Source of the DNA: a virus
IMG/VR virus record: IMGVR_UViG_3300034375_011428
Location: 1 to 39,306 of that record
Strand: one strand, 5' to 3'
DNA: 39,306 nucleotides
The position numbers and the translations under genes were made by a program. Of this stretch, positions 1 to 39,306 are shown piece after piece; position 1 is the first letter of the stretch, and each line of letters starts with the position of its first letter. The notes below the pieces were generated by a model. It ran no database searches and was not told the DNA's origin. It saw nothing but the letters and a program-made list of their open reading frames with translations.

Positions 1-2
1 AT

Positions 3-305
3 ATAGATTACATAGATGTTGTAAATTATGTACAAAAGATTAGTCCACAAAACAAAAAACAAATTTACACTATTTACCGAGAAATGATCCCTAAGAAAAA
101 ACTATGGCTTAAGTACATTAAGAACGAAAACAAAAGAAATTATCAAGAATTAGCAGAATATATTGCTGAACACCTTTCATGTAGTTTAGGTGAAGCTGAT
201 CACTATATTGATATTTTACGAGCAGAAGGTGTACGTCATATTCTTTGGAACATGGGAGTGAATGAAGAAGAAGCAGATAAATTAATTAAAAAAGCAAAGT
301 TATGA
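3..305 (+). CDS. Possible sliding-clamp loader small subunit (gp62-like), 5'-partial
   Basis: The frame is open from base 3, and the first ATG at 84 sits inside a continuous reading frame, so this is the C-terminal 100 residues of a gene that begins upstream of the window. The visible part is helical and charged. A basic patch (IPKKKLWLKYIK) precedes a region of the form Y..I..L..EG...IL...G...E.AD.L, which resembles the C-terminal half of T4 gp62-type clamp loader subunits in marine T4-like phages. That resemblance is from memory of the family's pattern, not an alignment. If correct, the protein would work with a gp44-type ATPase to load the polymerase clamp. It overlaps the next gene by 4 bases (ATGA). 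Confidence 0.4.
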   Translation: MDYIDVVNYVQKISPQNKKQIYTIYREMIPKKKLWLKYIKNENKRNYQELAEYIAEHLSCSLGEADHYIDILRAEGVRHILWNMGVNEEEADKLIKKAKL

Positions 306-520
306 GCCGATTAAAAGACATGCTCTATACATCAGCAATGGCTGATAAAGCAAAAGCACTACTAACTTTAGATCTTCTAGAAAATAACCCAGCAGGTATT
401 GGAGATCATTCAACAGAAGATTTTTATAAAAATGCTGAAGAAGCACTTGCTATGTTAGCTGATGCTGATGATCGTTTAGAAGCAATTGATAGGTATTTAG
501 CAAAAAAACAAGTTGTCTAA
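302..520 (+). CDS. Small conserved phage protein, unknown function
   Basis: A 72-residue acidic, probably all-helical protein. The central motif (NPAGIGDHSTEDFYKNAEEA) resembles a short protein family seen in T4-like phages of aquatic bacteria, with no known function. It starts on the ATGA overlap with the gene before it, and its stop shares one base with the next ATG. This points to translational coupling with its neighbours. No catalytic motif is visible. Confidence 0.7.
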   Translation: MSRLKDMLYTSAMADKAKALLTLDLLENNPAGIGDHSTEDFYKNAEEALAMLADADDRLEAIDRYLAKKQVV

Positions 521-1068
521 TGCATCACGAAATACTACATTTTGTTTATGAGACTGAAATATTATTTCCTGAGTTCTTTAATAATGCTAGAGTACTAGAA
601 ATTGGATCAGCTAAAATTGGTGATCAACCCACAGTAAGATGTCGTTTTCAGAATTGTGATTATGTTGGAGTTGATATCTGGGAAAACCCATGTGTAGATG
701 TTATTTCAAAAGGACATGAATATGATTCTGATCAATTATTTGATACTGTAATTAGTTGTGAATGTTTTGAACATGATATGTTTTATGATCTTACAGTAAC
801 TAATATGATTCGACTTCTTCGTCCTGGAGGGTTATTATTATTTACTTGTGCTTCTACAGGAAGACCTGAACATGGTACTCGTTCTACAGATATAGATTCT
901 TCTCCCGAAACAGCTAAAAGAGAAGGATGGATGGATTACTATAGAAATCTTACTCAATTTGATTTTCAAAAAATCCCAGCATTTAGTAATATGTGGGGGA
1001 ATTATTGGGTGTCTAATGAAGGTACTCAAGATTTATATTATAGAGGTTGGAAAAAAATAATAAATTAA
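520..1068 (+). CDS. Class I SAM-dependent methyltransferase
   Basis: A 182-residue Rossmann-type methyltransferase. Motif I is VLEIGSAKIG (about residues 25-34), an acidic residue closes the second strand at VGVDIWE (D52), and the post-motif helix is followed by LLRPGGLLLFTC around residues 100-112. The fold and the missing target-recognition domain fit a small-molecule, sugar or glycan methyltransferase better than a DNA methylase with a DPPY motif, which is not present. Because it lies close to glycosyltransferase genes, methylation of a glycan or sugar nucleotide is a reasonable guess, but the substrate cannot be read from the sequence. Confidence 0.8.
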   Translation: MHHEILHFVYETEILFPEFFNNARVLEIGSAKIGDQPTVRCRFQNCDYVGVDIWENPCVDVISKGHEYDSDQLFDTVISCECFEHDMFYDLTVTNMIRLLRPGGLLLFTCASTGRPEHGTRSTDIDSSPETAKREGWMDYYRNLTQFDFQKIPAFSNMWGNYWVSNEGTQDLYYRGWKKIIN

Positions 1069-1081
1069 AAAACATAAAGTT

Positions 1082-1492
1082 ATGGGAAGTATTACATCTA
1101 AAATATCAGATATGTTAAAAGATGAAGACCAAGTTCCTTATGAGGTAAATGGTTCTCACAGAACTATTCAAGATTTTGAAAGATTATATCCTGAATTAGC
1201 AGAAGAATTTAAAGCAACTCAACAAGAACAGTATAAGTTATTTGCCGCTAAGATGATGGATTATGGTTTGTCTAATATTTCATTAGGTTCAGATTTATCT
1301 ACTAGAGAAGATAGAGACCTTTCACTCACAGGAATTTGGCTTCGTTGTAATGATAAAATCAATCGTTTAAAAAATATGCTTAAGCGTAATGGAAAAAATT
1401 ATGTTCAAGGTGAGGCAATGATTGATAGTTTTATTGATATCTCTAACTATGGCATTATTGCTATGTTAGTATTAAGAGGTAAATGGAAATAG
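1082..1492 (+). CDS. Nmad1/DUF1599-like nucleotide-modification-associated protein
   Basis: A 136-residue all-alpha protein. It has the pattern K-M-x-D-Y-G-x-S (residues 57-64), a central helix ending in DKINRLKNML, and a last helix with E111, D115, D119 and N122 spaced as in DUF1599 proteins (E..xDx..D.xNYg). That family was named nucleotide-modification-associated domain 1 because it sits beside phage base-modification genes; its acidic helices resemble those of MazG-like pyrophosphohydrolases. A role in nucleotide-pool or DNA-base modification is inferred from the family only. The start ATG is in an AAAGTTATG context, and the stop overlaps the next gene. Confidence 0.65.
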   Translation: MGSITSKISDMLKDEDQVPYEVNGSHRTIQDFERLYPELAEEFKATQQEQYKLFAAKMMDYGLSNISLGSDLSTREDRDLSLTGIWLRCNDKINRLKNMLKRNGKNYVQGEAMIDSFIDISNYGIIAMLVLRGKWK

Positions 1493-2196
1493 TTGTAAGC
1501 ATTTTATGTCCTACTAGAAAAAGAGTTCCTCAATTAAAAAAGTATTTAGATTCTATAATTAATACAGTTTATAATTTCTCTAATGTAGAAGTTTTATTAG
1601 CTGTAGATAATGATGATGTAGATACTTTTTTAGCTCTTAAAGAATATCAATCTTATCCTAATATTAAATATTGGAATTTTGAAAGACAGGGGTATCAAGG
1701 AATTTATAATTATTCTAATTTTTTAGCATCAATAGCACAAGGTGAATTTTTACATTTTGGGTGTGATGATAATGAATATTTATCTTATAATTGGGATCTA
1801 ATTGTTAAAGAATATTCTAAAAAATTTGCTATAATTAATCCTTTTACCCCAAGTCATTCTCATTATTGTAGGCAAGATTTTAATGGGTTATTATTTCCTT
1901 TTGTACCTAAAAAATGGGTTGAAGTTACTGGTAGATTAGGTAATAATACTGCTTTAGATAGTTGGATACAAGACGTGGCTATTGAATCAGGTGTTCGTAT
2001 ATTGAACGAAGATAAAATTATAATTGAATCTTATAGATATGAAGAAACTGGGCTTAATCCTAATGATTTAACTTATTTAGAGTCTAAAAAAGCATCTCAT
2101 GAAGTAGTAAGACCTGATTATTTTAGTGAAGCCCAATATCAAGAACGTTCTAAAGATGTTCAAGCAATAACAAAATATTTAAATAGTTTTGGCTAA
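1483..2196 (+). CDS. GT2-like glycosyltransferase
   Basis: A 237-residue GT-A-fold protein. The N-terminal strand (VVSILCPTRKR) is followed by a nucleotide-binding half, and FLHFGCDDNEYLSYNWD carries the acidic pair expected of a DxD-type metal/nucleotide-sugar site near residue 94. It shares layout with the gene at 17055 (opening strand, acidic pair, then a W-D/W-N helix), so the two are probably paralogs. It lacks the longer C-terminal acceptor domain of many GT2 enzymes. The donor and acceptor are unknown. It overlaps both neighbours by 8-10 bases. Confidence 0.7.
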   Translation: MEIVVSILCPTRKRVPQLKKYLDSIINTVYNFSNVEVLLAVDNDDVDTFLALKEYQSYPNIKYWNFERQGYQGIYNYSNFLASIAQGEFLHFGCDDNEYLSYNWDLIVKEYSKKFAIINPFTPSHSHYCRQDFNGLLFPFVPKKWVEVTGRLGNNTALDSWIQDVAIESGVRILNEDKIIIESYRYEETGLNPNDLTYLESKKASHEVVRPDYFSEAQYQERSKDVQAITKYLNSFG

Positions 2197-3136
2197 AAAG
2201 AAAAAAATACCCCAAATTGTAAAAGAAATAAGAGCATATCAACCTCTTGAGATTAATTATGCTTACCAAAAGAATGTTTCTTACTCACAGTTTTCAATGT
2301 ATAGAGGTTGTCCTAAAAAATGGTCAATTCAATATAAAGATGGAGTCAAAGTATTTACTTCTACAATCCATACAGTATTTGGAACAGCATTACATGAAGT
2401 GCTCCAACATTATTTAGATGTAATGTATGAACAGAGTGCGGCAGCAGCAGATAGAGAAAATCTTGTAGAAATGTTTGAAGATGCTCTAAGAGAAGAATAC
2501 AAAGTTCAATACAAGAAAAATGGGAACCAACATTTTAGCTCAGCTGAAGAATTAAGAGAATTCTTTGAAGATGGAGTAGAAATTATAAGAACATTCGCTA
2601 AAAAACGAAATCAGTATTTTAGCAAACGAGGATGGTATTTGGTGGGGTGTGAGGTGCCTGTTGTGGTAACGCCTAATAAACGCTATAATAACGTTATATA
2701 CCAAGGTTATTTGGACGTTGTAATGTACAATGAAAATACTAATAAGTTTAAAATTATTGATATTAAAACATCTACTAGAGGTTGGGATGATAAAACTAAA
2801 AAAGATGAAGATAAACAATTCCAATTAATTCTTTATAAACAATTTTTCTCAGAACAATTTGGAATCCCAGTAGAAAATATTGATATTGAATTCTTTATAG
2901 TAAAACGTAAAGTTTATGATCATCCTGATTTTGTGATTCCTAGAATCCAAACATTTACTCCAGCATCAGGTAAAGTAAAACTTAACAAAGCAACTAAGGC
3001 ATTAAATGAATTTATAGAAGAAGTATTTAATAAAGATGGTTATAAAGAAAAAGAACATGAACCCAATCCTTCAAAATGGAATTGTACTTTTTGCCCATTT
3101 AAGGAAAACCCCGAACTATGTAATGCTTCCTTTTGA
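2189..3136 (+). CDS. PD-(D/E)XK nuclease of RecB/Cas4 type with Fe-S cysteines
   Basis: A 315-residue nuclease in the PDDEXK_1/RecB-C family. It has H69 in GTALHE, E155, D176 in GYLDV, the core D191-I-K193, and Q-motif residues in KQFQLILYKQ. One cysteine near the N terminus (C41 in YRGCPKKW) and three near the C terminus (C299, C302, C311) match the 1+3 pattern that holds a [4Fe-4S] cluster in Cas4 and AddB-type nucleases. Expected activity is DNA exonuclease or flap processing in recombination or repair. The only start that keeps the basic N terminus is TTG at 2189, which overlaps the upstream gene by 8 bases. Confidence 0.85.
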   Translation: MAKKKKIPQIVKEIRAYQPLEINYAYQKNVSYSQFSMYRGCPKKWSIQYKDGVKVFTSTIHTVFGTALHEVLQHYLDVMYEQSAAAADRENLVEMFEDALREEYKVQYKKNGNQHFSSAEELREFFEDGVEIIRTFAKKRNQYFSKRGWYLVGCEVPVVVTPNKRYNNVIYQGYLDVVMYNENTNKFKIIDIKTSTRGWDDKTKKDEDKQFQLILYKQFFSEQFGIPVENIDIEFFIVKRKVYDHPDFVIPRIQTFTPASGKVKLNKATKALNEFIEEVFNKDGYKEKEHEPNPSKWNCTFCPFKENPELCNASF

Positions 3137-3140
3137 AGCA
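3124..3140 (+). terminator. Small stem-loop spanning the nuclease stop codon
   Basis: TGCTTC and GAAGCA form a perfect 6-bp stem around a CTTTT loop, covering the end of the nuclease gene. No run of T follows, so intrinsic termination is doubtful; it may be an RNA-stability or attenuating element before the next gene. Moderate structure only. Confidence 0.3.
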
Positions 3141-3142
3141 TA

Positions 3143-3156
3143 TACGTATAATTGTA
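3143..3156 (+). promoter_or_regulatory. TACGTATAATT element, possible second promoter class
   Basis: TACGTATAATTGTA lies 33 bases before the start at 3176. Near-identical copies lie before the genes at 19783 and 27733. It has no TTTG box 20 bases upstream, so it differs from the composite promoter described elsewhere in the window. Only three sites are seen, and function is inferred. Confidence 0.25.
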
Positions 3157-3175
3157 TATAATAAAAATTAAGATT

Positions 3176-3370
3176 ATGGCAAACAAAGACATGACATTGA
3201 CAAGTGTAAAAATCCAGAGTGATTTGTTTGAGAACTTCAAAATTGAATGTGTTAAACGTAAGTTTTCTTTTCAAAAGCTTGCTGACCGTGCAATTTATTT
3301 GTATCTTACAGATGAAGATTTTAGAAAACAAATTACAAATCACACAAATCTAGAATTAGAAGAAAAGTAA
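3176..3370 (+). CDS. Ribbon-helix-helix-like small DNA-binding protein
   Basis: A 64-residue protein. A TTG codon at 3152 is also in frame, but ATG at 3176 in an AAGATTATG context matches other starts in the window and gives the more natural N terminus (MANKDMTLTSVKI). The pattern is a beta strand (TSVKIQSDLF), then a helix (ENFKIECVKRK), then a turn and helix (SFQKLADRAIYLYL), which is the strand-helix-helix order of MetJ/Arc proteins. It would be expected to dimerise and bind an operator. Targets are unknown; the short dyads in the composite promoters are one candidate worth testing. Confidence 0.6.
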   Translation: MANKDMTLTSVKIQSDLFENFKIECVKRKFSFQKLADRAIYLYLTDEDFRKQITNHTNLELEEK

Positions 3371-3376
3371 AATTAC

Positions 3377-4807
3377 ATGAAAGAAGGTTACATTAAGCAC
3401 GGAGATAGAAAAAAAATTCTACTCCTGACGGATGACATTAGAGTTCATTCTGGGGTTGCTCAAATTGGTCGTGAAATGGTTATTAATACCTCACACCGTT
3501 ATAATTGGGTTCAAATTGCTGGAGCTATCAACCACCCTGAAAAAGGTAAAAGAATTGATATTTCAGCAGATACTAATCAAAAAGCAGGTATTACTGATTC
3601 TTCAGTAATATTATACCCTACAGATGGTTATGGTACTCCTGAGTTAGTAAGACAAATTGTTAAACAAGAAAAAATTGATGCTATTTTTCTTATCACTGAC
3701 CCAAGATATTTTACTTGGTTATTCCAGATTGAAAATGAAATACGTAGACAAGTTCCTATTGCTTATTTAAACATTTGGGATGATTACCCCGCTCCAATGT
3801 ATAATAAAGAGTTTTATGAATCTTGTGATGCTTTGTTTGGTATTTCTAAACAAACTGTAAATATTAACAGAATTGTGTTGGGGGATAAAGCTAAAAGTAG
3901 AATTACTAAATACGTCCCTCACGGATTAAATGATAAGAATTTTAGAATCTTAAAACAAGGAGATCCTGAAGTACAAGAATTTAGAAATTATCTTACTAGA
4001 GGTAAAGAATATGATTTTATTCTTTTATTTAATTCTAGAAACATTAGACGTAAATCAATTCCAGATACTCTTTTAGCTTGGAAATTATTTATTGATCAAC
4101 TTCCAAAAGAAAAAGCAGATAAGTGTTTATTTGTTTTACACACAGAAGCTGTAAGCGATGCTGGAACTGATCTACCAGCCGTAATTGAATATCTGTTTCC
4201 TGATAATGATACTAATGTTGTCCTATCAACAGATAAATTACCTACTGAAAAGATGAATTTGTTGTATAATTGTGTTGATGGTGCTATTTTACTTTCATCT
4301 GCTGAGGGTTGGGGTTTATCACTTACAGAAGCACTATTAACTGGTACTCCCATTATTGCTAACGTAACAGGTGGTATGCAAGATCAAATGCGTTTTGAAG
4401 ATGAAAATGGCAGTTGGATCGATTTTGATGCTGATTTCCCTTCTAACCATAGAGGTACTTATAAAAAGCATGGTGAATGGGCTTTGCCTGTTTATCCTAC
4501 TAGTTTATCTATTGTAGGTTCACCCCTTACTCCTTATATTTTTGATGATAGATGTAGTGCTGAAGATGCTACTAATCGTATAATGGAGTTGTATAATATG
4601 AGTTCTGAAGAAAGAAAAAATCGTGGATCAAAAGGTAGAGAATGGGGTGCTGGAGATGAAGCAGGTTTTACATCAGAAAAAATGTCTCAACGTATTATCG
4701 AAGGGATGGATGAGTTATTTTCAACTTGGCAACCAAGAGAGAAGTTTGAGTTTTTAAAAGACACTGATTTTGAACCAAGAGTTTTAAAACATAAATTAAT
4801 TTATTAA
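3377..4807 (+). CDS. GT4-family glycosyltransferase (GT-B fold)
   Basis: A 476-residue GT-B enzyme. The N-terminal half carries HSGVAQIGREMV near residue 25, and the C-terminal half carries the retaining EX7E motif, E310 and E318 in EGWGLSLTE, followed by LLTGTPIIANVTGG. These are typical of GT4 transferases that use a nucleotide-activated sugar. The gene begins the 15-kb glycan island and shares its stop base with the ATG of a second GT4 gene. Sequential addition of two sugars by the pair is likely. Donor and acceptor cannot be deduced. Confidence 0.85.
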   Translation: MKEGYIKHGDRKKILLLTDDIRVHSGVAQIGREMVINTSHRYNWVQIAGAINHPEKGKRIDISADTNQKAGITDSSVILYPTDGYGTPELVRQIVKQEKIDAIFLITDPRYFTWLFQIENEIRRQVPIAYLNIWDDYPAPMYNKEFYESCDALFGISKQTVNINRIVLGDKAKSRITKYVPHGLNDKNFRILKQGDPEVQEFRNYLTRGKEYDFILLFNSRNIRRKSIPDTLLAWKLFIDQLPKEKADKCLFVLHTEAVSDAGTDLPAVIEYLFPDNDTNVVLSTDKLPTEKMNLLYNCVDGAILLSSAEGWGLSLTEALLTGTPIIANVTGGMQDQMRFEDENGSWIDFDADFPSNHRGTYKKHGEWALPVYPTSLSIVGSPLTPYIFDDRCSAEDATNRIMELYNMSSEERKNRGSKGREWGAGDEAGFTSEKMSQRIIEGMDELFSTWQPREKFEFLKDTDFEPRVLKHKLIY

Positions 4808-6108
4808 TGAAAAATACATTTTACGTAAGTTGTCCTATAGACACATATTCAGGTTATGGTGCTCGATCTCGAGATTTTGTTAAAGCTCTTATTGAATTAG
4901 ATCAGTATGATGTAAGAATTGTACCTCAAAGGTGGGGATCTACTCCTATGAATTTTATTGATGATCACTTTAAAACTTGGGGATTCTTAAAAGAATACTT
5001 TTCATCTCCTCAAATGATTGAACAACCTGACATTTGGTGTCAAATTACAGTTCCAAATGAATTCCAACCTATTGGGAAATATAATATTGGTTTAACAGCT
5101 GGTATTGAGACTACAGCTTGTATTCACTCATGGATTGAAGGTTGTAATAGAATGAATTTAATTCTTACTTCATCAAATCATTCAAAGAAAGTATTTGAAA
5201 CTACTTCATATTCAGCTGAAAAAGATGGTCAAAAGATTGAAATTAAATTAAACGTCCCTATTGAAGTTATTACAGAAGGAGCTAATTTAGATGTTTATAA
5301 ACCTCTAGATACTCCTATGAAAAACAATGACTTACATCAAGCATTAAAAGAAATTCCTGAATCATTTGCTTATTTATTTGTAGGCCATTGGATGCAGGGA
5401 GACTTAGGCCAAGACAGAAAAAATGTTGGTTTATTGATTAAAGCATTCTATGAACTGTTTAAAAATAAAACTAAAAAACCTGCATTAATCCTAAAAACAA
5501 GTGGAGCTGGGTCTTCTTATATGGATAGAAGAGAAATTCAACGTAAGATTACTTCTATTAGAAAAAGTGTCCCCTCAGATAATTTACCTAATGTATATCT
5601 TCTCCACGGAGAATTTACTGATGAGGAAATGAATGAGTTATACAATCACTCAAAAGTAAAAGCAATGGTTAGTTTAACTAAAGGAGAAGGATTTGGAAGA
5701 CCATTACTCGAATTTAGTTTAACTAACAAACCTGTTATTACTACAGGTTGGTCCGGCCATACAGATTTCCTTAAACCTGAGTTCAGTGGTTTATTAGGAG
5801 GTACTTTAAGTAATGTTCATCCTTCAGCTGCTAATGATTTCTTAATAAAAGAATCTCAATGGTTTGATGCTGACCATAACCATATAGGTCATTTTATGAC
5901 TGATGTTTATAACAATTATAAAGATTGGAAAGTAAAAGGTAAACGTCAAGGTTATTTTAGTAGAACTAATTTTGGGTTTGAAAATATGAAATCTCAAATT
6001 ACAGATACCTTTACTAAATACCTCCCAGAATTACCTAAAAAAGTTGAATTAAAACTTCCTAATTTAAAGGAAATTAAATTACCTAAAAAAGAAACAGTAA
6101 ATGGATAA
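4807..6108 (+). CDS. GT4-family glycosyltransferase, second of a tandem pair
   Basis: A 433-residue GT-B enzyme. It opens with YSGYGARSRDFVKAL, the glycine-rich acceptor-side loop, and has EX7E at E294 and E302 (EGFGRPLLE) followed by TNKPVITTGWSGHTDFL. The last 40 residues are a lysine/leucine/proline-rich tail (KLPNLKEIKLPKK) that looks like an appended linker rather than part of the catalytic fold. It overlaps the next ATG by 8 bases. It is related to the preceding gene but clearly diverged, so the two probably act on different positions of one glycan. Confidence 0.85.
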   Translation: MKNTFYVSCPIDTYSGYGARSRDFVKALIELDQYDVRIVPQRWGSTPMNFIDDHFKTWGFLKEYFSSPQMIEQPDIWCQITVPNEFQPIGKYNIGLTAGIETTACIHSWIEGCNRMNLILTSSNHSKKVFETTSYSAEKDGQKIEIKLNVPIEVITEGANLDVYKPLDTPMKNNDLHQALKEIPESFAYLFVGHWMQGDLGQDRKNVGLLIKAFYELFKNKTKKPALILKTSGAGSSYMDRREIQRKITSIRKSVPSDNLPNVYLLHGEFTDEEMNELYNHSKVKAMVSLTKGEGFGRPLLEFSLTNKPVITTGWSGHTDFLKPEFSGLLGGTLSNVHPSAANDFLIKESQWFDADHNHIGHFMTDVYNNYKDWKVKGKRQGYFSRTNFGFENMKSQITDTFTKYLPELPKKVELKLPNLKEIKLPKKETVNG

Positions 6109-6562
6109 TTTAATTAATTGTGATCGTTGTGGGGGAGATGCCTGCTACGTTCAAGAAATAAATCAAGATATTAAAAACTATCAATGTATGGGGTGTGGTT
6201 TTGTAACTAATTCCCTTATGAAACAAGGTTCTCAATTTTTTGAAGAGCAAATGGAACTTCTTCCTAACCTATATAAAGAATTAATGGGTGAAGATGAAGA
6301 AGGTAAAATTTGGATGCCCGCTACTATTAATTTACCTTCCCAAGGAATGGTATTTGCTAATGGTACTAGTGTTGAAAATTGGAAATGGGCAGCTGTCCAA
6401 TCAGTAAAAGTAAAACCTGAGGAAAAGGAAAAATACCCAATCCCAGGCAAACCCGGAGAGTTCTATGAACAAAGAATGGATATGGAAACTCTTAAAGAAT
6501 TTGATGAAAAAGATTTTGTTGAAGCATTAGATTATATTGGAATTTTTAACAATCCTGAGTAA
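6101..6562 (+). CDS. Zinc-ribbon protein of unknown function
   Basis: A 153-residue protein with an N-terminal four-cysteine zinc ribbon (C7, C10, C29, C32). After it comes an acidic region and a segment with PATINLPSQGMVFANG and W-K-W-A-AVQSVKV, then EKYPIPGKPGEFYEQRMD. I recall similar proteins in T4-like phages of aquatic bacteria but know no function. It lies between two glycosyltransferase genes and overlaps both, so it is translated with them; an involvement in the glycan pathway is not shown by its sequence. Confidence 0.65.
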   Translation: MDNLINCDRCGGDACYVQEINQDIKNYQCMGCGFVTNSLMKQGSQFFEEQMELLPNLYKELMGEDEEGKIWMPATINLPSQGMVFANGTSVENWKWAAVQSVKVKPEEKEKYPIPGKPGEFYEQRMDMETLKEFDEKDFVEALDYIGIFNNPE

Positions 6563-7185
6563 TGAAAATAAGTTATGCCCTTACAGTTTGTAATGAATTT
6601 TTAGAGATACAACGTTTAATTGATTTTCTCTTAAAACATAAAAGAGATCAAGATGAAGTTGTTATAGTATTTGATTATAAAAATGGTAGTGAATCTGTAG
6701 AAGAATACCTTAGATCCAAATCAGTTAATGATTCTAAATTTAGATGGTATCCTTTTCCATTTGATGGAGACTTCTCAGCGTTAAAAAATTATCTTACTAA
6801 AAATTGTGTTGGAGATTATATTTTTCAAATTGATGCTGATGAAGTTCCTAGTTTAGATTTAATGCAGTATTTACCAGCTATTTTAGAAGCAAATAATGTT
6901 GATGCTTTAAGAGTACCTCGTGTGAATACTGTAGAAGGTTTAACTCAAGAACATATTCAGAAATGGAGATGGGCTGTTGATAGTAGGGGTAGAGTAAATT
7001 GGCCTGATCCTCAATGGCGCATTTATAAAAATAATGGCAAAATTCAATGGAAAAATAAAGTTCACGAAGTGTTGGATGGGTATGAAACTCATAGTATTTT
7101 ACCATTAGAAGAAGAATTTGCTTTAGAACACCATAAAGATATTAAACGACAAGAAAAACAAAACAATTATTACGATACATTATGA
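6562..7185 (+). CDS. GT2-family glycosyltransferase
   Basis: A 207-residue GT-A enzyme. It has an N-terminal SYALTVCNEF strand, DGDFSALKNYL in the middle, the metal-binding D91-A-D93-E motif in FQIDADEVP, and a WRIYKNNGKIQWKNKVHEVL segment. The last is the histidine/glutamate-containing C-terminal element common in bacterial GT2 enzymes of the WaaE/SpsA type. The protein is shorter than most GT2 transferases and has no membrane segment, so it is probably cytoplasmic. It overlaps the next gene by 4 bases. Confidence 0.8.
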   Translation: MKISYALTVCNEFLEIQRLIDFLLKHKRDQDEVVIVFDYKNGSESVEEYLRSKSVNDSKFRWYPFPFDGDFSALKNYLTKNCVGDYIFQIDADEVPSLDLMQYLPAILEANNVDALRVPRVNTVEGLTQEHIQKWRWAVDSRGRVNWPDPQWRIYKNNGKIQWKNKVHEVLDGYETHSILPLEEEFALEHHKDIKRQEKQNNYYDTL

Positions 7186-7580
7186 GAAAATACTTACCAA
7201 CTCTTAGCGAATTAGTAGATCGCTTATCAATTGTTCAACTTAAAGAAGTATTCATCCCAGAACATAAAGATGAATATGCTGAAGAAATTGAAGCCATTGT
7301 TCATGATATCCAAATGCTATTAGATGAACAAGATGGTAAAGTAACAGCAGAAACTATCCGTGCTATCGTTGTATTATCGCAAATGAATCTTCATATATGG
7401 CATAACGAATCTAATTATCGTAAGGGTATTAAAGACGGTAATAACCTGGAATTAACGCATGGTTTGAATGGTATCCGTAACACAGCCAAAAACCGAATCC
7501 AGGAAGTAGTAGGTGGTAGAAAAGATTATAAAATTGATTGTTTAGCTGCTGAATTCAAAGACTGGGAAATTTCATGGTAA
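7182..7580 (+). CDS. Conserved helical protein of the glycan island
   Basis: A 132-residue, mostly helical protein beginning MRKYLPTLSELVDRLSIVQLKEVF. The TLSELVDRLSI..LKE opening is reminiscent of small proteins encoded beside glycosyltransferases in cyanophage and bacterial surface-glycan clusters, whose function is not known to me. It has no catalytic motif. The central NLHIWHNESNYRKGIKDGNN is the most distinctive stretch. It overlaps a GT2 gene before it and a GT10 gene after it. Confidence 0.6.
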   Translation: MRKYLPTLSELVDRLSIVQLKEVFIPEHKDEYAEEIEAIVHDIQMLLDEQDGKVTAETIRAIVVLSQMNLHIWHNESNYRKGIKDGNNLELTHGLNGIRNTAKNRIQEVVGGRKDYKIDCLAAEFKDWEISW

Positions 7581-8443
7581 TTAAACATAAATTTTTTAAT
7601 CCAAGAACTTTAAAATACTTTGAAGAAAGGTATAAGGATCTTCCTATTACTTTGTTTTGGGATTATGTTCCTCAAAGCAGAGAAGAATTAAATATTAATC
7701 CTTATAATATCTTTTTAGCTCATGAACCTAATGATTTTTTTGGAATTCAAGGTTGGATAGCAGCGAATCATCAAGCATTTAATGCTGTTCTTTCTTGGGA
7801 TAAAAACATTTTAGCTAAATGTACTAATGGTATTGAATTTTATTGTGGGTGGATGTTTGATTCAGAATTCTTTAATCCTACAGAAAAAACATTTGAAGTT
7901 TCTTTTTTAAGTGGGGTTAAAGATATTACTAGAGGTCATCAATTTAGACAATATGTTTTAACCTTAGAAAATTTAATTAAAATACCTAAAAAGTGGTATA
8001 AAGTTTTAGATGATTTTGATCACGAAAAAAATGTAAGACCAGGGTACACTGAATATTCTAAAGATTTATCTCATATTCCTGATGGGGTTAATCCTGAAAC
8101 CTATGGTAAACAATTTTTATTTGATAGTATGTTCCACGTTGCTATTGAAAATGTGCAATATGATAATTGGTATACAGAAAAAATCCAACAAGCTTTTCTT
8201 AATAAAACTATTCCTGTATATTGGGGGTGTACTAATTTAGAACAAGTTGGATATGATCCTAGGGGAGTAATTACCTTTAATACTGGAGAAGAATTAATTA
8301 ATATTCTAAACCGATTAACCCCAGAAGAATATACTAAAAGATTACCTTTTGTAGAATATAATTATGAAGTAGCAAAACAAGATACTTTAAAAAATAAATT
8401 AAGTTACATTTTAGATCAAATTAAAGTTTTAAATAATTTATGA
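7574..8443 (+). CDS. GT10-like (fucosyltransferase-type) glycosyltransferase
   Basis: A 289-residue protein. The C-terminal half carries the GT10 signature: FHVAIEN (E192, N193), Y200-T-E-K203, then an AF..KTIPVYWG segment ending near residue 218. In the alpha-1,3-fucosyltransferase family these residues bind the GDP-sugar. The N-terminal half is a degenerate Rossmann domain with FLAHEPNDFF. A GDP-linked donor would fit the GDP-mannose-dehydratase-like gene at 15313. The usual donor is GDP-fucose, but a GDP-linked dideoxy or branched sugar is possible here. It overlaps both neighbours. Confidence 0.75.
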   Translation: MVIKHKFFNPRTLKYFEERYKDLPITLFWDYVPQSREELNINPYNIFLAHEPNDFFGIQGWIAANHQAFNAVLSWDKNILAKCTNGIEFYCGWMFDSEFFNPTEKTFEVSFLSGVKDITRGHQFRQYVLTLENLIKIPKKWYKVLDDFDHEKNVRPGYTEYSKDLSHIPDGVNPETYGKQFLFDSMFHVAIENVQYDNWYTEKIQQAFLNKTIPVYWGCTNLEQVGYDPRGVITFNTGEELINILNRLTPEEYTKRLPFVEYNYEVAKQDTLKNKLSYILDQIKVLNNL

Positions 8444-8916
8444 TTTTCCCCGAAGTAAAAATTTACGAACCAGATGCCTTTGAAGACCATAGAGGCGAAC
8501 TTTATACTTTATTTAAACAAGAAGAACACGAGTTAGTTTTTAATCACGATAAAGTATCAATTTCCCACAAAAATGTTTTAAGGGGTTTACACGGAGATAA
8601 TAAATCGTGGAAACATATTTCTTGTTTAGCAGGTGAAATTTATCTAGTGGTAGTAGATTATAGACCCAAATCTGAAAATTTTATGAAATGGGATTCTACT
8701 ATGATTTCATCTAAAAATAGAAGATCAGTATTAGTTCCTCCTGGATTTTTAAATGGGCATTTAATTTTAAGTGATGAAGCAACATTTTTCTACAAATGGT
8801 CTTATCCTGGCAAATACCCTGATGTTGATGATCAAATTTCTTTAAAATGGGATAACCCAAGATTAGGAATTAATTGGCCTATTTCTAATCCTATTTTATC
8901 TAAGCGTGATAGTTAA
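8440..8916 (+). CDS. RmlC-like sugar-nucleotide 3,5-epimerase (cupin)
   Basis: A 158-residue cupin related to dTDP-4-dehydrorhamnose 3,5-epimerase. It has FEDHRGEL near residue 15, the R48-G-L-H51 motif with the catalytic-type histidine, AGEIYLVVVDYR, and VPPGFLNGHLILSDEATFFYKWS with a tyrosine near the usual acid/base position. It is a little shorter than RmlC (about 180). No RmlA, RmlB or RmlD gene is in the window, so the substrate may be another 4-keto sugar nucleotide made by this island. It is followed by a 36-base gap, one of the few real gaps in the island. Confidence 0.8.
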   Translation: MIFPEVKIYEPDAFEDHRGELYTLFKQEEHELVFNHDKVSISHKNVLRGLHGDNKSWKHISCLAGEIYLVVVDYRPKSENFMKWDSTMISSKNRRSVLVPPGFLNGHLILSDEATFFYKWSYPGKYPDVDDQISLKWDNPRLGINWPISNPILSKRDS

Positions 8917-8952
8917 AAATTTCTTTATTATATTAAACAAAAACAATAACAT

Positions 8953-9492
8953 ATGAAAAAAGCACTTATTCTTACTTATTCTGGTTATCAAGACCACGAA
9001 TTAATTTATCCTTATCATAGTTTGAAGGAAAATGGTTTTGATGTTACTTTAGTAGCGAATCAATTAGGAAGATTTTATGGTATTTTAGGAACACATATGG
9101 TGTGTGATGTTCTTACTACTGATTTTGAGGATTCTAGCAACAGAGAAAAATATCTTGAATATGATCTATTAGTAATTCCTGGAGGGGTTAAAGCACTAGA
9201 AAAACTTCGTTTAGAAAAAGGTGTTGTTGAGTTTGTTCGTGAATGGGATGATTTAGACAAAACTATTTTCTCAGTATGTAACGGAGCCCAACTAATGATT
9301 ACAGCTGGTATCTTAAAAGGTAGAACAGTATCAGGATACTATGCTATTGAAGCTGATATTAATAATGCAGGTGCTACTTACCATAGAGGCCCAGTTGTGG
9401 TAGATGGTAATATTATTTCTTGCCCTCATTATGATTTTATGGGTGAGTGGATGAGAACCGGATATGAAGTATTTGAACAAAGAGGAAAATGA
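8953..9492 (+). CDS. DJ-1/PfpI superfamily protein
   Basis: A 179-residue flavodoxin-like alpha/beta protein. It shows LLVIPGGVKAL (about residues 72-82), the nucleophile elbow with C109 in SVCNGAQLM, then GILKGRTVSGYYAIEADINNAGATYHRGPVVVDGNIIS, the typical C-terminal half of PfpI. E16 in DHELIYP is at the position of the conserved glutamate next to the cysteine. The histidine that follows Cys in PfpI proteases is asparagine here, so protease activity is unlikely. Glyoxalase-, deglycase- or isomerase-like activity is possible. Its place in a sugar cluster is unexplained. Confidence 0.8.
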   Translation: MKKALILTYSGYQDHELIYPYHSLKENGFDVTLVANQLGRFYGILGTHMVCDVLTTDFEDSSNREKYLEYDLLVIPGGVKALEKLRLEKGVVEFVREWDDLDKTIFSVCNGAQLMITAGILKGRTVSGYYAIEADINNAGATYHRGPVVVDGNIISCPHYDFMGEWMRTGYEVFEQRGK

Positions 9493-10151
9493 GTTACGAA
9501 TCAACAATAGTAAAAAAACCTTGGGGTTACGAATATCTTGCTTATGAGAATGAGCACGTAGCCCTCTGGTTTCTTTATATCAAACACACACATTCAACCT
9601 CATTACATTGTCACCCTAAAAAAACTACTGGATTAACTTTATTGGATGGTCAAGCAGAAGTATCATTCTTTAACCATACCAATAAACTAAATCCAGGTAA
9701 TAAAGTGATGATTAGAAAAGGATTGTTTCACTCTACAAAAGCTACTTCAGAAAAAGGAGCTTATGTTTTTGAAATTGAAACTCCTGTAGATAAACAAGAT
9801 TTAGTTCGTTTTAGAGATAGCTACGGGCGTGAAGGTAAACCTTATGAAGATAGTACTCATGAAATGCCTAAAGCTGAAGATTGTCTTTGGATCACAGATG
9901 AACCTAAAGATTACGATTTTGCCAATTGTGTTCTTTCTATAAAGAATATTACTGATGTTTCTATGTTTGAAGAAATTGATAATAAACATAATGTAATGTT
10001 CCTTAAAGGTGGTTTACAAGCAGATTATGGTCAAAATGTAGCAGGGCCTGGTGATGTAGTTGCTTCAAGTGTTATCAAACAACTAATTGAAGTATTCCAT
10101 AAAGTAGACCCAGAAACTTTAGTAATGATTATTAAACCAAATGAACAGTAA
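9489..10151 (+). CDS. Cupin protein related to sugar-phosphate isomerase cupins
   Basis: A 220-residue protein opening with KKPWGYEYLAYENE, as in mannose-6-phosphate isomerase/ManC-type cupins. The metal-site histidines appear in TSLHCHPKKTTGLTLLDGQAEV and KGLFHSTKA, followed by E in YVFEIETP, giving an H-x-H...H...E set. The last 90 residues are an extra domain that may be a second, degenerate cupin. Binding or isomerising a sugar phosphate or nucleotide sugar is likely from context. Overlaps are 4 bases upstream and 11 bases downstream. Confidence 0.7.
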   Translation: MSYESTIVKKPWGYEYLAYENEHVALWFLYIKHTHSTSLHCHPKKTTGLTLLDGQAEVSFFNHTNKLNPGNKVMIRKGLFHSTKATSEKGAYVFEIETPVDKQDLVRFRDSYGREGKPYEDSTHEMPKAEDCLWITDEPKDYDFANCVLSIKNITDVSMFEEIDNKHNVMFLKGGLQADYGQNVAGPGDVVASSVIKQLIEVFHKVDPETLVMIIKPNEQ

Positions 10152-10530
10152 TAATTTCCCTCCAGGTTTTGAGAATGAAGCTAATAATTTAGCTATTGAT
10201 TTTGATGGAGTAATCCATAATATGGATAAAGGTTTTCACGATGGAACTTGTTATGGAGATCCTTTACCTGGTTCTTTAGAAGCGATTCGTGAATTATCTA
10301 AAAAATATCGTATTATTATTTTCACAGCAAAGGCAAAACCTAATCGTCCATTAGTAAATGGAAAAACTGGGGTTCAATTAGTAGAAGAATGGTTAGACAA
10401 ATATGGTATTTTAGATTGTGTTGTCGAAATCACGGCTGAAAAACCTAGAGCTATTCTTTATATTGATGATAATGGTTACAGACATACTGATTGGGAATCA
10501 ACATTAAATTTTTTAGAAAGTTATGAGTAA
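10141..10530 (+). CDS. HAD-superfamily phosphatase-like protein
   Basis: A 129-residue protein with HAD motif I at D20-F-D22-G-V, motif II in RIIIFTAKAK, a lysine in TAEKPRA, and motif IV acidic residues in LYIDDNGYRH. There is no large cap domain. Proteins of this short type occur in phages and sugar clusters and are expected to be phosphohydrolases acting on small phosphate esters. In this island it could remove the phosphate from a sugar intermediate, such as the 7-phosphate step of heptose synthesis that goes with the kinase at 16320. That link is inferred. Confidence 0.75.
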   Translation: MNSNNFPPGFENEANNLAIDFDGVIHNMDKGFHDGTCYGDPLPGSLEAIRELSKKYRIIIFTAKAKPNRPLVNGKTGVQLVEEWLDKYGILDCVVEITAEKPRAILYIDDNGYRHTDWESTLNFLESYE

Positions 10531-11356
10531 TTTTAGATTAGAAGTATTTAAAAAAGCTTCATTTTGTAGACATTTTGAAAATCAGGTTTACAAAGTAGCC
10601 CAAGATAAACATATTAAATTTCCTTTTTATCTGTCAGCAGGTCAAGAATTTATTCCTGCTACCCTTTATACTTTTTTAGAAAAAAAAGGAGTCGACACCA
10701 ATGTTTTTATTCAGCATAGAGGGCATTCTCATTATTTAAGTAAAGGAGCTGACCCTGTTCAACTAATTGATGAATTATTAGGTCGTAAAAGTGGTTGTGC
10801 TAATGGGATGGGGGGTTCAGCTTCAATCCATTCAATTGAAAAAGATATTTTTGGACATGACGGGTTAATGGGTAGTCAAGTACCTATTGCTGTAGGTCAC
10901 GCTTACCAAACTCGCAAACCTACTATTGTGGTAATGGGTGATGCTTCAGCTGAAGAAGATTATGTTTTAGGAGCATTAGGTTGGGCATCTACTAAAAAAT
11001 TACCTGTTTTGTTTGTTGTTGAAGATAATAATTTATCTATCTTAACTGAAAAAAGAGTAAGACGTAATTGGGAAATGGAAGATGTAGCTAAATCTTTTAA
11101 TATGGAAGCTTTTACAGTTGATGATAATCCTGTAATGTTAAGAAATGTTTTAGAAAATTGGGATTTTGAAAGTCCTATGTTAGTAAATGTCAATACTATT
11201 AGAAAATACTGGCACGCTGGAGCTGGAACTGATGGAGATTATTTTGACAGATATGAAGATGAAAAATCTATTTTAGGTACTGAAGCAGAACAAATTGATA
11301 TTGAAAATAAATCACTAGTAGAAAAGTTATGGCAACAACAGTTAGAGATACAATAA
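10523..11356 (+). CDS. Thiamine-diphosphate E1 alpha-like subunit
   Basis: A 277-residue protein of the pyruvate dehydrogenase/acetoin dehydrogenase E1 alpha type. It has QHRGHSHYLSKG, GMGGSASIHS, and the ThDP/Mg motif from G139-D-A to N169-N170. It is shorter than E1 alpha of 2-oxoacid complexes (about 320-370) and no E2 or E3 gene is nearby, so it is unlikely to feed a dehydrogenase complex. Paired with the beta subunit at 11329 it may decarboxylate pyruvate and pass the two-carbon unit to a keto sugar, as proposed for AviB1/AviB2 in avilamycin synthesis. It overlaps the beta gene by 28 bases. Confidence 0.85.
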   Translation: MSNFRLEVFKKASFCRHFENQVYKVAQDKHIKFPFYLSAGQEFIPATLYTFLEKKGVDTNVFIQHRGHSHYLSKGADPVQLIDELLGRKSGCANGMGGSASIHSIEKDIFGHDGLMGSQVPIAVGHAYQTRKPTIVVMGDASAEEDYVLGALGWASTKKLPVLFVVEDNNLSILTEKRVRRNWEMEDVAKSFNMEAFTVDDNPVMLRNVLENWDFESPMLVNVNTIRKYWHAGAGTDGDYFDRYEDEKSILGTEAEQIDIENKSLVEKLWQQQLEIQ

Positions 11357-12243
11357 AAGAAATTACACGAAAACATCTTACAGAAGATTTGGGCAAATGT
11401 TATGGTCAATGTCTTACAGCAGTAGGATGGGTAGGTGGAACTTTACCGGAAATGTATGAAGAAGATGGTATGGTTGAATTTTCAATGGCTGATGTTGCTG
11501 GGGGATCTATTGCTACTGGTATTGCTCTAGCTGGAGGTAGACCACTTTATGTAGTACGTTATCAAGGATTTCAATGGTATAATTTAGTATCAGTAGTTAA
11601 TTATGCTGCTAAATCTAAAGAAATTTGGGGTCGTCCTTGTCCTATTTTTGTTAGAAGTATTGCTATGGAAGGTGGAGTTGGTCCTGTAGCTGGTTCTTCA
11701 CACCATTCACTAGCTCAAAGAATGCCAGGTATTAAAGTATTAGCTCCTATGACTCCTGGTGAATACCAATTTGCTTATGATTCTTTTATGGCTGATGATG
11801 ATCCTTATTACATTTCAGAACATAGAAAATCTTATGACAATGATAAAGAATTACCTGATGTATTACATGATACCAAAGTAGATTTTACTTGGTTTCCAAT
11901 TTCTATTACTCGTTTAGAAATGGAAAAAGTAATGGAATTAGCAAACAAAGAAAATATTAAAATAAATATTTTCCACCAGTTATGGATTAAACCTTTTGAT
12001 GTACTTCCTGAGTGGACTGAGTCTCTTAAAAATTCTCGTTTTGGTGGTTTAGTTACTGATGATGATTATGTAGAAGGAGCCGCAAGTAGTATTGCTAATG
12101 AATTAAGTTTGGCTTCTAGAAAAAATGTATGGACATTAGGCCTAGAACCACGTACAGCAGGTTTTCACCCAACAGTAGATAATCTGCCCCCAAGTGCTGA
12201 AAAAATAGTTGAAAAATTAAAACAAATTAAATATGGGATTTAA
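11329..12243 (+). CDS. Thiamine-diphosphate E1 beta-like subunit (transketolase Pyr domain)
   Basis: A 304-residue E1 beta-type protein with the Pyr domain (GGSIATGIALAGGRPLYVVRYQGF), VGPVAGSSHHSLAQRMPGIKVLAPMTPGE, and a C-terminal transketolase domain. In ordinary E1 beta the Glu that activates the thiamine aminopyrimidine lies in a PLxE segment. Here a gap-free alignment by eye puts D55 (SMAD) at that position, an unusual change. It starts in an AAAGTTATG context inside the alpha gene. Together with alpha it should form a heterotetramer. The product is unknown; a two-carbon ligation to a sugar is favoured by the adjacent 3-dehydratase gene. Confidence 0.85.
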   Translation: MATTVRDTIKEITRKHLTEDLGKCYGQCLTAVGWVGGTLPEMYEEDGMVEFSMADVAGGSIATGIALAGGRPLYVVRYQGFQWYNLVSVVNYAAKSKEIWGRPCPIFVRSIAMEGGVGPVAGSSHHSLAQRMPGIKVLAPMTPGEYQFAYDSFMADDDPYYISEHRKSYDNDKELPDVLHDTKVDFTWFPISITRLEMEKVMELANKENIKINIFHQLWIKPFDVLPEWTESLKNSRFGGLVTDDDYVEGAASSIANELSLASRKNVWTLGLEPRTAGFHPTVDNLPPSAEKIVEKLKQIKYGI

Positions 12244-13396
12244 ATGGCCTCTTATTAATGACAATATTACCCAAGGTGATAGAGAAATCTTAGCTGATTT
12301 TTGTCTAAATGGTGAACGTTTCACAAATGGACCTAAAGTTAAAGAATTTGAAAAAATCTGGTCTGAATGGTTAGGTGTTAAACACTCTGTAATGGTTAAT
12401 TCTGGAGCATCTGGAAATTATATTTCAATTGCTATGGTAAAAGAATTAATGGGTGAGGGAGAAGTTATTGTACCCCCTATTGGTTGGGTTAGCGACATAT
12501 CTTCAGTTGCTCAATTAGGTATGACACCTGTATTTGTAGATGTTTCACTTGATGATTTTAATATTACAGCTGAAAATATTAAAAATGCTATTACTAAAGA
12601 TACTAAAGCAATTGTATTAGTTCATACACTTGGGTTCCCAGCAATTAATGATGAAATTATTCAAATTGCTAAGAATAATAATATTATGTTAATTGAAGAC
12701 TGTTGTGAGGCACATGGTGCTACTTATAATGGTAAGCGTGTAGGTTCATTCGGAGATATCTCATTGTTCTCATTTTATTTTGGGCACCACATTACTACCA
12801 TTGAGGGTGGAACTGTTTGTGTAAATGATGACAAGCTTTATGATTTAGCTAAACTATTCCGTTCACACGGAATGACTCGTGAAGCATCTCAGGAATTACA
12901 ACGTGATTATCAATTAATGCACCCTGACCTAAACCCATTGTTTACTTTCGCTGTAGCTGGGTTTAATATGCGTTCAACTGAATTAAACGCTGTACTTGGT
13001 ATTGAACAAATGAAGCGTTTAGACTACAATATAGAACGTAGACGTGAAAATCTTGACATTTGGTTAGATACTCTTGATAGTTCTAAGTTTATGACTTTCT
13101 TTAAAAGACAAGGAAATAGTAACTTTGCTTTACCTCTTATGATGCAAGGTGCTACTCGAGATAAATTGAAAGATGTTTGTGATATCTTAGAAGCTGAAGG
13201 TGTAGAATACCGTTTAGGTACAGCTGGCGGTGGTAGCCAAGCACGCCAACCTTATTTGAAAAAATTTCCTCATAGAATTAATGGTACTTTAGCTCAAGCA
13301 GACTATATTCACGATAATGCTTTGTATGTAGGTAACCATACCGATTTAACTGAGGAACAAATTGTTAATCTTTGTAAAAAATTAAATAATGTTTGA
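12233..13396 (+). CDS. ColD-like PLP/PMP sugar 3-dehydratase (DegT/AHBA family)
   Basis: A 387-residue DegT/DnrJ/EryC1-fold protein. D156 (IEDCCEAHGA) would bind the pyridine nitrogen. In the PLP-lysine motif the lysine is replaced by histidine (H185 in FYFGHHITTIEGG). This Lys-to-His change marks the 3-dehydratases: ColD, which deoxygenates C3 of GDP-4-keto-6-deoxymannose, and the CDP-sugar E1 enzymes. The cysteine set that binds the [2Fe-2S] cluster in E1 is absent, so it is ColD-like; length (ColD about 388) and histidine position (H188 in ColD) agree. Expected product: a 4-keto-3,6-dideoxy nucleotide sugar. The substrate could come from the gene at 15313. Confidence 0.82.
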   Translation: MGFKWPLINDNITQGDREILADFCLNGERFTNGPKVKEFEKIWSEWLGVKHSVMVNSGASGNYISIAMVKELMGEGEVIVPPIGWVSDISSVAQLGMTPVFVDVSLDDFNITAENIKNAITKDTKAIVLVHTLGFPAINDEIIQIAKNNNIMLIEDCCEAHGATYNGKRVGSFGDISLFSFYFGHHITTIEGGTVCVNDDKLYDLAKLFRSHGMTREASQELQRDYQLMHPDLNPLFTFAVAGFNMRSTELNAVLGIEQMKRLDYNIERRRENLDIWLDTLDSSKFMTFFKRQGNSNFALPLMMQGATRDKLKDVCDILEAEGVEYRLGTAGGGSQARQPYLKKFPHRINGTLAQADYIHDNALYVGNHTDLTEEQIVNLCKKLNNV

Positions 13397-14351
13397 TAAC
13401 CAAAAAGTTTTAGTAACTGGGGGGGCTGGAATGATCGGCCGTCAGTTAGTTGATTTGTTAGTAGAAAGAGGAGCTCAAGTAACAGTAGCTGATTTAAATC
13501 AACCCACAGATTTACCTGAAGGTGTTAATTTTGTCCAAGCAAACTTACTTTATTTTGATCAGTGTGAAAATATTTGCTCTGGAATGGATTATGTATTTAA
13601 TCTTGTAGGTATTAAATGTTCCCCTAAAGTAACTATGGAACAACCAGCTGATATTATGGGTCCTATGATGCAGTTTAATACTAACATGCTTGAAGCAGCT
13701 ATGAAAGCTAATGTAAAATGGTATTTGTATACTAGTACTGTTGGTGTTTATACTCCTGCTGAAGTGTTTTACGAAGATGATGTTTGGAAAGGATCTCCAT
13801 CACCTAATGATTGGTATGGTGGTTGGGCTAAACGTATGGGAGAATTGCAATGTGAAGCTTATGCTAAACAAAGAGGTGAAGGTATTTGTTCAATCGTAAG
13901 ACCAGCTAATGTGTATGGTCCTTATGATAACTTTGATTTAAAAAATGCTATGGTTGTTCCTTCACTTATCCGTAAAGCCCATGAAAATGAAATTTTAGAT
14001 GTGTGGGGTGATGGTTCTCCAATTCGTGATTTTATTCATGCTAAAGATGTTGCTCGTGGTATGATTTTTGCTGTTGAAAATAAAATCACTGAACCATTGA
14101 ATTTAGGTTCGGGTACTGGAGTAACTATTAAAGAGTTAGCTGAAACTGTAGCTAATTACTTTGATAAATCTATTCAATGGTCACCCGAAAAACCATCAGG
14201 TGATGCTCGTAGAATTTTTAGTATGGAACGAGCTAATTCATATGGTTTCTATCCTGAGGTTTCTATTAAAGAAGGCGTGGAGAGCACAATTGAGTGGTTT
14301 ATATTGAACCAAGATAAAATTGAGAAAAAATTTAATGCATTAAATAAATAA
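13389..14351 (+). CDS. Extended SDR, GDP-fucose-synthase-like
   Basis: A 320-residue extended short-chain dehydrogenase. The NAD(P) loop is TGGAGMIG (residues 10-17), YTSTVGVY holds the catalytic-type serine/threonine near 116, and WGDGSPIRDFIHAKDVARG and NLGSGTGVTIKELAE are typical of fucose-synthase/epimerase relatives. The tyrosine/lysine pair is Y143-x4-K148 instead of YxxxK, an oddity shared in kind with the next gene. The likely role is reduction and/or epimerisation of the 4-keto sugar. The start overlaps the dehydratase gene by 8 bases. Confidence 0.8.
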   Translation: MFDNQKVLVTGGAGMIGRQLVDLLVERGAQVTVADLNQPTDLPEGVNFVQANLLYFDQCENICSGMDYVFNLVGIKCSPKVTMEQPADIMGPMMQFNTNMLEAAMKANVKWYLYTSTVGVYTPAEVFYEDDVWKGSPSPNDWYGGWAKRMGELQCEAYAKQRGEGICSIVRPANVYGPYDNFDLKNAMVVPSLIRKAHENEILDVWGDGSPIRDFIHAKDVARGMIFAVENKITEPLNLGSGTGVTIKELAETVANYFDKSIQWSPEKPSGDARRIFSMERANSYGFYPEVSIKEGVESTIEWFILNQDKIEKKFNALNK

Positions 14352-14353
14352 TT

Positions 14354-15313
14354 ATGGGTTTTTATAAAGGAAAAAATGTTTTAGTAACTGGGGCAGCCGG
14401 AATTACAGGTCATGCTGCTGTTAAAAGATTATTAGCTGAAGGAGCTAATGTTAGAGCAACTGTATATCAAAATAGAGGTCTTGATATTGAAGATCATCCA
14501 AATCTAGAAGTAGTCCAATGTGACTTAATGAAGCACGAAGATTGTATGCGTGTTCTAGAAGGTATGGATGTTTGTTTCAATTTTGTGGCGTTTATTAGAG
14601 GTGCTAAAGGTCAAACTGAATATAGTAATGCTCTTGATTTAGTACGAAATAATTTGTTTACTTCAATTAATATGATTGATGCAGCTGTTCGTAGTAAATT
14701 AGATAGATTTGGTTTTGTTGGTAGTTCAACTATGTATCCTGATGTATCTCATGCTGTAAATGAAGATGAAGCATTTGATTCAAATCCTCATAAATTGTAT
14801 AGAGGTGTGGGTTGGATGAAACGTTACGTAGAAAAAGTAATTGAATACTACCAAGATATTTCAGAAACTAAGTTTGGTATGGTTCGCACAACTGCGATTT
14901 ATGGTCCTCATGATGCTTTTAATGAAAATGGGCATGCTATTCCCCAATTGATTATGAAAGCAGATAGTGGAATGAATCCATTTGAAGTTTGGGGTGATGG
15001 TTCTCAAATGCGTGATTTTATTTATGTAGATGATGTTGTTGATGCTGTAATGACAGTTGTTGAAAAAGCACCTACAGGACGTCCTTATAATGCTGCTACA
15101 GGTAAAGGTACTACAGTAACTGAATTGGTAGAAACTATTACGGACATTTATGGTTACGAACCTGAATTCAATTATGATGTTACTAAACCTACTATGATTC
15201 CTATTCGTTTGGTTGATGTATCAAGAATTAAGGATGAATTAGGTTGGGAAGCAAAACACGACCTTAAAACAGGACTAGAAAAAACTATTGAGTGGTATAA
15301 AAATAACAAATAA
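14354..15313 (+). CDS. Extended SDR, paralog of the preceding gene
   Basis: A 319-residue extended SDR with TGAAGITGH (residues 12-20), FVGSSTMYP, WGDGSQMRDFIYVDDVVDA and AATGKGTTVTELVE. Layout and motifs parallel the upstream gene, so the two are probably an old tandem duplication. The active-site region reads YRGVGWMKR, with lysine 156 seven residues after Y149, so the usual YxxxK is missing here as well. Two reductases after a 3-dehydratase and a ThDP enzyme could set different stereocentres, or one could work on the branched ketone. The stop shares a base with the next ATG. Confidence 0.8.
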   Translation: MGFYKGKNVLVTGAAGITGHAAVKRLLAEGANVRATVYQNRGLDIEDHPNLEVVQCDLMKHEDCMRVLEGMDVCFNFVAFIRGAKGQTEYSNALDLVRNNLFTSINMIDAAVRSKLDRFGFVGSSTMYPDVSHAVNEDEAFDSNPHKLYRGVGWMKRYVEKVIEYYQDISETKFGMVRTTAIYGPHDAFNENGHAIPQLIMKADSGMNPFEVWGDGSQMRDFIYVDDVVDAVMTVVEKAPTGRPYNAATGKGTTVTELVETITDIYGYEPEFNYDVTKPTMIPIRLVDVSRIKDELGWEAKHDLKTGLEKTIEWYKNNK

Positions 15314-16323
15314 TGGTTAATGCTTTCATTACAGGTATAACAGGAATGGTCGGCTCACATTTGACCGACTTCCTGTTAGAAAATACAGATTGGAAAATTT
15401 ACGGACTTGCTCGTTGGAATGATTCATTAGAGAATATTGAGCATTTAGCAGAAGAAATTAATAAAAAAGAACGTATTGAAATTATTTATGGTGATTTAAA
15501 TGATTTAGCATCTCTTATTACAGCTGTAGATAAAGCAAAACCCGATTATGTGTTTCATTTAGCTGCTCAATCATACCCACAAACTAGTTTTGATGCGCCT
15601 ATAGAAACGTTACAAACTAATATATTGGGCACTGCGAATTTATTAGAGGCAATGCGTAAAAGCGTTTATAATCGCTCTATAATTCACGTATGTGCCTCAA
15701 GTGAAGTATTTGGTCGAGTACCTAGAACTAAACTTCCTATTAACGAGGAATGTTCATTCCATCCAGCTTCACCTTATGCTATATCTAAAGTTGGAACTGA
15801 TTTAATAGGTCGTTATTATGCTGAAGCATATGGAATGACTATTATGACTACTAGAATGTTTACCCATACTGGTCCTAGACGTGGAGATGTATTTTCAGAA
15901 TCAACATTTGCTAAACAAATTGCTATGATTGAAGCTGGTTTACAAGAACCTAAAATTTATGTAGGCAATTTGGAATCACTTAGAACATATGCTGATGTTA
16001 GAGATGCTGTAAAAGCATATTATATGTTAGTTACTAAAAACCCAATTAGAGGGGAATATTATAATATTGGTGGTGATTATACTTGTACTATTAAAGAAAT
16101 GTTAAATTATCTTATTAGTCAATCCACAGTAAAAAATATTGAAATTGTAACAGATCCAGATCGTTTACGTCCTATAGATGCTGATTTACAAATCCCAGAT
16201 ACTACAAAATTCCAATCTCATACTGGTTGGGAACCTGAATATACTTTCGAACAGACTATGGATGATTTGTTAAATTATTGGAGAGATAAAGTAAAATCCG
16301 GAAGGAAATTTTTAAGACGATGA
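15313..16323 (+). CDS. GDP-mannose 4,6-dehydratase-like SDR
   Basis: A 336-residue extended SDR. It has TGITGMVGSHL at the N terminus, GDLNDLASL, HLAAQSYPQTSF, S130-E131 in CASSEVFG, the canonical Y155-x3-K159 (SPYAISK), and MFTHTGPRRGDVFSESTFAKQ. The SE pair and the THTGPRRG region match GDP-mannose 4,6-dehydratases more than dTDP-glucose 4,6-dehydratases. Expected reaction: GDP-mannose to GDP-4-keto-6-deoxymannose, the known substrate of ColD. It overlaps the kinase gene after it by 4 bases. Confidence 0.82.
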   Translation: MVNAFITGITGMVGSHLTDFLLENTDWKIYGLARWNDSLENIEHLAEEINKKERIEIIYGDLNDLASLITAVDKAKPDYVFHLAAQSYPQTSFDAPIETLQTNILGTANLLEAMRKSVYNRSIIHVCASSEVFGRVPRTKLPINEECSFHPASPYAISKVGTDLIGRYYAEAYGMTIMTTRMFTHTGPRRGDVFSESTFAKQIAMIEAGLQEPKIYVGNLESLRTYADVRDAVKAYYMLVTKNPIRGEYYNIGGDYTCTIKEMLNYLISQSTVKNIEIVTDPDRLRPIDADLQIPDTTKFQSHTGWEPEYTFEQTMDDLLNYWRDKVKSGRKFLRR

Positions 16324-17051
16324 GAATATTAGTTATAGGAGATAGTTGTACTGACGTTTTTAGATATGGTAAGGTAACTCGAATTGCCCCTGAAGCCCCA
16401 GTCCCTATTATTGTACCTGAACGTGAAACCGAAAACCCCGGAATGGCGGGTAATGTAGTAGCTAATCTAAAAGCATTAGGTGCTGAGGTAGAATTTATTA
16501 CTAATAAAACTAAAATTCGTAAAGTAAGATACGTTTGTTCTAAGTATAATCATTTACTTTTAAGAGTAGATGAAAATGATAGGTGTGAACGATTTGATAT
16601 TGTACCTTTCAAAACCAAAGAATTTGATGCCGTTATTATTTCAGATTACTGTAAAGGGTTTTTAGAAGAAGAAGATATTCAAATGATATCTAGAAGTTTT
16701 GAATGTCCCGTATTCTTAGATACTAAAAAAATATTAGGTGAGTGGGCTTTGTCTATTGATTTTATTAAAATTAATTTTCACGAATACGAACGTAATAAAG
16801 AAGTTCTAGCAAATAATTCTTATTTAAATAATAAAACTATTGTAACTAGGGGTAAATACGGCTGTGATTATCAAGGTAAAAATTACCCTACAATAGACGT
16901 TCCTGTGAAAGATGTCTCAGGAGCAGGTGATACATTTCTTTCAGGTTTAGTAGTAGAATATGCTCGTTCTAAAGATATAGATAAAGCAATTAAATTTGCT
17001 CAAGATTGCACAACTATAGTAATTCAAAAATCAGGAGTATCAACTGTTTAA
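16320..17051 (+). CDS. HldE/RfaE N-domain-like PfkB carbohydrate kinase
   Basis: A 243-residue PfkB kinase resembling D-glycero-beta-D-manno-heptose-7-phosphate kinase. It has ILVIGDSCTDVFRYGKVTRIAPEAPVPI at the N terminus, GMAGNVVANLKALGA, RVDENDR, AVIISDYCKGFL, and the catalytic DVSGAGDTFLSG motif. It is about 70-80 residues shorter than HldE kinase domains, the loss lying in the lid and middle region, and has no cytidylyltransferase domain. No heptose isomerase (GmhA) is in the window. It probably phosphorylates a sugar phosphate using the host pathway or genes outside the window. Confidence 0.8.
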   Translation: MRILVIGDSCTDVFRYGKVTRIAPEAPVPIIVPERETENPGMAGNVVANLKALGAEVEFITNKTKIRKVRYVCSKYNHLLLRVDENDRCERFDIVPFKTKEFDAVIISDYCKGFLEEEDIQMISRSFECPVFLDTKKILGEWALSIDFIKINFHEYERNKEVLANNSYLNNKTIVTRGKYGCDYQGKNYPTIDVPVKDVSGAGDTFLSGLVVEYARSKDIDKAIKFAQDCTTIVIQKSGVSTV

Positions 17052-17054
17052 GTT

Positions 17055-17951
17055 ATGGAAATATTTGAATTTGAAAATAAATCATACCTGATTAGTTTTC
17101 TTTTGCTTACAAGAAAAAATCCTGAAGGTATTAAAAAAGTAATTAATAATTTTACTTCACTTTCAGATAAACAATTAGATAATTTTGAATTAATAATTAA
17201 GATTGATTATGATGATGAAGAATCAATAAATTTAATAAAAGAATTTTCTAATCAAAATACTAACCTTAAGTTTCTTGTTAGTTCTAGATTAAAAGGGTAT
17301 CCTAGTATGAATGAGTTTTCTAGAGATATTGCTTATTTAGCTAGGGGTAAATACCTAATGCATATTAGTGATGATACTGAAATGGTTACTCCTAATTGGA
17401 ATAGAATTTTAGAAAATGAACTTAAAGAAACTAGATTTTATGCTTGTAACTTTAATTTTGTTAGTTCTAAAGGAGAATCAGTAAATATTAAAGATGCAGA
17501 AGAACCTAAATGGGCTGAGGATAGAACTTTTTTAGGGAAAGTAGGAGTAAATTTTCATGATTTTATTTACATAGCATACCCTAAAAAAATTATGGAATTG
17601 TGGGGATTTGTTGCTCCACATGCTTTAGTAGATAATTTTATAGGAGATATTGGTAAAAGAGTTAGTTTCCACCCTTGGAACACCCCAGTTTATGAATTTA
17701 TTGATAGTATTGAAATAAACCATTATGGGGGATTCCCTGAAGATTCAGAATCATTTCATACTAGTGAACTATCAGAAAAAGTTCACAATACTTATCGTTC
17801 TTATATAAATGATGCTTTATTCTTTGATTGTGCTAATAAAGTAAAAGAATACATTGAATGGGAAAAATGGCATAAACAACACAAACTAAACATTGTTAAT
17901 GATTTTAGAAATAGTGGATTAAGTGTAAAAGATTATTTTGATTTGAAATAA
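17055..17951 (+). CDS. GT2-like glycosyltransferase
   Basis: A 298-residue GT-A-type protein. It opens with SYLISFLLLTRKNPEGIKKVI and has the acidic pair D106-D107 in HISDDTEMVTPNW, equivalent to the DxD region. It is a probable paralog of the gene at 1483. The C-terminal 130 residues, with HPWNTPVYEFIDSIEINHYGGFPEDSESFH, form an extra domain likely to choose the acceptor. The start lies in an AAGTTATG context, 3 bases after the kinase stop. Specific sugar unknown. Confidence 0.7.
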   Translation: MEIFEFENKSYLISFLLLTRKNPEGIKKVINNFTSLSDKQLDNFELIIKIDYDDEESINLIKEFSNQNTNLKFLVSSRLKGYPSMNEFSRDIAYLARGKYLMHISDDTEMVTPNWNRILENELKETRFYACNFNFVSSKGESVNIKDAEEPKWAEDRTFLGKVGVNFHDFIYIAYPKKIMELWGFVAPHALVDNFIGDIGKRVSFHPWNTPVYEFIDSIEINHYGGFPEDSESFHTSELSEKVHNTYRSYINDALFFDCANKVKEYIEWEKWHKQHKLNIVNDFRNSGLSVKDYFDLK

Positions 17952-18799
17952 TGAAAACAGCAGCTATATTATACAGCCGTAATGATGGTTACAAAGAAGA
18001 CGAAAGATCAGCTATTTGTATTAATTCAATGGTTGAAACCTTTGATGAACTTTGGTATATTGATTGGAATTCACCTGAAGATAAAGGTTCATTGTTGTGG
18101 CAAATTGAAGATAAGTTAGTTAAAAAAGGAAAAATTAAACATATTATTATTCCTCCCTCAATTGCTTCTCAATTAACTCCACCAGATGCTAGTGTTGTAA
18201 ACGGGCTAATCCCACCTAATTTAGTATTTAGAAGAACTGATGCTGATTGGATTGTAAATACTACTATAGATATTATTGCTCCTAAAAGAGAATTATTTAA
18301 TAATTTCCTCAAAACAGCTAACCCAAATACATTTTATACTTTATCAAGAAGGGACATTGAATACCAAGATGTAATTGATTACGGAATAGACAAATGGCAA
18401 GAATATAGAGATATTTTAGATAAAACTACCCAAGAAAGACGATTGCCAGCAATGGTAACTCCAAATGATAAGTATAGCTTAATTAATTGTTGTGGAGATT
18501 TTCAATTAGCATCTCGTAATGTTTGGAATACTATTAAAGGGTATGAAGAAGAAATGTATTATGCTTGCTTCCCAGATACTAATATTCAAAAGAAAGCAGT
18601 ATTAAATGGGTTTGGTTTAGAAGCAATTTATGATGTTCCTTTATACCATATGTCTCATACGGGAATGGGTAATGATGGTTCGTCTCCTTCAAAACAAAAA
18701 TACAATGACCCTTGGAAATGGGTAGAATATTTCCAAACCTCAAAAAATACAGAAGATTGGGGTTTAAATGGAGTAGAGATAGAATACGAAACTATCTAA
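17951..18799 (+). CDS. Probable GT-A-fold glycosyltransferase-like protein
   Basis: A 282-residue protein. It begins with AAILYSRNDGYKEDERSAICINSMVETFDELWYIDWNS, which looks like the first half of a GT-A fold. VFRRTDADWIVNTTIDIIAP carries a D-x-D-like acidic cluster, and DFQLASRNVWNTIKGYEEEMYYACFPDTNIQKKA resembles the acceptor-side region seen in GT2-like proteins. The classification is by pattern only. It is the last gene of the glycan island and its stop is followed by a 34-base gap. Confidence 0.6.
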   Translation: MKTAAILYSRNDGYKEDERSAICINSMVETFDELWYIDWNSPEDKGSLLWQIEDKLVKKGKIKHIIIPPSIASQLTPPDASVVNGLIPPNLVFRRTDADWIVNTTIDIIAPKRELFNNFLKTANPNTFYTLSRRDIEYQDVIDYGIDKWQEYRDILDKTTQERRLPAMVTPNDKYSLINCCGDFQLASRNVWNTIKGYEEEMYYACFPDTNIQKKAVLNGFGLEAIYDVPLYHMSHTGMGNDGSSPSKQKYNDPWKWVEYFQTSKNTEDWGLNGVEIEYETI

Positions 18800-18833
18800 T
18801 ATTTATTACTGAATACTTTAATAACCCCCTACT

Positions 18834-19154
18834 ATGGAAAAAGACACCAAAACCAAAAAAAGGGAGGTAACTAACATTGAGCTTGTTTATGGAAGTAAAG
18901 AAGATCTTGTTAGCTTAGCTTCAAAAGAAGAGTTTGTAAACTTCATTTTAGAAGACAGCTTAAAAACAATTACGAAGGCAATTAAAGAAAATTTGGAGAA
19001 GGTTGAATTATTTAATATATTGAACCTGTCATTGATAGTAGAACTAGACAAATCTAAATATAAAAACGTTTTAGAACGTATTATACAGCACTATGTCGAG
19101 ATTGAGGATTATGACAAATGTATTGAAATTCAATCACTTATAAACAAATTATGA
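18834..19154 (+). CDS. Small protein with C-terminal UVR-like motif
   Basis: A 106-residue charged, helical protein. The last 25 residues (HYVEIEDYDKCIEIQSLINKL) match the UvrB/UvrC-motif pattern, an E-x-Y/F-x-x-A/C-x-x-x-R/Q-x-x-I-x-x-L helical hairpin used for protein contacts. The gene at 20898 has the same architecture and a very similar C terminus, so the two are paralogs. It opens the small-gene region after the glycan island. No promoter of the composite type lies in front of it. Function unknown. Confidence 0.65.
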   Translation: MEKDTKTKKREVTNIELVYGSKEDLVSLASKEEFVNFILEDSLKTITKAIKENLEKVELFNILNLSLIVELDKSKYKNVLERIIQHYVEIEDYDKCIEIQSLINKL

Positions 19155-19309
19155 GAAAGTGGAAGTATTATTACCTAAATGATTCTAAAAAAGAAACTTG
19201 TGGTACTTTATATGCCGAAAACATTAATGAAGCATATTTAATTGCCAGCCGAATGAAACAACTACCTATTAAGGAATTCAAAGAAATATTTGGAGTTGAA
19301 AGACTATGA
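19151..19309 (+). CDS. Small hypothetical protein, 52 residues
   Basis: An ATG at 19151 overlaps the stop of the gene before it, and its TGA overlaps the ATG of the gene after it, so it fills the interval without a gap. The product starts MRKWKYYYLNDSKKETCG and ends in a helix (EAYLIASRMKQLPIKEFKEIFG). Two strands then a helix is the likely fold. No family is recognised. The tight coupling at both ends is the main support for it being real. Confidence 0.65.
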   Translation: MRKWKYYYLNDSKKETCGTLYAENINEAYLIASRMKQLPIKEFKEIFGVERL

Positions 19310-19716
19310 GTGAAGAATTTGAAGGGTTAGGTGATATTAAAGATCTATTTAACCAAGTCTTAGGTTCAGAAGTAACTATTAAAGACAATATAGATGCTAC
19401 TGAAGAAGGAGTGTTTATAGTTTTTATCAAAAAGTTAGAAGAAGCTTATAATATTGAAAACCAATTATTTGATATTGGTGGTTTAGAATTAGCTAAAGTA
19501 ACTGACCCACTTTGGTTTGTTCTAGAAAACTCATTTAAATTCTTATATGGAGAAGAAGCAACCGATTTAATCTGGTGGTATATTTTTGATAGATTTAACC
19601 CAGATGGTTCAGTTGTCCCATTGGAAGATGAAGATGGGAAACAATATACTTTTAATGATCCTAAAGATTTATGGGCTTATATTAAGTATAGATTTCCTGA
19701 AGAAAATGAGGAATAA
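19306..19716 (+). CDS. Conserved acidic phage protein
   Basis: A 136-residue acidic protein. The centre is aromatic and hydrophobic (DPLWFVLENSFKFLYGEEATDLIWWYIFDRFNPDG) and the end is DPKDLWAYIKYRFPEENEE. It resembles small proteins seen in T4-like phages of aquatic bacteria, with no assigned role. It starts on an ATGA overlap. A composite promoter begins immediately after its stop. Confidence 0.65.
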   Translation: MSEEFEGLGDIKDLFNQVLGSEVTIKDNIDATEEGVFIVFIKKLEEAYNIENQLFDIGGLELAKVTDPLWFVLENSFKFLYGEEATDLIWWYIFDRFNPDGSVVPLEDEDGKQYTFNDPKDLWAYIKYRFPEENEE

Positions 19717-19752
19717 TTTGGTTTTGTAAAAAAATATTCGTATATTCGCGAA
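19717..19752 (+). promoter_or_regulatory. Composite -33/-7 promoter, divergent copy
   Basis: TTTGG at 19717, 15 bases, TTCG at 19737, then TATATTCG at 19741. The spacing is identical to the other copies, but the -7 box ends in TCG and the CCYGARA spacer element is not kept (TGTAAAA). A perfect TTCG-CGAA palindrome overlaps the end of the -7 box, so the dyad lies slightly closer than in the other copies. It would drive the gene at 19783. Confidence 0.6.
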
Positions 19753-19764
19753 AATTTTAAAAGT

Positions 19765-19778
19765 TACGTATAATTATA
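19765..19778 (+). promoter_or_regulatory. TACGTATAATT element
   Basis: TACGTATAATTATA differs by one base from the copy at 3143 and lies 18 bases before the ATG at 19783, downstream of a composite promoter. It may be a second start site used at another time, or a leader element. Confidence 0.25.
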
Positions 19779-19782
19779 AGTT

Positions 19783-20085
19783 ATGACACTAGAAATGATT
19801 CCTTGTATTAAGTGTAAGCAAGATATGCCCAAACTTAGATTAGAAAAGTATGGCTACCGAAGTTGTGTAAATTGCTCTACAACTGGGGCTTACCGTGCTA
19901 TTACCACAACACATGGAGAAGGAGACCATACATGGAATGATATTCAATTAATGACTCCTGAACAATATGATTCTTATCAAAGGTTAGAGGCATCTAGTAG
20001 TGGTAAAAAAATAGCTAGTGAATCAAATGATTTTGATGATGATAGAAACCTTCAAGGTCCATTTATTATCATAGACGAAGACTAA
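19783..20085 (+). CDS. Zinc-ribbon protein, DksA/TraR-like cysteine spacing
   Basis: A 100-residue protein with C8, C11, C28 and C31. The stretch from C8 to C31 (CIKCKQDMPKLRL...YRSCVNCS) resembles the DksA/TraR zinc finger, where a CxxC pair is followed by a P-x-x-R-L stretch and a second CxxC. The long coiled coil of DksA is missing; the rest is polar and acidic. It might bind RNA polymerase or DNA. It is the first gene after a composite promoter. Confidence 0.6.
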   Translation: MTLEMIPCIKCKQDMPKLRLEKYGYRSCVNCSTTGAYRAITTTHGEGDHTWNDIQLMTPEQYDSYQRLEASSSGKKIASESNDFDDDRNLQGPFIIIDED

Positions 20086-20086
20086 T

Positions 20087-20719
20087 ATGCCCAAAGCAAA
20101 ACCACTTACTAAAGAACAAATAGTTGCTGCTCAATCCCAAACATTGAGTAATATGGCTGCTGCTAGGTGGTTGAATTGTTCTTATCAACACTATAAAAAG
20201 TGGGCAAAACTCTATAAAGATGAAGAAACAGGAAAAACTTTATTTGAAAAACAATTAAACCCCTCAGGTAAAGGAATCCCAAAATTCCTACGCTCTTCTG
20301 GTAAAGAACCTGCATTGTTAGATATTATTGAAGGTAGAATTAATGCTGCTTCATTTTCCCCTGAAAAAATTAAGTATAGACTTGTAAGTGAGGGATATTT
20401 ATTAGAAGAATGCTCCAACTGTGGTTTCCATGAACGTAGGGTACTGGATTATAAAATACCCTTGTTATTACATTTTAGAGACGGAAACAAAAAAAATTAC
20501 CGCAAAGAAAATATAGAGTTTTTATGTTATAATTGTTATTACTTGACAATTGGAGATGTTTTTGATAATAAACAAATAGAAGGAATAGAAGACCATAAAC
20601 CAGTAAGTAAAAGTAACGTTGACTGGGAATTAGATGATTATACTAAACAACGTTTAAAAGAACTAGGTTTAGGTGATGATGAAGAAGATGATGGTCTTGA
20701 TATTGTAGCTTACTTATGA
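20087..20719 (+). CDS. HTH plus degenerate HNH-like zinc protein
   Basis: A 210-residue protein. Residues 8-45 (KEQIVAAQSQTLSNMAAARWLNCSYQHYKKWAKLY) look like a helix-turn-helix. Residues 108-152 resemble an HNH module: C109, C112, then LLLHFRDGNKKN with H129, a conserved-type N142, and C147-x2-C150. The histidine that normally follows the last CxxC is replaced (CYY), so one metal or catalytic ligand is missing. It may be a DNA-binding protein derived from a homing-type nuclease. Acidic C-terminal tail. Confidence 0.65.
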   Translation: MPKAKPLTKEQIVAAQSQTLSNMAAARWLNCSYQHYKKWAKLYKDEETGKTLFEKQLNPSGKGIPKFLRSSGKEPALLDIIEGRINAASFSPEKIKYRLVSEGYLLEECSNCGFHERRVLDYKIPLLLHFRDGNKKNYRKENIEFLCYNCYYLTIGDVFDNKQIEGIEDHKPVSKSNVDWELDDYTKQRLKELGLGDDEEDDGLDIVAYL

Positions 20720-20895
20720 AAAAGAAACACATTCGAAATATAAAAAATAAAAAACATAATAAACTGGTTAATGATTATGATAACCAGAAAAACAAACACC
20801 TTGAACGTTTAGCTAAAAAAATGTTGGAGAACGACGAAAAATTTAGTAAATTACGTGAAAAGGGAATTAATGATAGTTTTCTAGATTTATTTTAA
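20716..20895 (+). CDS. Small basic coiled protein, 59 residues
   Basis: Starts on the ATGA overlap at 20716 and runs to TAA at 20893-20895. The product is highly basic at the N terminus (MKKKHIRNIKNKKHNKL) and helical through its middle (KHLERLAKKMLENDEKFSKL). This could bind nucleic acid. No family recognised. It fills the interval exactly between two larger genes. Confidence 0.65.
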   Translation: MKKKHIRNIKNKKHNKLVNDYDNQKNKHLERLAKKMLENDEKFSKLREKGINDSFLDLF

Positions 20896-20897
20896 TT

Positions 20898-21197
20898 ATG
20901 GCCTATTCTGTAAGTGTAAAAAATTATCAAGAATTTGAAGATCTTATTTACAATAAGGATTTAAATATATCTAAAGCTTGTGTTAATGGTATTTTAAAAA
21001 ATTTAAATACTAAAAAACGATTTGTCCATGTTCTGGAAATTATTATTGAAGATGAAGATAAAATCATGGATCTAACAGTTGATAGAAAAGATTTTATTGA
21101 TACATTAGAAAAAAACTTAGATATTCATGCTTATCATGAGGAGTATGAACGTTGTGTAGAAATACAAAACGCAATTCAAAAACTTAAAAATAAATAA
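20898..21197 (+). CDS. Small protein with C-terminal UVR-like motif, paralog of 18834
   Basis: A 99-residue protein whose C terminus (DIHAYHEEYERCVEIQNAIQKL) is a UvrB/UvrC-type helical hairpin, with the same spacing as the gene at 18834. The N-terminal part (a short strand, then helices rich in K and D) also follows the same order, so the pair share an ancestor. UVR motifs commonly mediate protein-protein contact. Neither copy carries a nuclease or helicase domain. Confidence 0.65.
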   Translation: MAYSVSVKNYQEFEDLIYNKDLNISKACVNGILKNLNTKKRFVHVLEIIIEDEDKIMDLTVDRKDFIDTLEKNLDIHAYHEEYERCVEIQNAIQKLKNK

Positions 21198-21199
21198 TT

Positions 21200-21772
21200 A
21201 TGAAACTTTATAGATACGATTCAAAATCACTTCAATTTAAAAAATTCCCAATTTCAACTCAAGCACTTAAAGCTTTGTTTACAGCAATTTTAATTTTCAT
21301 GTTTTTGGGGATGAGTACAACTGAAGTAAAAACCGAATATGTTACTAATACTGAAGATATTTTATTAGTAAGATCCAATCGAGAATTTTCAGAAGAAAAA
21401 TTAGTTAATTTACTTAAAGAACTTAATTTACCTTACCCCCATATTACTTTAGCTCAGGCCAAATTAGAATCAGGAGAATTTAGTTCTCGTATTTTTAAGG
21501 AAAATCATAACTTATTTGGTATGAAAGAAGCTAAAGTTAGAGTTAATTTAGCTCAAGGTACTCAATATGGGCATGCTTATTATAATAGTTGGGAAGAAAG
21601 TGTTTTAGATTATGCTTTTTGGTATTCTAGCTATGCTCGTAAATGTAAAACAGAAAATGAACTTTTTCAATTGTTAGACCAGCAATATGCTGAAGCTGAT
21701 CAATATGTATCATCATTGAAACATATCATATCAGATCAACAATTAAAAGAAAAGTTTAATGGCAAAAATTAA
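21200..21772 (+). CDS. Membrane-anchored GH73-like glucosaminidase (lysin)
   Basis: A 190-residue protein. One hydrophobic segment at about residues 22-39 follows a basic N terminus, which fits a signal-anchor or uncleaved signal sequence. The catalytic part has the GH73/FlgJ-Bax signature: LAQAKLESGEFSSRIF with E90 as the probable acid, ENHNLFGMKE, YNSWEESVLDYAFWYS and YVSSLKHII. It should cleave peptidoglycan N-acetylglucosaminyl bonds and is the best lysis candidate in the window. No holin is obvious next to it, so signal-anchor export is one possibility. Confidence 0.82.
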   Translation: MKLYRYDSKSLQFKKFPISTQALKALFTAILIFMFLGMSTTEVKTEYVTNTEDILLVRSNREFSEEKLVNLLKELNLPYPHITLAQAKLESGEFSSRIFKENHNLFGMKEAKVRVNLAQGTQYGHAYYNSWEESVLDYAFWYSSYARKCKTENELFQLLDQQYAEADQYVSSLKHIISDQQLKEKFNGKN

Positions 21773-21902
21773 GTCACAATCAACAACCTTATTTAAAGAC
21801 AAACCCAAAGTTAGTAGACCAGGTGTTCATGCAAAAACTAAAACATCAAAACTAAAATCAAGTAAAAATTATACTAAAAAGTATAGAGGACAAGGAAAAT
21901 AA
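21759..21902 (+). CDS. Small very basic protein, 47 residues
   Basis: Starts inside the end of the lysin gene and encodes a Lys/Ser/Thr-rich protein ending KLKSSKNYTKKYRGQGK. This tail is similar to short basic proteins I recall from Bacteroidota phages. There are almost no acidic residues, so binding to DNA, RNA or the inside of the capsid is plausible. No domain recognised. Confidence 0.7.
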   Translation: MAKIKSQSTTLFKDKPKVSRPGVHAKTKTSKLKSSKNYTKKYRGQGK

Positions 21903-21921
21903 TTAATTTAAATTTAATGTT

Positions 21922-22062
21922 ATGAGTAAAAATTCAGGTAAACAGCTTTATGAAGCTAATCAGGAATGGTTGAAGTGGGCTAGAACAAAATACCCTAGTT
22001 TAAAAGTCAAGAAAAAAACCCCACCTCCTTTCCCTGTTTATAATGAGCTTAATGGATATTGA
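21922..22062 (+). CDS. Small hypothetical protein, 46 residues
   Basis: ATG at 21922 in an AATGTTATG context. The product has a helix (KQLYEANQEWLKWARTKYPSLK) and a proline-rich end (KKKTPPPFPVYNELNGY). The helix plus PPPFP tail looks like an interaction peptide. It overlaps the next gene. No family recognised. Confidence 0.6.
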   Translation: MSKNSGKQLYEANQEWLKWARTKYPSLKVKKKTPPPFPVYNELNGY

Positions 22063-22234
22063 GATAGAAGATATAGGTAATTTTAAAGAATTTTTTCATA
22101 GTGTTGATGATGAACTTTTATTAAAAATGTTTTTATATGACCCTAAAAGCATTTATAGATTATGTGCTTTTTTATCATTAGATCTTCAACTAGAAAAAGA
22201 ATATCTTGAAAAAACTCAAAAAAAACCTAATTAA
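22043..22234 (+). CDS. Small acidic hypothetical protein
   Basis: A 63-residue acidic helical protein (EDIGNFKEFFHSVDDELLLKMFLYDPKSIYRLCAFLSLDLQLE). A second ATG at 22052 would give 60 residues and a smaller overlap, so the start is uncertain. Its stop is followed within four bases by a hairpin-type composite promoter, making this the last gene of its transcription unit unless read-through occurs. Confidence 0.6.
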   Translation: MSLMDIEIEDIGNFKEFFHSVDDELLLKMFLYDPKSIYRLCAFLSLDLQLEKEYLEKTQKKPN

Positions 22235-22237
22235 ATA

Positions 22238-22277
22238 TTTGGAGCCCCGAAAGGGGCTTCGTACATTTATGGTATAA
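22238..22277 (+). promoter_or_regulatory. Composite promoter with hairpin spacer, copy 1
   Basis: TTTGG at 22238 and TACATTTA at 22262, with TTCG just before it. The 20-base stretch 22241-22260 forms a stem (GGAGCCCC with GGGGCTTC, one G-U pair) and a GAAA loop. TTAT-ggt-ATAA is centred at 22272, ten bases after the start of the -7 box. An AAAGGTTATG leader and the gene at 22291 follow. The elements are visible; promoter activity is inferred from the Bacteroidota consensus. Confidence 0.75.
22241..22260 (+). repeat. GNRA-loop stem inside promoter spacer, copy 1 of 3
   Basis: Eight paired positions and a GAAA tetraloop, identical to the copies at 24316 and 35970. As RNA from upstream transcription it could act as a terminator or barrier; as DNA it is an inverted repeat between the -33 and -7 boxes. 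No T-run follows, so it is not a textbook intrinsic terminator. Confidence 0.8.
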
Positions 22278-22290
22278 GAAAATAAAGGTT

Positions 22291-22731
22291 ATGCTTTGGA
22301 AATTTACAAATACAAACAAGTATGGCAATTTAAGAAGCCGTATTGTTTATCGTCCTGATGGAGAAGCATTTGGTTTTAATCCAAAAGGGTTTGGCAGTTT
22401 TGTTCATGTTCAGGTATTTAAATACATTTATGAACATCCCCTAATTCCACCTAGTTTATTTACTGGTCAAGATGGTCAAAAATATATTGTACCAACTTGG
22501 CAAAAGGTAGTACCTGAAACTACTTTAAATGATATTAAATGGGTTAAACCTGAAATCAAAAAACCCAAACCAGAAAAAAATGAGTGGTTATTTGAATCAA
22601 GTAGTGATCCCGGTCATTTTTATAAAGTAACTCAAGTTGGTATTACTTATAGATGTAATTGCCCAGGTGTTTGGAGAGCAAAAGATCGTCGTTGTAAACA
22701 TATTAAAGAGGTAGAAAAATGTGTAAAGTAA
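22291..22731 (+). CDS. SWIM zinc-finger protein
   Basis: A 146-residue protein with a C-terminal SWIM motif (C122-x-C124-x10-C135-x-H137 in CNCPGVWRAKDRRCKH). SWIM domains bind DNA or proteins. Residues 1-75 form an unassigned beta-rich domain, and a KPEIKKPKPEK linker joins the two. First gene after hairpin promoter copy 1, with an AAAGGTTATG start. It overlaps an HNH gene by 13 bases, so the two are co-translated. Confidence 0.75.
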   Translation: MLWKFTNTNKYGNLRSRIVYRPDGEAFGFNPKGFGSFVHVQVFKYIYEHPLIPPSLFTGQDGQKYIVPTWQKVVPETTLNDIKWVKPEIKKPKPEKNEWLFESSSDPGHFYKVTQVGITYRCNCPGVWRAKDRRCKHIKEVEKCVK

Positions 22732-23093
22732 GTTGGTGTAATAACGAAACAGAATATTACAATAAATCTCAAAAATATACTTGGTGTCCAACCCATATCG
22801 AGTATAAAAAATGGGTTTCAAATGCCCCAACACGTCCTTGGTTGATGTATAAATTAGAAAAAATATTAAGTGGAGATCTTATTTGTGAGAATTGTGGTAT
22901 TGATAAAATAAAACAACATCCAAATAGACCACTTAAACAAGTTGTTTCTTTATTCGATGTAGACCACATTAACCCAGAAACAAAAGGGACACCTGAGGGT
23001 GAGCAACCAAGTAATTATCAATTGCTTTGTACTGATTGTCACAAATTCAAATCCCATGATGAGGGAGATTTTAAAAATAAACTATACAGATAA
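22719..23093 (+). CDS. HNH endonuclease
   Basis: A 124-residue HNH protein with zinc cysteines C56 and C59, the D80-V-D82-H83 core, N99, and C104-x2-C107-H108 followed by KFKSHD. All ligands of the beta-beta-alpha metal fold are present, so it is probably active. An N-terminal cysteine pair (C2, C7) and C23/H26 may form another small zinc site. Phage HNH proteins act in homing, packaging or host DNA breakdown; none of these can be chosen from sequence. Not inserted in a gene, so it is not an obvious intron or intein element. Confidence 0.85.
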   Translation: MCKVSWCNNETEYYNKSQKYTWCPTHIEYKKWVSNAPTRPWLMYKLEKILSGDLICENCGIDKIKQHPNRPLKQVVSLFDVDHINPETKGTPEGEQPSNYQLLCTDCHKFKSHDEGDFKNKLYR

Positions 23094-23512
23094 TGGCAGA
23101 AAATAGAGGACGTCCAACAGAACAACCCGCAGTAGTAAAAGAAAAACGTGTTGAAACATTTTATGAAGTACCTTCCAAACCAGAATTAGGTGGAAAATCC
23201 GTTTGGTATTATGATCGTAGTAAATCAACAGTAGGTCCTTATAAGGTAGAACACACACCTCCTAAAGGGTATAAACACCCAAAAGTTAAGATAGTTAAAA
23301 ATCAATCTTATGGAGGTATGCCTATAGTAATGGTGTTTAAAACATCAAATCGTTCTAATGCCAAAACTAAAATGAAAGTTTGGAATAACACTAATATTGA
23401 TTATATAGTATCAGCTGATAATTTACCGGGTGTTCCTGATAGCGCTATTATACTAGAATTAGGGGTTGGTGAAAATTTTATTACCCAATGGCAATCTAAA
23501 TATTCTTTATAA
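23093..23512 (+). CDS. Hypothetical protein with AT-hook-like N terminus
   Basis: A 139-residue protein. NRGRPTE near the N terminus resembles an AT-hook core (RGRP). The middle is rich in K, P and Y (VGPYKVEHTPPKGYKHPKVKIVKN), and the C-terminal half is beta-rich (MVFKTSNRSNAKTKMKVWNNTNIDYIVSADNLPGVPDSAIILELGVG). It shares a base with the HNH stop. Unknown function. Confidence 0.6.
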   Translation: MAENRGRPTEQPAVVKEKRVETFYEVPSKPELGGKSVWYYDRSKSTVGPYKVEHTPPKGYKHPKVKIVKNQSYGGMPIVMVFKTSNRSNAKTKMKVWNNTNIDYIVSADNLPGVPDSAIILELGVGENFITQWQSKYSL

Positions 23513-23541
23513 TATTTATAAATAAATTAAAATAATATACA

Positions 23542-24288
23542 ATGGCAACAAGAGCATTAGTAGGTTTTATTCAGGGAGATGCGGCTGGAAACCTTATTTT
23601 AACTTCAACATACAACCACTATGATGGTTATCCTGATAACTTAGGTAAAGGATTAGATAACTTCTATTCAGAACCAAATGAAGCATTAAAAATTGCTTCT
23701 ATGGGTTATATTTCATACTTAGATCCTGAAACAGGTGAAATTGAAGCCAAACATAAAGAACCAGCTGAAGAAACTGTATTGCCTGATAATTTTGAAGAAG
23801 CAATGTTTAGAGTAGCTGAAAAAGGTGATGAGTATGGTGCTGATTATGTTTACATCTACAATGTTGAAACTTTAGATTGGGTACATGCCGAAAATACTGG
23901 AATCCGCAATACAGCTTATCGTCTTATGAATAAATTAGCAGACTATAAAGGAGGCGTTTTCCCCGATAGCGGAGATGAGATGAATGAAGATTATAATGCT
24001 AAATGGAAAAATTTTTTAAACAACGAAGGAATGGATTTTCCTGGATTTGAAGGTACCTCAGACCAATTAGATAGCTTAAGTTTATATAATAAAAAACCTA
24101 CTTTATCTCAAACAATCTCTCAAGCAATGTTTAAGTTACAAGATGAGCCTGAACATATGATTGATGCTTATAAAAAATCATTAGCTAATGATATTCGTTT
24201 AAATGGTCCTTCAGCTTATGCTGACTACTCAGTAGAAGATTTTATTGAAGACTATGAGAATTATATTGCCGATAAAATGGATATGTAA
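23542..24288 (+). CDS. Conserved phage protein with NHYDGYP motif
   Basis: A 248-residue acidic protein. The N terminus (MATRALVGFIQ...TSTYNHYDGYPDNLGKGLDNFY, motif at residues 25-31) is recurrent in uncharacterised phage proteins that begin with a beta strand and this H-x-D-G-Y-P segment. The rest is helical with many D and E residues. It is monocistronic by position: the next gene has its own promoter. The role is unknown. Confidence 0.7.
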   Translation: MATRALVGFIQGDAAGNLILTSTYNHYDGYPDNLGKGLDNFYSEPNEALKIASMGYISYLDPETGEIEAKHKEPAEETVLPDNFEEAMFRVAEKGDEYGADYVYIYNVETLDWVHAENTGIRNTAYRLMNKLADYKGGVFPDSGDEMNEDYNAKWKNFLNNEGMDFPGFEGTSDQLDSLSLYNKKPTLSQTISQAMFKLQDEPEHMIDAYKKSLANDIRLNGPSAYADYSVEDFIEDYENYIADKMDM

Positions 24289-24312
24289 TTCATAAAAACG
24301 TCATATGAAAAA

Positions 24313-24353
24313 TTTGGAGCCCCGAAAGGGGCTTCGTATATTTACATCATAAA
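24313..24353 (+). promoter_or_regulatory. Composite promoter with hairpin spacer, copy 2
   Basis: TTTGG at 24313, the same 20-base stem-loop at 24316-24335, TATATTTA at 24337, and TTTA...TAAA centred at 24347, ten bases after the start of the -7 box. An AATTAAGGTTATG leader and the gene at 24367 follow. The hairpin is identical to copy 1 although the flanks differ. Confidence 0.75.
24316..24335 (+). repeat. GNRA-loop stem inside promoter spacer, copy 2 of 3
   Basis: Same 8-pair stem and GAAA loop as copies 1 and 3. Both arms and the loop are unchanged, so either the RNA structure or the DNA palindrome is under selection, or the three copies spread recently. Confidence 0.8.
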
Positions 24354-24366
24354 GATAATTAAGGTT

Positions 24367-24735
24367 ATGAACAGATTCGAAAAAGAAAATCAACATTTAT
24401 TTATTGCTCTTGCTAGTATTTTAAACACTAAAGGTGCTGACATTGACATGGAAAGTGATTTTGATCACTGGAGAGAACACCAAGAAATCAAATACACTAA
24501 TGTTCCCTATATTGGTAGTGGATATTATAATGGGTTAGAAGGTTTTTATTTTAGAGCCAGACGAGATTTCTTCGGTATTAGCTTAGAAGAACTTAAAAAT
24601 AGCTTCCCAATCACTATTGATGGTTACAAATTTAAGTGTGTTAGTACTAGTGAATTTGAAGTTGATGATGATCGCACTTGGTTTGAGAGTGTTGGTTTCA
24701 TTATTACTAGAAATGGTGTAAACGTTTTAAAATAA
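24367..24735 (+). CDS. Hypothetical protein under hairpin promoter 2
   Basis: A 122-residue protein (MNRFEKENQHLFIALASILNTKGADIDMESDFDHW...). A helical N terminus is followed by an alternating strand-rich region (GYYNGLEGFYFRARRDFFGISLEELKNSFPITIDGYKFKCVSTSEFEV). No family recognised. It is the first gene of a short unit containing the EF-hand-like protein at 24743. Confidence 0.6.
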   Translation: MNRFEKENQHLFIALASILNTKGADIDMESDFDHWREHQEIKYTNVPYIGSGYYNGLEGFYFRARRDFFGISLEELKNSFPITIDGYKFKCVSTSEFEVDDDRTWFESVGFIITRNGVNVLK

Positions 24736-24742
24736 ATAAGTT

Positions 24743-24880
24743 ATGACGTTAGATGATTTAAAACAATATGATGATTGGTTCTACGTTGGTGATATTGCTG
24801 ACGTAGATGGAAATGGTTGGGTTACTCGTGAAGAAGCCGAATTAATTCTTTTAGAGTACAATGCAGGAATCCAAAAATAA
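24743..24880 (+). CDS. EF-hand/dockerin-like mini-protein, 45 residues
   Basis: ATG at 24743 in an AATAAGTTATG context, stop at 24878-24880. Residues 20-31 form a complete canonical EF-hand loop: D20, D22, N24, W26, T28 and E31, with G25 and V27 at the usual glycine and hydrophobic positions. A helix follows (EEAELILLEY) and G-D precedes the loop, as in one dockerin repeat. A single calcium loop in so small a protein suggests dimerisation or insertion into a partner. Followed directly by another composite promoter. Confidence 0.75.
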   Translation: MTLDDLKQYDDWFYVGDIADVDGNGWVTREEAELILLEYNAGIQK

Positions 24881-24881
24881 A

Positions 24882-24923
24882 TTTGGTTTCCTGAAAAATT
24901 GTTCGTATATTTACCCAGTAAAT
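24882..24923 (+). promoter_or_regulatory. Composite promoter without hairpin
   Basis: TTTGG at 24882, CCTGAAA in the spacer at 24890-24896, TTCG then TATATTTA at 24906. ATTTAC-cca-GTAAAT is a 6-bp dyad centred at 24916, ten bases after the start of the -7 box. Same spacing as the hairpin copies. An AAAGGTTATG leader and the gene at 24934 follow. Confidence 0.75.
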
Positions 24924-24933
24924 GATAAAGGTT

Positions 24934-25116
24934 ATGTTACAGAAAATTGATTTCAAAATGTTAGCAACAGCACTAGGTGCTCTTGGTTTAGGTTACCTCA
25001 CAATAGCAGGTACAGTTCAAAAGTATATTCATTTTGCAGACCCACTTAATGAAATGGGATTTGCTTTTATGGCAATGTTTATGGGTGTTGTTTGTTTATT
25101 CGGTATTAAAAAATAA
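24934..25116 (+). CDS. Small two-helix membrane protein
   Basis: Start chosen at 24934 because it follows the AAAGGTTATG leader; an in-frame ATG at 24922 lies within the promoter dyad. The 60-residue product has two hydrophobic helices (MLATALGALGLGYLTIAGTV and FAFMAMFMGVVCLFGI) with a short loop (QKYIHFADPLNEMG). A holin-like or superinfection-blocking role is possible from size and topology only. Confidence 0.65.
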   Translation: MLQKIDFKMLATALGALGLGYLTIAGTVQKYIHFADPLNEMGFAFMAMFMGVVCLFGIKK

Positions 25117-25121
25117 AAGTT

Positions 25122-25499
25122 ATGTCAAAAGTAGAAAAATCAATCGTTACGCCTAAGTGGCTAAAAATCAAAGAAATGTATGAGCAAGGTACTAATGGCT
25201 CAAGTAAGTATGGTACTAATTTTGAGCTCGGTGGTGAGTTAGATGAACTCGCTTTAGAACTAGTAGATCTATTAGGTGAAATTACCCAAAAATTAGGATT
25301 TGATTGTGTTGTTGAAGGAGTAAAAATGGATCTCTGGAAAGAACGTGTTTGGTCTTTGATTGAAAATGCTGGTTTGCTTCCTGAAATTGCTTGGAAAGAT
25401 GAGCGTGATGCTGAAGAAGCTGAAGTCAAGGATAATTGGTATGAGACCGAAGATGAAATGGATTTGGATGAACTAGCAAAACAAGAATATGGATTCTAA
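25122..25499 (+). CDS. Acidic hypothetical protein
   Basis: A 125-residue, very acidic, helical protein starting in an AAAGTTATG context. It contains GGELDELALELVDLLGEITQKLGFD and a C terminus dense in D and E (DERDAEEAEVKDNWYETEDEMDLDELAKQ). DNA mimicry or binding of a basic partner is possible because of the charge, but no family is recognised. It overlaps the next gene by 11 bases. Confidence 0.6.
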   Translation: MSKVEKSIVTPKWLKIKEMYEQGTNGSSKYGTNFELGGELDELALELVDLLGEITQKLGFDCVVEGVKMDLWKERVWSLIENAGLLPEIAWKDERDAEEAEVKDNWYETEDEMDLDELAKQEYGF

Positions 25500-25623
25500 A
25501 TTAAAAGAATATTTGTACATTCAGCTCAATTATATTCTCCAACAAATGGAGGATAGAGATATTAGAGGAGCTATGATTCAATTAGAAGGTTTAATTAATA
25601 AGATTAAATACGATCGACTATGA
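25489..25623 (+). CDS. UVR-motif-like mini-protein, 44 residues
   Basis: ATG at 25489 inside the preceding gene, stop overlapping the next ATG. The whole product is one helical hairpin (LYIQLNYILQQMEDRDIRGAMIQLEGLINKI), which is the pattern of an isolated UvrB/UvrC motif and resembles the C termini of the genes at 18834 and 20898. Probably an interaction module. Confidence 0.6.
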   Translation: MDSKLKEYLYIQLNYILQQMEDRDIRGAMIQLEGLINKIKYDRL

Positions 25624-25910
25624 AATATATTGAAGTAAATGGTTGGGGAAACCGTAAAAAACACCTTATCCCACTAGATAAGATTGTTGATTTTAATTTT
25701 GAAGATGATTATACTACTATTAGTTTTGTAAGTGGTAAAATAGTCAATGTTATTGAAAATGAATCTACAATCAGAGAAATGTTAAGATATCATCAAGTTA
25801 ATTTGGTTAATGAAGAAGATATTCATACATTTTATGAAGGATTAAGTGAGTTCCAAGCTGAAATGGAACCACCATATTATTATGAAGGTGATGATGAATT
25901 ACCATTTTAA
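25620..25910 (+). CDS. Hypothetical protein
   Basis: A 96-residue acidic protein, beta-rich at its start (MKYIEVNGWGNRKKHLIPLDKIVDFNFEDDYTTISFVSGKIVNVIE), then helical, ending EPPYYYEGDDELPF. The first half resembles a small strand-rich fold such as those of phage-encoded flagellar-FlbD-like or LytTR-like domains, but this is a loose impression. Translationally coupled by ATGA to the gene before it. Confidence 0.6.
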   Translation: MKYIEVNGWGNRKKHLIPLDKIVDFNFEDDYTTISFVSGKIVNVIENESTIREMLRYHQVNLVNEEDIHTFYEGLSEFQAEMEPPYYYEGDDELPF

Positions 25911-25913
25911 ATT

Positions 25914-26285
25914 ATGAAACAGAAAGTAATTGACGTAAAGTACAGAAAAGATTCAACTCAATTCCCTAAGTGGATGAAGTATGAAATTACATTGTTGAAT
26001 GAAGATGGTTCAACCGACAAAATCCCAGCTTATGGGAAGGACCTACAAGATGCTCTATCACGAGTAGTACATGATAAAAAAGTACAAAAAATTAGTAAAA
26101 CTACTAATTCAATTCCTTGGTGGGGTTGGGCTACAATTTGGTTTGGTTATCTTGGTTTTATATCTTTTTGGTGGGAAAAATCAGGTAATACTGATATTCT
26201 AGCAGGTGGTATTTTATCTGCTATGATTGTTTTAGTATTTGTTATGTTGTGGTCTAAAGATCGAAATATAAATAAAAATGGCTGA
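25914..26285 (+). CDS. Small membrane protein with cytoplasmic N domain
   Basis: A 123-residue protein. The first 60 residues are soluble (KQKVIDVKYRKDSTQFPKWMKYEITLLNEDGS). Two transmembrane helices follow (PWWGWATIWFGYLGFISFWW and ILAGGILSAMIVLVFVMLW) with a short charged loop between them, and a basic end. No family recognised. It overlaps the next ATG by 8 bases. Confidence 0.65.
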   Translation: MKQKVIDVKYRKDSTQFPKWMKYEITLLNEDGSTDKIPAYGKDLQDALSRVVHDKKVQKISKTTNSIPWWGWATIWFGYLGFISFWWEKSGNTDILAGGILSAMIVLVFVMLWSKDRNINKNG

Positions 26286-26601
26286 AAAAAGAGGACAAAC
26301 TGAAAAACTACGTTATGACTTCAACGAAGCTCGTTGTTGCGAGATTTATTTTGAAGGACTAAACCGCTTTGGTCGGGTTACTGCTCGTGAATTTCGTTCA
26401 TTTGGGGGTCCACGTCGTATTTTAAATGTAGATAATAGAGACAATGTTTTCTATGAAGATTATGAGGGTCCTGTTTATTGGTTTGGTACTAATAAAAAAG
26501 TATCCAAAGTTGATGTAAGCAATAAAATTATGTTTTTACATGGTAAAGACCCCCGTAATTTTGGTTCTTGCCGTCCTCATGAACGTCACTTACTTGATTA
26601 A
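26278..26601 (+). CDS. Hypothetical protein
   Basis: A 107-residue basic protein, MAEKRGQTEKLRYDFNEARCCEIYFEGLNRFGRVTAREF..., with a repeating strand pattern (RILNVDNRDNVFYEDYEGPVYWFGTNKKV). No catalytic motif found. It sits in an unbroken run of overlapping small genes between the composite promoter at 24882 and the SET-domain gene. Confidence 0.6.
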   Translation: MAEKRGQTEKLRYDFNEARCCEIYFEGLNRFGRVTAREFRSFGGPRRILNVDNRDNVFYEDYEGPVYWFGTNKKVSKVDVSNKIMFLHGKDPRNFGSCRPHERHLLD

Positions 26602-26602
26602 T

Positions 26603-26761
26603 ATGGAATTTACTTTTTGGGATGAACAATGGAGAAAACATACCGGGAAAGAGACAGAGCAGGGAAGAAAGACACCTAGCTCAGAAGATTCGACGTCGTA
26701 TGATCCAAAGGGACCATGGCGACATGAACAAATACACAAGAAAAATAAAACACAAGGGTAA
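26603..26761 (+). CDS. Small polar hypothetical protein, 52 residues
   Basis: The frame is open from an ATG at 26540 inside the previous gene, but ATG at 26603, one base after the previous stop, is the likelier start. The product begins MEFTFWDEQWRKHTGKETEQ and is strongly polar with a basic end (EQIHKKNKTQG). Probably disordered. Real but unassigned. Confidence 0.5.
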   Translation: MEFTFWDEQWRKHTGKETEQGRKTPSSEDSTSYDPKGPWRHEQIHKKNKTQG

Positions 26762-26763
26762 AG

Positions 26764-27156
26764 ATGAAGCTTAAATTGGCCACCAAAGTAGAAGTAAAAA
26801 CTTCTCCGGGTAAAGGTTTAGGTGTGTTTGCGATTGAACCTATTCTAGAAGGAGAAGTAATTGAGGAATGTCATTTAATTACTTTGCCTATAAAAATGGG
26901 AGAAAATTCTGGATTACTTAATGATTATAGGTTTTTATGGCCACAAAGAGGTGACCATAAAGAACACGTTATACCACTAGGGTATGGGTGTATTTATAAC
27001 CATAACGATAATAATAATGCTACTTGGAAAGACCATCCCCGAAATAAGACTTTTCAATTTATTGCTGTTAGAGATATTGAACCCGGAGAAGAAATTTGTA
27101 CATGCTATGGCAATGAGCAGTACTGGGAGGAAAGAAATTATATAAACAAGATATGA
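26764..27156 (+). CDS. SET-domain protein (probable lysine methyltransferase)
   Basis: A 130-residue SET domain close in size to viral SET proteins such as vSET of a chlorella virus (119). Motifs: GKGLGVFA at 16-23 binding SAM, YNHNDNNNATW at 78-88 corresponding to the NHS.PN motif, and RDIEPGEEICTCYG at 103-116 with the catalytic-type Y115. There is no post-SET cysteine region. It probably methylates a lysine on a phage or host protein; the target is unknown. It overlaps a membrane-protein gene by 4 bases. Confidence 0.82.
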   Translation: MKLKLATKVEVKTSPGKGLGVFAIEPILEGEVIEECHLITLPIKMGENSGLLNDYRFLWPQRGDHKEHVIPLGYGCIYNHNDNNNATWKDHPRNKTFQFIAVRDIEPGEEICTCYGNEQYWEERNYINKI

Positions 27157-27338
27157 CATTTATTTATTATTTACTTATTGGTACTATATTTACTTTAATT
27201 TTAGATTTATTAGCTAATTACTTAAAATCTGAAAAAAGATTTAATAATATAGAACGAATAGTAGTTATAGTGCTTTGGCCTGTTTCAATGGTAGTATTTT
27301 TCCGTGAATTATTAAGAGCAAAAAACAACAGGTTGTGA
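27153..27338 (+). CDS. Small two-helix membrane protein
   Basis: A 61-residue protein with two hydrophobic helices (FIYYLLIGTIFTLILDLLANYL and IVVIVLWPVSMVVFFREL) joined by a basic loop (KSEKRFNNIER), ending in a basic tail. Small size and topology would fit an inner-membrane accessory or holin-like protein. Overlaps the SET gene and the next membrane protein, suggesting a membrane gene pair. Confidence 0.65.
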   Translation: MTFIYYLLIGTIFTLILDLLANYLKSEKRFNNIERIVVIVLWPVSMVVFFRELLRAKNNRL

Positions 27339-27688
27339 ATATAAAAGATTTATTAATAGGAGCATCGTTATATTTCTTAGGCCAACTAATTACCTATTGG
27401 CAATTGAATGGTCAATTTATTTGGACTTGGGCTAAGAAAAATCCAATGTGGTTAGCTAGTTTAGGTATTCCTATTTCACTTATTTTTATTTATGCTACTA
27501 AATTTAGTGTAAATGGATTTGATGGTCAAATGTGGCCTCAACGGTTTGTAGGGTTTGCTACGGGGATGATTGTGTATGCTTGGGGGACGAGTTATTACTT
27601 TAATCAACCAATTGATATGAAAACAGGAGTAAGCTTGGCTTTAAGTTTGTTATTAATTATTATACAAGTGTTTTGGAAAACTGCTTAA
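27335..27688 (+). CDS. Four-helix membrane protein, GTG start
   Basis: A 117-residue protein starting with GTG at 27335, overlapping the previous TGA (GTGA). Four hydrophobic segments are visible: LLIGASLYFLGQLITYW, PMWLASLGIPISLIFIYAT, FVGFATGMIVYAWGTSYYF and GVSLALSLLLIIIQVFW. No family recognised with confidence. Membrane localisation is the only firm statement. Confidence 0.65.
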   Translation: MNIKDLLIGASLYFLGQLITYWQLNGQFIWTWAKKNPMWLASLGIPISLIFIYATKFSVNGFDGQMWPQRFVGFATGMIVYAWGTSYYFNQPIDMKTGVSLALSLLLIIIQVFWKTA

Positions 27689-27717
27689 AGCTCTTTTAAC
27701 AATACACTCCATTCGCA

Positions 27718-27733
27718 TACGTATATACGATTA
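27718..27733 (+). promoter_or_regulatory. TACGTATA element with 10-bp palindrome
   Basis: TACGTATATACGATTA contains the perfect palindrome CGTATATACG at 27720-27729, immediately before the ATG at 27733. Related to the elements at 3143 and 19765. It may be a repressor site or an alternative promoter. Confidence 0.25.
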
Positions 27734-27948
27734 TGTTTAAACAGTTATACTATCACAACGACAAAGCTTACCTAATTAATAGGAGAATACCGGTCCACAA
27801 CTTTGAAAAAAAAGGTGAATTAAACCTTGACTTCGTACAAGCGTGGCGCGATCATTTAGGATGTGATCACGTTTTGAGAGACCAAACCCATTTTATATTT
27901 TGTGAAACGATTGAAGATGTTGAATTTGAAGAATTAAACAATGGCTAA
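27733..27948 (+). CDS. Small hypothetical protein
   Basis: A 71-residue protein (MFKQLYYHNDKAYLINRRIPVHNFEKKGELNLDFVQAWRDHLGCDHVLRDQTHFIFCETIEDVEFEELNNG). The C-H-F-C arrangement is not spaced like a zinc finger. It overlaps the next gene by 8 bases. No family. Confidence 0.6.
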   Translation: MFKQLYYHNDKAYLINRRIPVHNFEKKGELNLDFVQAWRDHLGCDHVLRDQTHFIFCETIEDVEFEELNNG

Positions 27949-28078
27949 ATTTCATTTTGACGAAGAGGAAGACCCAATGCCCTACCAGCCTAAGAAAAAC
28001 CCTGGGAAAAAAGATATGTGGGCTCAGAATCCAAGAAAGAAAACTAAAATTAAAAAGTTCAAATATAAAAACCTATGA
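27941..28078 (+). CDS. Small basic hypothetical protein, 45 residues
   Basis: ATG at 27941 inside the preceding gene; stop overlaps the next ATG. The acidic start (HFDEEEDPMPYQPKK) is followed by a very basic end (PRKKTKIKKFKYKNL). A charge-segregated peptide of this kind may bind nucleic acid or a partner. Tight coupling on both sides supports that it is real. Confidence 0.6.
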   Translation: MAKFHFDEEEDPMPYQPKKNPGKKDMWAQNPRKKTKIKKFKYKNL

Positions 28079-29190
28079 AACGAAGGCTAATATTTTCAAT
28101 TAGTACGTCATTTTATAAACGAGATAATTGGGTAGAACACGTCTATGAGTCTCTAAAAGCGCAGACCTATCCTTGGTGGGAATGGGTGGTGACCGATGAT
28201 TTTTCAGAGGAAAATAGCGCGGAAGAAAAACTTCTCGCTATCGCTAAAGAAGACGCTCGCGTTAGGTATTATAAACAATCAAGAAAAAAAGAGCTCTTCT
28301 ACAACCCACAATATAGTTGTACAGGTGATATTGTAATGCAATTGGATTGTGATGATTATATTTATCCTAGTTTGTTGGAACAATATAATAAGTACTTTAG
28401 TGAGGATCCTGAATTGATGGGGATTACTTGTGGGTTTATGGCTCGTAAGAATTTGGATAAGGAATTTGTTCACACCTCAGGTTCTTATATTTTAAAAGAC
28501 AGATGCAATATAAATTGGGCTCAAATGGGAAGAGCTTGGAGAAATATTATTCCTCATTTTGATTTTAATGGAGATTTAGAGTATTACCAAAATGATACTA
28601 ATATGTGGCGTCAAGTTGAAGCAAGAGGTAAGGTTTTGTTTTTACCTCGTGAATTGTACGTATACAATTATCAAGATGATTATAACTCTATCTCTAAAAT
28701 AAAATATTCGTGGGAAAACAACCAAAGATTAGAGAAAGAGAGAATCTTTATGGAAAATCGTTTTCCTATGTTGGAAGAAGGAGAATTTTGTACTTTTGAT
28801 TTGAAATATTTATCTATTGACAACCTTACGTGGGCTTTTTACACTTGTGAGTTTAATACTAAAACCACCCCACAAAATGTATGCTTTATTAAAGCGGGTA
28901 TAAGACCATACGAGAAACAGTTACTGAATGAGCTGTTTTACGATCATAACATTAGTTACGACATTAATAAACGCGAAAAATACGATGAAATCGTGGTGTA
29001 TTTGGACGAAAGAACGTTAGAATATCTGGAGACGAATTTTGGGGAGATTAGAGAAAAGCATAGTGGTACTCCTTTTAAATTTGCTATAGATTACACTACA
29101 ACTACTATTGATCACGAACGTTTAGAACTATTTAATCGATGGAGTTTTTGGCAAAGTGGCCATCTATATTACGGACATTTGCTTTGGTGA
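28075..29190 (+). CDS. GT2-family glycosyltransferase beside tail-fibre genes
   Basis: A 371-residue GT2 enzyme with FSISTSFYKRDNWVEHVYESLKAQTYPWWEWVVTDDFSEE at the N terminus and the D91-C-D93-D94 site in MQLDCDDYIYPSL. A second domain of about 150 residues (MLEEGEFCTFDLKYLSIDNLTWAFYTCEF...) ends the protein and could bind an acceptor. It is far from the glycan island and next to the LamG proteins, so it may glycosylate a tail component. The first 200 bases use more C/G-ending codons than neighbours. Confidence 0.8.
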   Translation: MKRRLIFSISTSFYKRDNWVEHVYESLKAQTYPWWEWVVTDDFSEENSAEEKLLAIAKEDARVRYYKQSRKKELFYNPQYSCTGDIVMQLDCDDYIYPSLLEQYNKYFSEDPELMGITCGFMARKNLDKEFVHTSGSYILKDRCNINWAQMGRAWRNIIPHFDFNGDLEYYQNDTNMWRQVEARGKVLFLPRELYVYNYQDDYNSISKIKYSWENNQRLEKERIFMENRFPMLEEGEFCTFDLKYLSIDNLTWAFYTCEFNTKTTPQNVCFIKAGIRPYEKQLLNELFYDHNISYDINKREKYDEIVVYLDERTLEYLETNFGEIREKHSGTPFKFAIDYTTTTIDHERLELFNRWSFWQSGHLYYGHLLW

Positions 29191-29206
29191 TATTTATAAC
29201 CAAAAA

Positions 29207-29500
29207 ATGTCATACGAAAATAGAAAGTACGTAATTTTTAATGTATCTGAGTTAGGAAGTATTAATTTCGATGAGGTTATGGAAACCTCTGCTGATACTG
29301 TTAGATTATCTTTAGATGGGACTCAAACGTTTGTTAAGTTCAATTATTCGGCTTATACTGATGAATCTGGTTCATTAGTAGAGAATATTCCGGCTTCGGT
29401 TGATGCTTTAACTACTAAGTCACAATTGTATTCTCACAGTGAAATTTTAACACTTTTATCAGGAGCTGATTGGACTGATCCGAACCCTACAGAAATGTAA
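29207..29500 (+). CDS. Small probable virion-associated protein
   Basis: The frame is open from 29156, but ATG at 29207 in an A-rich context is the likelier start, giving 97 residues (MSYENRKYVIFNVSELGSINFDEVMETSADTVRLSLDGTQTFVKF). This short beta-rich protein lies between a transferase and the LamG genes, and its stop is six bases before the next start. By position it may be a tail-fibre accessory or chaperone; no family is recognised. Confidence 0.6.
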   Translation: MSYENRKYVIFNVSELGSINFDEVMETSADTVRLSLDGTQTFVKFNYSAYTDESGSLVENIPASVDALTTKSQLYSHSEILTLLSGADWTDPNPTEM

Positions 29501-29506
29501 TTTGTT

Positions 29507-31111
29507 ATGGGTAGATTATTTGGATTTGAAACGGGAAACAAACTTCCTCATAGGAGAAGACAAAAAGGTAAAGTAGCTACTACAGTTGCTGTTAATGCTG
29601 CTGCCTCCTCATCAGATCTTCGAAATGCACCTAATTATACTGACCAGTATTTAATTGTTCATGAAAGTGAGACAATGTTTGGTCAAAGTGCTGCTACTGC
29701 TACGCCTGTATTTTGGACTTGTGACATAAATGATGAAGATTTATTAAATTTAATTAATAGATTACCTAGTTCCCCTGATAATTTTACAGATGTTAATGTT
29801 GCTAAAGCATGGGCTTTAGATAATGATTTTATGATCATTACCAGTAATAAGAGTTTTAATACAGTTGGAGGTGATTTAGTATTATATTTTGACGTTTCTA
29901 GTGTTGACTGTTGGCCCGGGAGCGGGAATAAATTATATGATTTAAGTGGTAATGGTAATTATGCTACATTATATAATTCTACATTAATTGAAAAAGGGTA
30001 TATTGAATGGAATGGAACTAATGAATATGCTCAAATTTCATTTGATTCAAGTATGGCAGCTTGGAATACTGCACAAACTGTTTGTATGTGGTTAAACCAC
30101 AGTTATACCTCTGGAAGACGTAATCCTTGGGATCAAGCTTATGGGGGGTATGGTACTTGGACACATGAACAAGGGGAAAGTATATCTCATTACTATGGTG
30201 ATGCAGGTAGGAATGCTTCACCTTATGTAGGTAGAGGTTCAGGAGCACCTGGAAGAAATCAATGGAATTTTGTGGTTACTACTAGAAGTACTACTCAAAG
30301 TAAATGGTATGTAAATGGTACTAATACAGACACTTATAACCATAGTTATGGTACTTTAACAACCGATACAAACGTTGTTAGATTAGCTAGAGGGTATGCT
30401 GGTTATTGGCAAGGTAGAATGGGAAGCGTGATGGCCTATAGTAAGGTACTAACTCAAGCTGAAATTTTACAAAACTATTACTTAGCTAATATTGTAACTG
30501 ATAATTTACAATTACATTATGATTTTGGTCATTTTGCCTGTTATGATGGAGAGAGTTCTACAATTTATAATTTAGCTGTTCCTGCATCAACGGGAGCAAC
30601 AATTGTAAATACTGGAAATGATATTACATATAGTAAAGCTGGGTATATAGAATGGGCTGGTAATAATGCTGCTTATGTAGATATTCCTGATACAGGACAA
30701 ATGGGTAATTTTAGTTTATCTGCTTGGGTTTATAATAAATCTGGAGGTGATGGTAGACATTCTTTATTGAGAAATTTTTGGGAAATTGTAGGTACTAGTT
30801 TACAATTTTGGTCCTATGATTTTGCTAATGATTATTGGAGAAGCACAGCCTCAAATATAGTTCCTTATGATACTTGGACTCATATTACTACTACTTGGGA
30901 TGGTTCAGTAGTTAGACACTATGCTAATGGAGGATTAGTATGGGTAGATAGTAATGTTTCAAGTGGTACTTCTGAAAACCTATATTGGATGGGTGGCTAC
31001 GGAGGTAGAAAATTTAAAGGTAAAGTAGCTGTATTATCAGTTTATCAAGATACTTTAACTGGTGAGGAAGTGTTCCAAAACTATAATGCTTATCAAGATA
31101 GATTTAAATAA
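29507..31111 (+). CDS. Tandem LamG-domain protein, probable tail fibre/adhesin 1
   Basis: A 534-residue protein. The N-terminal 120 residues form a cap related in order to the caps of the next two genes. Two LamG/concanavalin-like lectin domains follow, at about 125-325 and 335-530. Each opens with a KLYDLSGNGN or TIYNLA-type strand and contains AWVY/CMWL, W-F/T-VVTT and YVNG/ANG strands; each closes with the EILQNY / EVFQNY helix. LamG domains bind glycans or protein surface ligands, fitting receptor binding. It shares its stop base with the next ATG. Confidence 0.8.
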   Translation: MGRLFGFETGNKLPHRRRQKGKVATTVAVNAAASSSDLRNAPNYTDQYLIVHESETMFGQSAATATPVFWTCDINDEDLLNLINRLPSSPDNFTDVNVAKAWALDNDFMIITSNKSFNTVGGDLVLYFDVSSVDCWPGSGNKLYDLSGNGNYATLYNSTLIEKGYIEWNGTNEYAQISFDSSMAAWNTAQTVCMWLNHSYTSGRRNPWDQAYGGYGTWTHEQGESISHYYGDAGRNASPYVGRGSGAPGRNQWNFVVTTRSTTQSKWYVNGTNTDTYNHSYGTLTTDTNVVRLARGYAGYWQGRMGSVMAYSKVLTQAEILQNYYLANIVTDNLQLHYDFGHFACYDGESSTIYNLAVPASTGATIVNTGNDITYSKAGYIEWAGNNAAYVDIPDTGQMGNFSLSAWVYNKSGGDGRHSLLRNFWEIVGTSLQFWSYDFANDYWRSTASNIVPYDTWTHITTTWDGSVVRHYANGGLVWVDSNVSSGTSENLYWMGGYGGRKFKGKVAVLSVYQDTLTGEEVFQNYNAYQDRFK

Positions 31112-33189
31112 TGGCAAATGTACTAAAATATAAAACTTCACAACCAACTAAACGAGGATTACGTAAAGGTAATGTTGTTTTGGGTACTGGTGATGAAAAT
31201 TATGGTCCCTCATCAACTACTGGTTATTATAGTGGTGTTGATGTGCCTGAGGATGGGTTTGTTGTTTATACTTTAGGTTTAAATAATAATCCTAAGGTAT
31301 TTGTTGCTCAAACTGAAGATGATTTACCTGCTATTGCTAGAACATTAGGGGGTGGTGTATTAACTGTGTTAGAATCTAAAAACTATTTACAAACTTTAGC
31401 TAATACTTGGGTTTTAGATAGCTTACCAAAAAACAAATTGACTGATGGTTTAAGACTAAACTTAGATGCTAGAGTTGAATCTAGTTTTTTAGATAACCAA
31501 CCTACAATTAATTTAGCTGGTAATCCGGATTTTAGTAACGGCACTACCGGCTGGAATGCAAACCAAAATGTAACACTAAGTGTTGAGACTATTAACGGTA
31601 CTAGGTTTCTAAAAGCAAAATCAAACCAAACTATCAGTACTCCGGGATTCAAATCGAGTAATATAACAGTAAGTGGTAATACAACCTATACCCTCACCAT
31701 AAGAGCTTATAAAAACGACTCACGGAGTATCTTCTTATATGCAACAGGTAACGGGACTGGAGGTTCAGATATAGTATGGTCAAACGCATCGTATAACGGA
31801 CCTAATCCAATTACTACGGAATTAACAACAATCTCGAGAACTTTTACAACACCATCAGATATGACCTATCTACAGATAGGAGCTTTATGGTCCGGTCCAT
31901 TAACAACCTCAGAGGTATACGTAGAGTATATGCAGCTTGAAGAGAAATCAACAGCTACTCCTTTTATTAGTGGTTCCCGTTCTCAAAATACTACTTGGTA
32001 TGATTTGAGTGGATATGGAAATAATTTTACCTCTATGAACAATATGACTTTTACAAGTCATTCATTTGATTTTAATGGAGTTGATTCAGGGGTACAAAAT
32101 AATATCTCTAGTTATAATCCGGATAGTGCTGATAGTGTGTTAGAATGTTTATTTAAACCTATGGATTTATCCGGGGAACAAGCTATATTTTCAGATAATT
32201 ATGGTCCTGAATTTGGATTTTGGATTCATACTAATGGTAAACTAAGAGCCATAGCCTATGCCTCAGTATATGCTGATTTAGAAATAGGAAAATGGTATCA
32301 TGCAATTATGAATATTGATCCTGGTGCTACTAAAAGTTCATCCGATCAAACTTATGTACAACTCTATTTAAATGGGGAGTATATTGGTCAAAGTAATGCT
32401 AATACGGGTAATGGTATGAATGACCAACCATTTACCTTAGGATATGATTATAGAAGTGGTTCCCCTACTCGGTATTTTTCTGGCAGTATTGCTGCTGCTT
32501 CAGTGTATTATGGTCAATTTACCCAAGAAGAAGTATCTCAAAACTACTATGGTGGTCCAATCGTTACAGATGGTTTAACATTTGCTGCGGATGCTGGTAA
32601 TTTAGTCTCGTATGAAAGTGGTTCAACTACTGCTTATTCAATGACGGGTTCATATAGTACTTCTTTAGTAAATGGGGTTGGATATAGTAACAATAATGGG
32701 GGTGCTTGGATATTTGATGGGGTAAATGATTATATTAATGTTTCTGCCTTTAATGTTTCTTACTTAACAATAGATACTTGGGTATATAGAACCTCTACTA
32801 CAACTCATCAGGGTATAAGTAGAAAACAAAATGAATGGGCTCTTAGCCAATATAATGGGACCCTTCAAATAGCAATAGGCCCTGCTTGGTATTTTTTAAA
32901 TACAGGATATACAATTCCATTAAACACTTGGACACATATTACCTATACCTACAGTGGTACAAACCAAATAGGATCACAAATAGTTTATATTAACGGGGAA
33001 GAAATTTTTAGTGCCACAGATGGGTTCGGACCTATATCTGCTGGGGGTAGTACTTATCGTATTGGATATGATGATAATGGTTGGTTTTGGGGAGGAAAAA
33101 TAGCTAATCAAAAAATATATAACAGAGCTCTTAGCAATGCTGAGGTTCTTCAAAACTACAACGCACAAAAAGCAAGATTCGGTTTATAA
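31111..33189 (+). CDS. LamG tail fibre/adhesin 2, with carbohydrate-binding-like module
   Basis: A 692-residue protein: cap domain (MANVLKYKTSQPTKRGLRKG... to residue 130), a CBM4/9-like jelly-roll at about 133-288 (NPDFSNGTTGWNANQ... then YLQIGALWSG and VYVEYMQLEEKSTATPF), then LamG domains at about 300-485 and 490-690. The jelly-roll is richer in C/G-ending codons than flanking modules, suggesting domain exchange. The protein ends EVLQNYNAQKARFGL, identical in DNA to the end of the next gene over 32 bases. Expected role: host surface recognition. Confidence 0.82.
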   Translation: MANVLKYKTSQPTKRGLRKGNVVLGTGDENYGPSSTTGYYSGVDVPEDGFVVYTLGLNNNPKVFVAQTEDDLPAIARTLGGGVLTVLESKNYLQTLANTWVLDSLPKNKLTDGLRLNLDARVESSFLDNQPTINLAGNPDFSNGTTGWNANQNVTLSVETINGTRFLKAKSNQTISTPGFKSSNITVSGNTTYTLTIRAYKNDSRSIFLYATGNGTGGSDIVWSNASYNGPNPITTELTTISRTFTTPSDMTYLQIGALWSGPLTTSEVYVEYMQLEEKSTATPFISGSRSQNTTWYDLSGYGNNFTSMNNMTFTSHSFDFNGVDSGVQNNISSYNPDSADSVLECLFKPMDLSGEQAIFSDNYGPEFGFWIHTNGKLRAIAYASVYADLEIGKWYHAIMNIDPGATKSSSDQTYVQLYLNGEYIGQSNANTGNGMNDQPFTLGYDYRSGSPTRYFSGSIAAASVYYGQFTQEEVSQNYYGGPIVTDGLTFAADAGNLVSYESGSTTAYSMTGSYSTSLVNGVGYSNNNGGAWIFDGVNDYINVSAFNVSYLTIDTWVYRTSTTTHQGISRKQNEWALSQYNGTLQIAIGPAWYFLNTGYTIPLNTWTHITYTYSGTNQIGSQIVYINGEEIFSATDGFGPISAGGSTYRIGYDDNGWFWGGKIANQKIYNRALSNAEVLQNYNAQKARFGL
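33151..33182 (+). repeat. 32-bp perfect direct repeat at fibre gene end, copy 1
   Basis: Identical to 35907-35938. Both encode QNYNAQKARFG using AAC-TAC-AAC codons, while the homologous end of the first LamG gene uses AAC-TAT-AAT. It is a natural site for recombination between the two fibre genes. Confidence 0.85.
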
Positions 33190-35945
33190 TGGCAAACGTA
33201 ATTAGATATAAAAGAGATCAACCTACTAAACGTGGTTTAAAGAAAGGTAATACTGTAGTTGGTATTGGAGATGAAAACTATGGACCTACTTCAACTACAG
33301 GGTATGTTGCTGGTATTGTTCCTCCTGATGGTGGGTATACTGTTTATACTTTGAGTGGTAACAATGATCCTGCCATTTATGTTGCTAATAATGATAATGA
33401 TCTAATTGCAATTGCTAGAACATTAGGAGGAGGTAATTTAACTGCTTTAGAATCAAAAAACTATTTAAGAAGAAAATTTAATACTTGGGTTTTAGATAGT
33501 ATCCCTAATAATTTTATAACAGATGGTTTAATAGTAAATTTAGATGCAGGAAATGAATCTAGTTTTATAGATAATCAACCTACAACTAATTATGTTCCTG
33601 GGACTTTTCCTTATGCTTATTATGCTTATGTTTATTTTAATGGAGGAGTAGAAGTAGTCAATGAAAGAAATCAATTTATTACAGCCCAAAGGTATACTAT
33701 TACTAATACTGTAAATACTGCTAGAGCAGCAATATTTCCAACCGGGCTTACTACTGGAGTAGCTTATACGTTTTCTTTTAAATGGAAGTATAATGGGACT
33801 ACAACAACTTCTCCATCAATCGAAGTTTCTGCATACAAAGGAAACCCTGAAGGAGGAAGTAATAATAATAGCTTTACCTCCCAAACAGCAGACACAGTTA
33901 ATATAGGGCAAGGATGGTACCTAACAACCTACACGTTTGTATTTTCATCTAATCCAACAGGAGCCTGTATGCTTACTTTTGGCATAGGTACAGGTAGTAA
34001 TACAGGATATTTAAATGAAACTTTTGATGTTTATGAAGCCCAATTTGAGATAAGTGATTCTGGAACACCTTTTGCGGATGGTACAAGAGAACAAAACCCA
34101 ATTTGGAAAAATATAAGTGGTAGGAAAAAACCATTAAATGAGTTAAGAGTATTAGGAGCACACCATTCAGGATATCAGTACCCACCATTTTATAATTACT
34201 TTCGTGTTAATTGTAATATGACTAATGAACCCGTTGTTAATGATTTGCCTAATAACTGGCCTGCATCTCAAGTAGCTGAAGAGTTTGATCTAGTAATAGT
34301 TGATGAGTATGTTTGGGCAATGGGGGGTAGTGTTATTGACTGGATGAAAGAATGTGTTGATTTAGGTGTTAGCTGTATTGGGGTTGGGAATGATCAAAGA
34401 ACTGGGACATTTGTTGCTAGTTATAACACATCTACAAGACAATCTCATGATGTAAGAATAGATTCTAAATCCCCATTTGGATTGCAAGGTAGAATATTTA
34501 CTTACGGTAGTGGGGATGTATATGGTGGTATTACAGCATTACAAAATGGTGCTATACCTGTTTATTACAGAGATGATGTTGATAGAATAATGGGTTATGT
34601 TTATGAAAATAATGAAACTGGAGCAGCATTTTGGTTTGATCAAGAAGGATTACAAAGTACAAGCACTGAATTATTTGAAGCAGGATTAGACTATATAACT
34701 CGAAATATAGGTAATAGAGGATTTTTATATAATAGTCCTACTTATAATTCAAATGGATGGTTTGATTTTGATGGGGTGGATGATTTTATTGAGTTAAAAA
34801 ACCTCCCAACATTTGATATGTACTGTTTTGAGGTTGTATTTAGACCTCATAAAACTATTTCCCCTAATACAGGTCCTGCTAGTAGTGATTATTCTTTGGT
34901 AGGATTTGGTAGAGATATAGGTAATAATAATGGAGTAAACTTGTATGAGTGGACCAGTGGTATGACTAATGAAACTGTTACTTTTTGGAGTCATGATGGT
35001 TTTGCTACTGGGATTACTGATACTGTTGATACTAATTGGCATCATATGTTTTTTAACTGGAATGGAACTACATATGATATTTGGTTAGACGGAGAACAAA
35101 AATCTACTATTCAACGAAGTACAGGACATGCTAAATTACAAACCAATGTTTCTGCTATTAGTCCTGGGAAAAATATAGGATATAATTACTACCATTCAGG
35201 TTCTATAGCTAAAATTAGAGCTTATGATAGAGCATTGTTAGATAGTGAAATTTCTCAAAATTATTATGGAGGCCCAATTGTTACAGATGGTTTAACATTT
35301 GCTACTGATGCTGGTAATTTAGTATCTTATGAGAATGGTTCAACGACTGTTTATTCACTAACAGGTTCTGATAGTGGAACTTTAATAAATGGGGCTAGTT
35401 TTAATTCAAGTAATGGTGGAGTATTCACATTTGATGGGGCTAATGAATATATTAGTATACCTGCTGCTTCAGCATTAGGAACTAGTCAAATTACAGTAGC
35501 AGCATGGGTTTATCCTACACAAGATGCTACTACTGGTGGTAGAACTAGGGGAGCTGTATTTGGGGGGCCAGGAGCTTTGTATTTAGGTTTATGGCCTAAT
35601 GGTAGTGCAGGTTCTTCAGCTATTCACACAGCAGTTCAAACAACATCAGGAAGACCTTCAACTCAAACAGGAACTATTTACACAAATCAATGGTCTTATT
35701 TATTAGCTACTTATGATGGAGCTAATTTTAAAACATATTTGAATGGTGAATATGTTACTCAAACTTCTCAAACTGGGACCATATCAGCAGGATCAACTTA
35801 TTATATAGGAACTTATAGTGCACTTACAGATGGTAATCATAACTTCCCGGGAAAAATAGCTTGTGCTACCATTTATAATAGATCTCTTAGTGAAGATGAG
35901 ATTCTCCAAAACTACAACGCACAAAAAGCAAGATTCGGAAAATAA
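33189..35945 (+). CDS. LamG tail fibre/adhesin 3, with inserted alpha/beta domain
   Basis: A 918-residue protein: cap (1-133) highly similar to that of gene 31111, a jelly-roll module (about 135-300, ending FDVYEAQFEISDSGTPFADGT), an inserted alpha/beta domain (about 310-505), and LamG domains at about 515-690 and 695-918. The inserted part has LNELRVLGAHHSGY, EEFDLVIVDEYVWAMGGSVIDWMKE, CIGVGNDQRTG and GAAFWFDQEG, a Rossmann or flavodoxin-like order that recalls ThuA/glutaminase-like folds. It splits the WKNISG / FLYNSPTYNS linker that is continuous in the relatives. Likely a receptor-binding or surface-modifying protein. Confidence 0.8.
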   Translation: MANVIRYKRDQPTKRGLKKGNTVVGIGDENYGPTSTTGYVAGIVPPDGGYTVYTLSGNNDPAIYVANNDNDLIAIARTLGGGNLTALESKNYLRRKFNTWVLDSIPNNFITDGLIVNLDAGNESSFIDNQPTTNYVPGTFPYAYYAYVYFNGGVEVVNERNQFITAQRYTITNTVNTARAAIFPTGLTTGVAYTFSFKWKYNGTTTTSPSIEVSAYKGNPEGGSNNNSFTSQTADTVNIGQGWYLTTYTFVFSSNPTGACMLTFGIGTGSNTGYLNETFDVYEAQFEISDSGTPFADGTREQNPIWKNISGRKKPLNELRVLGAHHSGYQYPPFYNYFRVNCNMTNEPVVNDLPNNWPASQVAEEFDLVIVDEYVWAMGGSVIDWMKECVDLGVSCIGVGNDQRTGTFVASYNTSTRQSHDVRIDSKSPFGLQGRIFTYGSGDVYGGITALQNGAIPVYYRDDVDRIMGYVYENNETGAAFWFDQEGLQSTSTELFEAGLDYITRNIGNRGFLYNSPTYNSNGWFDFDGVDDFIELKNLPTFDMYCFEVVFRPHKTISPNTGPASSDYSLVGFGRDIGNNNGVNLYEWTSGMTNETVTFWSHDGFATGITDTVDTNWHHMFFNWNGTTYDIWLDGEQKSTIQRSTGHAKLQTNVSAISPGKNIGYNYYHSGSIAKIRAYDRALLDSEISQNYYGGPIVTDGLTFATDAGNLVSYENGSTTVYSLTGSDSGTLINGASFNSSNGGVFTFDGANEYISIPAASALGTSQITVAAWVYPTQDATTGGRTRGAVFGGPGALYLGLWPNGSAGSSAIHTAVQTTSGRPSTQTGTIYTNQWSYLLATYDGANFKTYLNGEYVTQTSQTGTISAGSTYYIGTYSALTDGNHNFPGKIACATIYNRSLSEDEILQNYNAQKARFGK
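35907..35938 (+). repeat. 32-bp perfect direct repeat at fibre gene end, copy 2
   Basis: Same 32 bases as 33151-33182, in the same frame and at the same distance from the stop. The block upstream (ending CTCTTAG... and encoding LS..E.LQNY) is similar but not identical, so only the last 32 bases are fully homogenised. Confidence 0.85.
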
Positions 35946-35966
35946 TTAAAAATTTCTTGTTAAAAA

Positions 35967-36008
35967 TTTGGAGCCCCGAAAGGGGCTTCGTACATTTATG
36001 TATAAATG
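35967..36008 (+). promoter_or_regulatory. Composite promoter with hairpin spacer, copy 3
   Basis: TTTGG at 35967, stem-loop at 35970-35989, TACATTTA at 35991, and CATTTAT-gt-ATAAATG, a perfect 7-bp dyad centred at 36000, ten bases after the start of the -7 box. An AAAGGTTATG leader and the gene at 36018 follow. It separates the tail-fibre genes from the right-hand small-gene module. Confidence 0.78.
35970..35989 (+). repeat. GNRA-loop stem inside promoter spacer, copy 3 of 3
   Basis: Same stem and loop as copies 1 and 2. Here it follows the long fibre genes by 24 bases, a place where a transcription end would make sense, although no T-run follows the stem. Confidence 0.8.
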
Positions 36009-36017
36009 ATAAAGGTT

Positions 36018-36359
36018 ATGAAAAAGTACAACAAAACACAATTAAGAAAAGATCAAACCAAAGCAGTTATTGATCTATTGGTTGATGAGTTTAATGCTCA
36101 AATTGAGGATGCTGATGGTGGTAGAATGGATATCATTGTTGATGATTTCCATGGTCAATTTAGTCGTAGAGATTTCGATGTTATGTTTTTTGATAGCATT
36201 AAATTGCACAATCCAGAAGATTTTCCAGTTGAGAAAGTTGAGCGTCATAAAAAAGCAGTTGCTCTAGAAGATAAAATCAATAGAGAAATTCGTTTGTTGA
36301 TGGCTAGTGAGTCAATGTTTGCTCATGAGGAATCTTTTATTAATTACATGAATCGATAA
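36018..36359 (+). CDS. Hypothetical protein, first gene of the right-hand module
   Basis: Start chosen at 36018 after AAAGGTTATG; an in-frame ATG at 36006 lies within the promoter dyad. The 113-residue product is helical and charged (MKKYNKTQLRKDQTKAVIDLLVDEFNAQIEDADGGRMDIIVDDFHGQFSRRDFDVMFFD...). No family recognised. Three bases separate it from the next gene. Confidence 0.65.
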   Translation: MKKYNKTQLRKDQTKAVIDLLVDEFNAQIEDADGGRMDIIVDDFHGQFSRRDFDVMFFDSIKLHNPEDFPVEKVERHKKAVALEDKINREIRLLMASESMFAHEESFINYMNR

Positions 36360-36362
36360 GCT

Positions 36363-36539
36363 ATGACACTAAGAGATTTATACCAGTATTGTGTTGAGAA
36401 AGCAAATCAATACCCAGAATTATATAATGACATTCATTCATTTTATGATTTGGCTGAGATGGAAGTTGAAGGTGGTAGTAGCGTAGAACACGAATGTGAG
36501 CTAGCAGTGAGTGATATTGAGGATTTAATTAGCAAGTAA
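36363..36539 (+). CDS. Small acidic conserved protein, 58 residues
   Basis: ATG at 36363, stop at 36537. The product (MTLRDLYQYCVEKANQYPELYNDIHSFYDLAEMEVEGGSSVEHECELAVSDIEDLISK) is helical and acidic, with E-GGSS-x-x-HE-x-E-x-A-x-SDIE. It resembles short conserved proteins of Bacteroidota phages, function unknown. A two-base gap precedes the next ATG. Confidence 0.65.
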   Translation: MTLRDLYQYCVEKANQYPELYNDIHSFYDLAEMEVEGGSSVEHECELAVSDIEDLISK

Positions 36540-36541
36540 AA

Positions 36542-36694
36542 ATGAAAATTGTTGAATTAAATACCAAACATGCTGTAATATTTAAGGATACTATAGTTCA
36601 TACAGGAACTCCACTACAATGTCAACGATTTATTCGTTATATGGAAGGTTCTAGTAATGAGATGATTTTAAGTCGCACTGAATTAATTAAATAA
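36542..36694 (+). CDS. Small hypothetical protein, 50 residues
   Basis: ATG at 36542, stop at 36692-36694. Product MKIVELNTKHAVIFKDTIVH... then a basic helix (QCQRFIRYMEGSSNEMILSRTELIK). Strands then helix; possibly a small nucleic-acid-binding fold. No family recognised. It fills the gap between 58- and 72-residue genes. Confidence 0.6.
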   Translation: MKIVELNTKHAVIFKDTIVHTGTPLQCQRFIRYMEGSSNEMILSRTELIK

Positions 36695-36697
36695 GTT

Positions 36698-36916
36698 ATG
36701 ATAAGAGAAAAACAACAACCCAAAGAAATTGTGATTGATTTGACAGGTCCTCAAGGTAATGCATTTTTCCTTTTAGGATATGCTAAAAAATTAGCTAAAC
36801 AATTGGATTTTGAAGATGTAGATGGGTTACTTGATGACATGCAGTCAAGTGATTATGAACATTTAATTCAAGTATTTGATGAACATTTTGGTGATTTTGT
36901 AATTTTAGAACGATAA
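36698..36916 (+). CDS. Small hypothetical protein
   Basis: A 72-residue acidic protein with an AAATAAGTTATG start. It has IVIDLTGPQGNAFFLLGYAKKLAKQLDFEDVDGLLDDMQSSDYEHLIQVFDEHFGDFVILE, a strand, helix, helix order that recurs in small phage proteins. Function unknown. Confidence 0.6.
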   Translation: MIREKQQPKEIVIDLTGPQGNAFFLLGYAKKLAKQLDFEDVDGLLDDMQSSDYEHLIQVFDEHFGDFVILER

Positions 36917-36917
36917 T

Positions 36918-37382
36918 ATGAAATATACAAACAGATACAACGACGTTTATACGTTTACGCTTCAAGAGAATGGGGATGTTCTTTGGGAAGGTGAATTCAA
37001 GCATTGCCGTTTTGCGTGGCCTAATGTATACAAAGAAGCTTATCAACAATATCGTAAAGATTGTTCTGATCTTCAAATAGATTATATGCATATTGAAGAA
37101 TTCAAAAAAGCAGTTCATGAATATGATGATGAAAAATTTGAGTATACTCCACTAGCTAGACAATACGGACCATTAGTTTATTCAGATACTAAAACTATTG
37201 ATATGGTTGACCCGTCAGGCGGACCTTATATTAGTTCAGGTATGGATATGGGTATGTTTGAGGATGAGTTTAAAGGTAGAATTGTTAGGTCATTTGTCCC
37301 TGTTGAAACTGGGTATTTGATTCAAACATACGGTAAGTTTGATCATTTAGAGGATAGAGATATTATAGGAGGTATTATATGA
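36918..37382 (+). CDS. Hypothetical protein
   Basis: A 154-residue protein beginning MKYTNRYNDVYTFTLQENGDVLWEGEFKHCRFAWPNVYKEAYQQYRKD, which resembles conserved openings of uncharacterised phage proteins of this host group. The C-terminal half has SGGPYISSGMDMGMFEDEFKGRIVRSFVPVETGYLIQTYG. No known domain. Overlaps the next gene by 4 bases. Confidence 0.6.
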   Translation: MKYTNRYNDVYTFTLQENGDVLWEGEFKHCRFAWPNVYKEAYQQYRKDCSDLQIDYMHIEEFKKAVHEYDDEKFEYTPLARQYGPLVYSDTKTIDMVDPSGGPYISSGMDMGMFEDEFKGRIVRSFVPVETGYLIQTYGKFDHLEDRDIIGGII

Positions 37383-38005
37383 GAACTAAATTTGAAATAA
37401 AAGACAATAGACCATTTAGTAAAAAATCTAAATCATTCCTCCAGAGTATGGTATTTTGGAGAGGTCGTAAGAAAGGAATAATTCATACTCGTAATATAGA
37501 GTGGGGTGATTTACGATACATCTTCTTTCCATCTAATCTGGAACGTTACGGTTATATGAACATCACATTCTATCAAGAAGATAGTCCATACTATCGAGCG
37601 CTGATACCACTGGTATTAGCAATGGATTATGAAGCAAAACCAAAGTGGTGCCCGCGTTGGTTCCTACGATTCCTACACGTATTTGGAAATGACAAGTCAG
37701 TTGTTCGAGTTCGTAACCGTAGATTGAGTAATCTTCATAGTAAACTAACCAAAGGTATTGGATTTTGGGATTGGAAGACTAAATGGTATAATTATGATTT
37801 ACGAATCTCAATTTCAGCGCCTAAACACCTACAGGATCTTGCTGATGATATTGAACACGGATATTATTCTCGTGGAAGACAAGAGGAATTAGTTGAACAA
37901 ATTTTAAAATTAGATCCAAATGCCTCGATTATTTGGGGTAGTATTGAACGATTTGAAAAACAATTAGAAGAATTAGAACAATCAATTAACACCAAAGAGA
38001 AATGA
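37379..38005 (+). CDS. Hypothetical protein, 208 residues
   Basis: A basic, aromatic protein (QSMVFWRGRKKGIIHTRNIEWGDLRYIFFPSNLERYGYMNITFYQED). The middle (PKWCPRWFLRFLHVFGNDKSVVRVRNRRL) is strongly cationic, and the C-terminal half is helical with a coiled-coil-like end (ERFEKQLEELEQSINTK). It could bind nucleic acid. Not assigned to a family. Confidence 0.6.
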   Translation: MRTKFEIKDNRPFSKKSKSFLQSMVFWRGRKKGIIHTRNIEWGDLRYIFFPSNLERYGYMNITFYQEDSPYYRALIPLVLAMDYEAKPKWCPRWFLRFLHVFGNDKSVVRVRNRRLSNLHSKLTKGIGFWDWKTKWYNYDLRISISAPKHLQDLADDIEHGYYSRGRQEELVEQILKLDPNASIIWGSIERFEKQLEELEQSINTKEK

Positions 38006-38187
38006 ACGAAAAAGTATTTGATAAACTAAAAGAATTCGTTGATGCATTCGAAACAGAGTATGGTGATGTTGAGGGGTTTGAAATAAATTTAGAACATCCT
38101 ATAGTGGATGGTGAACGTCAAAGTTTTGCAGACATCAAAGAGTTTATAGTAAAAAGAATTGTAAAAGAACAAATTAAAATAAAATGA
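38002..38187 (+). CDS. Small hypothetical protein
   Basis: A 61-residue acidic protein (MNEKVFDKLKEFVDAFETEYGDVEGFEINLEHPIVDGERQSFADIKEFIVKRIVKEQIKIK), helix-strand-helix. Coupled to both neighbours by 4-base overlaps. Unknown function. Confidence 0.6.
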   Translation: MNEKVFDKLKEFVDAFETEYGDVEGFEINLEHPIVDGERQSFADIKEFIVKRIVKEQIKIK

Positions 38188-38543
38188 TAACAGGAGTACA
38201 ACCTAAACTCATAGTTGGCTTCGATGATGAAGGCAATATGACACTAGATGAAAACCAAGCTGAGTTGTTAGGTTTGATTGAAAACGAATACAATTGGAAA
38301 TTGGTTCGTGAACGAGACGGGCTAACCAAACAATCTAAAGAAGTATTGTGGATTGAATTTAATGAAGAAGGTAGGTTTAAAGCCAAACACGATAAACCAT
38401 CAGTTGGTTATTCATTAATTATGTCTCCATTCAATCAATTCTTTACTTGGCAAACAACATCTGTTACAGAAATCGTGGAGGAGCGAGAGGATTATATTAA
38501 ATTTAACACACAAAATAGCGTATACGAATTATGGAAAATCTAA
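38184..38543 (+). CDS. Hypothetical protein
   Basis: A 119-residue protein, strand-rich: QPKLIVGFDDEGNMTLDENQAELLGLIENEYNWKLVRERDG... with later repeats of alternating hydrophobic residues (GYSLIMSPFNQFFTWQTTSVTEIVEEREDYIKFNTQNSVYEL). No family recognised. Overlaps the next gene by 13 bases. Confidence 0.6.
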   Translation: MITGVQPKLIVGFDDEGNMTLDENQAELLGLIENEYNWKLVRERDGLTKQSKEVLWIEFNEEGRFKAKHDKPSVGYSLIMSPFNQFFTWQTTSVTEIVEEREDYIKFNTQNSVYELWKI

Positions 38544-38797
38544 TCACAGAAAAAGACCTAATTGAATTTGGTTTCGAACGTACTGATGTATCAGCTGAGG
38601 AAAGTGGTGATAAAGCATTTTATTACTTTGCTTGGGAGCTAGAAGATTTTTGTTTGATTACTCATGCCGATGATGAGGCAGTGGATGGTAATTGGAAAGT
38701 AGAAATATTTGATTACCAAGGATTTGAATTCACCCAGGTTGAACAAGTAGCAAGTATTATTAACGCATTAAAAGAGGGGCTTAAAAACAATGGCTAA
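38531..38797 (+). CDS. Hypothetical protein
   Basis: An 88-residue acidic protein (MENLITEKDLIEFGFERTDVSAEESGDKAFYYFAWELEDFCLITHADDEAVDGNWKVEIFDYQGFEFTQVEQVASIINALKEGL). The helix, then beta meander, then helix order resembles small phage proteins with no known role. Starts inside the preceding gene; overlaps the next by 8 bases. Confidence 0.6.
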   Translation: MENLITEKDLIEFGFERTDVSAEESGDKAFYYFAWELEDFCLITHADDEAVDGNWKVEIFDYQGFEFTQVEQVASIINALKEGLKNNG

Positions 38798-39086
38798 ACG
38801 ATTAACTCGAGAACAAAAACGAGAAAAAGCAGTTAAGGACCTAATCAATCAAATGTTTGTGATTGCTGGTCATGAAGTTACCTATGATGATATTCTAGGT
38901 GTTGATAATTGGTTTCAACAATACACTATGACTGTTGAGCAAGGTGAGGAGTTTAAAAAATGGGGTAAGAAATACCTTATGAAGGAACTTCGACTATATG
39001 CTAAACAAGCAGAAAATGAAATGTTGTGGTTTAATCTACAATGGGGTTTGACTTATTCTAATTGGGAAGAATATCACTTGGAATAA
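38790..39086 (+). CDS. Conserved small phage protein
   Basis: A 98-residue basic helical protein (MAKRLTREQKREKAVKDLINQMFVIAGHEVTYDDILGVDNWFQQYTMTVEQGEEFKKWGKKYLMKEL...). TYDDILG...W...YTMT..Q...F..WGK.YL resembles conserved uncharacterised phage proteins. It closes the right-hand gene module; about 20 bases later a new promoter begins. Confidence 0.65.
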   Translation: MAKRLTREQKREKAVKDLINQMFVIAGHEVTYDDILGVDNWFQQYTMTVEQGEEFKKWGKKYLMKELRLYAKQAENEMLWFNLQWGLTYSNWEEYHLE

Positions 39087-39105
39087 TTCTAGATGACAGA
39101 GAGGG

Positions 39106-39147
39106 TTGGATACCTGAAATTGTGTTCGTACATTTACAAGGTAAATG
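39106..39147 (+). promoter_or_regulatory. Composite promoter without hairpin
   Basis: GTTGG near 39105-39109, CCTGAAA in the spacer at 39113-39119, TTCG then TACATTTA at 39129. CATTTAC-aag-GTAAATG is a perfect 7-bp dyad centred at 39139, ten bases after the start of the -7 box. No convincing long gene starts until 39253, beyond a second promoter at 39189. Confidence 0.7.
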
Positions 39148-39228
39148 AGAGCGATTCGGAAATATCAAGAAAGAAAAAGCAAAAAAGATTTGGTTTCCCG
39201 AGATAGCGTTCGTATATTTACCATGTAA
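39145..39228 (+). CDS. Possible 27-residue leader peptide between tandem promoters
   Basis: ATG at 39145 lies within the dyad of the first promoter and the frame runs through the second promoter to TAA at 39226-39228. The product is short and basic (MRAIRKYQERKSKK...). A promoter that drives only this ORF would be odd, so it may be a leader peptide, a remnant, or not translated. Low confidence. Confidence 0.2.
   Translation: MRAIRKYQERKSKKDLVSRDSVRIFTM
39189..39228 (+). promoter_or_regulatory. Composite promoter without hairpin, second of a tandem pair
   Basis: TTTGG at 39189, CCCGAGA in the spacer at 39197-39203, TTCG then TATATTTA at 39213, TTAC-cat-GTAA dyad centred at 39223, ten bases after the start of the -7 box. 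The -7 box lies exactly 84 bases after that of the preceding promoter. An AAAGGTTATG leader and the start at 39253 follow. Confidence 0.72.
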
Positions 39229-39252
39229 TAAGAAAGATAAATAATAAAGGTT

Positions 39253-39306
39253 ATGCAAAAAGTAGTTAAAAGAGGTCGTCCAAGTAAGAAAGTAAGCAAC
39301 AACAAT
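39253..39306 (+). CDS. AT-hook-like protein, 3'-partial
   Basis: Starts in an AATAAAGGTTATG context and runs off the window after 18 codons. KRGRPSKK is an AT-hook core (RGRP with flanking K), so the product probably binds the minor groove of AT-rich DNA. The full domain set is unknown. Confidence 0.55.
   Translation, partial: MQKVVKRGRPSKKVSNNN

Follow-up and report, generated by a model that had tools for sequence, protein, structure and literature searches.

Three consecutive genes in the window (the whole stretch of viral DNA analysed here, 39,306 nt) encode LamG fibre proteins. They begin at 29507, 31111 and 33189, and the last of them carries a segment that splits a linker left unbroken in its sister, which raises the question of what this segment is and what it might do in a fibre. 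The open reading frame concerned matches Laminin_G_3 (PF13385) at 103.6 bits, against a cut-off of 27.6. Its parts, with the sister gene for comparison, are as follows.

33189–35945 (+): 918-aa LamG fibre protein with the insert (Laminin_G_3, E 1.4e-29)
33189–33503 (+): N-terminal region common to the sister fibre (43% identical to the sister across aa 1–311; 35–42% to the L007 fibres over about aa 1–130), probably the virion-attachment part
33513–33563 (+): first LamG strand (TDGLIVNLDAGNESSF), from the sequence and LamG repeat comparison
33573–34088 (+): CBM_4_9-like module nested in LamG, 67–71% identical to L002/L003; the sister's equivalent matches PF02018 with E 1.2e-10
34122–34706 (+): inserted domain, aa 312–506, delimited by alignment and with a predicted GATase1/ThuA-like fold
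34302–34316 (+): D-x-Y-x-W motif, aa 372–376, from the alignment; strand E61–65 of the model
34386–34403 (+): GND-x-x-T motif, aa 400–405, with no Cys, from the alignment and model
34446–34448 (+): invariant His, aa 420, from the alignment
34638–34649 (+): D-Q-E-G motif, aa 484–487, at the end of the last strand, from the alignment and model
34707–35267 (+): rest of LamG domain 1, from a profile match and comparison with near relatives
35280–35942 (+): LamG domain 2, Laminin_G_3 match at aa 749–905
31111–33189 (+): sister fibre without the insert, from sequence comparison and a profile match

The initial annotation had placed a break at about residues 310–505 and noted that the sister lacks it; both points hold, the boundaries being off by at most two residues. 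The insert comprises 195 residues and interrupts the first LamG domain precisely at its DLSG|GN loop. At this point the sister reads GSRSQNTTWYDLSG-YGNNFTSMNNMTFTSHSFDFNG without interruption, whereas the 918-aa protein reads GTREQNPIWKNISG-[195 aa]-IGNRGFLYNSPTYNSNGWFDFDG, with ISG before the insert and IGNRG after it. The corresponding W-x-DLSG-GN-x-G motif is continuous in the sister and in some 25 further LamG domains found in related phages. In the near relatives L002 and L003, LamG follows the CBM-like stretch directly, without the insert. Insert and flanks are alike in GC or base composition and in codon usage, and the junctions bear no direct repeat of more than 7 bases; there is thus no sign of recent acquisition. 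CBM_4_9-like stretches are also nested within LamG domains in the sister gene and in L002/L003, which means that the jelly-roll holds two nested domains, the insert being the second. That the insertion in the LamG loop is real and not a chance feature is confirmed by five independent proteins that bear this domain, 15 columns of the alignment being invariant. What is observed directly is the insertion, the existence of the protein family and the absence of the domain from near relatives.

Finding those proteins required a search by pattern. The insert has no usable sequence match in Pfam, NCBIfam, PHROGs, PDB sequences or 50,697 phage records, the PF00117 and PF06283 profiles gave it no match above the cut-off, and single-protein scans of viral contigs with either the insert or the sister as query found no relatives. 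A hand-made DNA pattern, D-x-Y-x-W-(23 residues)-GND, run on IMG/VR, yielded two relatives, and wider pattern and profile scans brought the total to five: four on viral contigs and one in a Candidatus Uhrbacteria MAG. The viral copies are 41% (L020, 119.8-kb contig), 37% (L040, 244 kb), 35% (L041, 63.9 kb) and 23% (L025, 158 kb) identical to the window copy, and the bacterial one (L029) is 24% identical; the L020 identity spans the whole domain. At E ≤ 10, Pfam returned no match for the window domain, L029 or L025, and for L020 only PF17132 at 0.077. Further pattern matches (L017–L019, L021, L022, L028 and L030–L036) were rejected as unrelated proteins, and a tblastn match in Synechococcus phage S-PM2 (residues 410–917) was an over-extended LamG alignment instead of an insert homologue. 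Searching 380 and 395 genomes from two phyla by profile gave only weak false matches (an RNase J-like and an amylase-like protein). The domain is a family unnamed in Pfam, NCBIfam and PHROGs, a new family with a known fold.

Aligned with its five relatives, the window copy belongs to a set whose invariant columns include D60, D65, Y67, G86, G93-N94-D95, T98, H113, D156, D177 and G180 (domain numbering). W69 is kept in five of the six members and replaced by F in the other, and the distance from this W (or F) to GND is 23 residues in every member. Two stretches quoted early on as marks of the segment, FDLVIVDEYVWAMGG (aa 366–380) and CIGVGNDQ (aa 397–404), are both present.

Structure prediction gives the domain a class-I GATase-like (GATase1/ThuA-like) fold with good support. 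AlphaFold2 models were built from the six-sequence family alignment for the window domain (pTM 0.70, mean pLDDT 64.8, with residues 96–140 of low confidence) and for the L020 domain (pTM 0.78, pLDDT 76.9); two alignments of insert plus LamG (A6 and A7) were left out of the modelling because LamG or CBM rows fell on the insert. The stronger evidence for the fold comes from L020. With Foldseek, its model gave 53 matches at E ≤ 1e-3, and the 50 listed are all class-I GATase-like by title; the best among those listed is 2a9v (4.2e-7), with the ThuA-like 4pxy at 2.6e-6 and also GH42, IFT52 and PuuD. VIA placed TrpG (1i7q) at Z 11.3 and 4pxy at Z 11.2 (179–180 aligned, 3.6 Å), followed by the GH42 middle domain (Z 11.2), Agd3 6nwz (Z 10.9) and the ThuA-like 1t0b (Z 10.1), Z scores of 10–11 being insufficient to single out one family within the superfamily. 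The matches are about 200 columns long. Support from the model of the window domain itself is weaker: Foldseek ranks GMP synthase subunit A first (2a9v, E 4.2e-4), mixed with partial receiver-domain matches, VIA returned 4pxy at Z 7.8, and NDST1 was matched by both programs. The predicted structure is an alpha/beta sandwich in the order b1-aA-b2-b3-aB-b4, with a beta hairpin region and a C-terminal helix, a topology that implies that the N and C termini of the domain lie close together. Neither model is a beta-helix or a LamG sandwich; the fold search bears out the ThuA/glutaminase-like half of the fold first suggested for the segment (L020 model, E 4.2e-7 and Z up to 11.3), and the flavodoxin-like half becomes very improbable, with no receiver among the listed matches of that model. 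Foldseek also found A0A5C1K4Z4 (E 4.5e-6) and A0A6J5R861 (2e-3) in BFVD. Small alignments of ThuA, GATase and DUF4350 proteins, the ThuA set containing mis-framed rows, gave no match to the family by profile–profile comparison, but those of ThuA and GATase did not match each other either, so that this comparison carries no weight.

In class-I GATases, the nucleophile Cys comes after the strand that follows helix B, and His-Pro-Glu closes the last strand. Among the six aligned members there is no conserved cysteine column, and GND replaces the GxCxGxQ elbow. His-Pro-Glu is likewise absent from the end of the last strand in the family alignment, where DQ-x-G or DEEG stands instead; the Glu of DQEG is variable, being A or T in two members. 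Going by strand order, D-x-Y-x-W would occupy the strand end at which GATases carry the oxyanion Gly-Gly, GND-x-x-T would come after the strand leading into the nucleophile elbow, and D-Q-E-G would take the place of His-Pro-Glu. At the level of sequence, then, the Cys-His-Glu triad is missing, with the signature D-x-Y-x-W, GND-x-x-T, H and D-x-x-G in its place, and the insert domain is not an amidotransferase. With no conserved cysteine and the triad motifs replaced, the proposal in the initial annotation of an enzymatic domain finds no support in the sequence analysis. D-x-Y-x-W and other signature residues are conserved at strand ends, and this polar and aromatic signature points to a ligand site. 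An SGNH hydrolase, which GND might suggest, was rejected: the spacing of the blocks is wrong for that family (GxxND, not GxND), and there is no recognisable GDS block.

The closest parallel in function-bearing terms is a module of Agd3 from Aspergillus fumigatus (6nwz), which shares with the insert a triad-less GATase1/ThuA-like alpha/beta/alpha fold, as predicted here, conserved Asp and aromatic residues, and a place in a polysaccharide-handling protein. Residues 141–364 of Agd3 are closest to the GATase1-like 3RHT and the ThuA-like 4JQS and have no Cys-His-Glu triad; the module binds a GalNAc/GalN-rich polymer, has conserved exposed aromatics at the C-terminal sheet edge, and is weakened in binding by each of the cleft mutations D242A, W292A and W344A (PMC7229062). 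Against the L020 model, 6nwz aligns over 175 residues at 3.9 Å, in a range (147–770) that lies partly outside the module. Unlike the insert, the Agd3 module is fused to a deacetylase and is fungal rather than part of a phage fibre, and the two have no established common sequence signature. A similar N-terminal domain without catalytic function is present in NDST1 (PMC10864358). The ThuA-like BACUNI_01602 (4pxy/4jqs; PF06283) has the same predicted fold, but the insert does not match PF06283 and has other residues at its strand ends. The class-I GATases TrpG and GMP synthase subunit A (PF00117) likewise share the predicted fold and the order of strands and helices, whereas the insert lacks their Cys nucleophile, HPE, Gly-Gly oxyanion motif and a PF00117 match. 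The middle (trimerisation) domain of GH42 beta-galactosidases (5xb7, 5e9a) has the same fold and is an accessory part of a carbohydrate-active protein, although it is attached to a TIM barrel and not set within LamG. Dimethylformamidase combines a pentraxin-fold and a ThuA-like domain in one protein, as the window protein would, but its domains are consecutive rather than nested in a jelly-roll and it is an iron enzyme, with a 2-Tyr-1-carboxylate iron centre as its active site (PMC7686228).

The setting of the domain recurs among its relatives. In L020, L040 and L041 it stands behind the first LamG strand (TDGLxxxYPFDGTLNK), with a strand and a CBM-like stretch after it; in the window copy the CBM-like stretch comes first and the domain sits at the DLSG-GN loop. 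We read both placements as the same break, between the first LamG strand and the rest of the jelly-roll, as far as the sequences allow. By eye, the L025 domain precedes an apparent F5/8C-type domain, and the L029 domain lies within a repeat-rich surface-type protein with VGIGTTTPAYKLDVNG repeats. Four viral members belong to fibre-type proteins in which the neighbouring parts are CBM- or LamG-like; a tail-type protein carries the fifth. The only member off viral contigs, L029 (7095–7742, −), is encoded in a long, repeat-rich surface-type protein of the Candidatus Uhrbacteria MAG, which may be a prophage product or a cell adhesin. Presence and absence between near relatives would fit a shuffled specificity module.

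We propose that the insert is a mobile module by which a receptor-binding fibre recognises glycans, a reading to which we give a probability of roughly 0.55. An intact GATase1/ThuA-like domain, set into the first LamG jelly-roll at its DLSG-GN loop, would have lost the amidotransferase triad and would serve glycan recognition. The D-x-Y-x-W, GND-x-x-T, His and DQ-x-G residues may line a single cleft at the C-terminal sheet edge, which would bind a host surface polysaccharide jointly with the adjoining CBM-like and LamG domains and so change host specificity. This is the most economical reading because the fibre is already composed of CBM-like and LamG parts. Against it, the invariant D, N, D, H and D make a more polar set than a CBM cleft typically has, one that might serve catalysis or bind metal, and among the aromatics only Tyr is invariant, Trp being kept in five of six sequences. 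Of the two effects first envisaged for the domain, a change of specificity, through glycan binding, is the better supported; modification of surface glycans is possible only.

The main alternative, which we consider unlikely, is an enzyme built on the ThuA/GATase-like fold, in which an Asp/Asn/His/Asp site, possibly with metal, would replace the Cys triad and serve to trim host glycans or remove their modifications as the phage adsorbs. The residues D, Y, N, D, T, H, D and D are invariant despite identities of 23–41% to the window copy, several of them lie at C-terminal strand ends, the active-site location of this fold, and dimethylformamidase offers a jelly-roll plus ThuA-like protein with a non-Cys active site (PMC7686228). 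The domain nevertheless matches no enzyme family model, the Glu of DQEG is unconserved, and the fold is often accessory in carbohydrate enzymes (the GH42 middle domain, Agd3, NDST1). A bolder form of this idea, an undescribed family of fibre-borne enzymes whose D-x-Y-x-W/GND-x-x-T/H/D-x-x-G site hydrolyses or de-modifies host surface glycans and that spread among phage fibres through one LamG loop, is a shade less probable again.

Two further readings would make the insert a passive part or a sensor. As a non-binding structural or oligomerisation element it would lengthen or stiffen the fibre, as the GH42 middle domain or the IFT52 N-terminal domain might suggest, and both are among the closest folds; eight invariant polar and aromatic residues over such divergence would be unexpected of a pure spacer, however, and near relatives lack the domain, so that we think this improbable. 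A flavodoxin/CheY-like receiver or nucleotide-binding sensing domain is suggested by the window model alone, with CheY-like receivers at Z 7.6–7.8, and by the resemblance of FDLVIVDEYVW to a receiver Asp strand. The listed matches of the better, L020 model instead span the domain from end to end and are GATase1-like with no receiver among them, aligned receivers cover only about 110–125 residues, and strand 1 has no visible receiver acid pair. A sensing domain is very improbable. The glycan-recognition module is our preferred reading.

Upstream of the fibre genes, the window also holds an endolysin-like protein (21200–21772; PHROG 21890, E 3.5e-11) and, directly before the fibre cassette, a glycosyltransferase family 2 gene (28075–29190) with a 44% identical relative upstream of the L004 LamG genes. 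A 114-aa protein without a family match (29156–29500), relatives of which adjoin LamG fibre genes in L002, L003, L004 and L007 (34–51% identity), may be a factor in fibre assembly. At 2189–18799 lies a series of sugar genes, in which a PD-(D/E)XK nuclease (2189) comes ahead of glycosyltransferases (3377, 4807 and a GT10-type at 7574), an E1-type dehydrogenase (10523), an aminotransferase (12233), epimerases (13389, 14354 and 15313) and a PfkB-type kinase (16320); synthesis or modification of a glycan by the phage is a possibility.

We found no earlier description, in the open-access literature, of such a domain nested in the LamG loop of a fibre. With it, the known components of phage receptor-binding proteins gain a domain family unnamed in Pfam, NCBIfam and PHROGs, and its short motifs can be used to spot the domain in unannotated fibres. 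The DLSG-GN loop of LamG is a recurrent landing site for what may be specificity modules. If the domain binds polysaccharide, it would extend the Agd3-type, GATase1-like carbohydrate-binding module from fungi to phages.
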